From Wolfiporia cocos (taxonomy: Eukaryota; Basidiomycota; Agaricomycetes; Polyporales; Phaeolaceae): DNA of 64,000 nucleotides. Below, piece after piece: positions 1-64,000 of this stretch. The position numbers were made by a program, and so were the translations under genes. Below the pieces are notes generated by a model. That model did not search any database, had not been told where the DNA came from, and saw only the letters and a list, made by a program, of their open reading frames with translations. The stretch lies in NCBI GenBank assembly GCA_029448655.1, contig JACCLO010000013.1:248001-312000 (forward strand). The letters run 5' to 3'. Each line of letters begins with the position of its first letter. Within the stretch, counting starts at the first letter, position 1.

Positions 1-276
1 TTGGTCCTCCTGTGACCCGCCGTATGGTAGTGAGCGGCCTGGGCGAGCCGATCCGATTGTTCCGGTAAGTACGGGGGCGACTTCGACGTGGGTGCGGGGG
101 GCATGGATGCTGTCGGCTACCGATAGGAGCGAGAAGTCTTCGGGTAGACCATGCGTTTGGTAGTTCACCCACTGCCCTGGGTGGAACGGGTTGTTGGTGA
201 CGGTGGGAGTGCCGTCGGGGAGCGGGATGTGTTCGGGTCGGGGGCCGCGGATGTAATCGAGGTCGTGTTCGGCCAT
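1..276 (-). CDS. Open frame running off the left edge, possible retroelement gag N-terminus
   Basis: On the minus strand an ATG at 276 opens a frame of 92 codons with no stop before base 1, so the gene continues outside the window. The peptide begins MAEHDLDYIRGPRPEHIPLP and is rich in Pro, His and Gly. It has no domain I can name. The GC-rich, codon-like composition resembles the internal region of the Gypsy elements further right, and decayed repeat DNA lies upstream, so a retroelement Gag start is my guess. It could equally be an unknown host gene. Confidence 0.35.
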   Translation of the reverse strand, partial: MAEHDLDYIRGPRPEHIPLPDGTPTVTNNPFHPGQWVNYQTHGLPEDFSLLSVADSIHAPRTHVEVAPVLTGTIGSARPGRSLPYGGSQEDQ

Positions 277-1689
277 TGTATGGTAAGAGAATGTGTATGT
301 ATAGAAAGTAGAGTCGCGACGTGTGACTGCGCTACCCGCCCACTGTGGATCAGCCTATAGCTGCGATCGGGGTGGTAACTACGAACAGTCGATGTCCACT
401 CTATTCAGGAACCACCTCTTTTCGGAGATGTGCCAAGAAACGCTAAGGGGTTTTCTTCCCAAAGCCGGCTAGAAATTCCTGCCTCCGAAACCTCGTCCAG
501 CCCCGAAGCTAATTTGGGATACCGGGGGCACGGGATCTAAGCCCTTGTGATGGAGGGTCTAAAAGTCTATCGTATGGGGCCAAGTGGCTGTATGTGTGAG
601 CTGTGTCGCGCTCCTTCAGCCGCCTTGTGGGGCGCTGGGTTGTACAATAACGGGGGGGCGGTAATGCCCGTATAGTGGCGCGGTAATGCGCGTATATAGA
701 CGACCAGTGCCTCAGTACACTGCCACAGGGCCCCTTAACGCCTTTGACTATTACGCGTCGGGTGCACAATTACTGTGGTGGGGTTTTAACCCAAGACCTT
801 TACGCCGCGTTGCACGACGGTGGTCCAGTAGCTTTGAAGCAACGGTAGGAGTGGTCCCCTACACGCTGTTCGCAAGTGTAATCCCCCAGAACCCTGTCCC
901 TTGTCCCTGGGATACGGGAGGATAAGAGTTTAACACCCGAGTCGAAACTCGAGGGCGAAGAAACAATGCACTTTGCCCCTAGTGCGCCGGGGTTGATCTG
1001 GAATGAACTCAGATCGGGGTGGAGACTCGTCTTATGACACAAGCGTATTCTCAAGCAACTACTCAGGGGAATATTACTCGCGTGAAAGCGTATTCCTAGT
1101 CTGAGGCTACTCAAGGCAACAAAGGCCAAGACGAGTCTGGGGTGCTCCCTGCTCGTCTGGCTGGTATATATGCTCGTAGGCTGTTTGTACATGTTTGGCT
1201 ACTATACAGTATTACGTAAGCTGATAGACCGTTTAGAGTATGGTAAACCCTATCGTAGGTGTAGAGCCACATCAAGGGTGTCCGGGGTCTGTGTAGGCAT
1301 GTGTGGGGTGTTCGGGGTCCTTGCACGTGATGCATAGGCGGGCGCTTAGATAAGATAAGGGTTGTCCCTAGTCGCAAGCTAGTTGGAGAAAATCGGCTTG
1401 TGACACGGTGTGTATATGAATGCATTGATAGACTGATATCGGAAGCAAGCGTACCAGTCAGGGACCCTGTCCCAATAATAAGTCTGTTCACTCGATTGAC
1501 GAGGGCATCGCTTTGTGGTAAGCCTGATCTTCTCCTCAGTAGCTAGTGAGAGTTAGCGACCCTTGAAGGACACTGACGGTGACATACCAATGCTACCATT
1601 ATAACTGCTATGAGAATATCTATCACCGAGGAACATAAGAGCCATACCTTACCAAGCTCGATTAATGCTTATCTTTATTTAGGAAGTGT
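277..1689. other. No gene recognised; decayed repeat-like DNA
   Basis: Open frames here are short and show no family features. The stretch around 1180-1200 (gctgtttgtacatgttt) recurs at about 3512-3528, and both copies lie near TATA-like runs, so remnants of related LTRs are possible. I could not define element ends or target duplications. Confidence 0.4.
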
Positions 1690-2400
1690 ATTCTTACTAG
1701 AGCTGCATCCCATTGGCGACCGCGTAATTTGCTTGATAAGCTTAACTCGCGTGACTGTGAAATGTTGGCTAGGTGCAATAGCAGAACAATGAGATACACA
1801 TACCAAAGCACCAGTGACCACGGACGCCACAATCTCTGCCACCACTAGCTAGGGAAGATGAAGCCTTCAGGTAACATGTATGTCACGACAACCAGCTGGA
1901 AATGTCTCACAATGAATATCACGCATGAGAGTATGCGAGAGGTTGACAATTTGTATATACGCCAGGCGAAAAAAATTTGCACTGCAGCAGAAATGATCCC
2001 ACTCATGATGATCCCAGAGAACCAGCCATTGTGGACCTTGAAGAGAGAAAGCGGATTTCCAAAGTTGTAAACAAACATGTCCATTTCTGAAGCAGTGATC
2101 AAGCCTGTTTGAACCCATTCAGATACGAGAATCATATAAACTATAATAGGTAACTATGTTAGGTTTATACCGCAAGCAGGTGTAATATCGGTGGTCACCT
2201 AGACACTTGAGAACCACTAGGTCTTTTGGGTAGCGTTCGTAGTAGATATCTTCGACTTGGTTAATATACAGAACTGTATTTGATTTGGCGGACTACTCAC
2301 AGATCTGATGGTTCAGTAGCCCAAGCAGTGCCCAGTTGAAGCACAGACCAAGTAGCTGGATATAGGGTATTGAGTAGCATGTCCTGAGTCGAAACAGAAC
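1690..2400 (-). pseudogene. DUF6534-type multi-pass membrane protein, gene fragment
   Basis: Minus-strand exons can be chained from right to left. The first exon, about 2400-2301, ends in a GTGAGT donor. A 51-bp intron leads to exon 2249-2199, which encodes IYIYYERYPKDLVVLKCL. A 58-bp intron (2198-2141) leads to the exon starting at 2140, which encodes VYMILVSEWVQTG and later VQIFFAWRIYKLS. This order of motifs (YIYY-YPKD, EWxQTG, NFGNP, QxFFAWRIY) is typical of fungal DUF6534 membrane proteins. Further pieces at about 1857-1815 (VVAEIVASVVTGAL) and 1765-1715 fit the later exons. No convincing start, last helices or stop could be found, so I call it a fragment. The function of this family is unknown to me. 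Confidence 0.6.
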
Positions 2401-3816
2401 GAGCAAACCTGAGGTCCTGCCCTGCAGGATTCGATGACATGGTTATTTATGGGTACCGTAACTCATTCAATAGAGGACTTACACCAATGGAATTGATGTA
2501 TTCATAATCGATGTACAAGTTACGTGCCAACGCTGGGGTGCAGCAAAGAAAACTCTCGACTGAAGATCGGCTGACCGTCCATTATATGTGCTTCTGGTGA
2601 GAAGATCTGTCACAACTGACAGCGGTGCATGATGCATGAACAGTCGGACTGACTCGAACATATCTAGAGCGTCAATCAAATTTATATCAATCGTATTGTG
2701 GACGGCCTGTCAGGAACGTGGCTGACCCAGGCAGACCTCCGTGTTCAACGTTAGTCGTTGAACGATTTGATTGTTCAACCCTGGCAATCAACTTGTCGAA
2801 ATGAGTGCCATATCACTTGACCATCCTACTCTCCTGTCAATTCTCCATGCAAAGTGCACATAGCATCCAAAAAGGGAAGTGAATGGCCGCGGCGATGAGC
2901 TGATAGCCATGATCATGAGACGACTGCGTAAGTCCATCATTTGTATTGGATCAATCAGCCAAGAACATTGCTGCTGCTTGGCGCTGGAAGCTAGCGACGT
3001 GCCACATCCGGTGCTATTTAGAAGTCTTAGCTCCGACGCGGCTTGATATGAATGCAGGTTTTCCAGTGAGGTAGGGCGCGGTGAAATAGAGACCACGATA
3101 TATTTAACAGCTAAATAGCAACGGCCCTCGGTAAGGGCCTATTTAATACATGTGATTAACAGCTAGTTAGCAAGGGGGTCCGGGCGTCCTGATTGGTTCC
3201 AACAGGCACCTTTCAGGATTGCGAAGTTTCTCTACCAACAGGCAGTGACAGCTGCTAAGCCCCAGTGAAAGAACATCCTACCAGAAGCTATCAGAGGTGA
3301 CACATGCTACAACCAAAGACACACACCTAGGGGAAGGGGGCTTGCACAAAGGTGCCTTCCTGGTCTGGGGCATCTGGGGTCTGCCCAAGACTGTCAGCTG
3401 TATATATAGACTACTGACAAGGCCACTAAAACCTTAGAGCGGACTGAGGGGAGAACGCCAAGTTCAGACTGGGGTTACCAGCTGAATGAGGCCTGCTATT
3501 ATACTCTCAGGCTGTTTGTACATGTTTGTACTATAATGGCCGTATATAGTAACTAGGGAGTCTGGTACGAGACTAAGGTAGGGGTCTAAGCCAGACTCTG
3601 AAACATAGAAGCGTAGTGTTATATCAAATACGTAGCGGTCATCGTGGCCGTGTGGGAACCGGGTCTTGTGTTGTTATCTAGACATGATCTGGCTCCTTCC
3701 AAGGTATGATCCGGGCCTGGCTGGGCTTGGGGACTCGGGGGACCGGATTGGACTCGTTGTCGTTAGGGAAAGCTTTTGCCCGTGACATCTACACTATTTG
3801 TACATATTATGCTGCG
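2401..3816. other. No gene recognised; repeat-like intergenic DNA
   Basis: No frame in this stretch matches a family I know. There is a TATA-like run near 3402 and a segment near 3512 shared with position 1180, suggesting LTR debris. The part 2788-3096 is open on the minus strand but lacks recognisable motifs. Confidence 0.35.
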
Positions 3817-3960
3817 CAGCCAGGAGGGACTTCAGTCAATTATCTTAATCTGCCAACTGCCCTTCACTTAAGAAATCGCAGTTGCGAGCTAGGTTTGCAC
3901 GCAGATTAATCTGCTAGCTGTGGCAAATTTATCTACTGCAACAATAAAATGGTACATCCA

Positions 3961-4030
3961 GGATTCGAACCAAGGACCTTAGCACAGATGAGAATAACAG
4001 CATCACAGCATATGTTAGCCAACTGAGCTA
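3961..4030 (-). promoter_or_regulatory. tRNA-like pol III promoter (A and B boxes), left arm
   Basis: Read on the minus strand, the A box TAGCTCAGTTGG (4030-4019) and the B box GGTTCGAATCC (3971-3961) both match the consensus and are suitably spaced. The rest of the tRNA fold is degenerate, so this would drive a SINE-like transcript rather than make a tRNA. Confidence 0.6.
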
Positions 4031-4334
4031 CAGTGCAACTAGTGTCTGCCCCATTGTAAGCAATATATAGAGTATTTTGTAAACTTCATTTTCGCAGTTT
4101 AACATCTTCCATAACACAAATACAAATGAATCTGCCTCTAAAGACCTGTGATTCCAGTGTATTCAGCTTTACCATGGTGAGTTGCTCCAGGTCAAGCATG
4201 GTAAATCAAGCTACCACTATCATTGATTTCTGTATGTTTGTTGGAGCAGTTAGTTGCCTTGATGATTTGCGAAAATTGTGTGTAAAATTTGCGTTATATA
4301 TATTTTGATTGGTCAAGGGTAACTGTTGCCACTA

Positions 4335-4403
4335 TGGCTCAGTTGGCTAATTACGCTGCGATGCTGATATTCTCATCTGTGCTAAGGTCCTTGGTTCGAA
4401 TCC
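4335..4403 (+). promoter_or_regulatory. tRNA-like pol III promoter (A and B boxes), right arm
   Basis: The A box TGGCTCAGTTGG (4335-4346) and the B box GGTTCGAATCC (4393-4403) form the mirror copy of the left arm. The same tRNA-like segment diverges from the left arm in the A-box flank (for example TTACGC against ATATGC), so the two arms have aged separately. Confidence 0.6.
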
Positions 4404-4592
4404 TGGATGTACCATTCTATTGTCACAGTAGATTAATCTGCCGCAGTTAGCAGATTAATCTGCGTGCAAACCTAGCTCGCAACTGTGATTTCTTAAGCAA
4501 AGGGCAGTTGGCAGATTAAGATAATTGACTGAAACTCTACCAGCCAGTAAGGGCATTGGTGCAGGCTGATTGGTCTAGCTATGGGGCCGGTA

Positions 4593-4604
4593 TGGTATCA
4601 GAGC
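4593..4604 (+). other. Copia-type primer-binding-site remnant (initiator tRNA-Met)
   Basis: TGGTATCAGAGC is the sequence that many LTR retrotransposons, especially Copia elements, use to pair with the 3' end of initiator tRNA-Met. No intact LTR end or gag-pol frame flanks it. It may mark the start of a decayed element that continues to about 6.0 kb. Confidence 0.35.
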
Positions 4605-6203
4605 ACAGGAGCATCTGTGATGTATGTCCATGGCAATGTAGCAGGTACAGCCCAGATCAGGTGGGTTACCAATCTGTCAGGCGCGATCGGTGGTTCTCGT
4701 CAATTGGGGATTTGACCAGTAATGGCACTTCATAAAGTCCATCGATCAGGGTTCCTAGTGTGATTGGGACTGATGCTGGTAATGGCGGGGTTAGCGGTCC
4801 GTAGCTAGTGATCGAGGACTGGCCAGTAATGACCTTGGGTGACACAGGGTGATCGAGCATGATCGGCTGTGATCAGTGACATCATAGGTACTGCTCATAG
4901 TCGGTGTTCCTCATGGACTAGGGCTCTGTGGAGTTTAAGGCCGTCCATTGGCTGTAGTCCATATCATACATAGTCCATGCCAGTAATGGTGTGTAGTCCA
5001 TGGTCTATAATGATCATGTAGCCGGTAATGGCTGTGGTTCGTGGAGATGGGAGTCATAGGGATTGGTTGGTTGGGTGGACGTGTCTTGGTAGTCCTAGCC
5101 ACAAGTCTTAGGTGGCCGTGTTGGGTTTGTTGAGCTAAGACTGGGTGGTAGGCTAGTGAGTGATGGGGTTCTTGGCAGCAGCAGTTGGTTAGGTGTGTTG
5201 CCTGGCTCATGGTGCTCTTGTCATGCTCATATGGCTTTGTGACTGGGACCTGGGCTGTATGGACTGGGACTAGGGTTCTGGGCATGACTGGTGATGCTGA
5301 TGGCTAGTGCCCAGAATGGTTTGTATGTAGGGCTTGGTTCTAGCTGTGGTATTGGGTTCCAGCTTTGGAGGTGCTCTTGATGATTGAAAAGGTACTGTGT
5401 CTAAAGACTTGAAATTGGTGTGTGACAAGAAGCTACCGGATATGCTTAGCTAGAAAAGTTGGACACTTCAATTGATTTGGCCATCTTTTTAGGCACCCAT
5501 CTGTATACTAGAAGCTACCGTACCAGATACGATGCTATCTGGGTAGAATTAGTTATCTAAAATGTATTCCTAAAGCTATCAGTGTCCTATTCTAATTTAC
5601 TAGAAGTAGCTGAAAAATACCCGACACCCCCGGCTGAGAGTGTATTGGCTATTCAACGATACTTGAACATACCCATATACAGAGGCTCACCCTAGCAGAA
5701 TATATCCATAAATATCAAATCCCATTTTCTGACCTGCTTCGATCTACAAAAGCTACTAGTAATATACTAGTTTTTATTACACAGGATTTATATCATAGCA
5801 GCAAATATCAAAATCCTCCAAATCCCATCCTCTGAATCTATCAGAAGATGCTTAAAACTAACTGCATCCACTGAATGCACATTCCAAAAATACACGAACC
5901 TATCCTCAGAGCACTTGAGCACATCAAAGAGAATTTGTGAATCCATCAGGGTGGTCCTATGCATGTATCAGGATCCACTGAAAACTATTGCTCTAGAAAG
6001 CATGCAACTCACTCAAGAAAATTAGTGCATGCATTGTCTAATTCACATCGGCAAAATGCGAGACCTCATATATGGTCCGCCAACTATTGTAAACATCTGT
6101 CAAGTAGATACGCGTAGATATGAGCAAATATGACGTGCAGAGCATTGTGTGGACCATACAAGAAGAACAGCAATAGCGAATGAATCAAGAGGACCGGGAT
6201 ACT
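4605..6203. other. Decayed repeat, G/T-rich on + strand, with degenerate ccagtaatgg units
   Basis: From about 4690 to 5400 the plus strand is strongly G/T-rich, and variants of ccagtaatgg recur (4718, 4780, 4830, 4980, 5022). The minus strand has Pro/His/Tyr-rich open frames, which I take to be low-complexity repeat rather than genes. From 5400 to 6100 the plus strand gives fragments such as LAIQRYLNIP that are broken by stops, possibly an old transposase. I could not assign a family. Confidence 0.3.
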
Positions 6204-6396
6204 GTTTTCAGGATCATAGAGGACGTACATATTAATTGCAGGAACAAGGAGGATGGATACCATAATTGCAGGATCAAACAGGGTGGACCTATTCATTGCA
6301 GAATTAACAAGGATGGACATATTGATTGCAGGAATAGTGAGGACAGACATACTAATTGCAGGATTAATGAAGACAGCGGTATTAATGGCAGTTATG
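6204..6396. repeat. Minisatellite, about six 30-bp units
   Basis: Units of 30 bp beginning attgcagga follow each other with 70-85% similarity by eye. Because 30 is divisible by three, both strands stay open over the array and give repetitive peptides (plus strand NCRNxEDGHx). The peptides look like by-products of the repeat, not a gene. Confidence 0.7.
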
Positions 6397-6560
6397 AGAC
6401 ACACGGTTTTTGCTCAGTAATAAGCACAGTCCCTCAGAGAGCATGCAAATTGAAACTCGTAGATTATTTTACTACAGATTGGCACAACTACCGAAAAAAT
6501 TGAATGGTTTTGAAGCAAGAAGGATATCTATGACGGCACCCTGTCACGTACAGGGGCCAG

Positions 6561-6615
6561 TACAGGGTCTACTGCCTGCTGAAGCGCAGCGCTTCAGCAG
6601 GCAGTAGCTCCTGTA
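6561..6615. repeat. Palindrome: perfect 19-bp arms around one base
   Basis: The core 6569-6607 is a perfect inverted repeat: 19-bp arms starting ctactgcctgctgaag around a single central A at 6588. The arms extend outward about 8 bp further with two mismatches. In RNA or single-stranded DNA this would form a very stable hairpin. No poly-T tract or gene end adjoins it. Confidence 0.8.
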
Positions 6616-6785
6616 ATGCTAGTCCGTGACTCCGTTCAGCACATAGAAACAGTGCGTGCACGGCGCCGCTGGTCTTGGGGCACAACCGGTGTGGCGGTGA
6701 TGGCCTGATTAGTATATGTTACAGTGGGCGCTACTGATGCCTGTAGGAACAAGAAGCTATTTACTCCCTACTGCTTTCACTCCAG

Positions 6786-6911
6786 GCAAAGATACTCCCG
6801 CAATTGAAGGACGGTGCTGTTGCGCATGACGTCTATCATCACACGCTCACATATGTCAAGGAGGAAAAGCTGGAACTCGAAAAGCACTTCATCGAGAACA
6901 TTGGACATGGG
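6786..6911 (+). pseudogene. Orphan exon-like fragment, unknown product
   Basis: A 126-bp open segment lies between a pyrimidine-rich acceptor (ctttcactccag) and a GTAAGT donor. It is in phase 0 at both ends and encodes a charged helical peptide (AKILPQLKDGAVAHDVYHHT and on to EKHFIENIGHG). This looks like a genuine host exon, but I find no convincing neighbouring exons and do not recognise the protein. Confidence 0.4.
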
Positions 6912-7705
6912 GTAAGTGCTGGATGAGCTAAACTTTGAGTTAGGGAGCCGAACATATGTTGATTGCTGTTCTTCCAGCCGTGCGACTACAAGGTGACTGA
7001 GGTGACGTCTTCGTGACGTGACTCTCATCTGGTTTAGCAAGTCTCTTACCTGATCGGGCAACATCTTTCGTCATACTGTACGGTGTATATGCAATCTGTC
7101 ATTCTTTCAGTCGGCTCTTGAAAGTTGGAGTCAAGTACTATAAAGGCTAGCTCTCAAGGCTGTCAATGCGTTCCCCCTTCTCTCCCTCAACGTCTATTGC
7201 TGGACCTTTGCTCTTCTCAAGCGTGTCGCCCACCTCCAATACAGCAACAGCCTCTTCTGCACCTTACATGACACCTCTGCTGATGTGAGGTCCTCGCCTG
7301 CTCCCTGGTCCACAGCGTGCATGTTCCCGCCGATACCCTCGTTCACAGTGATGTGCAAGCAGGTACGTCATCTCGCTTACCAACCCCTGCTGATGCCTCC
7401 TCCCCACCCGCGTTTTCCTGCCCTTGTGAAGCGGAGGTTGTGGTCTTCATATGCAACCCTGCTTACTCGCTGTATGCGCAGCTCTTCTATTGGTTTCTCC
7501 CTCTGCGCACCCTACTAAGCCCTGCTTTATTCTACTGCCATTACGCTAACGGGAATAGTTGCCATGACAGAACCAAAATGCTGAAAGCACCCGCTTGGAT
7601 ACTATTCACCCTCACTTCCCAATCTCTGGTGCGTCGACTGTCATGTCTGCTTCCTTGATATGTGCATATATACACTGTCCTCCTCCCTGATGTTGACCAT
7701 TAGAT

Positions 7706-8125
7706 GTGCCACAGGCTTGGGAGATGTGTGACCTGCAGACACGGCTGTCCATCCTGAATGCGGTGCATGCGGGCGACGTCAACAGAGCATTCGAGGACCT
7801 GCACGCACACTATCCGAGCACCGCTGAGGCACAGGAGGGGTTCCTGCTCTTCCAGCTGTGCTGCCACAAGTTCGTTGAGCACGTCCTGGCTGCGAGTGCG
7901 GTGCTCCAGCACGTGAAGGACGCGGAGAAGGATGTGGTGCACAGGGCCATGAGCACTGAGACGAGGGCAGACGGTGTGGTGCTGGAGCTGGATGGAGAGG
8001 GTGCGATGGACGTGGATGACCCTTCGCCCAAGGCCCTGTCACCGTCCGTGCTGGGGGACGTGCCAACCAGCACACACATGATGCTGATGTGTGTCTACCT
8101 TCTTTCCCTTCCTGCTGTACAGTGA
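7706..8125 (+). pseudogene. CTLH/CRA-domain (RanBPM-like) gene fragment
   Basis: The reading frame encodes RLSILNAVHAGDVNRAFEDL, then HYPSTAEAQEGFLLFQLCCHKFVEHV. This matches the CTLH/CRA helices of RanBPM-type proteins, scaffold subunits of the CTLH (GID) ubiquitin ligase. An acidic Ser/Pro-rich linker follows (DGEGAMDVDDPSPKALSPS), as in fungal homologues, and the frame then stops at 8125. The SPRY and LisH domains normally upstream and the last CRA helices downstream are absent, so it is probably a displaced fragment. An acceptor-like cctgcag just upstream suggests the original exon began near 7738. Confidence 0.55.
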
Positions 8126-9215
8126 TAGTGAGTGCCGTGTGCGGGGCACGCTTGTGGTGATAGCAACGCACAGCGTCCACACCACGCCCGCAGCGTACAT
8201 TCATGCTGATACTAACAGCATGCCGCCACACGTGCCACGGGTGGGAGCAGAGGTCAGAGACTATGCGGTGGATATTTCGTAGCCACTTGTGTTAGTAGCC
8301 AGCTCTATTAACGTGAATAAAATCGAGCTTTTATTAGCACTGCATTGTGTGGATACAATATATTCTACGAGCTACAATCCTGGAACCGGTGTCCTAGAGC
8401 GGTGCCCCCGCACTGCCTAGGTGACTGCTACCATCCTTGCAATATCAAGGGCCTCAGGTGAGGTCCTTGCAATAGCCTGGGCCAGGGCATGGCATCCTTG
8501 CAAGAACGTGCCCCCTGGGTGCTTGCTATTGCATGGACCTGCTACTATAAGGGGGTTATACATGACTATACCGGTCCGGATACATTTACAGGACCTGCTA
8601 GGTATATCTACGTAGATATGAGTAGATCTATGGTCTCGCACTTTGCTGATGCACTAATCTGGAAGTGATGTTAGCTACACCAATGGCCTTTTTGTACATT
8701 GGCTTGACCTGGCACAGGAGTGCACTGCATGAAGTGCCAGATTATGTGGGTACCAGGATGGACCCAGGATCAGCCTATCCTGAGGTCATCCTGGGCAAAT
8801 CCCACCCTCATTCCAGCATCCCCAGGATTATCCCAGTGCTACCAAACTCCCTGGTGATTGCAGGGCTATCTCATGGCAAATCCTGGGCACATCCTGGGTT
8901 CTACGCAATAGGGTGCTCGGATTAATTCTATGGACCACTTATCTACATATTTCGGATAACATTTATTAGTAAGCTTTACTAGGACAGTAGCTGCCTGCCC
9001 AGCTGCCCACCCATGCACCCACCCAGTATCACAGTACCTCCCTACCGTGATATCGGCCTTTCCATATGTCTCTAAGTCTATGTGCAGGCCCTAGCACCAG
9101 TTCAGCTGAACAGAGAAGAGGCTAAGCCAGCACACGATAAGGAGATACCAGAGACTGGCCCTGGAGATGAGAATAGTACATCTGAGGGGTAAGCCTCAGA
9201 CATCATGCTACTATG
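8126..9215. other. No gene recognised
   Basis: Only short open frames occur. Between 8450 and 8920 there are degenerate direct repeats of tccttgcaa and cccaggat-type words. Similar wording recurs near 31.0 kb, so this is probably dispersed repeat DNA. Confidence 0.4.
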
Positions 9216-9978
9216 TACAGTAACGTACAAAAGTATTTGGGCAGACACCTCATGTGGTACTTCGGGGGCTTCCCACAGAGCTTTGAGGTTAATCTTAGTA
9301 CTACTACGTAGGTTACTGAATGTATGTATTATCCACAAATGATTGCCCCGGTGAGGGGGCATTTCCGGTTATTGAGCTGCAATACTAGGTAATACCGCTG
9401 GAAGTGCCAAAAGCGTATCTACCAAATTCGCTGTCCTACATGCTCTGCAAGACCAAAAAAAAAAACTAAATACTAGTAGCCTGTGTACCATCCCTTGACT
9501 GTCTTTAGCATACCTACACACTTTGGTATACTACAATAGAGTGACTGAATAAATTCAGTATCAATGACATACCATTCTGACACAAACTTGCCTGGCACGC
9601 ATAACATCGGTTATGGTGACGTCCATCCATGCCAAGATGGGCCGCAAGTCCAGTCGTCGAGGTGATGAGGCTCTGAGATGGGACCAGCAGACTAGCACGC
9701 CATGGGTCAAGTAGGGGGCCGCCGTCAGGCTAAGCCCAAAGTCTAGAATAACTGTTCTGAGGAGTACACCTCAGAACGGTCTACTATATATACATGGAGC
9801 CGCGCCAGTCATGTATATACCTGCCCTAATGTAATGTGGTCTGTGCATGTTACAGTCGGGTAGTCACATGCCAGTAGCAACACGAGACCTTCTACTATCA
9901 CGAGACCTGGCGGTCACGTGACTGTACTGATACTACTATCTTATCTATAGATAACAGGCAGGGGCTGCTATCTAATCG

Positions 9979-10369
9979 CTAGCGTAGCTGTACAACCTGT
10001 AATAACCCGATAATTAACGTCACAGACATATAATCTGTGACACATTCCTGCTGCACAACCTCCCATAAAGCTTTGGCAGACCCTGGCTGTGGCACCCTTT
10101 TTTGCACTTGTGCCTTCAGATGTGCCCAAACATGCTCGATGATGTTCATATCAGGGCTCTGTGATGGCCATGGAAGCACCCGCAGCTGATTTTTCTCCAA
10201 CCAGGCAGATGTGATCCGAGCAGAATGCTTTGGATCATTATCATGCTGGAAGAAATAATGCTGTGGAGACATCCCATAGTCCCTCAGAGTCCCAAGAAGC
10301 TGTTCATCAAGTATCTTGATGTATTCTGTTGCTGTCATGATCCCGGTGATCCGATGAAGACGCCCAACC
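9979..10369 (-). pseudogene. Tc1-type transposase, C-terminal part
   Basis: This half carries the second and third catalytic acidic residues of the DDE domain: Asp in FFQHDNDPKHSA and Glu in SPDMNIIEHVW. The stop is at 9979-9981. The frame continues without break into the other half at 18799 once Gypsy copy 1 and one target duplication are removed in thought, so the insertion cut an intact frame. The transposase would cut and rejoin element ends at TA sites. As it stands the gene is disrupted. Confidence 0.85.
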
Positions 10370-11077
10370 TGTCACGGTTATTTTGATTTTTCGAATATCG
10401 ACAGAACTCACCACTAGGCGAATACGATACAGGGACTTGTTGCGCAACCAACTTCCCTGGCCACTCGTGACTCTACTGGGCGCATCCCCAGTGGTACTAG
10501 TCTATAGGGCACGTTTCATCTTTGGCAGATCCAACTCTGCCACCGTTTCGTGTTAATCATTTGTTAACTGATAGATGGCGTTCAACCGCCATCATTCCTA
10601 TCTATCGTCTCAGATATATCACTACATACCTATCAAACGTTTGGTACTATAGCGTAGATAGTATCGGTGACATCTGGGACAGACTTGACCCCTGAAACCC
10701 AACGTAGTATATAAACTAATGTACCTACTGTCGAAGCTCTTCAGCTCGACCTTGTTGTATAAACAAGAAGTCTTATACTCGTTCTCAAACGTAGGAAACT
10801 ACGCTCAGTATTTCTCACTCGAGCAACCGAACGACTAAGTCCTCGAAGTACACGCTGACTTCTCGGACTTAGGCGAGTCTTATATTCTACTAGACTCGCA
10901 CCTGAACAGATTATATCCTCTAACGCGGATTGGATATTATACGATCTCCTAGGAACTTCACCTAGGACCTGAAGGCATCTAACGAGCATTTGCCTTGCAT
11001 ACGGCTATACGCCCACGTGCAGAAGAACGATCTATATTCACGACTCGAATATACGAACGGGTATTCGACCCATAACA
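10370..11077 (+). repeat. 5' LTR of Gypsy copy 1
   Basis: 708 bp, TG...CA ends, same length and sequence as the other three LTRs of this family in the window apart from one base. It contains a TATA box (10708-10715) and, about 30 bp downstream, the segment AGCTCGACCTT that is complementary to the PBS. Confidence 0.95.
10708..10753 (+). promoter_or_regulatory. LTR promoter: TATA box and predicted transcript start
   Basis: TATATAAA lies at 10708-10715. A start at about 10743 would place the RNA 5' end exactly at AGCTCGACCTT (10743-10753), which is the reverse complement of the primer-binding site next to the LTR. This spacing supports both the promoter and the self-priming model. Confidence 0.65.
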
Positions 11078-11078
11078 G

Positions 11079-11089
11079 AAGGTCGAGCT
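11079..11089 (+). other. Primer-binding site of self-priming type
   Basis: AAGGTCGAGCT begins one base after the LTR end. It is exactly complementary over 11 nt to the LTR segment 10743-10753 and not beyond. In the Tf1/sushi group of chromoviruses the first 11 nt of the mRNA fold back on the PBS and prime reverse transcription in place of a tRNA. The layout here matches that. Confidence 0.7.
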
Positions 11090-11123
11090 TATCACACCCT
11101 CACCTACCACGGTGTAAGGGCAC

Positions 11124-12938
11124 ATGATATTTGGACCAGAATTCCCAGCACGACTGATTGAACTCTTGCCCGAGGACATTCAGGGAGTCTACAGACTCAA
11201 CCAATACGAGTGGACTGACACCATTGGAGCCTTCCGTAACCGCGGAGGAATTGTTGTCATCCCCAGAGAAGATAGGGCATCGAAGTGGGTACAAGTATAC
11301 CCCTCCGCAGGAACGACCGCTTGGGAAATAACGCGTGAAGCGTTCGAACGATTCGGAGAAATCCCTCCGATGTCAACCGCGACGTTGACCGAAAACGAAA
11401 CCGAAACCATCAACAGAACCTCCGATGCCGATGGAAATACGAATCAGCCTTCGGGCGCCACAGGAATGGCAGGAATTGAGCGCATCGGAGATGATAGGAG
11501 AAATCTTGGAAACTTTACAGGAACAGATAACAGCCAGACCGGAGGACAGGACCCTCCAGGATTTGTATCTGCTTTTGCGCAGAGTGGGATTGGGCCTATG
11601 GCTGGAGGAACAGACCTCTTTGGAAACCCCCCACAGAACGCACCCGGAATGGGTAGCGGAGGAAATCCGTCTTGGACTAGCCCAAGCGGAGGAATGGGAA
11701 CGACAAACCCAGGAACATGGCCTTCAGGCCTATTTGGACGAACCTCCACAGGTACAAGCGGAGGAGGACTGGGAGGAAACTTCGGACTCGGAGGAGGAAT
11801 CCCCGCGAACCCCGGAGGAGGAAACCCTGGAGGGAACCCAGGGAACCCCGGAGGAAATCCAGGAAACCCGGGTGGAGGATACCCGGGAGGAGGAGGACCC
11901 CCAGGAGGGCCTCCACCACCAAATGCGCCGCAGCCTCAACCTCCGGCACCGAACCCGTACTACCGACCCCCGATGATAAAGATCAATCCCCCAGACGTAT
12001 TCGACGGGGAACGATCCGACATGCAGAACTTCATAAACCAGTGCAATTCCTGGTTTACGATGTACGAAACGTCATTTCAGAACGACGTTCAGAGAGTGAT
12101 CTTTATCCTCTCTTATATTTCGAACAAGGGGAAAACGGGCCAATGGAAACAGAATTATCACCGGGTTTATACGAACCCCCAGACAAAACGATTCTTCCCG
12201 CCTAGTCTTGCACAGTTTGATGCAGACTTCCAGAAAGCCTTTGGAGCCATCGAAGAAGTACAGAAGGCGCGGAAGAAAATCCTGGACGTAACCCAGGACA
12301 GGAAGGACATCGATGATTATATCACCGAGTTCAACAACTTGGCCGGAAAGGCCCAGTACAATCGATACAGCGCGGACGGAAACGCGTTGCTCATAACCCT
12401 CTTCGAGAAAGGGTTACCCGAACACACGACCCGATACATCATCGGCGTTCGGCCGCTACCAGCGACCATTGATGAATGGCAGTCCGCTGCCTCGTACTAT
12501 GAAAATACGTACAAGATATTCTTGAAACGGGATAAACCGTTTGTCAAGAAAAAGGCTTGGCAAGCCTCGAACCAGAATAACGGACGCACTAGTGCTCCAC
12601 AGACAACCGCACCGAAAGATCCGAATGCGATGGATGTAGATCGAATGACCACACAGGAAAGGGACGATCACATCAAGAAGGGAAAATGCTTCACCTGTCA
12701 TCAACCAGGACATATGTCGCGAGACTGCCCGAAGAGGCCGAGGAAGCCAGCCCGCCCTAGGCGGACTACTCGAAAAACCGAAGAAGAAGAAGCCGAACAA
12801 GAAGCTCGCATTGAAGAAGTCTCTGAGGAAGAGACTGAATACATCACCGCCAACAGGGCGGTCACAGCAATTAGGGCTCTGAAAGCCAAGAACCCCGAGC
12901 TCCTAGCACAGCTCGTAGAAGAACAGGATTTTGCCTAG
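11124..12938 (+). CDS. gag: Gag polyprotein of Gypsy copy 1 (604 aa)
   Basis: Structural protein that would assemble virus-like particles around the element RNA. It starts at MIFGPEFPARL, 46 bp after the LTR. Residues about 90-280 are Gly/Pro/Asn-rich with PGGNPG repeats. Residues about 285-450 resemble the retrotransposon capsid domain (from INPPDVFDGERSDMQNFINQ). A CX2CX4HX4C zinc knuckle, CFTCHQPGHMSRDC, lies at 522-535, followed by a basic then acidic tail. The frame ends at TAG 12936-12938, just after a slippery heptamer. Another 183-codon frame is open across the Gly-rich part (11425-11976). Confidence 0.9.
   Translation: MIFGPEFPARLIELLPEDIQGVYRLNQYEWTDTIGAFRNRGGIVVIPREDRASKWVQVYPSAGTTAWEITREAFERFGEIPPMSTATLTENETETINRTSDADGNTNQPSGATGMAGIERIGDDRRNLGNFTGTDNSQTGGQDPPGFVSAFAQSGIGPMAGGTDLFGNPPQNAPGMGSGGNPSWTSPSGGMGTTNPGTWPSGLFGRTSTGTSGGGLGGNFGLGGGIPANPGGGNPGGNPGNPGGNPGNPGGGYPGGGGPPGGPPPPNAPQPQPPAPNPYYRPPMIKINPPDVFDGERSDMQNFINQCNSWFTMYETSFQNDVQRVIFILSYISNKGKTGQWKQNYHRVYTNPQTKRFFPPSLAQFDADFQKAFGAIEEVQKARKKILDVTQDRKDIDDYITEFNNLAGKAQYNRYSADGNALLITLFEKGLPEHTTRYIIGVRPLPATIDEWQSAASYYENTYKIFLKRDKPFVKKKAWQASNQNNGRTSAPQTTAPKDPNAMDVDRMTTQERDDHIKKGKCFTCHQPGHMSRDCPKRPRKPARPRRTTRKTEEEEAEQEARIEEVSEEETEYITANRAVTAIRALKAKNPELLAQLVEEQDFA
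12926..12932 (+). promoter_or_regulatory. Candidate -1 frameshift site GGATTTT between gag and pol
   Basis: In the gag frame the heptamer reads G GAT TTT, one codon before the TAG stop. pol is in the -1 frame and is open from 12929 through the first pol ATG at 13028. The linking codons encode protease-like sequence (AAHVITSFEKNRSLFIPVIM). GGAUUUU is a known -1 slippery heptamer in some plant RNA viruses. I did not find a clear downstream pseudoknot by eye. Confidence 0.55.
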
Positions 12939-13027
12939 GAGGGAAGCCCACGGTCTTACCCTCCGAGAAAGCAGCGCATGTAATTACCTCGTTCGAGAAG
13001 AATCGATCCCTCTTCATCCCGGTAATC

Positions 13028-16000
13028 ATGACGCTGGCAAAACCCGTGAAGTGCAATGCACTAATCGACTCAGGAGCAATGTCGAACCTAATCCACAGCA
13101 GAGTGGTAGAAAAATACAAGGTGCCCACACAACCCTTGAAGAACCCGATCATCGTCAAAAATGTCGACGGAACAGAAAACAAAGATGGGCGAATAGACCG
13201 AGAAGCTACCATACTACTACGATATCCGAAGACCCAGAAAACGCGAAAAGTCCGATTCCTGGTAGGATCAATCAGAACGGAAAATATGATTCTAGGGTAT
13301 GGATGGCTAAAAGACGAAAACCCCACAATCGACTGGAAGGACCAAACAGTCGATGTACGATCGATACTCGGGGCAGAAGAAAAGAAACAGGAAGCCACGA
13401 TCCGAATGGATACGGTGGAGATGGTAGTTGCCCCAGAAGGAAAAATTCCAACAAGGGGGACCCAAGAAGCTGCAGGGTATGACCTTTACGCCACAGAAGA
13501 AACCGAGATTCCCGCCGGAGGATGGAAACTCGTCTCCACAGGAGTAAAAATGAAGATCCCGAAGGGATCGTATGGAAGGCTGGCCGGACGATCAGGCAAC
13601 ACCCTCAGACACGGATTGGTGGTACAAGCCGGAATCATAGACTCGGACTACCGAGGAGACGTCGGAGCCATCGTCTTCAACTACTCAGACAAAGCGCATA
13701 GGATTATCCCGGGCATGCGAATAGCCCAGATAATTTTCGAACGACACCTCACCCCCGACATCTTAGAAGTCAAAGACCTAGACGAAACAGAACGAGGGGA
13801 GAAAGGGTTCGGATCCACGGACCAGCCAGAAGAAACAGCGCAGCGGCTCTATACTCCCGAAGAGTACGAAGCGATCCGACGCTTCGCAAAAGATAACCCT
13901 AGGATCATAGGAAAGAAAGGGGAGACGCGAAAGAAGTTCCGAACAAAGATACAAATCATCAACGCTGTCAGGAAAGCGCTGACGAAATCCCAGGAATTCG
14001 CACAAAAAACCCCCGAGCCAGAACGAACGATTGAAGAGATGGTCCCGAAACACCTACTGGACTTCGCCAAGGTGTTCAGTAAGGAATCCGCAGCAGTGTT
14101 TCCCCCATCGAGACCATGGGACCACGCAATCGAATTAAAACCCGATTTCGTGCCGAAGGACTGCAAAGTCTATGCACTCTCGCCTAAAGAGCAACAGGCG
14201 CTGGATGAATTCCTAAAAGAAAACTTGGCCAAGGGATTCATAGTCCCTTCAAAATCCCCGATGGCGTCACCATTCTTTTTCGTCCCAAAGAAAGACAGCG
14301 GCCTACGACCCTGTCAAGATTATCGATATCTGAATGAAGGGACGATAAAGAACGTTTATCCCTTGCCACTAATCTCAGAGCTCCTGGAAAAGCTAAAGGG
14401 AGCAAAGATCTTCACAAAAATGGACCTTAGAGCAGGATACAACAACGTGCGAATCAAAAAAGGAGACGAATGGAAAGCGGCCTTCAAAACGAACCGAGGG
14501 TTGTACGAGCCCACGGTTATGTTTTTCGGATTGTGCAATGCACCCGGGACCTTTCAGGCAATGATGAACGAAATCCTGAAAGAAGAAATCCTCGAAGGAT
14601 GGGTGCTTGTTTATATGGACGACATCCTCATTTTCTCAGAAGACGAGAAAATACACAAGGAACGGGAGCGGCGGATCCTTCAGAGATTGGCGGATAACCA
14701 TCTCTTTGTGAAACCCGAGAAATGCGCCTTCGATGTCGACAGAGTCGAGTTTCTGGGACTAGTCATCACCCCAGGAAATATCCAGATGGACCCAGCGAAA
14801 CTCAATGGGATTAAGGAGTGGCCGACTCCCCGAAATCTCAAAGAAGTCAGATCCTTCTTAGGATTTGCGAACTTCTATCGGAAATTTATCGATCACTACT
14901 CTACGCACGACCGACCCTTGGTAGACCTCACAAAAACGGTCACAGGGACAGGGTTCCAATGGACGGAGAAAGAACAGAAAGCATTCGAATTCATGAAGAA
15001 AGCATTCACGACGGCGCCCGCACTAGGAACACCAGACAAGGAGAAACCGTTCATCCTCGAAACAGACGCATCTCAGTTCGCCACAGGAGCAGTACTAAAA
15101 CAGACAGATGAAACAGGGAGCGAACGGCCGGTGGGATATCTCTCACAATCCCTGACATCAACAGAACGAAACTACGAAATCTACGATCGCGAACTACTCG
15201 GAATAGTCCGAGCATTAGAAGAATGGCGGCACCTATTGGAAGGAGCACCGCACCGGATCTTGATCCGAAGTGATCATCAGAACCTGACGTACTGGAGAAG
15301 CGCACAGCGCCTAAATCGGCGACAAGCGAGATGGCATCTATTCCTTTCGCAATTCGACCTGAAATTGCAGCACGTCCCCGGAAGGAAACTAGTCATGGCC
15401 GACACGCTTTCCAGGTTGTACCACTTGGACGAAAGCAACGAAGACAACGAGGGAATCACCATGATTCCAGACGAACTCGTCGTCCACGCAATCCAGATCC
15501 CAATCATTGATCGAATCAAGAACGCCAATGATCGAGATGAATCTGCGGAACAGGCGATCCGTGCTCTAGGGGGCACAGGCGAATTCCCCGTGAGAACCAC
15601 CGCAGATGAATGGCAACAAACGGATGGGATACTGCTCTACAAGGGCAGGATGTACGTGCCAAGGGACGAGGGCCTTCGACGGGACATCATCTCAAAATAC
15701 CACGACACGGTCCCGGCCGGACACCCTGGGATCTGGGGTACAACAGTACAGGTTACGACCCACTTTTTGTGGCCTGACATGAGAACAATGATAGCGGAAT
15801 ACGTCCGGGGCTGTGCAATCTGTCAACAGATGAAACCTGATAGGAATCCGCTGAAACCCCCTTTGCAACCAATACCGACACGGGAAGACGCCCTCCCCTT
15901 CTCACAGTGCTCGGTCGATTTTGTCACCGACCTGCCAAGAGTTGGAAAGTATGACTCCATGATGGTGATTGTCGACCATGGCCTATCCAAGGCCATCTCT

Positions 16001-18079
16001 CTCACCCCATGCGACAAAACGATCACTAGCGAAGGGGCGGCAGAGATATTTCACCGGAAAATCTACTCGCTATATGGCATCCCCCGAAAGATCATTTCAG
16101 ACAGAGGACCGCAGTTTGCATCAAAGCTTTTCAAGGAATTATGCAAGCTGCAGGGAACAGAATCAGCGATGAGTACGGCGTACCATCCACAGACCGACGG
16201 ACAGACAGAAAGAATGAATCAACAGATCGAAGTATACCTTCGCATCTATTGCATGAACGACCCGTTCCAATGGGTACAACGACTGCCTGACGTCGAATTT
16301 GCGCACAACACCAGACGAACCGAAAACCGGCCAGCGCCACTCAAAATAATCTTAGGATATGTCCCGAGAGGATTCCCAGACTATGACAGGGTAGGGAACG
16401 TCCCGGCAGCTGTTGACAGGATCAAGAAGATCAAAGAGGTGCGAAAGATGGCATTCATCGCGCATGAATTAGCCCAGAAAAGAATGGCAGGGCGGTTCCT
16501 CAGAGAACTACCGAAGCTTGAGAAAGGAGATAAGGTCTGGCTTGACGCAAAGAACCTAACTATCCCCTACGAATCTAACAAGCTGGCACCAAAAAGGGAA
16601 GGACCCTTCACTATCACAGAAAAGATGGGACCCACGACATACCGGCTGCAATTACCAACAAGCTGGAAAGTTCATCCGGTATTCCACGCCGCCTTACTAA
16701 AACCATTCAAAGAAACAAGGGTGCACGGACCCAATTACTTACGGCCGCCACCTGATGTCATCAAGGGACAGGAAGAATATGAGGTCGAAGCCATCTTGGC
16801 TGACAGATGGAAAGGAAAGAAGCATCAATACTTCGTCAAGTGGAAAGGCTATGCCACGGCCGACAATTCATGGGAAGACGAGGCGAACTTGGAGCACTCC
16901 AAGGAGCTGATAAAAGACTACCACAAGACGAGAGTCAGGACAACCCCGACACTCGAAAACAGGACAGTAATAGTATGTCGACGACTCGCCACCAGCTTCC
17001 CCGCCGTACCACGACCCCCGGCGATGCAGATCGTCGAGAAGGCCGGCCGCGAGGTACGCCAACAAGAAGGTACTCCCCCCAACATCTGCAGATTAGACAC
17101 GCCCTCCTCTGGTACAGGGCCGAGGGACCTTTTGCTGGCCGAGCCGATGGCTGGTCGGCCCTCTTCGACATCGCGCAGGATCTCACCCACGTCTACAGCT
17201 CGTACCAGAACATCACCGAGGACCTCGTCCGAATGGAGGGGCAGATCAGAGCGCAGAGAGAGGGACTCGAGCTACTCACCGACAGACTTATCGACAGATT
17301 GGCCGCCACCACGACGGCCCGACTACGACACGCGCTCAACGACTTCGAGGATCGCGAGCACGTTGCTCCCAATCGACCCGAATACATACCGCGACCCACC
17401 CGCTTTTTCACCCCCGACGAACGACGCCGAGTTGCAAGGCCGTTTGATTTTATGGAGGGCGATAGAGTATTATTTCCGTTGCCTACCGAGACTCAGAGGG
17501 CCCGCCGAACAGGAGTTAGAGACCCGACACCACGTATTTCTGGTATGGGAGGCAACGGGAGACGTGAACCACCTGCACGCCCAACGAGCCCTAGGGCTAC
17601 CCCAGCGCGACAGCGAAGAGCGAATAGCACGCCGCCTATTCGACGATCTCCTTCAGTGCAGAGTATTACCCGCGAGGAGTTTGAGCGAGGTGCGAGGGAG
17701 CACGAACGAGACACCGCCTCCCTACCAACGTGGGCCGCCCGAAACCTCCACCGAGCCGCACACCACTGGAGGTACCAGCATAACGAATACCTCCGCGATA
17801 TCCCTTCCTTACGGGTACCAGCGAGGCCCTCACCCGAGCAGCCGTGCCGACAATGTGGTTCTGCTAACCACTGGATCCTCGACTGCCCCGATTATATTTG
17901 CAGAACTTGTGGGCTCAATCAACCAGGTCATCGACAGAATGAATGCCGCCAACACTTCGTATGGCGAACTCCTACGACCCCGTCCCTCAGCGGGAACGGC
18001 GACATCTACAACGAACAGGACGCCGAGGCACTCTGAAGAGGGGAACTTGGAAAATTCGTTGAGGCTGACGAATGCTTAG
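13028..18079 (+). CDS. pol: Pol polyprotein of Gypsy copy 1 with embedded dUTPase and chromodomain
   Basis: Frame of 1683 codons from the first Met, but open back to 12929, so it is probably made as a Gag-Pol fusion by -1 frameshifting. Protease: ALIDSGAMSN (D14). dUTPase about 135-262 with all five motifs: AAGYDLYA, GRLAGRSG, GLVVQAGIIDSDYRGDVGA, GMRIAQIIF and GEKGFGSTD. RT with YMDD at 529-532. RNase H from about 675 (D680 in ETDASQ). Integrase with the HHCC finger (CAICQQ at 929) and DD35E residues D964, D1025 and E1061. Chromodomain about 1249-1300 (EYEVEAIL, YFVKWKGY, NSWED). The last 380 codons overlap another ORF and carry no motif I know. All catalytic residues are present. Confidence 0.93.
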   Translation: MTLAKPVKCNALIDSGAMSNLIHSRVVEKYKVPTQPLKNPIIVKNVDGTENKDGRIDREATILLRYPKTQKTRKVRFLVGSIRTENMILGYGWLKDENPTIDWKDQTVDVRSILGAEEKKQEATIRMDTVEMVVAPEGKIPTRGTQEAAGYDLYATEETEIPAGGWKLVSTGVKMKIPKGSYGRLAGRSGNTLRHGLVVQAGIIDSDYRGDVGAIVFNYSDKAHRIIPGMRIAQIIFERHLTPDILEVKDLDETERGEKGFGSTDQPEETAQRLYTPEEYEAIRRFAKDNPRIIGKKGETRKKFRTKIQIINAVRKALTKSQEFAQKTPEPERTIEEMVPKHLLDFAKVFSKESAAVFPPSRPWDHAIELKPDFVPKDCKVYALSPKEQQALDEFLKENLAKGFIVPSKSPMASPFFFVPKKDSGLRPCQDYRYLNEGTIKNVYPLPLISELLEKLKGAKIFTKMDLRAGYNNVRIKKGDEWKAAFKTNRGLYEPTVMFFGLCNAPGTFQAMMNEILKEEILEGWVLVYMDDILIFSEDEKIHKERERRILQRLADNHLFVKPEKCAFDVDRVEFLGLVITPGNIQMDPAKLNGIKEWPTPRNLKEVRSFLGFANFYRKFIDHYSTHDRPLVDLTKTVTGTGFQWTEKEQKAFEFMKKAFTTAPALGTPDKEKPFILETDASQFATGAVLKQTDETGSERPVGYLSQSLTSTERNYEIYDRELLGIVRALEEWRHLLEGAPHRILIRSDHQNLTYWRSAQRLNRRQARWHLFLSQFDLKLQHVPGRKLVMADTLSRLYHLDESNEDNEGITMIPDELVVHAIQIPIIDRIKNANDRDESAEQAIRALGGTGEFPVRTTADEWQQTDGILLYKGRMYVPRDEGLRRDIISKYHDTVPAGHPGIWGTTVQVTTHFLWPDMRTMIAEYVRGCAICQQMKPDRNPLKPPLQPIPTREDALPFSQCSVDFVTDLPRVGKYDSMMVIVDHGLSKAISLTPCDKTITSEGAAEIFHRKIYSLYGIPRKIISDRGPQFASKLFKELCKLQGTESAMSTAYHPQTDGQTERMNQQIEVYLRIYCMNDPFQWVQRLPDVEFAHNTRRTENRPAPLKIILGYVPRGFPDYDRVGNVPAAVDRIKKIKEVRKMAFIAHELAQKRMAGRFLRELPKLEKGDKVWLDAKNLTIPYESNKLAPKREGPFTITEKMGPTTYRLQLPTSWKVHPVFHAALLKPFKETRVHGPNYLRPPPDVIKGQEEYEVEAILADRWKGKKHQYFVKWKGYATADNSWEDEANLEHSKELIKDYHKTRVRTTPTLENRTVIVCRRLATSFPAVPRPPAMQIVEKAGREVRQQEGTPPNICRLDTPSSGTGPRDLLLAEPMAGRPSSTSRRISPTSTARTRTSPRTSSEWRGRSERRERDSSYSPTDLSTDWPPPRRPDYDTRSTTSRIASTLLPIDPNTYRDPPAFSPPTNDAELQGRLILWRAIEYYFRCLPRLRGPAEQELETRHHVFLVWEATGDVNHLHAQRALGLPQRDSEERIARRLFDDLLQCRVLPARSLSEVRGSTNETPPPYQRGPPETSTEPHTTGGTSITNTSAISLPYGYQRGPHPSSRADNVVLLTTGSSTAPIIFAELVGSINQVIDRMNAANTSYGELLRPRPSAGTATSTTNRTPRHSEEGNLENSLRLTNA
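16975..18036 (+). CDS. Third ORF overlapping the pol 3' end, two zinc knuckles
   Basis: A frame of 353 codons from an ATG in good context at 16975 (open further back to 16807) overlaps the pol tail in a different frame. Residues about 40-110 are helical and charged (ALFDIAQDLTHVYSSYQNIT). Residues 291-304 are CRQCGSANHWILDC, a CX2CX4HX4C knuckle, and 309-324 are CRTCGLNQPGHRQNEC, CX2CX6HX4C. This is Gag-like nucleic-acid-binding architecture in an unusual place. The pol frame over the same bases is also open to 18079. How this ORF would be translated (re-initiation, a spliced mRNA or frameshift) is not evident, and it may be a coincidental frame. Confidence 0.5.
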   Translation: MSTTRHQLPRRTTTPGDADRREGRPRGTPTRRYSPQHLQIRHALLWYRAEGPFAGRADGWSALFDIAQDLTHVYSSYQNITEDLVRMEGQIRAQREGLELLTDRLIDRLAATTTARLRHALNDFEDREHVAPNRPEYIPRPTRFFTPDERRRVARPFDFMEGDRVLFPLPTETQRARRTGVRDPTPRISGMGGNGRREPPARPTSPRATPARQRRANSTPPIRRSPSVQSITREEFERGAREHERDTASLPTWAARNLHRAAHHWRYQHNEYLRDIPSLRVPARPSPEQPCRQCGSANHWILDCPDYICRTCGLNQPGHRQNECRQHFVWRTPTTPSLSGNGDIYNEQDAEAL

Positions 18080-18085
18080 GGAGGG
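18078..18085 (+). other. Polypurine tract of Gypsy copy 1
   Basis: AGGGAGGG lies five bases before the 3' LTR and overlaps the pol stop codon (18077-18079). This is the expected site for plus-strand DNA priming. Confidence 0.75.
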
Positions 18086-18090
18086 TCTGA

Positions 18091-18798
18091 TGTCACGGTT
18101 ATTTTGATTTTTCGAATATCGACAGAACTCACCACTAGGCGAATACGATACAGGGACTTGTTGCGCAACCAACTTCCCTGGCCACTCGTGACTCTACTGG
18201 GCGCATCCCCAGTGGTACTAGTCTATAGGGCACGTTTCATCTTTGGCAGATCCAACTCTGCCACCGTTTCGTGTTAATCATTTGTTAACTGATAGATGGC
18301 GTTCAACCGCCATCATTCCTATCTATCGTCTCAGATATATCACTACATACCTATCAAACGTTTGGTACTATAGCGTAGATAGTATCGGTGACATCTGGGA
18401 CAGACTTGACCCCTGAAACCCAACGTAGTATATAAACTAATGTACCTACTGTCGAAGCTCTTCAGCTCGACCTTGTTGTATAAACAAGAAGTCTTATACT
18501 CGTTCTCAAACGTAGGAAACTACGCTCAGTATTTCTCACTCGAGCAACCGAACGACTAAGTCCTCGAAGTACACGCTGACTTCTCGGACTTAGGCGAGTC
18601 TTATATTCTACTAGACTCGCACCTGAACAGATTATATCCTCTAACGCGGATTGGATATTATACGATCTCCTAGGAACTTCACCTAGGACCTGAAGGCATC
18701 TAAAGAGCATTTGCCTTGCATACGGCTATACGCCCACGTGCAGAAGAACGATCTATATTCACGACTCGAATATACGAACGGGTATTCGACCCATAACA
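18091..18798 (+). repeat. 3' LTR of Gypsy copy 1
   Basis: 708 bp, matching the 5' LTR except for an a at about 18702. It is followed directly by the duplicated target CAACC and the interrupted Tc1 transposase frame. Confidence 0.95.
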
Positions 18799-19387
18799 CA
18801 ACCCCCTTCTCAGTGATGCACCCCCACACCATCACTCCCCTGTTGCCTGATTTCCATGTCTTCTTCATGTACCTTGCTTGTAGTGCATCCCCAGGCCTTC
18901 TCCAACAAAAACCCCTCCCACCTGTGCCCGAGAGCTCAATCTTGCACTTGTTACTGAAAATGATGGTCTGCCAATAGTCCACACTCCAATCCCCCACTCC
19001 TTCTGCCCAGACCCTCCGCACCTTTCTGTGTCTTGTAGACAGATAGGGCACCCTCCTATGAATTGCAGACACCAGCCCCTCCTTCCGTAGAGCACACCGT
19101 AGTGTGATGGGATGGTCATTTTGGAAGTGCTCACGCTGGAGCTCTGCAACATTGCGAGTGTGCCCTCTATCTAGTAAGACCGCATATTTGCGGTCCTGTT
19201 TGGATAGCTTTGCTGGGCAGCCTGCCTTCAGCTGAGGGTAGCATGACTTGGTGTGGTGGAAGTGGTTAACGATGTTGTAAACGGTGTTGCGAGTGATATT
19301 GAAGTGACGAGCAATGACTGCAGCAGAGTGGCCAGCATGGTAGAGTTCGACTATTCTACCACACTTAGATGGTGAAGTATAGACCAT
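18799..19387 (-). pseudogene. Tc1-type transposase, N-terminal part, first catalytic Asp lost
   Basis: I place the start at the Met at 19387 (MVYTSPSKCGRIVELYHAGH) because a helix-turn-helix DNA-binding segment follows at once (ARHFNITRNTVYNIVNHF). The DDE domain begins near 18990. At the first catalytic position the family has VIFSDE, but here the codons read IIFSNK (AAC at 18952-18950, AAG at 18949-18947). Both changes are G-to-A on the coding strand and would abolish activity. The frame then meets the Gypsy 3' LTR after GCITEKG. Confidence 0.8.
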
Positions 19388-19647
19388 AGGAGTATGAGAT
19401 AGCACACAGATAGTGATTTGACCAATTGCTTTGTTACCAAGAAGCAGCACAAGGTGGGTGTATCAACACGTTGATCACATGATTGCCTCATTCTGGCTCA
19501 CTGTACGAGCCGATGGCAATGTAATCATATGTGCATAGTACTGAGTTCCTTCTGTCTACTATCCTAATTTTGGGGGGCCACAAACCTTGCCCAGTCCATT
19601 GGTAAGTACCAATATTGGTGTTGCCCAATTACTTTTGTACGTTATTG

Positions 19648-19995
19648 TACATGCTGCACCACTAGCTAAGTGCCTGCCCTCAAGGGGTCAGTGCACATGT
19701 AACTACTGTAACTACTGTGATGCTGCATGTAACTACTTGTGACCATGGATGGTGCTAATGCCCCTACTTATCTACAACATGTCCATCATCTTATCTACCG
19801 GTCACATCACCTACACCGAGGGCATGCACTGTGACACCCAGCTCAATTAATCGCTGTGCATGCAGCTGAGGTATAGAAACAAGTACATTGATAGCACCAG
19901 TGACCTGACATGTATATACAGTTTTTAGCACAGTCAGTGCCTCTGAGACTTAGTTTTGTCCACATTAGTCTGTCACCACTGGCTGCCTGCCACCT
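19648..19995. other. Upstream region of the 19996 ORF; TATA-like run
   Basis: No coding sequence seen. ATGTATATACAG at about 19909-19920 could be a TATA element for the ORF that starts at 19996. Confidence 0.3.
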
Positions 19996-20387
19996 ATGAA
20001 CACTGCCAACATCCTGAGTACTAGGCTTGCGAAGCTCAATGGGCTTGTCCTGTCAATTCAGAAGATGCAAGATGAAATGTCAGCATACCAGCAGAAGACC
20101 TTACAGGCTCGAGTAAACAAGCAGAAGATATTGGAGGCTGGAACTCAAGAGCTGCAGAACATGATCGATTTTCTTGAGCAGATTAATGGTGTAGTTCCTG
20201 ATGATAATGCTGAGGGAATGGAGAATGCTGAGCAAGGCGATATGAACATGGTCAATGGTGCATCTGGTGCTAAGGCACCCAGTGTACCTGATGAGCAGGC
20301 AAGTCAGGAGGCTACAGATAGTCAAGCAATCAAGGTATGCACTGTTGGAAGTAGGACGACAACAACATGCGACAGCCAGCATCACAG
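19996..20387 (+). pseudogene. Orphan first exon cut by Gypsy copy 2, unknown coiled-coil protein
   Basis: A frame from ATG 19996 encodes a helical N-terminus (RLAKLNGLVLSIQKMQDEMS) with heptad-like spacing, then an acidic Ala/Ser-rich part. AAG|GTATGC at 20333-20339 resembles a donor site, so the first exon may be about 113 codons. Gypsy copy 2 begins at 20388, within this putative intron or 3' part. The continuation after the element (from 29477) shows no exon I can recognise. Host gene or older transposon ORF, I cannot tell. Confidence 0.35.
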
Positions 20388-21095
20388 TGTTATGGGTCGA
20401 ATACCCGTTCGTATATTCGAGTCGTGAATATAGATCGTTCTTCTGCACGTGGGCGTATAGCCGTATGCAAGGCAAATGCTCGTTAGATGCCTTCAGGTCC
20501 TAGGTGAAGTTCCTAGGAGATCGTATAATATCCAATCCGCGTTAGAGGATATAATCTGTTCAGGTGCGAGTCTAGTAGAATATAAGACTCGCCTAAGTCC
20601 GAGAAGTCAGCGTGTACTTCGAGGACTTAGTCGTTCGGTTGCTCGAGTGAGAAATACTGAGCGTAGTTTCCTACGTTTGAGAACGAGTATAAGACTTCTT
20701 GTTTATACAACAAGGTCGAGCTGAAGAGCTTCGACAGTAGGTACATTAGTTTATATACTACGTTGGGTTTCAGGGGTCAAGTCTGTCCCAGATGTCACCG
20801 ATACTATCTACGCTATAGTACCAAACGTTTGATAGGTATGTAGTGATATATCTGAGACGATAGATAGGAATGATGGCGGTTGAACGCCATCTATCAGTTA
20901 ACAAATGATTAACACGAAACGGTGGCAGAGTTGGATCTGCCAAAGATGAAACGTGCCCTATAGACTAGTACCACTGGGGATGCGCCCAGTAGAGTCACGA
21001 GTGGCCAGGGAAGTTGGTTGCGCAACAAGTCCCTGTATCGTATTCGCCTAGTGGTGAGTTCTGTCGATATTCGAAAAATCAAAATAACCGTGACA
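20388..21095 (-). repeat. 3' LTR of Gypsy copy 2
   Basis: Reverse-complement LTR, TGTTATGG at the left end and CCGTGACA at the right. The polypurine tract of this copy lies next to it at 21101-21108 (CCCTCCCT on the plus strand). Confidence 0.95.
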
Positions 21096-21106
21096 TCAGA
21101 CCCTCC

Positions 21107-24100
21107 CTAAGCATTCGTCAGCCTCAACGAATTTTCCAAGTTCCCCTCTTCAGAGTGCCTCGGCGTCCTGTTCGTTGTAGATGTCGCCGTTCCCGCTGAG
21201 GGACGGGGTCGTAGGAGTTCGCCATACGAAGTGTTGGCGGCATTCATTCTGTCGATGACCTGGTTGATTGAGCCCACAAGTTCTGCAAATATAATCGGGG
21301 CAGTCGAGGATCCAGTGGTTAGCAGAACCACATTGTCGGCACGGCTGCTCGGGTGAGGGCCTCGCTGGTACCCGTAAGGAAGGGATATCGCGGAGGTATT
21401 CGTTATGCTGGTACCTCCAGTGGTGTGCGGCTCGGTGGAGGTTTCGGGCGGCCCACGTTGGTAGGGAGGCGGTGTCTCGTTCGTGCTCCCTCGCACCTCG
21501 CTCAAACTCCTCGCGGGTAATACTCTGCACTGAAGGAGATCGTCGAATAGGCGGCGTGCTATTCGCTCTTCGCTGTCGCGCTGGGGTAGCCCTAGGGCTC
21601 GTTGGGCGTGCAGGTGGTTCACGTCTCCCGTTGCCTCCCATACCAGAAATACGTGGTGTCGGGTCTCTAACTCCTGTTCGGCGGGCCCTCTGAGTCTCGG
21701 TAGGCAACGGAAATAATACTCTATCGCCCTCCATAAAATCAAACGGCCTTGCAACTCGGCGTCGTTCGTCGGGGGTGAAAAAGCGGGTGGGTCGCGGTAT
21801 GTATTCGGGTCGATTGGGAGCAACGTGCTCGCGATCCTCGAAGTCGTTGAGCGCGTGTCGTAGTCGGGCCGTCGTGGTGGCGGCCAATCTGTCGATAAGT
21901 CTGTCGGTGAGTAGCTCGAGTCCCTCTCTCTGCGCTCTGATCTGCCCCTCCATTCGGACGAGGTCCTCGGTGATGTTCTGGTACGAGCTGTAGACGTGGG
22001 TGAGATCCTGCGCGATGTCGAAGAGGGCCGACCAGCCATCGGCTCGGCCAGCAAAAGGTCCCTCGGCCCTGTACCAGAGGAGGGCGTGTCTAATCTGCAG
22101 ATGTTGGGGGGAGTACCTTCTTGTTGGCGTACCTCGCGGCCGGCCTTCTCGACGATCTGCATCGCCGGGGGTCGTGGTACGGCGGGGAAGCTGGTGGCGA
22201 GTCGTCGACATACTATTACTGTCCTGTTTTCGAGTGTCGGGGTTGTCCTGACTCTCGTCTTGTGGTAGTCTTTTATCAGCTCCTTGGAGTGCTCCAAGTT
22301 CGCCTCGTCTTCCCATGAATTGTCGGCCGTGGCATAGCCTTTCCACTTGACGAAGTATTGATGCTTCTTTCCTTTCCATCTGTCAGCCAAGATGGCTTCG
22401 ACCTCATATTCTTCCTGTCCCTTGATGACATCAGGTGGCGGCCGTAAGTAATTGGGTCCGTGCACCCTTGTTTCTTTGAATGGTTTTAGTAAGGCGGCGT
22501 GGAATACCGGATGAACTTTCCAGCTTGTTGGTAATTGCAGCCGGTATGTCGTGGGTCCCATCTTTTCTGTGATAGTGAAGGGTCCTTCCCTTTTTGGTGC
22601 CAGCTTGTTAGATTCGTAGGGGATAGTTAGGTTCTTTGCGTCAAGCCAGACCTTATCTCCTTTCTCAAGCTTCGGTAGTTCTCTGAGGAACCGCCCTGCC
22701 ATTCTTTTCTGGGCTAATTCATGCGCGATGAATGCCATCTTTCGCACCTCTTTGATCTTCTTGATCCTGTCAACAGCTGCCGGGACGTTCCCTACCCTGT
22801 CATAGTCTGGGAATCCTCTCGGGACATATCCTAAGATTATTTTGAGTGGCGCTGGCCGGTTTTCGGTTCGTCTGGTGTTGTGCGCAAATTCGACGTCAGG
22901 CAGTCGTTGTACCCATTGGAACGGGTCGTTCATGCAATAGATGCGAAGGTATACTTCGATCTGTTGATTCATTCTTTCTGTCTGTCCGTCGGTCTGTGGA
23001 TGGTACGCCGTACTCATCGCTGATTCTGTTCCCTGCAGCTTGCATAATTCCTTGAAAAGCTTTGATGCAAACTGCGGTCCTCTGTCTGAAATGATCTTTC
23101 GGGGGATGCCATATAGCGAGTAGATTTTCCGGTGAAATATCTCTGCCGCCCCTTCGCTAGTGATCGTTTTGTCGCATGGGGTGAGAGAGATGGCCTTGGA
23201 TAGGCCATGGTCGACAATCACCATCATGGAGTCATACTTTCCAACTCTTGGCAGGTCGGTGACAAAATCGACCGAGCACTGTGAGAAGGGGAGGGCGTCT
23301 TCCCGTGTCGGTATTGGTTGCAAAGGGGGTTTCAGCGGATTCCTATCAGGTTTCATCTGTTGACAGATTGCACAGCCCCGGACGTATTCCGCTATCATTG
23401 TTCTCATGTCAGGCCACAAAAAGTGGGTCGTAACCTGTACTGTTGTACCCCAGATCCCAGGGTGTCCGGCCGGGACCGTGTCGTGGTATTTTGAGATGAT
23501 GTCCCGTCGAAGGCCCTCGTCCCTTGGCACGTACATCCTGCCCTTGTAGAGCAGTATCCCATCCGTTTGTTGCCATTCATCTGCGGTGGTTCTCACGGGG
23601 AATTCGCCTGTGCCCCCTAGAGCACGGATCGCCTGTTCCGCAGATTCATCTCGATCATTGGCGTTCTTGATTCGATCAATGATTGGGATCTGGATTGCGT
23701 GGACGACGAGTTCGTCTGGAATCATGGTGATTCCCTCGTTGTCTTCGTTGCTTTCGTCCAAGTGGTACAACCTGGAAAGCGTGTCGGCCATGACTAGTTT
23801 CCTTCCGGGGACGTGCTGCAATTTCAGGTCGAATTGCGAAAGGAATAGATGCCATCTCGCTTGTCGCCGATTTAGGCGCTGTGCGCTTCTCCAGTACGTC
23901 AGGTTCTGATGATCACTTCGGATCAAGATCCGGTGCGGTGCTCCTTCCAATAGGTGCCGCCATTCTTCTAATGCTCGGACTATTCCGAGTAGTTCGCGAT
24001 CGTAGATTTCGTAGTTTCGTTCTGTTGATGTCAGGGATTGTGAGAGATATCCCACCGGCCGTTCGCTCCCTGTTTCATCTGTCTGTTTTAGTACTGCTCC

Positions 24101-26158
24101 TGTGGCGAACTGAGATGCGTCTGTTTCGAGGATGAACGGTTTCTCCTTGTCTGGTGTTCCTAGTGCGGGCGCCGTCGTGAATGCTTTCTTCATGAATTCG
24201 AATGCTTTCTGTTCTTTCTCCGTCCATTGGAACCCTGTCCCTGTGACCGTTTTTGTGAGGTCTACCAAGGGTCGGTCGTGCGTAGAGTAGTGATCGATAA
24301 ATTTCCGATAGAAGTTCGCAAATCCTAAGAAGGATCTGACTTCTTTGAGATTTCGGGGAGTCGGCCACTCCTTAATCCCATTGAGTTTCGCTGGGTCCAT
24401 CTGGATATTTCCTGGGGTGATGACTAGTCCCAGAAACTCGACTCTGTCGACATCGAAGGCGCATTTCTCGGGTTTCACAAAGAGATGGTTATCCGCCAAT
24501 CTCTGAAGGATCCGCCGCTCCCGTTCCTTGTGTATTTTCTCGTCTTCTGAGAAAATGAGGATGTCGTCCATATAAACAAGCACCCATCCTTCGAGGATTT
24601 CTTCTTTCAGGATTTCGTTCATCATTGCCTGAAAGGTCCCGGGTGCATTGCACAATCCGAAAAACATAACCGTGGGCTCGTACAACCCTCGGTTCGTTTT
24701 GAAGGCCGCTTTCCATTCGTCTCCTTTTTTGATTCGCACGTTGTTGTATCCTGCTCTAAGGTCCATTTTTGTGAAGATCTTTGCTCCCTTTAGCTTTTCC
24801 AGGAGCTCTGAGATTAGTGGCAAGGGATAAACGTTCTTTATCGTCCCTTCATTCAGATATCGATAATCTTGACAGGGTCGTAGGCCGCTGTCTTTCTTTG
24901 GGACGAAAAAGAATGGTGACGCCATCGGGGATTTTGAAGGGACTATGAATCCCTTGGCCAAGTTTTCTTTTAGGAATTCATCCAGCGCCTGTTGCTCTTT
25001 AGGCGAGAGTGCATAGACTTTGCAGTCCTTCGGCACGAAATCGGGTTTTAATTCGATTGCGTGGTCCCATGGTCTCGATGGGGGAAACACTGCTGCGGAT
25101 TCCTTACTGAACACCTTGGCGAAGTCCAGTAGGTGTTTCGGGACCATCTCTTCAATCGTTCGTTCTGGCTCGGGGGTTTTTTGTGCGAATTCCTGGGATT
25201 TCGTCAGCGCTTTCCTGACAGCGTTGATGATTTGTATCTTTGTTCGGAACTTCTTTCGCGTCTCCCCTTTCTTTCCTATGATCCTAGGGTTATCTTTTGC
25301 GAAGCGTCGGATCGCTTCGTACTCTTCGGGAGTATAGAGCCGCTGCGCTGTTTCTTCTGGCTGGTCCGTGGATCCGAACCCTTTCTCCCCTCGTTCTGTT
25401 TCGTCTAGGTCTTTGACTTCTAAGATGTCGGGGGTGAGGTGTCGTTCGAAAATTATCTGGGCTATTCGCATGCCCGGGATAATCCTATGCGCTTTGTCTG
25501 AGTAGTTGAAGACGATGGCTCCGACGTCTCCTCGGTAGTCCGAGTCTATGATTCCGGCTTGTACCACCAATCCGTGTCTGAGGGTGTTGCCTGATCGTCC
25601 GGCCAGCCTTCCATACGATCCCTTCGGGATCTTCATTTTTACTCCTGTGGAGACGAGTTTCCATCCTCCGGCGGGAATCTCGGTTTCTTCTGTGGCGTAA
25701 AGGTCATACCCTGCAGCTTCTTGGGTCCCCCTTGTTGGAATTTTTCCTTCTGGGGCAACTACCATCTCCACCGTATCCATTCGGATCGTGGCTTCCTGTT
25801 TCTTTTCTTCTGCCCCGAGTATCGATCGTACATCGACTGTTTGGTCCTTCCAGTCGATTGTGGGGTTTTCGTCTTTTAGCCATCCATACCCTAGAATCAT
25901 ATTTTCCGTTCTGATTGATCCTACCAGGAATCGGACTTTTCGCGTTTTCTGGGTCTTCGGATATCGTAGTAGTATGGTAGCTTCTCGGTCTATTCGCCCA
26001 TCTTTGTTTTCTGTTCCGTCGACATTTTTGACGATGATCGGGTTCTTCAAGGGTTGTGTGGGCACCTTGTATTTTTCTACCACTCTGCTGTGGATTAGGT
26101 TCGACATTGCTCCTGAGTCGATTAGTGCATTGCACTTCACGGGTTTTGCCAGCGTCAT
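21107..26158 (-). CDS. pol: Pol polyprotein of Gypsy copy 2, intact
   Basis: Same 1683-codon frame as copy 1, with protease, dUTPase, RT (YMDD), RNase H, integrase and chromodomain all intact. The frame is open upstream to the GGATTTT heptamer, here 26254-26260 on the minus strand. Because gag of this copy is interrupted, Gag-Pol could not be made from it in the normal way. Mobilisation would depend on proteins from another copy. Confidence 0.93.
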   Translation of the reverse strand: MTLAKPVKCNALIDSGAMSNLIHSRVVEKYKVPTQPLKNPIIVKNVDGTENKDGRIDREATILLRYPKTQKTRKVRFLVGSIRTENMILGYGWLKDENPTIDWKDQTVDVRSILGAEEKKQEATIRMDTVEMVVAPEGKIPTRGTQEAAGYDLYATEETEIPAGGWKLVSTGVKMKIPKGSYGRLAGRSGNTLRHGLVVQAGIIDSDYRGDVGAIVFNYSDKAHRIIPGMRIAQIIFERHLTPDILEVKDLDETERGEKGFGSTDQPEETAQRLYTPEEYEAIRRFAKDNPRIIGKKGETRKKFRTKIQIINAVRKALTKSQEFAQKTPEPERTIEEMVPKHLLDFAKVFSKESAAVFPPSRPWDHAIELKPDFVPKDCKVYALSPKEQQALDEFLKENLAKGFIVPSKSPMASPFFFVPKKDSGLRPCQDYRYLNEGTIKNVYPLPLISELLEKLKGAKIFTKMDLRAGYNNVRIKKGDEWKAAFKTNRGLYEPTVMFFGLCNAPGTFQAMMNEILKEEILEGWVLVYMDDILIFSEDEKIHKERERRILQRLADNHLFVKPEKCAFDVDRVEFLGLVITPGNIQMDPAKLNGIKEWPTPRNLKEVRSFLGFANFYRKFIDHYSTHDRPLVDLTKTVTGTGFQWTEKEQKAFEFMKKAFTTAPALGTPDKEKPFILETDASQFATGAVLKQTDETGSERPVGYLSQSLTSTERNYEIYDRELLGIVRALEEWRHLLEGAPHRILIRSDHQNLTYWRSAQRLNRRQARWHLFLSQFDLKLQHVPGRKLVMADTLSRLYHLDESNEDNEGITMIPDELVVHAIQIPIIDRIKNANDRDESAEQAIRALGGTGEFPVRTTADEWQQTDGILLYKGRMYVPRDEGLRRDIISKYHDTVPAGHPGIWGTTVQVTTHFLWPDMRTMIAEYVRGCAICQQMKPDRNPLKPPLQPIPTREDALPFSQCSVDFVTDLPRVGKYDSMMVIVDHGLSKAISLTPCDKTITSEGAAEIFHRKIYSLYGIPRKIISDRGPQFASKLFKELCKLQGTESAMSTAYHPQTDGQTERMNQQIEVYLRIYCMNDPFQWVQRLPDVEFAHNTRRTENRPAPLKIILGYVPRGFPDYDRVGNVPAAVDRIKKIKEVRKMAFIAHELAQKRMAGRFLRELPKLEKGDKVWLDAKNLTIPYESNKLAPKREGPFTITEKMGPTTYRLQLPTSWKVHPVFHAALLKPFKETRVHGPNYLRPPPDVIKGQEEYEVEAILADRWKGKKHQYFVKWKGYATADNSWEDEANLEHSKELIKDYHKTRVRTTPTLENRTVIVCRRLATSFPAVPRPPAMQIVEKAGREVRQQEGTPPNICRLDTPSSGTGPRDLLLAEPMAGRPSSTSRRISPTSTARTRTSPRTSSEWRGRSERRERDSSYSPTDLSTDWPPPRRPDYDTRSTTSRIASTLLPIDPNTYRDPPAFSPPTNDAELQGRLILWRAIEYYFRCLPRLRGPAEQELETRHHVFLVWEATGDVNHLHAQRALGLPQRDSEERIARRLFDDLLQCRVLPARSLSEVRGSTNETPPPYQRGPPETSTEPHTTGGTSITNTSAISLPYGYQRGPHPSSRADNVVLLTTGSSTAPIIFAELVGSINQVIDRMNAANTSYGELLRPRPSAGTATSTTNRTPRHSEEGNLENSLRLTNA
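21150..22211 (-). CDS. Third ORF of Gypsy copy 2, two zinc knuckles
   Basis: Identical to the overlapping ORF of copy 1, starting at the equivalent ATG (22211). Since both copies are nearly identical in DNA, its openness here is not independent evidence that it is translated. Confidence 0.5.
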   Translation of the reverse strand: MSTTRHQLPRRTTTPGDADRREGRPRGTPTRRYSPQHLQIRHALLWYRAEGPFAGRADGWSALFDIAQDLTHVYSSYQNITEDLVRMEGQIRAQREGLELLTDRLIDRLAATTTARLRHALNDFEDREHVAPNRPEYIPRPTRFFTPDERRRVARPFDFMEGDRVLFPLPTETQRARRTGVRDPTPRISGMGGNGRREPPARPTSPRATPARQRRANSTPPIRRSPSVQSITREEFERGAREHERDTASLPTWAARNLHRAAHHWRYQHNEYLRDIPSLRVPARPSPEQPCRQCGSANHWILDCPDYICRTCGLNQPGHRQNECRQHFVWRTPTTPSLSGNGDIYNEQDAEAL

Positions 26159-26247
26159 GATTACCGGGATGAAGAGGGATCGATTCTTCTCGAACGAGGT
26201 AATTACATGCGCTGCTTTCTCGGAGGGTAAGACCGTGGGCTTCCCTC

Positions 26248-28722
26248 CTAGGCAAAATCCTGTTCTTCTACGAGCTGTGCTAGGAGCTCGGGGTTCTTGG
26301 CTTTCAGAGCCCTAATTGCTGTGACCGCCCTGTTGGCGGTGATGTATTCAGTCTCTTCCTCAGAGACTTCTTCAATGCGAGCTTCTTGTTCGGCTTCTTC
26401 TTCTTCGGTTTTTCGAGTAGTCCGCCTAGGGCGGGCTGGCTTCCTCGGCCTCTTCGGGCAGTCTCGCGACATATGTCCTGGTTGATGACAGGTGAAGCAT
26501 TTTCCCTTCTTGATGTGATCGTCCCTTTCCTGTGTGGTCATTCGATCTACATCCATCGCATTCGGATCTTTCGGTGCGGTTGTCTGTGGAGCACTAGTGC
26601 GTCCGTTATTCTGGTTCGAGGCTTGCCAAGCCTTTTTCTTGACAAACGGTTTATCCCGTTTCAAGAATATCTTGTACGTATTTTCATAGTACGAGGCAGC
26701 GGACTGCCATTCATCAATGGTCGCTGGTAGCGGCCGAACGCCGATGATGTATCGGGTCGTGTGTTCGGGTAACCCTTTCTCGAAGAGGGTTATGAGCAAC
26801 GCGTTTCCGTCCGCGCTGTATCGATTGTACTGGGCCTTTCCGGCCAAGTTGTTGAACTCGGTGATATAATCATCGATGTCCTTCCTGTCCTGGGTTACGT
26901 CCAGGATTTTCTTCCGCGCCTTCTGTACTTCTTCGATGGCTCCAAAGGCTTTCTGGAAGTCTGCATCAAACTGTGCAAGACTAGGCGGGAAGAATCGTTT
27001 TGTCTGGGGGTTCGTATAAACCCGGTGATAATTCTGTTTCCATTGGCCCGTTTTCCCCTTGTTCGAAATATAAGAGAGGATAAAGATCACTCTCTGAACG
27101 TCGTTCTGAAATGACGTTTCGTACATCGTAAACCAGGAATTGCACTGGTTTATGAAGTTCTGCATGTCGGATCGTTCCCCGTCGAATACGTCTGGGGGAT
27201 TGATCTTTATCATCGGGGGTCGGTAGTACGGGTTCGGTGCCGGAGGTTGAGGCTGCGGCGCATTTGGTGGTGGAGGCCCTCCTGGGGGTCCTCCTCCTCC
27301 CGGGTATCCTCCACCCGGGTTTCCTGGATTTCCTCCGGGGTTCCCTGGGTTCCCTCCAGGGTTTCCTCCTCCGGGGTTCGCGGGGATTCCTCCTCCGAGT
27401 CCGAAGTTTCCTCCCAGTCCTCCTCCGCTTGTACCTGTGGAGGTTCGTCCAAATAGGCCTGAAGGCCATGTTCCTGGGTTTGTCGTTCCCATTCCTCCGC
27501 TTGGGCTAGTCCAAGACGGATTTCCTCCGCTACCCATTCCGGGTGCGTTCTGTGGGGGGTTTCCAAAGAGGTCTGTTCCTCCAGCCATAGGCCCAATCCC
27601 ACTCTGCGCAAAAGCAGATACAAATCCTGGAGGGTCCTGTCCTCCGGTCTGGCTGTTATCTGTTCCTGTAAAGTTTCCAAGATTTCTCCCATCATCTCCG
27701 ATGCGCTCAATTCCTGCCATTCCTGTGGCGCCCGAAGGCTGATTCGTATTTCCATCGGCATCGGAGGTTCTGTTGATGGTTTCGGTTTCGTTTTCGGTCA
27801 ACTGTCACAAGAATTTCCCTGCATTTACTGCAATTTTCCTGGGATTAATAGCAATTATCTACGCAATACGTCCTATAACCCGTCATAACCCGGCACCTAA
27901 CAAATAGTTAGATTCATGCCGATTGATGGCCGCGTTATCTCCCATGACGATGGTATCTAATCACGGATCTGTTCCCGTGCATATCACAAGCTTAGCCGCT
28001 AGCCAATCGGACATCTCGTCCGTATCACATCAGCACCACAACGTCAGCGGACCGCGCATAATGTCACGCGTCGGTTTACTAAGACATAGCGCCCTTAACG
28101 CTACTGGGCGACGCACAACGCCGATAACCTATATCCCGGTTGATCGGCATATACCATTACCGCGTATTACTCAGTCCCATAATGACAGGGGTCCTGTAGT
28201 AGAATACGTACCGAAGTAGATTATGTAATAAGGCTGTTAGGGGTCTTATAATACATGTATATATACTGGTTCGCTAAGTCGTTAGAGACTTAGCTCTATT
28301 CATAAACAATTGCCTACGGGTTAACCACCCAACCGCCTAGCCTGCTGCTTACTCGCTTACTCCTAAGTTCTCGCCTATCGACGACTACAGAAGACGCTTA
28401 CGCTGTACAAGAAGCCTCTAAGCCGAAGCATAGAGTGAGTAGTAGAGTCTTGTGTCATCAACGTCGCGGTTGACATCGGAGGGATTTCTCCGAATCGTTC
28501 GAACGCTTCACGCGTTATTTCCCAAGCGGTCGTTCCTGCGGAGGGGTATACTTGTACCCACTTCGATGCCCTATCTTCTCTGGGGATGACAACAATTCCT
28601 CCGCGGTTACGGAAGGCTCCAATGGTGTCAGTCCACTCGTATTGGTTGAGTCTGTAGACTCCCTGAATGTCCTCGGGCAAGAGTTCAATCAGTCGTGCTG
28701 GGAATTCTGGTCCAAATATCAT
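26248..28722 (-). pseudogene. gag: gag of Gypsy copy 2, split by a solo LTR
   Basis: The N-terminal part (28722-28463, MIFGPEFPARL to MSTATL) and the main part (27802-26248, from ENETETINRTS to the stop) are separated by an LTR at 27803-28457 plus its duplicated TCAAC. The interruption falls at about codon 88 and adds an early stop. Capsid-like domain and zinc knuckle remain in the downstream part, which could start at the Met at 27801, but the normal Gag start is cut off. Confidence 0.9.
27803..28457 (+). mobile_element. Solo LTR of a second LTR family inside gag of copy 2
   Basis: 655 bp with ends TGTCACAAGA and TCTTGTGTCA, flanked by TCAAC at 27798-27802 and 28458-28462. A TATA-like run (catgtatatatactgg, near 28255) sets the likely orientation as plus. 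No internal region is present, so an element inserted and then lost its interior by LTR-LTR recombination. Apart from the terminal TGTCAC it does not resemble the host Gypsy LTR. Confidence 0.85.
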
Positions 28723-28756
28723 GTGCCCTTACACCGTGGTAGGTGAGGGTGTGATA

Positions 28757-28767
28757 AGCTCGACCTT
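28757..28767 (-). other. Self-priming PBS of Gypsy copy 2
   Basis: On the minus strand AAGGTCGAGCT lies one base from the 5' LTR, as in copy 1, and is again complementary to the LTR segment next to the TATA box. Confidence 0.7.
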
Positions 28768-28768
28768 C

Positions 28769-29476
28769 TGTTATGGGTCGAATACCCGTTCGTATATTCG
28801 AGTCGTGAATATAGATCGTTCTTCTGCACGTGGGCGTATAGCCGTATGCAAGGCAAATGCTCGTTAGATGCCTTCAGGTCCTAGGTGAAGTTCCTAGGAG
28901 ATCGTATAATATCCAATCCGCGTTAGAGGATATAATCTGTTCAGGTGCGAGTCTAGTAGAATATAAGACTCGCCTAAGTCCGAGAAGTCAGCGTGTACTT
29001 CGAGGACTTAGTCGTTCGGTTGCTCGAGTGAGAAATACTGAGCGTAGTTTCCTACGTTTGAGAACGAGTATAAGACTTCTTGTTTATACAACAAGGTCGA
29101 GCTGAAGAGCTTCGACAGTAGGTACATTAGTTTATATACTACGTTGGGTTTCAGGGGTCAAGTCTGTCCCAGATGTCACCGATACTATCTACGCTATAGT
29201 ACCAAACGTTTGATAGGTATGTAGTGATATATCTGAGACGATAGATAGGAATGATGGCGGTTGAACGCCATCTATCAGTTAACAAATGATTAACACGAAA
29301 CGGTGGCAGAGTTGGATCTGCCAAAGATGAAACGTGCCCTATAGACTAGTACCACTGGGGATGCGCCCAGTAGAGTCACGAGTGGCCAGGGAAGTTGGTT
29401 GCGCAACAAGTCCCTGTATCGTATTCGCCTAGTGGTGAGTTCTGTCGATATTCGAAAAATCAAAATAACCGTGACA
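28769..29476 (-). repeat. 5' LTR of Gypsy copy 2
   Basis: 708-bp reverse-complement LTR directly followed by the duplicated target CACAG. It reads the same as 20388-21095 by eye. Confidence 0.95.
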
Positions 29477-29685
29477 CACAGTGCAAGGGGGCATAGTCAA
29501 TCGTACAATACGGGGGACTTTGACGGTGCTGGGTGTACCGTTTTCGCACAGTCCCTGGTTACCTGTACATGTATATAAGCAGTGCGGCGGGTGCAGAATT
29601 TCCTTGCCAGTTTGTAATCAAAACCACTTATGTTGGTCCCTGTTCCTTGAAGTCATGTCTCAAGGTGTTCTTGTCACTTGCCCGG

Positions 29686-30374
29686 TGTTACAGTTATTTT
29701 GATTTTTCAAACACTCACCATTGGGCGAATACAATACAGGGACTTGTTGCGCAACCAACTCCCCTGGCTACTCGTGACTCTACTGGGCATAACCCCAGTT
29801 GTACTAGCATATAAGGTCTGATTTACCTAGGGCAGATGCAACTCTGCCATTGTTTCATTCTGTGACTGACAGATGGCGTTCAACTGCCATAACATTGCTA
29901 TCTATTGTTTCAGATATATCGCTACATACTTATCAAATGTTTCAATCTAGGACATAGATAGTAGCAGTGACATCTGGGATGGATAAGACTCCTAAACCCC
30001 AGCATAGTATATAAACTCATGTAACTAAGTCGAGGCTCTTCAGCTTGACCTTGTTGTGTAAACAAGAGTCTTATACTCATTCTCAAATGTAGGAAACTAC
30101 ACTCAGTATTCACCGAGCTCTCGGAATGACTAAGTCCTCGAAGTGCACATTGACTTCTCGGACTTAGGCAAGTCCTATATTCTATAAGGCTTGCTCCTGA
30201 GCAGATTATATCCTCTCACGCATATTGGATATTGACTGATCCCCTAGAGTCGTAGACTCAGGGCCTGAAGGCTGATTAGTAACAGATTTGCCTTGCACAC
30301 GCAAATTGGGCTATGTGCAGAAGAACCAATTATATTCGTGACAGAATATACGAATGGGTATACAACCCGTAACA
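29686..30374 (+). mobile_element. Diverged solo LTR of the Gypsy family
   Basis: 689 bp beginning TGTTACAGTTATTTTG and ending CCCGTAACA, alignable end to end with the 708-bp LTRs but with many substitutions and small deletions. The flanks cccgg (29681-29685) and cccag (30375-30379) fit a 5-bp duplication with one later change. It is clearly older than the two full copies beside it. Confidence 0.85.
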
Positions 30375-31841
30375 CCCAGCTCGGCATGTGCAACTTTGAC
30401 ATGCATTGTTCCTACATGCGTATGTTATTAATCAGGCCAGACTTGATTTCCAGTCCACTGTAAATGTGATCTTCAAGAGATTGGTGGCAAGGAGGTGAGA
30501 TGCTTACCGGAATATTCAATCTTCCTGAGAGTGATGCATTGCCAAAGGATTCTGCAGGTAATCAATGCCATCAAAACTGTTGGCCCTCAAAATCATCTAG
30601 CATGCATTACCTACTTTCCTATGTGATATGAGGTCACCAACGAGATGACAATGTGCTATGACTTCTTCACAAGCACAAGCTTGACACAGAATTTCAAAGT
30701 TGTTGAGTGACTGCTGCTGCTCAATCATTCCTATAAAGTTCATGGCAACTGCTATGACTTCTTCATAAGTGCCAGCATGACACAGAATTGCTCAAAGTCG
30801 TTGAGTGAGCTCAGAGCAGAAGATTCCTGTGCACACATACAAGGCAAAGGGGACTTGGTTGCATTGCTCATGACATGGTTGCCACATTGACCTATCTAGT
30901 CCTAATAGAGGCCTTTGGAATATTTGATAAGTGAATAATTACATGGGATTGATACATGCTGCAATATCTAAAAAGTAGCCAACCAGATGACCCTTGCAAT
31001 CTGCCTGCAATGAGCCTGCAATGAAGGGATCCCATGCCAATCCTGACGAAGCTGTGATTGAGCCAGGATGAGCCCAGGATCCAATTAGAATTCACTGATT
31101 CCGGGGCAATCCTAGACACACATAATCTGCAGCTTCATGCAGTGGTGTGGGCCGCATAGCTGAACTGCTGAGATAGCAGAGGTGCTGCCCCTGCTGTAGT
31201 ATGTGTAAGGAGGCCAAGTATGACCTTTATGGAAGGACAAGGTTTACCTGGATGGCTGCACACCATGCATCAAAACCAGCACATACACTCACCATATTGA
31301 ACATGATCTGCAGTCCACTCGGACATGTGCCTGGTGTGCTATTGGCAAGTGAGCACACATCCTCGGAATTCCGTGCATTTTGAAGGGGGAGTGGGTGAGG
31401 CGACTGTGAAGTCGAGCATGCCCCCTGCGGAAGTGTGAGTGCATGCTTAGAATGTGCCTTGCCAGGCAGGTGGTGAAGCAGATAAAGGAGAAACATCATC
31501 TGGGATGCAATGCAAGAATGGGGAATGCATGCACCTCTGCAGTCTGTATCTACAGACAGAAGTTATCTCCTTGTTATGGTAGAATTTCCGTCAGCTAAGT
31601 CAACTTGTACAAGTTTACTTAGCGGTTTGAGTAGTGCACTACTCCTTGACTCGCTCAACAGTGTCTTAGAGTCAAAGTGTCGAAATGTCTTTTTGCTGAG
31701 CCTGGAATTATCATCCGAAATGGCTGTAAATAGACACCTCTTTGTGTACCCTATACTTGGCAGCGCTGACCCACTTTATGAACGGTTTATGGCAACCAAA
31801 GTCTGCGCACGCATACTCACCGGTAGTGTATGTGCAAGCAA
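30375..31841. other. No gene recognised; short direct repeat
   Basis: A segment starting tgctatgacttcttca at about 30655 recurs about 97 bp later with 80-90% similarity, an old tandem duplication. The rest has no convincing frame. The open stretch 31510-31845 on the plus strand has no motif. Confidence 0.35.
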
Positions 31842-32460
31842 CTAAATATTAGAAACCCTTCTATCTATGAATATACATAAGCACAATGCCTGATTGAGAT
31901 GCCGCCCATTTACCTTCCTCTGATAACCTACAACTGTAAGTGAAGCATTGAATTTGGGGTAACCGAGTATATCTTGATTGTGAGAGCCTAGCCAAGGTAT
32001 ATCAACATGCATGATCAGCAGACAAATAAGTTGGTTCACACCAAGAACCCTTGCATCATTATCTTTTTGTACCTTAACCCACCGGTCATGCACGGTGCAT
32101 CCCTCATGCAGTGCGTGATCAAACGGCTCGCGCTTCTTCAGATATGCGCGACGCTCTGACCGCAGTGCTTTCAGTGTTTGTCCGGGCACGAGATGCGCAT
32201 GGAGTGGGTTTTGCTTTTCCATAGCTGTGCGCATCGCATCACTCTGAAGGTTTGGTAGAATACTTCTGTATTCGTTTTTGAGCAGTCCTTGTGTCATGCT
32301 GTGAAGTGGCATGAACCGCATGCCACTTGCAGAACGAATCAAATAAAGGTACAGGATCCCAGCATGCTGTTTCCTCAGAACAGCACGGATACTCACAATC
32401 GTCACGTACTAGACACGTTCTCGACATTTTTGACGCCCACTGCTTTGTCAGACAGTCCAA
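31842..32460 (-). pseudogene. Candidate spliced gene fragment, unknown product
   Basis: On the minus strand a segment ending at about 32397 encodes DCLTKQWASKMSRTCLVRDD and runs into a GTGAGT donor. After about 70 bp a second open part (about 32328-32050) encodes a charged peptide, FMPLHSMTQGLLKNEYRSIL and on to HDRWVKVQKDNDARVL. Composition and the donor look like real host exons. I do not recognise the family, and I see neither a start nor a proper end, so it is probably a relic. Confidence 0.3.
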
Positions 32461-33689
32461 GGGACGACCATCGTCCTTCCTCGAGAGAGGCTAATACATG
32501 CGCCCAACAGTCAGGCATCGCTGATTATTAAGAGCATCCGGCCAAGCCTCGCAAAATGATCTTTGTAGAGTTGCATTCCAGGGAATCAATGAAGCTGTTC
32601 GCTGTGACTAACTAGCTGTGTTTGCGTTGGGTCTGTGGCAGGCTCTGGGGTAGGTGGGGTGTCTCTACTGGCTATTGGTCATCAGGCGCCACTAGTCGCA
32701 CACAGCCACGAACCGTAAGCAGGAACAGGTTGTCCATTCCTTCGATTGGCGCCAGTCGGCGTACCTAGCAAGGTCGAGGGAATGCAGCTATCGGTACACG
32801 CCGGTAGGCACGAGCATTGTCAAGAGGCAAAGCCTGCGTCCGCGCTGCCATTACGCAGTGCTTGGGAGTGCTCGAGCTACTATCGATAATGAAGGAGCTG
32901 ACTTCTATGGTGAGACACTTAGTCACCGCCTATTATGTACAGCGGCCAATTCGACGGGCGATTGGCCATCGGGCGCTAATGTTACCGGAACACATGCTAT
33001 GAATCAATACAGAGTGAAACAAGTGTATGTTGGAATATGGGTTTGCCGAGGACGAGCTTGGGCGTGCCTGATCGTTGCACGCACATGTCGGGAGCCGGAG
33101 ATCGTATAGCCGGAGATCATGATTGCTCGATTTTCTGTACCGTACCTCACGCGATTGCCCTACGGGCATCGTCACGCCTGTGGACAAACGCGCTAGTTGA
33201 ACCGATGTTTTGATTGCTCTGATAGTGTAGCGAGTGATGAAAAAGCTGGCCTAGAGCTCATCCTCCTGTGCTCACCCTTCAAGCTTCAGTCATTAGTAGT
33301 GACTCGGAGGTCGAAGATGGCCCACCGCCAGTGCCGTCTGTGATTTCCGAGGAAGAATGCATATCGCAACGGCCTTTTAGCCCAGCTTAAAGTGAAGCAA
33401 TTTAGCTCGAGACGTTACACTTCGCACAGGCGTGTGCCGGAGACTGTCGCGCGCCAATTTGAGCTGTAGTTACCTCATTTGTACATTTCACGTGCTTCAC
33501 TTTCCATAACAGGCGTTCATCACGTGGTGCGGCCAATTTTACTCATTCAGTTTTGAGTTTTATGTAAAAGAAAGGGTTTAGCAGAGTTGTTCCTCTACCT
33601 AAAAGGAGTCGATTGGCTAGAAATTGAAGGGATCGTGCACGTGCTATTTCCGTTGTACAAAAGTAGCGGTGACCAGTGTTGCCGAAGTT
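32461..33689. other. No gene recognised
   Basis: Only short frames without motifs, and no repeat boundaries that I could define. Confidence 0.35.
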
Positions 33690-33830
33690 CAGTTCAGAAC
33701 CAAGGTTCAGAACCTGAACCACCCGAACCGAACCTAGGTTCAGGTTCAGTCCAGGTCCGGTTCAGGGTAGGATGTCAAGGTTCGGTTCTTGGTTCAGGGG
33801 ACTGGACTGAACCTTTCACTTTCGCAGGTC
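33690..33830. repeat. Degenerate GGTTCAG/CTGAACC repeat, possible half of a hAT-like MITE
   Basis: The heptamer-like word ggttcag and its complement recur about a dozen times in both orientations. The left edge, CAGTGTTGCCGAAGTTCAG at 33676, resembles a hAT-type terminus followed by subterminal repeats. No matching right end or 8-bp target duplication was found, so it may be truncated. Confidence 0.4.
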
Positions 33831-34056
33831 CCCCGAGGTCCTCCCCGGACAATGTCTGCTGCGAGTCCAGGCGGGCCCAGTCGGCCTGCCCATTGCGAGC
33901 AGCGCAGCGCGCACTTACCAATCCGCGAATGCCTCAGACACGGGCGCTTATGCGATCGAGCTGAGTAAATATAAGGCGCACAACCCCGTCACGTCGAGCT
34001 CGCGCAAGAAGTGGAGAAGAATATATCATATATCCTAAAAATAAAATGCACGAGCG

Positions 34057-34064
34057 TATAAAAG
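34057..34064 (+). promoter_or_regulatory. TATA box of the intact MDR gene
   Basis: TATAAAAG lies 66 bp before the ATG at 34130. A pyrimidine-rich tract (cctctcccgtcgctgtgcc) follows, as often seen at fungal transcript starts. Confidence 0.6.
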
Positions 34065-34129
34065 GCTCCTCTCCCGTCGCTGTGCCTCGCATCCATCACC
34101 CATTAACTTGATTCACTAGCACCGCAGCA

Positions 34130-35966
34130 ATGGCCCCAGTAAAGAACGGCCGTCTTGTCTTCAACGAGATCCCCACGGGTGCGTGGACCTGCCGGAGTGT
34201 GCGGACGTGTGACCGACGCGCGCGCAGGGCTGCCCGAGCCGGGCAAGACGACGGTGTACGACGAATCGCAGACGATCGACCTCGAGAGCGTCCCGCTGAA
34301 CGGCGGCATCCTCGTCAAGACCCTCGTGCTCTCCATCGACCCGTACCTCCGCGGCCGCATGCGCGACGCGAGCATCAAGAACTACTCGGTGCGTCTCGCG
34401 CTCACCAGCGGAACCTCTGCTGACACCGCGCTTGTGTAGCCCGCTTTCACCATTGGCGAGCCGTGAGTCGCACTGACATCGTGCTTTATTGCGTGCTTAC
34501 GGATGTCTGACGTTCAGCCTGAACAACTATGGCGTCGGCCTCGTCCTCCGCTCGGAGCATGCCTCTTTCAAGGCCGGCGACCATGTCTATGGCACGCACC
34601 GTACGTCATTCTCTCAATAACCTTCTTCCCGCTTATAACCTTCTCCTCCCTCCCTTCTATTCTGCTACGAATCCCAACCTTCGCCGATCGGCCCCGCGAT
34701 CGATATCCGACTTCCAATTCGACGGCAATCCCACCCTGCCGCGCGCCCGATCGCCAACCTAAACTAAACCGAAAACCCAAACGGGCACCATTCCATTCCT
34801 GCGCCACTCACTCGGCGCTGCACGTGTCGCGCTGGGCGCATATGCCTGGAACTGTGATTGTTTTGCGTGCGCCACTGCGTCTCGCGCATGCACCACGCGG
34901 TCGGCGCGCGCAGCCTTCCAGCAATACTTCGTCGCGGCGCCCGCGGACGCGGAGAAGCTCACCGTGCTCAAGAACGAGGAGGGCCTCCCGTGGAGCGTGT
35001 ACGTCGGCGTGTGCGGCATGCCCGGTGCGTGTTCCCTCTTCTGCTTCCCATCGCTGGCCTCGTCCGTGTTTACTGACCCGCCCCGCCCCGCTCCGTACAC
35101 AGGTCAGACCGCGCACCATGCCTGGCGCGAGTACTCGCAGGCTAAGCCCGTACGCCCACTTTCTTCCTCCATGCGCTCACCACGCGCCGCTGACGACGTA
35201 TGCAGGGTGAGACCGTCTTCGTCACCGCAGGCGCAGGCCCCGTCGGCGCGTAAGTACCCGTCCTCGTCTCCCCCTCTCCCCTCCCTGCCCTCGATTTCCC
35301 GCCTGGACAGATGCTGACCCTGCGCAGGACGGTCATCCAGATCGCGAAGCAGCAGGGCCTGAAGGTGATTGCGTCCGCGGGGAGCGAGGAAAAGGTCGCG
35401 TTCATCAAGAGCCTCGGTGCAGACGTCGCGTTCAACTACAAGACGGAGCGCACGCGGGACGTGCTCGCGCGCGCGGGGCCAATCGACATGTGCGTGTGCG
35501 CGCTTTGCGTTCGTGCAGCGGGCTGATGTGTGCGCGGCAGATACTGGGACAACGTCGGCGGGGAGACGCTCGAGGCCGCGATCCAGGCGGCGTCGGTCGG
35601 CGCGCGATTCATCGTGCGTCTTTCCCTTCGTGATACCCCCGAGCGCTGACGCGGACTTCTGATTTCGATTTCCTTTCGTAGGAATGCGGCATGATCAGCG
35701 CGTACAACGGCGAGGAGCCGTACTTCGTGAAGAACCTGCCGCTGATCGTGGGCAAGCAGCTCAAGCTCAGTGGGTTCATCGTCATGTGGCTGCACGAGAA
35801 GCACCTCGCGCACTTCTACGAAACACTCCCGCTGCTGGTGAAGGAGGGGAAGATCAAGTACACCGAGGACGCCACACACGGGCTCGAGCGGGCGGGCCAC
35901 GCGATCGTTGACGTGCAGACCGGGCGGAATAAGGGAAAGAGCGTCATCATTGTGTCAGAGGAGTGA
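34130..35966 (+). CDS. NADPH-dependent alkenal/double-bond reductase (MDR family), unit A, intact
   Basis: Ten exons can be joined with GT-AG introns: 34130-34178, 34228-34388, 34440-34462, 34518-34600, 34914-35024, 35103-35149, 35206-35249, 35328-35489, 35541-35613, 35682-35966. They total 1038 nt (345 aa), and every junction keeps frame. SIDPYLRGRM (52-61) is the signature of the zinc-free LTB4 12-hydroxydehydrogenase/2-alkenal reductase group. AGAGPVGA (166-173) is the Rossmann nucleotide loop, and YWDNVGGE begins at 228. Such cytosolic enzymes reduce alpha,beta-unsaturated aldehydes and ketones with NADPH. The true substrate is unknown. It heads a tandem array in which the later copies are broken. 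Confidence 0.9.
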
Positions 35967-37283
35967 GTGGTACGTTGTTGGTTGCGGGGACGCGATTGAT
36001 GCGTGTGTGTTTGTTCACGCAGTGCTGGGCCTGCGAGGTTGTAGTTGCCCGTTGTATGCGACGCCGCTTTGCGTCGGTGGCGTTCAATTAGAGGTAGTGT
36101 TCTTCGTTAGCTCTACATCGTGTAAAACAGCTTCCTGCAGCAATCTCATCGATGTCACGCTCTCTCTTCTGCTCGGTGTACTGCGCTGTTCGGCTCTCCC
36201 CTCCCCTAGCGCACTGCGCGGTCCAGGCGTTCGGAGGACTAACAGAATAGTGTGGCGTCCTGATCTCAGGTACCGTCGCTGGTTGGACAAGGCCGCTTCT
36301 GTGTGCGCTTTGAGGCGAGCACGCGCTCGTCCTAGGATCGTGCGGTATTGTCGCGTGCCGGCGCTTACACATCACGCACTGACACTAATCAGCCAAGTCT
36401 TTCCCTTAGATCCTGGTGATTCAAGTACAGTCTTCCGATGCTGTCACTCGCCAAGATATAGCAACATATGACGCCATCCTTCCAGGTACACCTCCGTGGC
36501 CATCCATTTCGCCATGGCAGCAGCTTCGTCGGCCATTGACATCTGCAAACGCGAATGGCGGACAGCCCGCCTTTCACGCGTTGAGCCATGCGCACAATTG
36601 ACGAGCCTCCGATGTGTTTGACAGACTGCTATTCGTCTGTCATGACGGTTGCCAACAGATCCCTCCGTGAGGGAAGGACACATCCCACGACACCACCGCC
36701 ATTCGAGCGAGTATCCACCTGGATTTGAGGCACAACCGCAGCCACCTTCCACAGACACCGGGAGTCCTTATCAGTTTGCTTGAACCTTCTCTATCGCTCA
36801 CTTCTGTGGGAATTGCAAGCCGAAAGAAGTTCTCTTTTGCATAAAACTGAATCTAGATCTTAAAATGGCTCACGCTCCGACAAAAAGTGGCCGGGAGCGC
36901 TCTGGACATCGGATACTGATGCGCGCTCAATCCATGAAATACAATTCGCATACTGTTATTTGATTTTCGCGATTGCTGGCTACGAAGCTTCATCATACAC
37001 CTTCAGGAAGCAGCTGGGAACACTAGACGGGAGACGTCTCACTATGAATGTCATTTCTGTCTGGCTAGATTATCGTTACCTAAGGGACATCCAAGGAGCC
37101 CTTCTGATTATTTCTTAATCTAGATTCGAATTTGGAATATGCGACTATTTCAGGGCTGTAAGCATCTTCAGGTGTCTTCAGTGTCATGGCTGGTGTCCAA
37201 GACCCTGACCTTTGGATTCCAGACACCGATTCTCTCCTGCTATTGTATGCGCATGAGGCTCGTCCCAGGTGTTCAGGAGAGCA
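35967..37283. other. Intergenic DNA shared by units A, B and C
   Basis: No gene seen. Blocks such as gatgctgtcactcgccaag (near 36437) recur in unit B (near 42717), showing the spacer was duplicated with the genes. Confidence 0.5.
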
Positions 37284-37290
37284 TATATAG
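37284..37290 (+). promoter_or_regulatory. TATA box of the DUF6533 gene, unit A
   Basis: TATATAG, 68 bp before the ATG at 37358. The block gcatatata followed by tcggtggg is kept in unit B (near 43568) and unit C (near 51000), supporting a conserved promoter. Confidence 0.55.
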
Positions 37291-37357
37291 ATCGGTGGGC
37301 TGACTACCATCTTCAGACCATCCTAACCTCTATATAGCACCTACAGCTAAGGATTTC

Positions 37358-39090
37358 ATGTCTTCCAAGGGATCTACGGCTCTGCAGGAATATGCTCAGC
37401 TGTGAGTATCATATCAACTACAGCCGTCCGGGGAAATCATGTGCACACGTCAATTCTCAGTACTGCGTCGGCGTACATGTACTCCAGCATTGCGGGTGAG
37501 TTTTCCAATTGACCATTGCTACAATTATGCATGTGATAATTGCGGGATACATAGCACTCCTCATATACGATTATTTCCTCACCCTCGGAAGAGAGATCAA
37601 CACCATATGGGAAGGGCGCAGTTTGCGATCTGTTATCTTCTTTGCCGCTCGTTTCGTTTCATTTTGTATCGTCGTTTTGTATCTTGTGTCATTGGGAACC
37701 TTTCCAATTCAAGCGGTACGTTGCCTTTAACATTTTCGTCCTTGTGCAAGACAGTCTGACCGCTTCATAATTCGTGATTTAGAGGTATCTATGCACATTT
37801 AGATTTCAATGAATGAGGCTATTTTCCCGTTCCCATAACAGCGAGCCACTCAACATATTCTCATCGGGTGTGGGCATTGCTTCTATTCTATTGTGGGCAG
37901 GTGAGTTCCCGAGATATTGGGTATTACGTATACAACCATACACGTACCGAATATTTAGTGTTCTCTGCGTTGAGAATATATGCCGTATGCAATCGGAGCT
38001 ATATATGGGCAACGGTGACATTGATATTAGGACTGCTACCGATGGTCTACGAATTGGTGAAGTTTGGCCTTTGCCAGATTAATACTGATATACTAAATTG
38101 AAAATGTGCAGGCTGTAGATGCCTCTACAATTATGGTTTCCATGGAGGACTATTTGGTACAAGAATCAAGTTTGTCTCTCAGGACGATACTTGCGTACGT
38201 GTACTGTCTTAATTTCCAAAGGAGGTTGCAACTCATGATTGTGCGTAGATGTGAGCAGCTAGTACAGTACAGCGCTCGATCAAATGTTTAATCTCTTGTC
38301 CCCTGCAGGGAACTGCCTTGGAACTGCGGGAGGGATGGTATCGGACATAATCGTAGCATTCTGGACGTGGCGAAGAGTCCGCGCAATTGATCCTTTCGTG
38401 ATCCAGTACGGCACGGGTCGCTCAGTATCACTGATATTGCTTAGAGACGGTGAGTTTATGACATCCTTTCCTTGTAGCAGTGTGTTGTTTAGCACACTTT
38501 TGCTCCGTTGTCTATCAGGAACTCTGTATGCAATGTGAGCTTGCTCTATACTTGCATATTTCAAAGTCATGATTGCTGTAGGATACTCTTGGCAATGAAC
38601 ACGGTAAATCGTTTTATATGGGTGCTCAAGGTATGTCTTCTGACGCGTCGAAGTCCGTTTTGTACGTCGACTAATAGATGTGATCCCGCGATAGTCTTAT
38701 GTCTACTTCACCCACATATCAATCTCGTTGGTAGTCTTCTTACATTTTTTGATTGTGACGCTGACGTACAAAAGTATCACGCCCATTTTTATATATCGCA
38801 CTATGTTGAATCTGCGCGAGTGCTGCTTCAATCCAGATGACCCCTCTGGCATAGTGTCAGCAACCAGGTCGAGAGAATGCACGACGTTGCGCTTCCAATC
38901 ACAACTTGAGTCGCGTCCCGATATGCAGACTATGGAGAACGTGGATAGTGCTCAGGTCACGGACGCTCAGGCGTTCAGCTTGGCCAACAAAGACAATCGG
39001 GATGGAACAATTGATGTTGAGAGAAGTGATGGAGACCTGGAGGATGACATTGACCTAGACTCCGAGAGTTTGGGAGATGATGGGATCTAA
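37358..39090 (+). CDS. DUF6533 multi-pass membrane protein, unit A
   Basis: Exons: 37358-37401, 37461-37495, 37555-37715, micro-exon 37783-37784, 37842-37900, 37959-38056, 38112-38194, micro-exon 38249-38250, 38309-38449, 38519-38534, 38582-38630, 38695-39090. Total 1086 nt, 361 aa. ALLIYDYFLTLGREINTIWE is the DUF6533 signature. About seven hydrophobic helices follow (VIFFAARFVSFCIVVLYLV, VFSALRIYAVC, MVSDIIVAFW, VVFLHFLIVTLTY), then MLNLRECC and an acidic cytosolic-type tail. Without the two 2-nt exons the frame breaks. The family has no known function; a membrane receptor or sensor is sometimes supposed. It may be co-inherited with the reductase gene as a unit. Confidence 0.78.
37783..37784 (+). 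other. Candidate 2-nt micro-exon 1 (AG)
   Basis: The sequence reads tttag|AG|gtatct between two introns of 67 and 57 bp. It joins GCG and C GAG so that the frame reads A-S-E. Equivalent dinucleotides stand at 44067-44068 (unit B), 51483-51484 (unit C) and 55686-55687 (unit D, GA). Confidence 0.6.
38249..38250 (+). other. Candidate 2-nt micro-exon 2 (AT)
   Basis: The sequence reads gcgtag|AT|gtgagc between introns of 54 and 58 bp. It restores the frame between exon 6 (ends GC) and exon 7 (starts GG AAC). Equivalent AT dinucleotides stand at 44524-44525 (unit B) and 56149-56150 (unit D). Confidence 0.6.
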
Positions 39091-39734
39091 TTCTTGACAT
39101 TGTGAGTATGCAGCACTGAGCAGGTTATGCGATGAACAGAATTCTTATCTGACAGTCCTTACTTTGAGCTTGGTTATCACTACTATCAAGAAGCTTCCGC
39201 TCGGCCGTCGTCAATTCGCATCTAATGCGGCAGCGTGTCTCTGCAATATCATTTGTATCACGGTGTGAGCAGCACCTGCATTGTTGCGCACGTGCGCCAA
39301 GATATGCTTGTAATTGTTTCGTCAAAAATGTATTGGATGTTCATATACCCTCACTTAGAGCGTACAGTAATATCAGGGGAATGAACATCAAGGAAAATCT
39401 CCCTTAACATAACTTGACGCATCTCTGATTTCGGGCTGATTATCAGTAACCTGGAAAACATAGACGTTTTAAAATCTGGTCCTGTCGCATTAGGGGAAGT
39501 CAACAAAGGAGGTTCTTCCCTGCTTTCTTTCGTTCGCTTCTGCTTCTTAGGCATAACGCAGTAATCATCACGATACCCCACTCGTTCTGTCCCATGCCTA
39601 GATTTATGGGGGATCTCAACCTTCACGCAACGTTCCCATTCGCAGACAGGACATCAACTTGAAGGCTTGGACTACAGTATTGTTCAAATCTCAATCCACA
39701 GCAGCGTTCAGTTGCTGACACCATGCTTCTGTAG

Positions 39735-41566
39735 CCCCTTTTCATCATTGGCGATCAGTGGGTCGCACTGACATCGATTAAGACTGATGCAATCTGGGGT
39801 CTGGAGCTGTTGCGATGGCGAGCAGCGGCCGCACGGAGGTCCGAGCATGCAAGCTAGCGGGTAGTAAGTTTCGCTAGAAGTGTATATAAGCGGAGCACGA
39901 GCAGAGTGACTCGTCGCCAGTTTGTTAACCCACTTACGTTCACTATCCTATACCGGGAATTTGCACCTGCGGCCACCACACATACTTCATTGCGTGCTTA
40001 CGGACGTCTGACGTAGTCTAAACAACTACGTACGGCGTCGGTCTCGTCCTCCGCTCCAAGCACACGTCTTTCAAGCGGGCGACCATGTCTACGGCGCGCA
40101 CCGTACGTCATCCTCTCAATGGCTTTCTTCCCGCTAACCTTCCTTGCGTACCCCCAACGTTAACGTTCGCCGATCGAGGACGCGATCGACATCCAACATC
40201 AAATTCGGCGCCAATCCAACACTATCGCGCGTCCGATCGCTGAACTCAAACGAAACTCAAACGCGATGCCACCATTCCACTCTTACACCATTCTGCCCGG
40301 CACGTTTTTCATTCTGAGTCTTACATGCATGCCTGGGATTTTATCTGTGCGTCGCCGCGTCTCGCACCACGCATACGCGCCATTGACGACGTGGGCGGAT
40401 GCGTGCAGCCTCTCAGCAATACTTCGTCGCGGTGATCGCGCTGCCCGCGGACACGGAAGCTCACCGTGCTGAAGAACGAGGAGGGCCTCCAGTGGAGCGT
40501 GTACGTCGATGTGTGCAACATGACGGGTGCGTGTTCCCTACGCAGCCATCGACGCCTCCCCAGCGCTGGCTTGAGCATGTTGCTCGCCTTGGCTTGGCAG
40601 CCGCCGACCGAGGCCAGTGCGCCGGGCCCGGCTGCGCGTCGCCGCCCACGTCCCGTCGTGTAGCCCGCGTCGCGATTCAGCCTCTTTCCGTCTCACTTTC
40701 CGCACTCGCGTTCGCTGACCCGCCCCTCCCCGTACATAGGCTAGACCGCGCATCATGCCTGGCACAAGTACTCGCAGGCTAAGCCTGTATATCCCTCCCC
40801 TCTCCTGTACTCACCACGCGCCGCTGACGACGCACGCAGGGCGAGTCCGTCTTCGTCACCGCAGGCGCAGGCCCCGTCGGCGCGTAAGTACCCACCCCCC
40901 TCCTGTACACCGCGCCCCGTCCTGTCCTGTCCTTGTCTCCCCCTCCTCTGTCCCCCATCCCGCCATCGCTTTCCGCCCAGACAGATCCTAACGGAAAAGG
41001 TCGCGTTGATCAAGAGCCTCGGCGCGGACGTCGCGTTCAACTACAAGACAGAGCGCACACGGGACGCGCTCGCGGGCGCGGGGCCATTCGACATGTGCGT
41101 TCGCGCATTTTGCGTGCTCGTGGGCAGGGCTGATAAGTGCGCGGAAGATACTGGACAAAATCGGCGGGGAGATGCTCGACGCGGCGTCGGTCGGCACGCA
41201 GTTCATCGTGCGTCCCTCCCCTCTCGCTATCCCGCTCGAGCACTGGAAGTTATGTCCTCCCCCTCCTCCTCCGTCCCGCAGGAATGCAGCATGGTCAGTG
41301 CGTACAACGGCAAGGAGCCCTACCACGTGAAGAACCTGCTGCTCATCGTGGGCAAGCAGCTCAAGATCAGCGGGTTCATCGTCATGTGGCTGCACGAGAG
41401 CCACCTCGCGCACTTCTACGAGACGTTCTCGCGGCTGGTGAAGGAGGGAAAGATCAAGTACACCGAGGACGCCACGCGCGGGCTTGAGCGCGCGGGTCAT
41501 GCGATCGTGGACGTGCAGATGGGGAGGAATACGGGGAAGAGCGTCATGATTGTGTCGGAGGAGTGA
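39735..41566 (+). pseudogene. MDR reductase pseudogene, unit B
   Basis: Equivalent to exons 3-10 of the intact gene. Exons 1-2 are absent because the duplication began at exon 3. The exon 4 start is garbled (acgtag then tctaaacaactacg). Exon 8 has lost its first 60 or so bases, so gccccgtcggcgcgtaagt is followed by an exon that begins near acggaaaaggtcgcg. The last exon (41282-41566, from ECSMVSAYNGKEP to the stop) is intact and well conserved, so decay is fairly recent. No functional enzyme can be made. Confidence 0.85.
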
Positions 41567-41709
41567 GTCGCGCGTTGTTCTTGTTGTTGGTTGCAGGGAT
41601 GCGGTTGATGCATGTGTGATTGTTCACGCAGTGCTTGGCCGGCGAGGTTGTACTTGACCGTTGGATGCTCATTCGACGGCGTTCAATAAGAGGCAGTGTG
41701 TCCTGTGTT

Positions 41710-42349
41710 TAGTGATGTGCCAGGCCCGGCCCGGCTCAAAAGCCCCGGCTTTGGCCCGGCTTTGAACGGCCTTGGCTTTTCAAAACCTCAGGCCGGGCCC
41801 CCATTGACGGCCCACGGCTTGGCCCGGCCCGGCCTGGGGCTTGCCCGGGGCCTGGCACTGTGAGGATGATCATCATTGTAGCCACACAAACTCATAACGT
41901 ACCTTCTCCAACTATCTTCTGACAAAGCCAAGCTCCAGTATCTTCAATAATTAGTGAATTATAGTGTGAAATCATCATTTCACCGGCACGGTGCTCTGTG
42001 GCGCGCCTTCCAAATGGGGCATCGTATAGGCGCCCAAAAGTGAGCGACAGGCTTCAGCACCAAGAATTCAATCCATGGGACTATCCTCTTGCTTGAATTT
42101 AAAAATATAGACATACTACATTGGAATATGGCATACTGCTACTATATATATCCTTATATCATAGTTACTAGACACATTATCTGTTAGAGCTTTCAGGCCC
42201 GGGGCTCACGGCTTGGCCTGGCCCGGCTTGAGACACAAGCCGGGCCCTGGGCCGTCTCAAGCCGTGGTGTAGGGCCCGGCCTGGCCCGGCCCAAGTAGGG
42301 CTTGGCCCGGCCCGGCCTATGGCCCAAAGCCGGGCCTGGCACATCACTA
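41710..42349. mobile_element. GC-rich hAT-type MITE, 640 bp, 8-bp target duplication
   Basis: Both ends read TAGTGATGTGCCAGG inward, and the inverted match runs to 21 bp. CCTGTGTT is duplicated at 41702-41709 and 42350-42357. The outer parts are packed with gcccggc-type words in both orientations, probably transposase-binding repeats. The middle is AT-rich and has no ORF. Units A and C lack it at the matching position, which supports the boundaries. Confidence 0.85.
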
Positions 42350-42357
42350 CCTGTGTT

Positions 42358-43569
42358 ACATCTGCATCCTGTCAAATCAGCCTTCGGCAGCAATCTCACC
42401 GATGTCACGTTCTCCCTTCTATTCGATGCACTGCGCTATTCGGCTCCTCTCTTCCCTGACGCGTTGCACTTGTCAGGCGTTCGGAGGACTACTGTGGCGG
42501 TCTGCGTGGCAATCGACATCCGCCTACAGCCAGTGGCGCCCTAATCAAAGGTTCCGTTGCTGGTTGGACAGGCGCTTTGACGCAAACACGTGCTTGTCTC
42601 AGGATCGTGTACTAGTAGTTACTACTAGTACTGTAGCCCCGTGTCGGCGCTTTCCCATCACGCACTAACACTAACCATCTTTCCCTTAGATCCTGGTGAT
42701 TCGAGTACAGTCTGCCGATGCTGTCACTCGCCAAGATATAGCAACATATGACGCCATCCTTCCAGGTACACCTCCGTGGCCATCCATTTTACCATGGTCG
42801 CAGTTTCGTCGGCCATTGATCTCCGCAAACTCAATTGGCGGACAGCCCCGCCTTCCATGCATTTCATGCGTTGAGCCATGCGCCCGTTTGACAGCCTCCG
42901 TTGTGCTCTACAGCCTACTATTCGTCGGTCAGGATGGTTGCCAACAGATCCCTCCGTGAGGGAAAGATGCATCCGAAGACATCACCGCCACTCAAGCGAA
43001 TATTCACTAGATTTGAGGCATAATCGCAGCCACCTTTCACAGACACCGGGAGTCCTTGTCAATTTGATTTAATTAGGCTCGGACCTTCTCTATCGCTCAC
43101 TCCTTGTGGGAATCGCAAGCCAAACAGGCTTTGCAAGAGATCTCTTGCATAAAGCTGAGTCTACATCTATAAAGGGCTCACGCTCTGAGCAAGTGTCCGG
43201 GAGCGCTCTGGACATCGGACATTCACCGATGCGCGGTCAATCCAGGCGAATACGATTCGCATACTACTATTCGATTTTCGCGATTTCTGACTATTGAGGC
43301 TTCGACACACGCCTTCAGGAAGCAGCTGGGCACACTAGGTAGGAGACGTCTCACTACGAATGTTATTCTAATCTGGCTGAGAGCATCCGGGGGGCCCTTC
43401 TTATTCTAGATCCGAATTTGGAACAGGCGACTGTTTCATAGCTGTAAGCGTCCTCAGGTGTCTTCAGTATCATGGCGGGTGTCCGAGCCCTTGACTTTTG
43501 GAAGTCCAGGCATCGACCCCATTCGCTGCTATTATAGGCTCATCTTCATCCTAGATCTTCCGGCAAGCA
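42358..43569. other. Intergenic DNA of unit B
   Basis: Matches unit A spacer DNA (for example 42690-43060 with 36410-36780). No gene seen. A TATATAA at 43570-43576 corresponds to the unit A promoter. Confidence 0.5.
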
Positions 43570-43643
43570 TATATAATTCGGTGGGCCAACTACCACATTC
43601 AAATCATCGTAACCTCTATCTAGCACCTGCAGCCAAGGAAATC

Positions 43644-46061
43644 ATGTCCTCCAAAGAATTTACATCCCTGAAGGAATATAATGAGATGTGAGCATTTTGT
43701 GAGCTACAGCCTTCCGGAGGAGTAATGCGCACACTGCCATTTTCAGTCACGAGACGACGTACATATACTCCAGCATGGCAGGTGAGTTTTCAAATAGACA
43801 AGTTGCCACAATTCTGCTGTCAATAGCTGAACACACAGCACTCCTCATATACGAATACTTCCTCATCCTCGGACGAGAGATCAATACCATGTGGGAAATG
43901 CCCAGTCTGCGGTCCGCTATTTTCTTTGCCGCTCGTTTCGTTTCATTTTGCATTGCCATTTCGTATCTTTTGTTATTCGGAATATATACGATTCAAGCGG
44001 TACGTTGAATTTAACATTTTCGTTCCTGTGCAAGACAGTCTGATCGCTTGATAATTCGTTGTCCAGAGGTACTTATGCACATTTAGATTTCAACAATTGA
44101 AGTTATTTTGACCTTCCACAACAGCGAGGCAATCACCATATTCTCATCGTGTGTGACCATGGCTTCTATTCTATTGTGGGCAGATGAGTTCCCGAGATAT
44201 TTGACATTGCGCATACAATCATACACGTACCGAATGTTTAGTGTTCTCTGCGTTGAGAATATATGCCGTATGCAATCGAAGCTATATATGGGCAATGGTG
44301 ACATTGATATTAGGGATGGTTTACGAATTGGTGAAGCTTAGCCTTTTCCAGATTAATATTGATATACTAAACTTATGATGCGCAGGCTTTAGATGCCTCT
44401 ATAATTATGGTTTCCCTAGGGTACATTTCGATACAAGGAATACATTTGTCTGACAGGACGCGACTTGCGTGCGTGTGCTGTGTTAGTGTCCCAAACGAGA
44501 TCGCAACTCATGATTGTGTGTAGATGTGAGCAGCTATAGTACAGCGCTCAATCAAACGTTGTAAAGGCTTAATCTCTTGTCCCCTGCAGTGGACTACCTT
44601 GGAACTGCGGGAGTTATGGTATCGGACCTAATCGTAGCATTCTGGACGTGGAGAAAAGTCCGCGCAATCGACCCTTTCGTGATCCAGCACGGATCGGGTC
44701 GCTCAGTTGCGCTGATATTACTTAGAGACGGTGAGTTTGTGACATTCTTTCCTTGTAGCAGTGTACTTAGCACACTTCTGCCCTGTCGTCTATCAGGAAC
44801 TCTGTATGCAATGTGAGCTTGTTCTATACTTGCATATCTCAAGCTCACGACTGCTGTAGGCTACTCTTTGCAATGAACACTGCAAACCTGTTTTTGATGG
44901 GGCTCACGGTATGTACTCCTAACGCATCGAAGTCCGTTCTGAACTAATAGATGTGATCCTGCGGTAGCCTTATGTCTACCTCACCGACATAACGACCTCG
45001 TTAGTAGTCTTCTTACATTTTTGATTGCGACGCTAATGTACGATAGTATCACGCCCATTTTCATATGTCGTACTATGTTGAATCTGCGCGAATGCTGCTT
45101 CGATCCCGATGACCCCTCTGGCATAGAAGCAGCAACCAGGTCGAGAGCACGCACGACGTTGCACTTCCAATCACAACTTGGGTCGCGTCCCGATATGCAG
45201 GCTATGGAGAACGTGGATAGTGCTCAGGTCACGGACGCTCAAGCGTTCAGCTTGGCCAACAAAGACAATCGGGATGGAACAGTTGATGTTGAGAGAAGTG
45301 GTGGAGACCTGGAGGTAAGGCTCCAACCATATAATGTATATACCATGTATACATGGTTTTATATATATACTATATACATATATTTACATGTGGCCAAGTA
45401 CATGGTATATACATGGTATATTATATGGTATATGGTTGTTGTGAATGCATTCATATTAGACCCTCAGTTGACAATTTGAATAGTGTATCTGAACTAGTTA
45501 TGTGTCTTACAGAATGTACAGTGCAATGGTGATATGAGATTTAGACAATCTGGTGGCTGCTGCACAAATGCAAAGATGTCAGGACATAATTCACATGCTT
45601 GGCTTACCCCCTCATTTGGCAGAAGGCAAGATCAGATTTATGTTTATGCTATATATCATCCCACATAATGATTGCATCATGCATTAGACTCATGCATACA
45701 AGTTTCCCACCACCTCACACATTGTGCACAATTCCTAAGCCATTCCTGCTACTAGTGTGGCTGCTGAATGTTGAACACCGATTTTTTCCTCACATCAGCC
45801 AAGTGCTGATACCTGCAGCATGTCATTAAAGGAAGAGACAATCTCCATAGCTATATGGGCAAAGCAATGGCTATGCCAAGATGTCTAAAAAATCTACCAT
45901 CCAAAAACCATGTAAACCATGTATATACTATGTATATACTATGTATATACCATATACCATATATTTACCGATTTTCTGTACATGTATATTATATGGTTGG
46001 AGCCTTACCTGGAGGATGACATTGACCTAGACTCCGAGAGTTTGGGAGATGATGGGATCTA
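43644..46061 (+). pseudogene. DUF6533 membrane protein copy, unit B, probably inactive
   Basis: Exons 1-3 (43644-43687, 43747-43781, 43839-43999) have the same lengths as in unit A and are intact, including the DUF6533 segment. Exon 4 (from 44125) ends GGGCAG|ATGAGT, so the GT donor kept in units A and C is now AT. Splicing there should fail, and reading on gives a stop at 44341. Exon 5 has lost nine bases in frame. The last exon is interrupted by a MITE (45316-46007). The tail after it (46015-46061, to GDDGI and stop) is preserved. Confidence 0.75.
45316..46007. mobile_element. TAAGG-type MITE copy 1 (692 bp) in the last exon of the unit B DUF6533 gene
   Basis: Ends read TAAGGCTCCAACCATATAAT inward on both sides. 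CCTGGAGG is duplicated at 45308-45315 and 46008-46015. An 8-bp duplication and short inverted ends fit the hAT superfamily. The interior is AT-rich with tatatacatgg repeats and no transposase. Unit A has the uninterrupted site (gacctggaggatgac). The last duplicated G plus TAAGG makes a GTAAGG donor, and the AG of the second duplication could act as acceptor. Confidence 0.85.
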
Positions 46062-46693
46062 ATTCTTGACATTGTGAGTATGCAGCAGGTTATGCGATGA
46101 ACAGAATTCTTATCTGACGGTCCTTACTTTGAGCTTGATATTTCACTACTATCAAGAAGCTTCCGCTCGGCCGTCGCCGATTCGCATCTAATGCGGCAGT
46201 GTGTCTCTGCAGTATTGTTTGTATCACAGTGTGAGTAACACCTGCATTGTTGCGCACGTGCGCCAAGATATGCTTGTAATTATCTCATCAAAAATGTATT
46301 GTCTGCTCAATACCCTCACTTAGAGTGTACAGTGATCACCAGTGGAACGAACATCAGGGAAAATCTTCCTTGACATGACTTAACCCATCTCTGGTTTCGG
46401 GCTATCACCAGTAACCTGGAAAACATAGGCCATTTCGAATTCTGATCCTGTCAACAAAGGAGGTTCTTCCTGATAAACGCTGCTTTCTTTCATTCGCTTC
46501 TACTTCCTAGGCATAACGCAGGAATCATCACGATGCCCCACTCGTTCTGTCCCCTGCCTAAATTTAGGGGGGTCTCAACCTTCACGCAGCGTTCCCATTC
46601 GCTGACAGGAAATCAGTTTCAAAGCCTGGGCTACAGTATCGTTCAAACTTCAATCCGGAGCAGCGTTCTGTTGTTGACACCATGCTTCTATAG

Positions 46694-49341
46694 CCCCTTT
46701 TCATCATTGGCGATCCGCGAGTCGCACTGACATCGATTCATACTGTTGTAATCTGGGGTTTGTGGCCGTTGCGATGGCGACCAGCGGCCGCGCGGAGGCC
46801 CGAGCATGCAAGCTAATAGCGGGTAGCTAGTTTCGCCGGAAGTGTATACAAGCGGAGCGCGAGTAGAGTGGCTCGTCGCCAGTTTGTTAACCCACTTACG
46901 TTCGACTATCCTATACCGGAGATCCGCACCTGCGGCCACGGAATCTCCACACATACGTTGTTGCGTGCTTACGGACGTCTGACGCAGTCTAAAAAACTAC
47001 GGCGTCGGTCTCGTTCTCCGTTCCAAGCACGCCTCTTTCAAGTAAGGCTCCAACCATATAATATATATACCATGTATACATGGTTTTATATATATACTAT
47101 ATACATGTATTTACACATGGCCGAGTACATGGTATATACATGGTATATTATATAGTATATGGTTGTTGTGAATGCATCCATATTAGACCCTCAAATTGTT
47201 GTTTTGAATATGTACTTGAGCTAGTTATGTGTCTTACAGATTGTATGGTGCAGTGGCAATATGAGATTTGGACAATCTGCTGGCCATTGCGCAAATGCAA
47301 GGATGTTAAGTTGTAATTCACACACTCTGCTTACCCTCTCATTTGGCAGAAGGTGAAATCAGATTTATGTTTATGCTGTATATCATCCCACATAGTGATT
47401 GCATCATGCATTTGACTCATGTGTAAAAGTTTCCCATCATCTCACACATTGTGCACAATTTTAAAGCCATTCCAGCTACTAGTGGGGCTGTTAACACCAA
47501 TTTCTGACTTGCATCAGCCAAGTGCTGATACATGTGGCATGTTGTTGAAGGAGGAGACAATCTCCATAGCCATATGGGCAAGGCAATGGCTATGTCAAGA
47601 TGTCTGAAAAATCTACCATCTGAAAACCATGTAAACCATGTATATACCATGTATATACCATGTATATACCATATACCATATATTTACTGATTTCCTGTAC
47701 ATGTATATTATATGGTTGGAGCCTTACTTTCAAGGCGAGCGACCATGTCTACAGCGCGCACCGTACGTCATAATGACTTCTTCCCGTACGGCGCTCTTCT
47801 CAATGATTTTCTTCCCGCTAACCTTCCTTGCGTATTTCATGAATCCCCACGTTCGCTGATCGACGACGCGATCGACATCCACCATCAAATTCGGCGCCAA
47901 TCCAACTAGTACTCTAGATCTGTCGCGCGTCCGATCGCTCTACTAATACGAAAACTCAAACCAGATGCCACCATTCCACTCTTACACCTGCCCGGCATGT
48001 ATTGCATTTTGGGCCTTAGTTGCACACCCAGCTGCAGATTGTGTTCTGTGCGCCGCCGCATCTCGCACCACGCACACGCGCTATTGGGGCGGACGCGTGC
48101 AGCCTCTCGACAGCAATACTTCGTCGCGGCGGTCGCGCTGCCCGCGGCCGCGGAGAAGCTCACCGTGCTGAAGAACGAGGAGGGCCTCCAGTGGAGCGTA
48201 TACGTCGACGTGTGCAACATGACGGGTGCGTGTTCCCTACGCAGCCATCGACGCCTCCCCAGCGCTGGCTTGAGCATGTTGCTCGCCTTGGCTTGGCAGC
48301 CGTCGACCGATACGCCAGTGCACCGGGCTTGGCTGCGCGTTATTGCCACCGTCCCGCCGTGTAGCCAGCGTCACGACCCAGCTTCTTGTTCTGTCTTGCT
48401 TTCCTCGCTCGCGTTCGCTGACCCGCCCCTCCCCGTACACAGGCCAGACCGCGCACCACGCCTGGCGCGGGTACTCACAGGCTAAGCCAATGTGTCCCTG
48501 CCCTCTCCTACGTTCATCAAGCGCCGCTGATCATGACGAGTCACGCAGGGCGAGACCGTCTTCGTCACCGTAGGCGCAGGCCCCGTCGGCGCGTAAGTAC
48601 CTCCTGCATGCCGTGCCCCGTCTACCCGTCCTCGTCTCTTCCTCCCCTGCCCCCCATCCCACCCTCGTTTCCCGCCTGGACAGATGCTAACCCCGCGCAG
48701 GGCGGTCATCCAGATCGCGGAGCAGCAGGGTCTGAAGGTGATCGCGTGCGCGGGGAGCGAGGAAAAGGTCGCGTTCATCAAGAGCTTCGGCGCGGACGTC
48801 GCGTTCAACTACAAGACGGGGCGCACACGGGACGTGCTCGCGCGCGCGGGGCCAATCGACATGTGCGTGTGCGCGGCGCGCGCTGAGTGTGCGGCGGGCT
48901 GATAAGTGCGCGCAGATACTGGGACAGCGTCGGCGGGGAGACGCTCGAGGCGGCGATCGAGGCCGCGTCGGTGGGTGCGCGGTTCATCGTGCGTCTCTCC
49001 CTTCTCATGATACCGTTGAGCGCTGACGCGGACTTGTGTCCTCCTCCGGTCCGCAGGAATGCAGCATGATCAGCGCGTACAACGGCGAGGAGCCGTACCA
49101 CGTGAAGAACCTGCTCCTCATCGCGGGCAAGCAGCTCAAGCTCAGCGGGTTTATCGTCATGTAGATGCATGAGAAGCACCTCGTACACTTCTACGAGACG
49201 TTCCCGCGGCTGGTGAAAGAAGGGAAGATCAAGTATAGCGAGGACGCCACGCGGGGGCTCGAGCGGGCGGGCCATGCGATCGTGGACGTGCAGACGGGGC
49301 GGAATACGAGGAAGAGCGTCATGATTGTGTCGGAGGAGTGA
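46694..49341 (+). pseudogene. MDR reductase pseudogene, unit C
   Basis: Equivalent to exons 3-10, again without exons 1-2. Exon 4 is interrupted by a MITE (47043-47726). The exon 3 donor has changed from GTGAGT to GCGAGT. In the last exon the Trp codon of IVMWLHE is TAG (49162-49164). Exon 8 (about 48702-48861) is almost perfect (AGSEEKVAFIKSFGADVAFN), so this copy decayed by a few discrete hits. Confidence 0.85.
47043..47726. mobile_element. TAAGG-type MITE copy 2 (684 bp) in the unit C MDR pseudogene
   Basis: Same ends as copy 1, with CTTTCAAG duplicated at 47035-47042 and 47727-47734. About 90% alike to copy 1 by eye across the AT-rich interior. It sits inside MDR exon 4 (after GCCTCTTTCAAG). 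Confidence 0.85.
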
Positions 49342-50332
49342 GTCGCGCATTGTTCTTGTTGCTGGTTGCAGGGATGCGGTTGATGCTTGTGTGATTGTTC
49401 ATGCAGTGTTGGGCCGGCGAGGTTGTAGTTGCCCGCTGGATGCGACGCCACTGCGCGTCGATGGCGTTTAATCAGAGGCAGTGTTCAATATTACTTCTGC
49501 ATCCTGTCAAAACAGCCTCCGGCAGCAGTCTCATCGATGTCTCGCTCGCTCTCCTGCTCGGTCTCCTGGGCTGCTCGGTTTCCCTTCCCCTGCCACGCTG
49601 CGCGTTCCAGGTATTCGTAGGACTAACAGAATATTGTAGCGCTCTGGGTGGCAATCGACATCCGCTTACGGTCACAGTCAGTGGCGCCCTGATCCCAGGT
49701 CCCGTTGCTGGCTGGACAAGGCCGCTTATGCGTGCGTCTTGTCGCCAGCGCGCGCTGATCCGAGGAACGCATACTATAGCTGTAGCCCCGTGTCGGCGCT
49801 TGCATACCACACGCTAACACTAACCATCAAAGTCTTTCTCTTAGACCCTGATGATTCGGCTACGATTTTGCGCCGCAGGATGTCAGAACGAGGGGTTTCC
49901 AGGCTTCCATTTTCAGAGGGGTCCATCCGCATGCCACATCAGACCCTACAGCTCGCTAAATTATAGCGCTGCAAAATGTTATCATTCCGCACCTCCATAG
50001 CCATCCATTTCACTGTGGCTACAGCTTCGTCGGCCATCGGTATCCGCGGACGCGGATCGCAAATTGTCCTGCCTTCAACGCGTGCAATCGGGCCGCAATC
50101 CACGGGCCTCCGCTACGCTCTGAAACGTGCTGTTCGTCAGTCAGGATGGCTACTAACAGATCCCTCAGTAAACTCAGTAAAGGAGAAGCACCATCGTGCA
50201 TCCCGCCATTTGATTGCCAGGCATGCTCACGCGTTGTGGCGCAGCGCTGAGCCGCCATACCATCCGAGCGCGAACACCGCCCACGGATACGAGGCACGAT
50301 CACAGCCGCGACATGTGGAGTCCTTGTCAATC
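49342..50332. other. Intergenic DNA of unit C
   Basis: Aligns with the spacers of units A and B. At the position of the unit B GC-rich MITE the DNA is continuous (gaggcagtgttcaatattacttctg). No gene seen. Confidence 0.5.
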
Positions 50333-50450
50333 TTCCAAGTTCAGCAAGGAGTATGTCTCGCCCGACGGCCCGTCCGTGACGTTCCTGCTCGACTACTCCA
50401 AGAATCTGTTGTCGTCGGATTTGCATGTCTCCAAGGGTAATGTGATGTAG
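50333..50450 (+). pseudogene. Glucose-6-phosphate isomerase exon fragment
   Basis: The frame reads KFSKEYVSPDGPSVTFLLDY then SKNLLSSD, the conserved N-terminal segment of glucose-6-phosphate isomerase (SPDG...LLDYSKNL), a glycolytic enzyme. It stops within 120 bp. Units A and B have no such segment at the matching place (after gggagtccttgtcaat), so the fragment was inserted into unit C. No intron or poly-A tract remains to tell how it arrived. Confidence 0.7.
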
Positions 50451-51071
50451 TGTGCTAGGTGCTTCTGTTCTGCTCACTCCTTGTGGCGGATTGCCGGCCG
50501 AAAGGATTGTTTGTGCTCGCTCCTTGTGGCAGATTGCGGCGAAGGGATTGTTTGGAAACCGATTCTCAGCAAACGCTCACACTACATGCGTGGCTGACAT
50601 CGTTCTGAGCATCGCATACTACTGTGCAGTCGATCAATGGAAATATGAAATGCATACTGCTCTTTGATTGTGACGATCTCGCGATTGCTGGCTACTGAAG
50701 CTTCGACGTATGCCTTAAGGAAGCAGCTGGGCACGCCAGACCGGTATAGCTTTACTATACATGAGCATCATTCCTGTCTGCCCGGATTACCACGGGGCAT
50801 CGAAGGCGGGTCTTCTGGTTGAGTCTTAATCTCTTTATCAAGATCCAATATTTGTAGGCAACTGTTTCATATGTTGATGTAAACGTCCTGCAGTGTCCTG
50901 GACAGGTGTTCGAGTCCCTTATGGTTTTGAAGCCTGGCCGCCGATCAAATTCACTGCCATTATACGCACATGCTCGTCCTAGTCCTAGGTGTTCAGGCAA
51001 GCATATATAGATCGGTGGGTCGCCCCTTCAGACTATATCGGCCTCTATCTAGTACCTTCAGTCAAAGAATC

Positions 51072-52455
51072 ATATCTTCCGGGAAATCCACAATCCTAGA
51101 GGAATATTATTACGCGTGAGTGTCATGCGAGCTACAGCCTTCCGGGGAGGTAATGCATACTTCCATTTGCAGGCTTGTGACGACGTACATGCGCTTCAGC
51201 ATGGCAGATAAGCGCCCCAATAGACAGCGGCTATGATTCTGCATGTGAATACACAGCACTCACCATACACGATATTTCCTCATGCTCGGACGAGAGATCA
51301 ATCCTATGTGGGAAGGGCGCATTTTGCGATCCGCTATTTATTTTACCGCTCGTTTCGTTTCGTTTGCACAATCGTTTCGTATCTTTGCTCATTGGGAGCC
51401 TTTAAAATTCAGGTGGTACGTTAACTTGAACATTTTCGTCCTTGTGCAAGACAGTCTGATCGCTTGATAATTGGTGATTTAGAGGTATCTGCGCACATTT
51501 AGATTTCAACTAATGAGGCTAATTTCCGTTCCACAACAGCGAAGTACTCACCATATTCACATCGTGTGTGATGATGACTTCTATTCTATTGTGGGCAGGT
51601 GAATTCCCGAATTATTTGGCATTGCGCATACAATCATACACTTACCGAATGTTTAGTGTTCTCTGCGTTGAGAATATATGCCGTATGCAATCGGAGCTAT
51701 ACATGGGCAACGGTGACATTGATATTAGGACTGATGCCGATGGTTTACGACTTGGTGAAGCTCAGCCTTTGCCAAATTAGTACTGATATACTAAATTTAC
51801 GAGGTCCAGGCTATAATCGCCTCTATAATCATGATTCCCATGGAGTGCATCCTGGTACAAGAATTGAGCACACTTTTGCTCCGTCGTCTACCAGGAAGTC
51901 TTTATGCAATGTGAGCTTGCTCTATAACTGTCTATCTCAAGCTCGTGATTGCTGTAGGCTACTCTTAGCAATGAACACGGGAAACCTGCTGCTATGGGTG
52001 CTCGACGTGTGTATCTTTAACGCATCGAAGTCCGTCTTGTACGTTACTGATATACGTGATCCTTCGGTAGTCTGAGATTTACGTCATCGACATATCAACC
52101 TCGTCGGTGGTCTATTTACATTTTCCATCCTGACGTTAATATACGATAGGATCACTGCCATTCTGCTATGTCGAATCTGCGCGAATGCTGCTTCGATCCC
52201 AATGACCCCTCTGGCATAGAAGCAGCAACCAGATCGAGAGCGCGCACGACGTTGCACTTGCGTTCACAGCGCGGGTCGCGTCCCGATATGCAGGCTATAG
52301 ATATAATGGATAGTGCTCAGGACATTCACGCTCAGTCATTGAGCTTGGCCAACCTAGACAATCGGGATGGAGCAGATAATACTAAAGGAGGTGATGGAGA
52401 TCCGGAGAATGACATTGACCTGGACTACGAAAGTTTGGGAGATGATGATATCTGA
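51072..52455 (+). pseudogene. DUF6533 membrane protein pseudogene, unit C
   Basis: The start codon is ATA (51072-51074) where units A and B have ATG. Exon 3 has lost one T (CACGATATTTCC against unit A TACGATTATTTCC), shifting frame inside the DUF6533 segment. A deletion joins exon 6 to intron 7 (acaagaattg|agcacactttt), removing micro-exon 2 and exon 7. Micro-exon 1 (51483-51484) and its splice signals remain. The acidic tail is kept to the stop at 52455. Confidence 0.85.
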
Positions 52456-53639
52456 TTCTCTATACCGTGGGTATATGTGCCGTTCGATTTGCAGAATGTA
52501 TGTTTAACGGTATTGCTTTGAGCCTTGTAGTTTACCACTTTCGCTGGGCCGCCGTCAATTCAAATCGAAATGCGACCGCTTGTCCCCACAGTATCGTTTG
52601 CGTCACACTGTGAGCAACGCTTGTTTCGTTTCGCACGAGCAGCAAAATGTGCTTGTGGTGTCATTGTCAGAACTGTATTTAAGAATCTCCTATGCTACTC
52701 ATTCTAATCCCTCTCCAATATTGTTATGTTGAGCTCATTACCAGTAGCCTAGCTGAAACCCCTATTTGAGATCCAGTTAGGGGAAGTTAAGAGAGCTATC
52801 GTGACGTCTTTGTACTAATTCGAACTTCCTGTTTTTCTTTCGTCTTCCTTCTAAACATAATACTAAAGAAATCATGATATCCCGCTCGTCCTGTCTTCTG
52901 CCATGATTTAGAGGAATTGCGACCTTCACGTCAAAGCTTCCGGAGTTCAAGCCTCAAGCCTCAAGCTTCAAGATCGCTTTCAATTCGACGTGCGGAATCA
53001 CCGATAGGCAAGCGACAACGTGCCACAATTTGTGCTCTTTGTCGATGCGCTGACCAGCACTACCATGATGTCGGATTTAGGTGGCCAGCGATATGTGAGC
53101 ACCTTACGCATCAGACCACGCGCAATGAACCTATCTGCTGTCCCGTTGTGGACCTGTTCTTCGTCAGGTCAAGGGTTGGAGACTGTGACGCTGGCTTGAG
53201 ATGGCTTCTGGCCGGCGTTACGGCTGCCTCGAGTCATGCTCTAGGCTGGTGTCAAGGGCTCCTGAAACTGGGTGGATGTGAACCCCAAAGCTTAAGTTAC
53301 CGGAATTCTCACAGCCACCTAGGGATCTCTACGCAAGAAACGAAAACTTCCTTGAAGGCTCACTTGGCCCTTTCTTCCTAGAACGTCCTCTCTGTCAAGT
53401 ATTCTGATAGATTGCCGCAGCTGATTCCGCTCGCTCATCGCTTTCTCTCACGTTAGAAGACTGCAGGCAGGTACAACGTCCCTCCGCATGATATCCCACG
53501 ACCATTTGTTATGAGTCGCTATATTCGGACCACCTAGTACCTCATTGAACGCCAGTAGACGGAGCTGCTCGTGATTGAAAGCAGAAGACGCGGGCGGACT
53601 ACACGACTGGATGGGGACTGCGACGCGCAGAACTGACGG
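52456..53639. other. No gene recognised
   Basis: The end of unit C is followed by unrelated DNA. The open stretch 52917-53381 contains ICALCRCADQHYHD but no complete finger or known domain, so I do not call it a gene. Confidence 0.35.
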
Positions 53640-53960
53640 TGGGGACACGTGGATGGAACACGCACCGGGCATGCCGTACACGCCGACGTACACGCTGCAC
53701 GGGAGGCACTCCTCGTTCGCGTCCGCGGGTGGGGCGACGAAGTATTGCCGGAAGGCTGCGCGTGTCAACCGCGTGGTGCGTGTGCGAGACGCAGCGGAGC
53801 ATTCACAATAACTTTCCCCAGTTCAGGGCGTGCATTTGCGCCCGACGCGACACGTGCCGGGCCGAGTGAGTAACGCAGGAACGGAATGGTGATGTTTCCG
53901 TATGGGTTAGTCTAGTTTGGCGATCGGGCGCGCGACAGGGTTGAATATACAGGGGGCTAC
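53640..53960 (-). pseudogene. MDR reductase fragment, unit D, inverted (intron 4 and exon 5)
   Basis: On the minus strand the fragment reads intron 4 sequence, then an exon 5 equivalent (FRQYFVAPPADANEE ... SVYVGVYGMPG). It lies in the opposite orientation to the other MDR copies and has internal deletions (AEKLTVLKNE is missing). Confidence 0.75.
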
Positions 53961-53997
53961 ACAAGCGTGGTGTCGGCAGGGCTTCCAGTGATGAGTG

Positions 53998-54075
53998 CGA
54001 CCGGGACAACGTCGGCGGGGAGACGCTCGACGCGGCAATCGACGCGGCGTTGGTCGGCACACTGTTCATCGTACG
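53998..54075 (+). pseudogene. MDR reductase fragment, unit D (exon 9)
   Basis: DNVGGETLDAAIDAALVGTLFI matches MDR exon 9 and ends in a GTACGT donor at the expected place. It is on the plus strand, so the MDR gene of unit D has been broken and partly inverted. Confidence 0.7.
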
Positions 54076-54376
54076 TCTTGAGAATAACCAGCCTCCGCAC
54101 AGCCACCTAAAGATCTCTGCACGAGAAACAGAACTTTATTTGAAAGCTCACCTCGGTTCTTTCTTTCTGCGGCAGCATCTGTGTCGAAATATTCTGTAAA
54201 AACTCACTGCAGCCGGCTCCGCTCGCTGACTTATATTACTCAACGTCAGCAGACTGCAGGCAGGTATACCGTATGACGTGCCTCCGTCAAATTCTGCTTG
54301 ATACTCTGCGATGATATGTGATGAGTTGTTAGCGTCAGACCATCTAGTGGTCTCACTGACCGTTCATGTACAACCC

Positions 54377-54552
54377 TTTGCATAATTGCTGGCACTCTGA
54401 TGCAACGATTTTGAGCAGTATTTGTTCTGGACAAACTTCCCACGCCCGGTACGCCCACCTATGATAGGGCCTATGCGTAGGTTGCGTAAGTTTGTCCCAA
54501 ACAAATACTGCTCAAAATCGTTGCATCAGAGGAGTGCCAACAATTATGCAAA
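54377..54552. repeat. Hairpin element with about 65-70 bp inverted arms
   Basis: TTTGCATAATTG at 54377 is mirrored by CAATTATGCAAA ending at 54552, and the arms stay similar through gattttgagcagtatttg. The loop is about 40 bp. No clear target duplication flanks it. Probably a small foldback MITE. Confidence 0.7.
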
Positions 54553-55270
54553 CGACTGTAAGGAGCTGTTCCGTGCAAATCTGAGTAACTAATGCGATGG
54601 ACATACAATTCTGAAGTGGATCCGATGTCTTCAGGCTCTGCACGTGACGGACATAGCCTTTTTAGGTCAATTCCCAAGAACCCATGACTCCTGTCGCGGG
54701 ATGAAGGATAATGCATTATGCAATGCACGTAGACAGCGGTGTGCTGTCGATCATATCGATTGAAGTTTTCTGATGGATAGAGTCGTCCAAGATCTTGTCC
54801 AGATCCTCACCCATGATGCAATCATGCAATGTCTGCTCCAGGAAGCACCAATCGCCGTCTGTGTTACTGCAATCACAAGAGACGGCTTTCATGACCGTTC
54901 ACGACCCCGAGGCTTGCTTCTGCACTAGCTCGCTAATCTATCTCCGTGACGCTGTACGGTGAGACGTCCTGGAAGGGTAGAATGGCCGTCTCTGCACTTA
55001 CTCTCGCATTTCCAGCAGTGATCCTGTGCATTGCTTGTTGAACTCTTTGTTCAGCTCAGCTCGGGCGTCTTGAGTGATGCGCGGGATCATCTCAATACTG
55101 GCACCTTCACTCGCTGCCGAGACGCAGACACATGCTCTCATCCCATGATTTAGACTAAGTACGATGGCGGGGCGGAGTTAGCAGACTGTCGGTTCGGGTT
55201 ATATAACCGCACATTGTGAACTCTCAACTCTTCCACCACCCGCTGGATCTCCCCCTACGCCTATTACATT
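54553..55270. other. No gene recognised; probable promoter region of the unit D gene
   Basis: No coding sequence seen. GGTTATATAACC at 55197-55208 is a self-complementary TATA-like motif 63 bp before the ATG at 55271. Confidence 0.4.
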
Positions 55271-56958
55271 ATGTCGCGGACAGAAGCTACGAGTTTTACC
55301 AAATATTATCAGGAGTGAGTCCATTTTTACTTGTATTAGAGAACTGTCGACATTCATGCGTACTTGCAGCATTGTCACGCATTATATGGCCGCTGGCATG
55401 GCGGGTGCGTGTACCTTTCAAGCATTGCTGTTAACGATGATGCAACCAGACTACATCATTTTAGCACTTCTCATCTATGACCACGTTCTTATTATTGGGA
55501 GAGAGGTCAATGTGACTGGGCGAGGCAGTAATGCGCGATCTGTGCTCTTTTTTGCCAATCGCTGTGTGATGCTAGCCATGGTCATATCACTGCTTTGTCA
55601 ACTGGGAAGTTACCAAGCGAAGACTGTACGTAAATTGTATTTCCACTAATTTCGCTAACTCACGTCTGTCATACTCCATGAGTAGGAGTAGCTATTGCAA
55701 TCTGTCATGCATAACTGAAGTTAACCTTTCATGATTCCACCCACAGTGAAGCACTAGCTATTTTCTACTCGTGTGTCAACATCGCACCCGGTCTCATATG
55801 GACGGGTACGTCCTCCCTATTATATTGGGTTGTGCGACTGAGGCTATTGGCGAGCCAGTATTCTCAACGCTTCGACTTTACGCCGTGTGTCGTGGGAAGT
55901 TGCTGCTACCAACGATGACACTGCTCCTTGGAGTAGCGTCAGCGTCCACCAATTTGGTAGCTTCAATCTGCTCAAGTCTTGCGCTTGCGCACGCACTAAT
56001 TTATTGACCAGGCATTCTATTCCACCACAAGGTTGGTTGCCAACATGGGTCATTCTTTGGCTCAAATATCAAGTCTCTCCGATTCAGTGCAACTTGGGTG
56101 CGTTAATTTTGATGGCCAGATGGCTTTCCGGCTGAAAATCATGTATAGATGTAAGCATCGTTATGGGTCAAAATGCTCATTAACTCTGAATGAATTACAG
56201 TTCAGTACTTTGCGATTGTCAGCCCAATGCTGTCCGAGATAATTGCTATCATAACCATATGGCGCGAAATAGAGTTTCGTGAGGAACACTGCACGTCCAG
56301 GGTTTCTTTTGCATCAGTCTTGGTGAGAGATGGTCCGTCACACAAACTCAAGTTGAAATTCCTTGTATACCTTATTCGAGCATTAACATGTATAGGTACC
56401 GCTTCCTTTATGTGAGCGGGATGTTCATACACATCAACACATTTGGTGATGCTAATCGGCACAGATTGCTGCTTACGGTTAGCATTATTAACTTGGCACT
56501 GCTCGGGTTGAAGGAATGTGCTGGTACTTCTGTTTCGTCTTATGTGAACCTGACCTTTCGACAAGCAGACGAACATACAATTCGCGGTTGTGTACAATGC
56601 GTGAGTTCTACAAACTCTCCTTTACGAAGTGACGCATATTCGCTATAGACTTTTGCCCGTACTAATGTCCCGCACGATGCTCAATCTGCGCGAATGTTGC
56701 TTCAATCCTGGTGATCTCTCAGGAGTCGAGGTACAGGATAGAACTACGACGGAAGATTCTCTCCGATTCAGGTCTCAACCATCATTCCCTGCTAATGAAG
56801 TCACAGAATTGGCAGATGACGCGCAGACATCCCATCCTCGACTGGCGAGCGCGAGTATCATCAGTGAGCACAACATCAACGACATAGAGATACAAGCTCG
56901 GGATGCAGTCGATGATATTTGTCAGGAACAAAGGAGCTGGTGGGACGATGAAAGCTAA
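55271..56958 (+). CDS. DUF6533 multi-pass membrane protein, unit D
   Basis: Exon lengths repeat those of unit A: 55271-55314 (44), 55370-55404 (35), 55465-55625 (161), micro-exon 55686-55687, 55747-55805 (59), 55859-55956 (98), 56012-56097, micro-exon 56149-56150, 56201-56332, 56396-56411 (16), then from 56465. The protein is much more diverged. It keeps ALLIYDHVLIIGREVN (DUF6533), VFSTLRLYAVC, SEIIAIITIW and MLNLRECCFN near the C-terminus. The donor of the exon from 56465 (GTATGT in unit A) is GAATGT here, and I could not find a splice path that keeps frame into the last exon (about 56654-56958). The gene is either rearranged at its 3' end or recently damaged. Confidence 0.65.
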
Positions 56959-58839
56959 TCTGCACATAAGATGCCTATTTAATGTACCGAGCGTACGTCT
57001 CGATCGCGACAGAAATAGTGTATACTGTAATATCCACTCTCATAGTAATGAACGACAAGATTGGCATAGAAGTTCATGTCATAGCCAATAGACACCTGGT
57101 CAATATTGATATCAATGCGCGGGGGGGGGGTTGTCTTATTTTCGAAATACTGTTCTTATTAGATTATGTCTGCGTCCATCCACTGCGAGGGTACGTATGA
57201 AGTGAATCGACACAACAAGATGACTGTGCACATGTTGATCGGAGTAGATCTGATCTACCCAACAATTCCACAGGGCGAGTGGCCTGCTACTCTTGCGTGT
57301 CGATGTCTCGTTTCTTGCTGAAACTTGGGTAAATACGATGGCTACAAAGTAGTGGCAGCCTATAACATGGATAGTTATCTGCCAGTCAAGTATTCCATAC
57401 TCTGTCGACTGTCTCAATGAAGAAACCCAAATCGCAAGCCCATTACTTGTGTATGATATTGGCCCTCGGCTCAAACGTCAAGCGGGCTAGAAACCGCATG
57501 ACTCAAGTACCAGAACTGAAATGTTGGATGCACTACGTCGTATCCGTAAAGTGTCCGTGACTTAGTATAATGACAAGGCCGGGCATGTGCATGAGCTGCT
57601 ATCATATAAGCATAACACCTTGTGCGGTAACTTCATCGACAAGCTATTGGCGTGTGCAGTGAGCCACAACATTGATGCACCGCCTACATTATGTGGTCCG
57701 GTCATCATTCTGTGGAGCTATAAGCGCTACAAAGGACGCAATGCAAATGACTGCGCCTGATCAACTCTGACCAAGCTGTATTAGGCCGCCGTTGCATTCT
57801 GAGAGATTTACATATGAATTGCCGATGATCAGGTTTCATAGATCTGATCTGATGCGGTAAGTCGCCTTGTTGTATCCACGCTATGAGCAACCGGTGACCC
57901 TTCATCAAGATGTCATCTACTAACCACATTCAAATGTCTCAGCAGTGGTCCAACTTACACAACAAGAGCTTGGAGGTGATATCGGATACTACTGACATTC
58001 TGACTCGTCAATTCTATTGGGCGTAGCATCACCAGTAGGTGCGTCCCTGACGAGGTGCAGAAAGACAAGCTCACAGCTCACAGGGCTGAGATGCCACTTC
58101 TGATGATATGGTGCGGAAACTATGCTCTCAAGATGAGGGCATCCTTTTCTAATAGTCCCGAACGTGACACATGGTATCCCAATCGCATCGATGAATGTTC
58201 ACGCATAGCCTCCTGCCAAGCATTCCCTCATTCGCTGATGATTACAAAGCTGACGTGTCGATATTTGCTACAGGAGACTCTGTGCTATCGTACTGATGAT
58301 GCATTGTAAAGTCGGTGATAGGAAAGTCATACGAAAGTGGCCTTGCTATATCCAAACACACGAGCAGAGCAACGGCGATGACCGATGACACCCTCGCCAT
58401 TTGATCCAATGGTCTTAGGCCGAATGAACAGCAGCAATGGTCCATCCAACTCCGTTAGCGGACCATATTGAGCTACATTGTCGAAGCGAGCTCTCACAAG
58501 TCGGCGTTCGCCATACTGAAGACTGATGAAGATGAGGGCCCGTATCGAAATCGATTTTGGACGACTATGACGTGGTAATGCTTATTTGAACACTTCCGCT
58601 TAGCGCCGCCGTACTTCAAATTAAGCTCGGCCCCGTGGCAAAGACACATTCTGACCAGATGATGTCAAATGACTCGTATAAGCCTATATCACCGGACATC
58701 ATAATTCTTACAAGGGGCGTCCGTATTCAATATAGCGCCTTTGTTGACAGATAAAAATGAACGTGGGCAATAGTCTGTTATAAAGTAGATAGTCCAAAGC
58801 TCCGCTTCTGTGTTCTCACCTCTTCTGAGCTGATGTACC
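56959..58839. other. No gene recognised
   Basis: Only short frames. A run of ten G residues stands at about 57121-57130. Otherwise I see neither repeats nor motifs. Confidence 0.4.
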
Positions 58840-60237
58840 ATGACCCTGCATTCAGATGTGGTCCTTGAGTGCAATCTCGAATCTGGAGCTGTCCAGATCA
58901 ATACGTTGATGGAGGCATGGCAGGAGCTGTCGCCGTTTTCCGTGGAGTCCTCCCATGCAGGATTCCCAAACGTCTTCGAGTTTGCCACTCAGCACTGCAT
59001 ATACTTTGCTGCCATCTTGCAGGAGAAGCAGAAGGAGCCAGAGAGAATGACGGAAGCTGATTTGGGTCGACAGTATGCTGCGATACTCGATGCTCCTTTT
59101 GCATATTCCGAAGACGCAGGCCAATCATCCAGAGTCCCTGTGCAAACGCACTTTCACCTTCCCGGTCCCCCTCGACTACCATTCGACTCGGGTGTTCTCG
59201 GCAATCGCACATCTGTCACGAATTCATGCTCTCCTCCTCCTTACCCTAACATATCCACCTGGCATACCACCCCTCGATCCCATGTCTTATCAAGCCATGT
59301 CGGACCGACTAACGGGCACTCACAGTGGAATACCATCGGAATCACGTACGTGGTAGCATCCGATATGCAGAACGAGGCCAACGTCGGCATCGCTCTCCTT
59401 CCCGACTGGCGAGGCAAGGGGATCGCCACACACGCTCTCGCGCTCACGCTGAGCTGGGCGTTCACCCAGTACGCCTGCCACCGCGTGCAGGGGCTGATCA
59501 TGGATGGGCCCTTCCGAGACGTCGCCCGCGCAGCGTTGACCTCGCTCGGATTCTCCCACGAAGGTACCCGTCGCCGCGCTGTACTCAGCACCGCATTCGT
59601 CGGCTGGCGCGATGTCACGTACATGGCGATGCTCGACACCGACTGGGTCACGCGCGAGCACCGGAAACCGAGGGCCATATGGGACGAGATGTTTAAAAGG
59701 CACCATCGCGAACGCGAGGAGCTGCTGCAATTTGAGACCCGTTTGAAAGAGTTGCGCAGGGCCCCAAGCGCGGAGACGATCAGGATTGTGAATCAAGAGC
59801 TCATGTCGGGAACTACCCCATCGTCACCCCTAAGAACAGAGTCGGGCTTTGAGGAATCTGACGCTGACTCGGAATGCTCCAGATCATCTTTACCCTCTTC
59901 GCAAAGGTCGTCCGTACCTTCGTCATCTGTCGAGCCTTTTGACAGTCTCCCACCATCGAGGGCTACATCGGTAATCACAGACGACCAGCTATCTATCAGT
60001 GATATTTCCATAGGCGACTCCTTCACGGATGCATCTGAAGGATCATTGTACGACAGACCACTTTTGGTGGGGAAAAGCGAGCGACAGATGCGGTCGAGAG
60101 GGAAGGATAGTATGGTGAAGAAGTGGCGCTCTTCCACCTCTTTCGCCTCTCCCACCCCATATAGAGACGGACCATCAACAAGCGATGGTCAAGGCTACCA
60201 GTCCGACTCCAGCTCAGGATGGGCTTTAGTTTCTTGA
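58840..60237 (+). CDS. GNAT-type N-acetyltransferase, paralogue 1 (465 aa)
   Basis: Single open frame from ATG 58840. The GNAT fold, about residues 165-275, is recognisable from NEANVGIALLPDW, the acetyl-CoA loop RGKGIA (191-196), HRVQGLIMDG, ARAALTSLGFSHEGTRRRA and WRDVTYMAMLD. GNAT enzymes move acetyl from acetyl-CoA to an amine; the substrate here is unknown. Residues from 300 on are Ser-rich and probably disordered, ending GYQSDSSSGWALVS. Residues about 120-162 look unlike the family and may be read in a shifted frame. The gene shares its N-terminus (EAWQELSPFSVES) and tail with the next gene. Confidence 0.8.
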   Translation: MTLHSDVVLECNLESGAVQINTLMEAWQELSPFSVESSHAGFPNVFEFATQHCIYFAAILQEKQKEPERMTEADLGRQYAAILDAPFAYSEDAGQSSRVPVQTHFHLPGPPRLPFDSGVLGNRTSVTNSCSPPPYPNISTWHTTPRSHVLSSHVGPTNGHSQWNTIGITYVVASDMQNEANVGIALLPDWRGKGIATHALALTLSWAFTQYACHRVQGLIMDGPFRDVARAALTSLGFSHEGTRRRAVLSTAFVGWRDVTYMAMLDTDWVTREHRKPRAIWDEMFKRHHREREELLQFETRLKELRRAPSAETIRIVNQELMSGTTPSSPLRTESGFEESDADSECSRSSLPSSQRSSVPSSSVEPFDSLPPSRATSVITDDQLSISDISIGDSFTDASEGSLYDRPLLVGKSERQMRSRGKDSMVKKWRSSTSFASPTPYRDGPSTSDGQGYQSDSSSGWALVS

Positions 60238-61286
60238 CATCCATTACATGCCTGCAAGTTATGATGACATGCCTCGACATATTTCCATTATTACAACATC
60301 ACACTCGTGAAGATTGTGTCTTTCGGAACAACTCATCTATCGAGACATGAAGGAGCACCTATGGATGTGATGCATCTTCATACCTATATCTGTTATGTGC
60401 ACTTTCCTTAGTCTTGAATGATCCTTTGTAAGTAATATTCTTTCTTTTTACGGTACCTGTACTACGTGTACGCTGGGCATGCCATTCGCAATGTACTTGA
60501 TAGTCAGGATCATTCATGCCCCGAGTATCAAACAAAGATCTGTACAGTTTAAGAAGAGACGGGGACATCATCACAGAGGAAACGACTCACACTAACGTTC
60601 TAGCTTCTACAATCCGTATATTTTGTCATCTGCTAACTCAACGATTGCCACAACGCACGTGACCTCGAGAACCTCTTGTCGATTGGTCGCCGACTCTACT
60701 GATGTAGCTGGCGTCCTTGCATGGGATGGATCAGTTCGCTACGCTATAGAGCATTGCATCGTCACTGACTATCACAGAATCAAGCTTTTTTTCGATAACA
60801 GACAGTTTTCGCAATCCACTTAGCGCCGAAGATTTCTGGTCGATCCACCGCCGCAGGTTCTCAAGCCGACATACCGAAAAACCAAGTCCCACGTCGCGCC
60901 ACCATTATCAACCACTATCGGCCCGCTCGCTGCGACCACAGCTTGAGCAAGCGAGAAATGCGTTGCAGAGTGTCTGCTAAGAGTCGAGCGGGAGCATGTG
61001 CAGCGAATAGTGGTACATACTTGGATCATATTGCGCTGTTTCCGGACCGTGGGTATGCCACCGCGCTCCACATTACTCCATGCCATCAACTCCACAACCC
61101 GCGATGAATATTGATGGCGAGCCCCACAGCCTTGCGAAAACTGTCTAACGACTCATGTGGCGAGAGTTTCCTTGCGGGCATCCTCACATGGTCACAAACT
61201 CTATCAACATCGACTGCGCACTTCGTGCGCGGACCCCGTAGGTTGTCGCTATCTCGCACGGTCGTCTCACCTTGATTTGAACCACC
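60238..61286. other. Intergenic, no gene recognised
   Basis: No motif or repeat seen. It contains the 3' region of the first GNAT gene and the promoter side of the second. Confidence 0.4.
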
Positions 61287-62263
61287 ATGTCAGAGGATAA
61301 CAACATTGTCCTTGAAGATAACCTCCAAGCCACAACAGTTCTGTCTGGGGCTCTGTTTGAGGCATGGAGGGAGATATCGCCGTATTCAGTGGAAGCCGCG
61401 CAGGCGGATAATCCAGATATCTTCACATTCAGTGTCGATAATTGTATGTATCTTGCGGCGATAACGAAGTGGGTCGTTCATGAGAAGAAGGAGGATGCAG
61501 ATCCCCAGCACAATGAAGGTATGTGAACAGTGCTTATCAGTATTCCAGGCGATATCCATCGGAGTGCTTAGATCTCCTTATCTCTGGTGGCGAGCATCGC
61601 GACCAATGGATCTCCCACGATACGGAGAATGACGATCCATGGGATTCCAGTTCGCCGGTGGTAGAAACTCCCTGCAAAAACATCACACACGAAGACAGGT
61701 GGGAGACCATCGGGCTTGTCTACCTTGGCGCTTCCAGTATGCAGAGTGAGGCCAATATCGGCATCTCCCTGATCCCCGATTGGCGAGGCAAGGGGCTTGC
61801 CGTATCGGCGTTGAGACGCACGCTCGAGATCGCATTCGACGTGTTTCAGTGTCACCGCGTGCAAGCCCGCATCATGGACGGTCCACACTGTATCGCTGCA
61901 CGGACCATCTTCATCGGCCTCGGCTTCACGTTTGAGGGTACGCGTCGCCGTGCGGTCCAAACTACCACAGTAGGAAGTCCCAGGGATGCTGGATGGCGTG
62001 ACGTCACGTACATGGCGCTTCTCGACACAGAGTGGGTAGTGCGCTCTAGCACCCGCGCTGCGCCGCAGAGCGCATGGGACGAGATGCTCAATCGTCACCA
62101 GCGTGAGCAAGAACAGCTCTCCGGATTGGAAAATGCCCGGACACTGCGCAGGACGTCGAGCTCAGAGACAATTAGGAAGTCGCGGCCGGAAGTCACAGAG
62201 TATCTTCCCGAATGGCCTTCGTCCGCGAGCGAGTCTGGAGTCAGCATGAGCGAGAACGAGTAG
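61287..62263 (+). CDS. GNAT-type N-acetyltransferase, paralogue 2, with in-frame TAG before an RG-rich tail
   Basis: Exon 1 61287-61518, a 53-bp intron (GTATGT...TTAG) and exon 2 from 61572 give 307 aa. N-terminal EAWREISPYSVEA matches paralogue 1. The GNAT core has SEANIGISLIPDW, RGKGLA, HRVQARIMDG, LGFTFEGTRRRA and WRDVTYMALLD. The TAG at 62261-62263 ends the protein at SMSENE. The same frame stays open for another 121 codons to 62629, encoding Ser-rich sequence, then an RG-repeat tract, then RSDRSSDWSVV, which resembles the C-terminus of paralogue 1. So the stop is probably a recent nonsense change or is read through. Confidence 0.8.
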
Positions 62264-62629
62264 ATCATCCCGTCTTCGCCGAGTTCTTCCATTGGCAATT
62301 TCGAAAGAATTCCATCGTCTCCGTCATCATCTGTATTTTCTTTAAGCAGTATGGAGCATGTCCTGCCAAGTGCTCCGGTCAACAGAGACAGAGATCATGG
62401 CAGGGATGCAGGCGACAGAGGGAGAGGAAGAGCTAGAGGTCGAAGCGACGGTCAAGGTCAGAGTAGAGGAAGAGGAAGAGGAAGAGGAAGAGGTGGAAAC
62501 GGAGGTCGAGGAGACCGTAGGGGAGGAGGAAGAGGAAGGGGTAGAGGGCAGCTCAACGTACCGAATAATGCTCAGCGTGATACCAATGGGTATCGCTCTG
62601 ACAGGAGCTCAGACTGGAGTGTCGTCTGA
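62264..62629 (+). pseudogene. Former C-terminal extension of GNAT paralogue 2 (Ser-rich then RG-rich)
   Basis: In the same frame as the gene above and separated from it by one TAG. It includes PSSPSSS repeats and an RG-repeat (GRGRGRGRGGNGGRGDRRGG) encoded by ggaaga-type purine repeats. RG repeats often bind RNA; no function is shown here. Confidence 0.55.
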
Positions 62630-63560
62630 AAGTTATTATCATTCATTTACTCCCGGTATGCCCCAGGCATCATATGATGAAGATGGTGGCTTTATTGAGA
62701 CACATCATCACAACTCGGACGGAACAGAGTGCGGCTGATACGCTATGTTACATTGAAGTCAAGTACATGACGTTGGTAAGTATTTCCCCGTTATACATTA
62801 TTGTATGTTTACTACTGACTCCAGTATCGCTCTATCTCGCCAAATCCTTACCATTTTTGAACAATGAGCATAAGCTAATGATGCGTTGCGACATGCCTTT
62901 AGGATTATTTACGCTTTCGCAGCGTCGTATGCCTCTGTTGGCTAAGACTGCAGATCCTGTACCGGGCATCACCTTCCATGCAGCGAATGCTGACATCGAG
63001 CTGGTCGTGATAAATGCCGACGCAAGGAATCCGCTGCATCTATATGCACCCAGGGTAACGAAGGAGCTTCATAACGCAGATCATGGCTTGGTGCTCTGCG
63101 TCCCTCATGAGGATGTGCCCTGGCATCTAAAGGCCTAGCGTACCGCTCACTGACTTACCAGGACACATACGGTACGTATTACGCTCTACTCCGTATCACT
63201 AGCCGTTTGAGACAAGGTAATGAAGGATATATACAGGAAGCGCATCCGTGTCTTCATATCTTCGCACCTGATGCACTCTGCTCCTTGAGTGTGAGCTATC
63301 GTTGAGTGCATTTACACTCAGAATTGTCCTCATACTCAGCATCTATCAGCTATATGTTGCCCGAAGCTGGCCCGATTATTCTCGACTATCAAGCTTTGTT
63401 TATGTAGTTACATAGCGGCGGCCTACTAGTAGCAACCAAGTCATCTTCGCCCCGAGAGTCCAACGTCAATTGGCAGATGTTCCCTGCCGTATAATCGAGC
63501 TTATGGAAGAGTGATGATGCATAAAGCTGCTTGAAATTGCCGTACACGAACAGATTGATA
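62630..63560. other. No gene recognised
   Basis: A 154-codon frame (62674-63138, plus) is open, but it has no family features and begins among the 3' sequence of the GNAT gene. I treat it as unsupported. A TATA-like run lies near 63229. Confidence 0.35.
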
Positions 63561-64000
63561 TCACATAGGGGGACGACTTGGGGTCCGGAACTCAGCCTGT
63601 AACTCGGCGAGTAAAACAGACATATAAGGACGTTTAGTGCGATTCATACTCCAACACCTCGTCAAAATTTCCCAGACTTTGTCTGAGATCCCACGTGCTG
63701 AGGCCTCCAGAGTGCGCTGTGGATGCTGTCCCTGTAGCACCAACATGCAAACCGTTGCTTCCGCTAAGCCAGGGAATGGGTCCTGTCCAGTGAAGATCTA
63801 AAACAGGGTGAATGTCATCTGGATCCTATCAGCCAAGTCAACACACCTCCCAGATCACACCTCCCAGAGAGTAAACGTCGCCTTCTTTTATAGCGAAGCT
63901 GATGCCTGCATTCTCAGAATCAAGATACTCCGGAGGTATCCACTGGGCCGTCCCATAAAGACCCGATTTCGGTAGATCAGTAGCGACATTGATACTGCGG
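63561..64000 (-). CDS. Protein kinase, C-terminal half, running off the right edge
   Basis: On the minus strand, exon 64000-63847, a 49-bp intron (63846-63798, GTGTGT...TTTTAG) and the last exon 63797-63561 join in frame. SGLYGTAQWIPPEYL is the activation-segment end with the PPE (APE-type) motif. DVYSLGGVIWEIFTGQDPF is subdomain IX with its conserved Asp, and CWSMNRTKRP contains the subdomain XI Arg. The pattern resembles tyrosine-kinase-like Ser/Thr kinases, which are expanded in Agaricomycetes. The nucleotide loop and catalytic loop lie outside the window. The stop comes soon after the domain, so there is no C-terminal extension. Confidence 0.85.

What the first reader, a model, noticed from the sequence alone, without database searches (positions are those of the whole stretch)
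37716..38308. Two phase-restoring 2-nt micro-exons conserved in DUF6533 genes
In units A, B and D, exons of identical or in-phase length can only be joined in frame if a 2-nt exon is added at two places. Each sits between two ordinary 50-67 bp introns: tttag|AG|gtatct (B gtccag|AG|gtactt; D gagtag|GA|gtagct) and gtag|AT|gtgagc (D tatag|AT|gtaagc). Unit D is highly diverged at protein level, yet keeps both. Exons this short are very rare and easily missed by gene finders.
Basis: partly seen in the sequence, partly recalled or inferred. Interest (0 to 1): 0.8.

Follow-up and report, generated by a model that had tools for sequence, protein, structure and literature searches.

The report
Paired two-letter exons in fungal receptors
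A large family of fungal membrane proteins appears to be built with two exons only two DNA letters long, kept in distantly related genes whose introns have otherwise changed beyond recognition, so automatic annotation easily gets these genes wrong.

Summary
Unit A has 2-nt exons at 37783-37784 (AG) and 38249-38250 (AT), each between ordinary GT-AG introns; B and D match. A and D pass Pfam's DUF6533 cut-off. A and B differ equally at all codon positions and about equally in exons and introns, so B adds no evidence of constraint. Distant paralogs do: of 44 loci examined, 32 non-redundant ones could be anchored at site 2, and 31 have AG-N2-GT there (shuffled mean 4.5, max 11), while no other spacing 0-12 exceeds its shuffled maximum, in DNA that is otherwise 27% identical. 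At site 1 it is 24 of 26. Annotated Wolfiporia cocos proteins read through site 2 exactly in 4 of 5 testable orthologs; at site 1 only 1 of 5 fits. A probably transcript-derived protein aligns without a gap across both sites. Best reading: two ancestral, constitutively spliced 2-nt exons; site 1 is less secure, because in-frame single-intron alternatives exist in several genes. Precedents are 1-nt exons in plants and Fusarium. No RNA of this organism was available.

The parts
37358..39090 (+). Unit A, DUF6533 gene, 12 exons, intact frame of 361 aa plus stop
   Evidence: Pfam DUF6533 35.6 bits against cut-off 24.1
37716..37782 (+). intron (67 nt) before micro-exon 1 of A, phase 0
37783..37784 (+). 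micro-exon 1 of A, AG; with the next base C it gives a Ser codon
   Evidence: family scan k=2 in 24 of 26
37785..37841 (+). intron (57 nt) after micro-exon 1 of A, phase 2
38195..38248 (+). intron (54 nt) before micro-exon 2 of A, phase 2
38249..38250 (+). micro-exon 2 of A, AT; last base of one codon and first base of the next
   Evidence: family scan k=2 in 31 of 32
38251..38308 (+). intron (58 nt) after micro-exon 2 of A, phase 1
43644..46062 (+). Unit B, broken duplicate of A: donor after exon 5 reads AT at 44184-44185; last exon interrupted by a terminal-repeat element
44067..44068 (+). micro-exon 1 of B, AG
44524..44525 (+). micro-exon 2 of B, AT
51483..51484 (+). AG of micro-exon 1 in unit C, a broken copy (start codon lost, no stretch matching micro-exon 2)
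55271..56958 (+). Unit D, diverged DUF6533 gene (38% identical to A over shared profile columns)
55686..55687 (+). micro-exon 1 of D, GA; with the next base T an Asp codon
56149..56150 (+). micro-exon 2 of D, AT

Best explanation
Both dinucleotides are true, constitutively spliced 2-nt exons, inherited from an ancestor of the DUF6533 genes sampled here. Each lies between two ordinary GT-AG introns of about 55 nt. The spliceosome would recognise each short intron as a unit (intron definition) and remove the two one after the other, because 2 nt leave no room for two assemblies at once; the second intron then meets an exon of normal length. Micro-exon 1 usually supplies the AG of a Ser codon, often just before a conserved Cys. 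Micro-exon 2 supplies the last base of one codon and the first of the next, ahead of a transmembrane helix. Joining across either without it shifts the frame. Shown from sequence: letters, phases, recurrence in distant paralogs, gapless agreement with related proteins at site 2. Inferred: inclusion in RNA of this organism, order of removal, constitutive use.
For: Anchored scan at site 2: k=2 in 31 of 32, strict YAG/GTR 30 of 32 (shuffled mean 1.3), no other k from 0 to 12 above its shuffled maximum; surrounding 100 nt 27% identical; 11 different dinucleotides in 31 loci, so not a fixed motif. Site 1: 24 of 26, strict 17 of 26 (shuffled mean 1.3, max 4), Ser in 16 of 24. Introns beside the micro-exons are of ordinary size, while the whole span (median 113.5 nt, 24 cases) would be an outlier as one intron (107 ordinary introns: median 54, 5-95% 47-67, one of 95 nt or more). 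Micro-exon 2 is kept (AA) in L044 and L049, which differ 60/28/143 by codon position in 227 codons, i.e. under constraint. W. cocos MD-104 proteins P0007, P0010, P0014, P0051 read through site 2 exactly. L053 has no introns at site 1 and keeps frame with the same 62-nt distance to the next donor. P0008 aligns gaplessly across both sites.
Against: No RNA. Forbidding exons under 6 nt costs the aligner more than 5 units in 17 of 25 loci at site 2 but only 7 of 25 at site 1, and nothing in 6 and 12 of 25, so phase alone does not settle single genes. At site 1 only 1 of 5 W. cocos models (P0052) fits; P0007 and P0051 carry extra residues from an upstream acceptor, P0014 and P0031 lack residues. At site 2 P0052 has three extra residues. 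L048 lacks the site-2 pattern, L050 and L051 the site-1 pattern. Donors after the micro-exons score slightly lower than ordinary ones (1.85 against 2.28).
Confidence: 0.88

Rival explanations
1. There is one longer intron of about 95-130 nt at each place, and frame is kept by another acceptor or donor; the AG-NN-GT inside it is incidental or a relic.
For: Such paths exist in several genes at site 1: CGAG in A and B, an upstream acceptor used in the W. cocos models P0051 and P0007, and no cost in 12 of 25 loci when short exons are forbidden.
Against: Does not explain why AG-N2-GT, and no other spacing, recurs in 31 of 32 and 24 of 26 loci in unconserved DNA; single introns would be size outliers; W. 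cocos models at site 2 need the two letters.
Confidence: 0.08
2. AG-NN-GT is a recursive (zero-length) splice point or part of a nested intron (stwintron) that leaves no exon.
For: Micro-exon 1 mostly reads agAGgt, which contains AG|GT; k=0 occurs in 18 of 26 loci there.
Against: The flanking phases (0/2 and 2/1) need two more bases; at site 2 k=0 occurs in 3 of 32 loci, at background; the dinucleotide varies.
Confidence: 0.02
3. The window units are dead copies, so their junctions need not be in frame and the pattern there has no meaning.
For: B and C are broken; A-B differences are spread evenly over codon positions.
Against: A has an intact 361-aa frame; A-D differences are 112/74/137 by codon position in 221 codons, a trace of past selection; the pattern holds in constrained paralogs elsewhere (L044, L049).
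Confidence: 0.02

Closest known systems
1-nt exon of CYP621A P450 genes in Fusarium (PMC12940212; abstract, introduction and discussion read)
   Same: Ultra-short exon between two canonical fungal introns, inferred from phase, conserved across orthologs, supported by an intronless relative
   Different: 1 nt, one per gene, ascomycete, 24 genes, confirmed there by SRA reads; here 2 nt, two per gene, many paralogs in one basidiomycete genome, no reads
1-nt exons of APC11 and VPS55 in plants (PMC4674806 and PMC8831610; passages read)
   Same: Constitutive or widely conserved exons below 3 nt, missed by annotation; intronless copies carry the base inside a larger exon; sequential removal of the two introns proposed
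   Different: Plants, 1 nt, RT-PCR or RNA-seq proof
Micro-exons of P450 genes in Phanerochaete chrysosporium (PMC1184071; passages read)
   Same: Basidiomycete family with many short introns and tiny exons
   Different: Shortest exon reported there is 6 bp
Snowball protein SNB1 of Coprinopsis cinerea (PMC10949477; passages read)
   Same: DUF6533 protein with seven predicted transmembrane helices
   Different: In that text 'intron' does not occur and 'exon' only in the guide-RNA methods; its gene structure was not examined by me
Stwintrons (search listing only)
   Same: Two adjacent introns of about normal size taken out in succession
   Different: In a stwintron one intron interrupts a splice site of the other and no exon remains; here two letters must remain

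Membership tests
Ultra-short constitutive micro-exon | Canonical GT-AG introns of usual size on both sides | tested here: met
   24 modelled cases: acceptor before it TAG 12, CAG 12; donor GT 24 of 24; lengths 41-78 nt
Ultra-short constitutive micro-exon | Needed to keep the reading frame | tested here: inconclusive
   Yes in D and at site 2 of most loci; single-intron in-frame alternatives exist at site 1 in A, B and several paralogs
Ultra-short constitutive micro-exon | Conserved in homologs beyond chance | tested here: met
   31 of 32 and 24 of 26 non-redundant anchored loci
Ultra-short constitutive micro-exon | Present in spliced RNA | not testable with these tools
   No RNA of this organism; P0008 is only probably transcript-derived
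DUF6533 (PF20151) | Profile score above Pfam's curated cut-off | tested here: met
   A 35.6 bits, D 27.3 bits, cut-off 24.1
DUF6533 (PF20151) | Seven transmembrane helices | tested here: inconclusive
   Model of the homolog P0009 shows seven long helices (one of them in two pieces), mean pLDDT 76.8; A and D themselves were not folded
Stwintron | Both introns removed with nothing left between them | tested here: not met
   Phases 0/2 and 2/1 require two more bases
Recursive splice site | AG directly followed by GT (zero-length exon) | tested here: inconclusive
   Site 2: 3 of 32 loci, background; site 1: 18 of 26, because agAGgt contains it

The most novel reading that the evidence does not exclude
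Two 2-nt exons were fixed before the DUF6533 receptor-like family expanded and are carried by most of its members today, possibly well over a hundred genes in this genome (150 profile hits listed, only 44 loci examined) and their counterparts across Polyporales. That would be the largest set of exons this short that I know of, often mis-modelled in databases, and skipping either would act as a built-in frame switch.
Probability: 0.5. Interest if true: 0.75.

Novelty: new member of a known kind. Interest (0 to 1): 0.62.

Why it matters
Exons of 1-3 nt are at the limit of what splicing can do; the 1-nt cases that I saw in print lie in APC11, VPS55 and CYP621A. A pair of 2-nt exons in many paralogs of one genome gives dozens of natural variants in which to ask how the spliceosome handles two letters, which intron leaves first and how often it fails. 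It also means that gene models of DUF6533, the family of the developmental regulator SNB1, need rechecking: 4 of 5 W. cocos models that cover site 1 lack residues there or carry extra ones relative to the micro-exon reading.

Tried and rejected
Unit B as evidence: rejected, no constraint visible between A and B. Phase argument from A alone: too weak at site 1. Codon test on micro-exon 2 (aliphatic or Phe residue, 24 of 31 observed, 24.0 expected): uninformative, because the second codon base already decides it. Control scan upstream of five other acceptors of the same genes: k=2 in 0-2 loci of 22-31, but k=0 is raised at two of them (11 of 26, 13 of 31) and k=5 at one (18 of 30), since those windows reach into conserved exons; a raised k alone is therefore not proof, and the case at site 2 rests also on the unconserved surroundings. 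Fold: model of P0009; the 50 rows shown by Foldseek are all GPCRs by title, but TM-scores are only 0.30-0.48.

Rows dropped before counting. Site 2: 9 of 44 loci could not be anchored (C, L039, L040, L041, L060, L065, L067, L074, L078); of the 35 anchored, 34 have k=2; three near-duplicates were removed (32). Site 1: 13 of 44 not anchored (B, L039, L040, L041, L043, L048, L053, L060, L061, L065, L067, L069, L073); of the 31 anchored, 29 have k=2; five near-duplicates removed (26). The site-1 anchor accepts only exon lengths of phase 2 and takes its donor from a model that allowed micro-exons, so it is less neutral than site 2; some of its matches have weak donors (strict 17 of 26). At site 2, L043 and L047 were anchored by a model that allowed micro-exons; without them 29 of 30. 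The costs are for any exon under 6 nt, not only the 2-nt ones (L042 used a 4-nt one at site 1). For L071 at site 1 the aligner chose AT and I chose AG because it gives the Ser seen in homologs; both are gapless against P0008.

Full report
What is there. The window lies in a 64.4-Mb fungal assembly; a DUF6533 search listed 150 scored profile matches there, a lower bound. Six annotated proteins of Wolfiporia cocos MD-104 match paralogs of this genome, at 82-96% identity for five and 76% with long gaps for one, so the source is Wolfiporia-like, in Polyporales; the species was not given. Four DUF6533 units (A-D) lie in one cluster. A splice-aware aligner that I wrote (protein or profile against DNA, GT/GC-AG introns, no lower limit on exon length) gives unit A exons of 44,35,161,2,59,98,83,2,141,16,49,393 nt and unit D 44,35,161,2,59,98,86,2,132,16 and further exons that differ from A's. 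A and D pass the Pfam cut-off for DUF6533.

A and B are 86% identical in exons and 84% in introns, and differ 50/47/50 at codon positions 1/2/3. B has a mutated donor and an insertion; C has lost its start codon and the stretch with micro-exon 2. These copies may share the micro-exons by descent alone. At site 1 of A a longer single intron ending at CGAG would also keep frame. The evidence has to come from elsewhere.

Family test at site 2. I took 40 further loci from the genome (20 chosen from the matches to A, 20 from the top of the list). For 35 of 44 loci the acceptor of the downstream exon (123-150 nt, mostly 141 or 144, 120 in L047; typically ..ARTCLIVSDAIVI..TW) was fixed: 33 from downstream sequence only, L043 and L047 from a full model. 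In the 42-80 nt upstream I asked for AG-N(k)-GT. In 32 non-redundant loci k=2 is found in 31 (Markov-shuffled mean 4.5, maximum 11); with YAG and GTR, 30 of 32 against a mean of 1.3. No other k from 0 to 12 exceeds its shuffled maximum, though k=10 and k=11 come close (11 and 9 of 32). The 100 nt before the acceptor are 27% identical in right-aligned comparison, about what unrelated DNA gives. The two letters take eleven different values in 31 loci.

Family test at site 1. The same kind of scan gives k=2 in 24 of 26 non-redundant loci (shuffled mean 4.4, max 9), strict 17 of 26 (mean 1.3, max 4); k=0 is also high (18 of 26), because the usual form agAGgt contains it. With the next exon's first base the micro-exon codes Ser in 16 of 24, and the next residue is Cys in 12 of 24. 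In an alignment of 21 annotated homologs a Cys (C108 of P0009) is invariant, and P0009 reads LSCEAT there.

Independent witnesses. (a) L053 has no introns in this part: one 292-nt exon reads through site 1 in frame (..ACG GCC TGC..), and by my count of its letters it is 62 nt from the last base of GCC to the next donor, the usual length of the exon after micro-exon 1. (b) Of six W. cocos orthologs, five cover site 2: four read through it without gap or insertion (VYNR-LL, AYNR-VI, FAR-LV, ISK-LG); P0052 has three more residues that fit an 11-nt exon. Five cover site 1: P0052 has the Ser and the length of the micro-exon reading, P0051 and P0007 have extra residues that fit an upstream acceptor, P0014 and P0031 lack residues (the site-1 comparison uses letters read by hand). 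How those models were made I do not know. (c) P0008 is an uninterrupted 331-aa reading frame from a 1283-nt contig; A has 11 introns, so P0008 is probably from a transcript. Its last residues IGRAHV look like read-through of a sequencing adapter (recalled, not tested). It aligns to the micro-exon model of L071 over 277 columns, 51% identical, with its only gap (5) far downstream; both sites are gapless.

Against. Forbidding exons under 6 nt costs the aligner more than 5 units in 17 of 25 loci at site 2 and 7 of 25 at site 1; it costs nothing in 6 and 12. So phase alone does not settle single genes, above all at site 1, and the clade L050/L054/L055 may have another structure there. L048 lacks the site-2 pattern. 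No RNA of this organism was available.

How it most likely works. 107 ordinary introns at seven conserved positions have a median of 54 nt (5-95%: 47-67). The introns beside the micro-exons are of the same size, with slightly lower donor scores. Recognition across short introns, one after the other, needs no exon length; [quoted passage not shown] I infer the same here; the order is unknown. The homolog P0009 is predicted to have seven helices with a hairpin between helices 4 and 5; seven helices are also reported for SNB1 (PMC10949477, passages). Foldseek's listed solved matches are GPCRs with low TM-scores.

Novelty. Searches for micro-exon with basidiomycete, microexon with fungi and nucleotide, microexons with Basidiomycota, six phrases for a 2-nt exon, Wolfiporia with microexon, micro-exon with Agaricomycetes, and DUF6533 listed no report of this by title and abstract; the library is open-access only, and one search listed 20 of 49 papers. 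[quoted passage not shown] So the kind is known; a 2-nt pair across a large fungal family appears new. My confidence for site 2 alone would be about 0.95, for site 1 about 0.85.

Noticed in passing
10370-18801 (+) and 20387-29476 (-): Two nearly identical LTR-type retroelements in opposite orientation (99.96% over 7420 nt; terminal repeats of about 710 nt); each has a 1734-aa frame with protease, dUTPase-like, reverse transcriptase and integrase-like stretches (domain names recalled from sequence, not searched). The second copy holds about 650 nt more.
   Followed up: partly
45315-46008 and 47042-47727: Two copies of an element of about 690 nt with ends GTAAGGCTCCAACCATATA / inverse and 6-nt target duplications (CTGGAG, TTTCAA). 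The first interrupts the last exon of unit B.
   Followed up: partly
34131-35967, about 39990-41570, 46980-49400, 53640-54070: A zinc-type dehydrogenase-like gene and three degraded copies alternate with the DUF6533 units, as if a two-gene block had been duplicated several times (read; family name recalled).
   Followed up: no
L053:711-1002: A paralog without introns in its N-terminal part, perhaps intron loss through a reverse-transcribed message; it keeps micro-exon 2 as CT.
   Followed up: partly
38519-38534 and the matching place in L042-L077: A third short exon of 16 nt is also very stable: it recurs in nearly every modelled paralog.
   Followed up: no
P0052 against L049: The W. cocos model suggests an 11-nt exon from an acceptor 9 nt upstream of the micro-exon-2 acceptor; the two tandem acceptors could give alternative in-frame products.
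   Followed up: no
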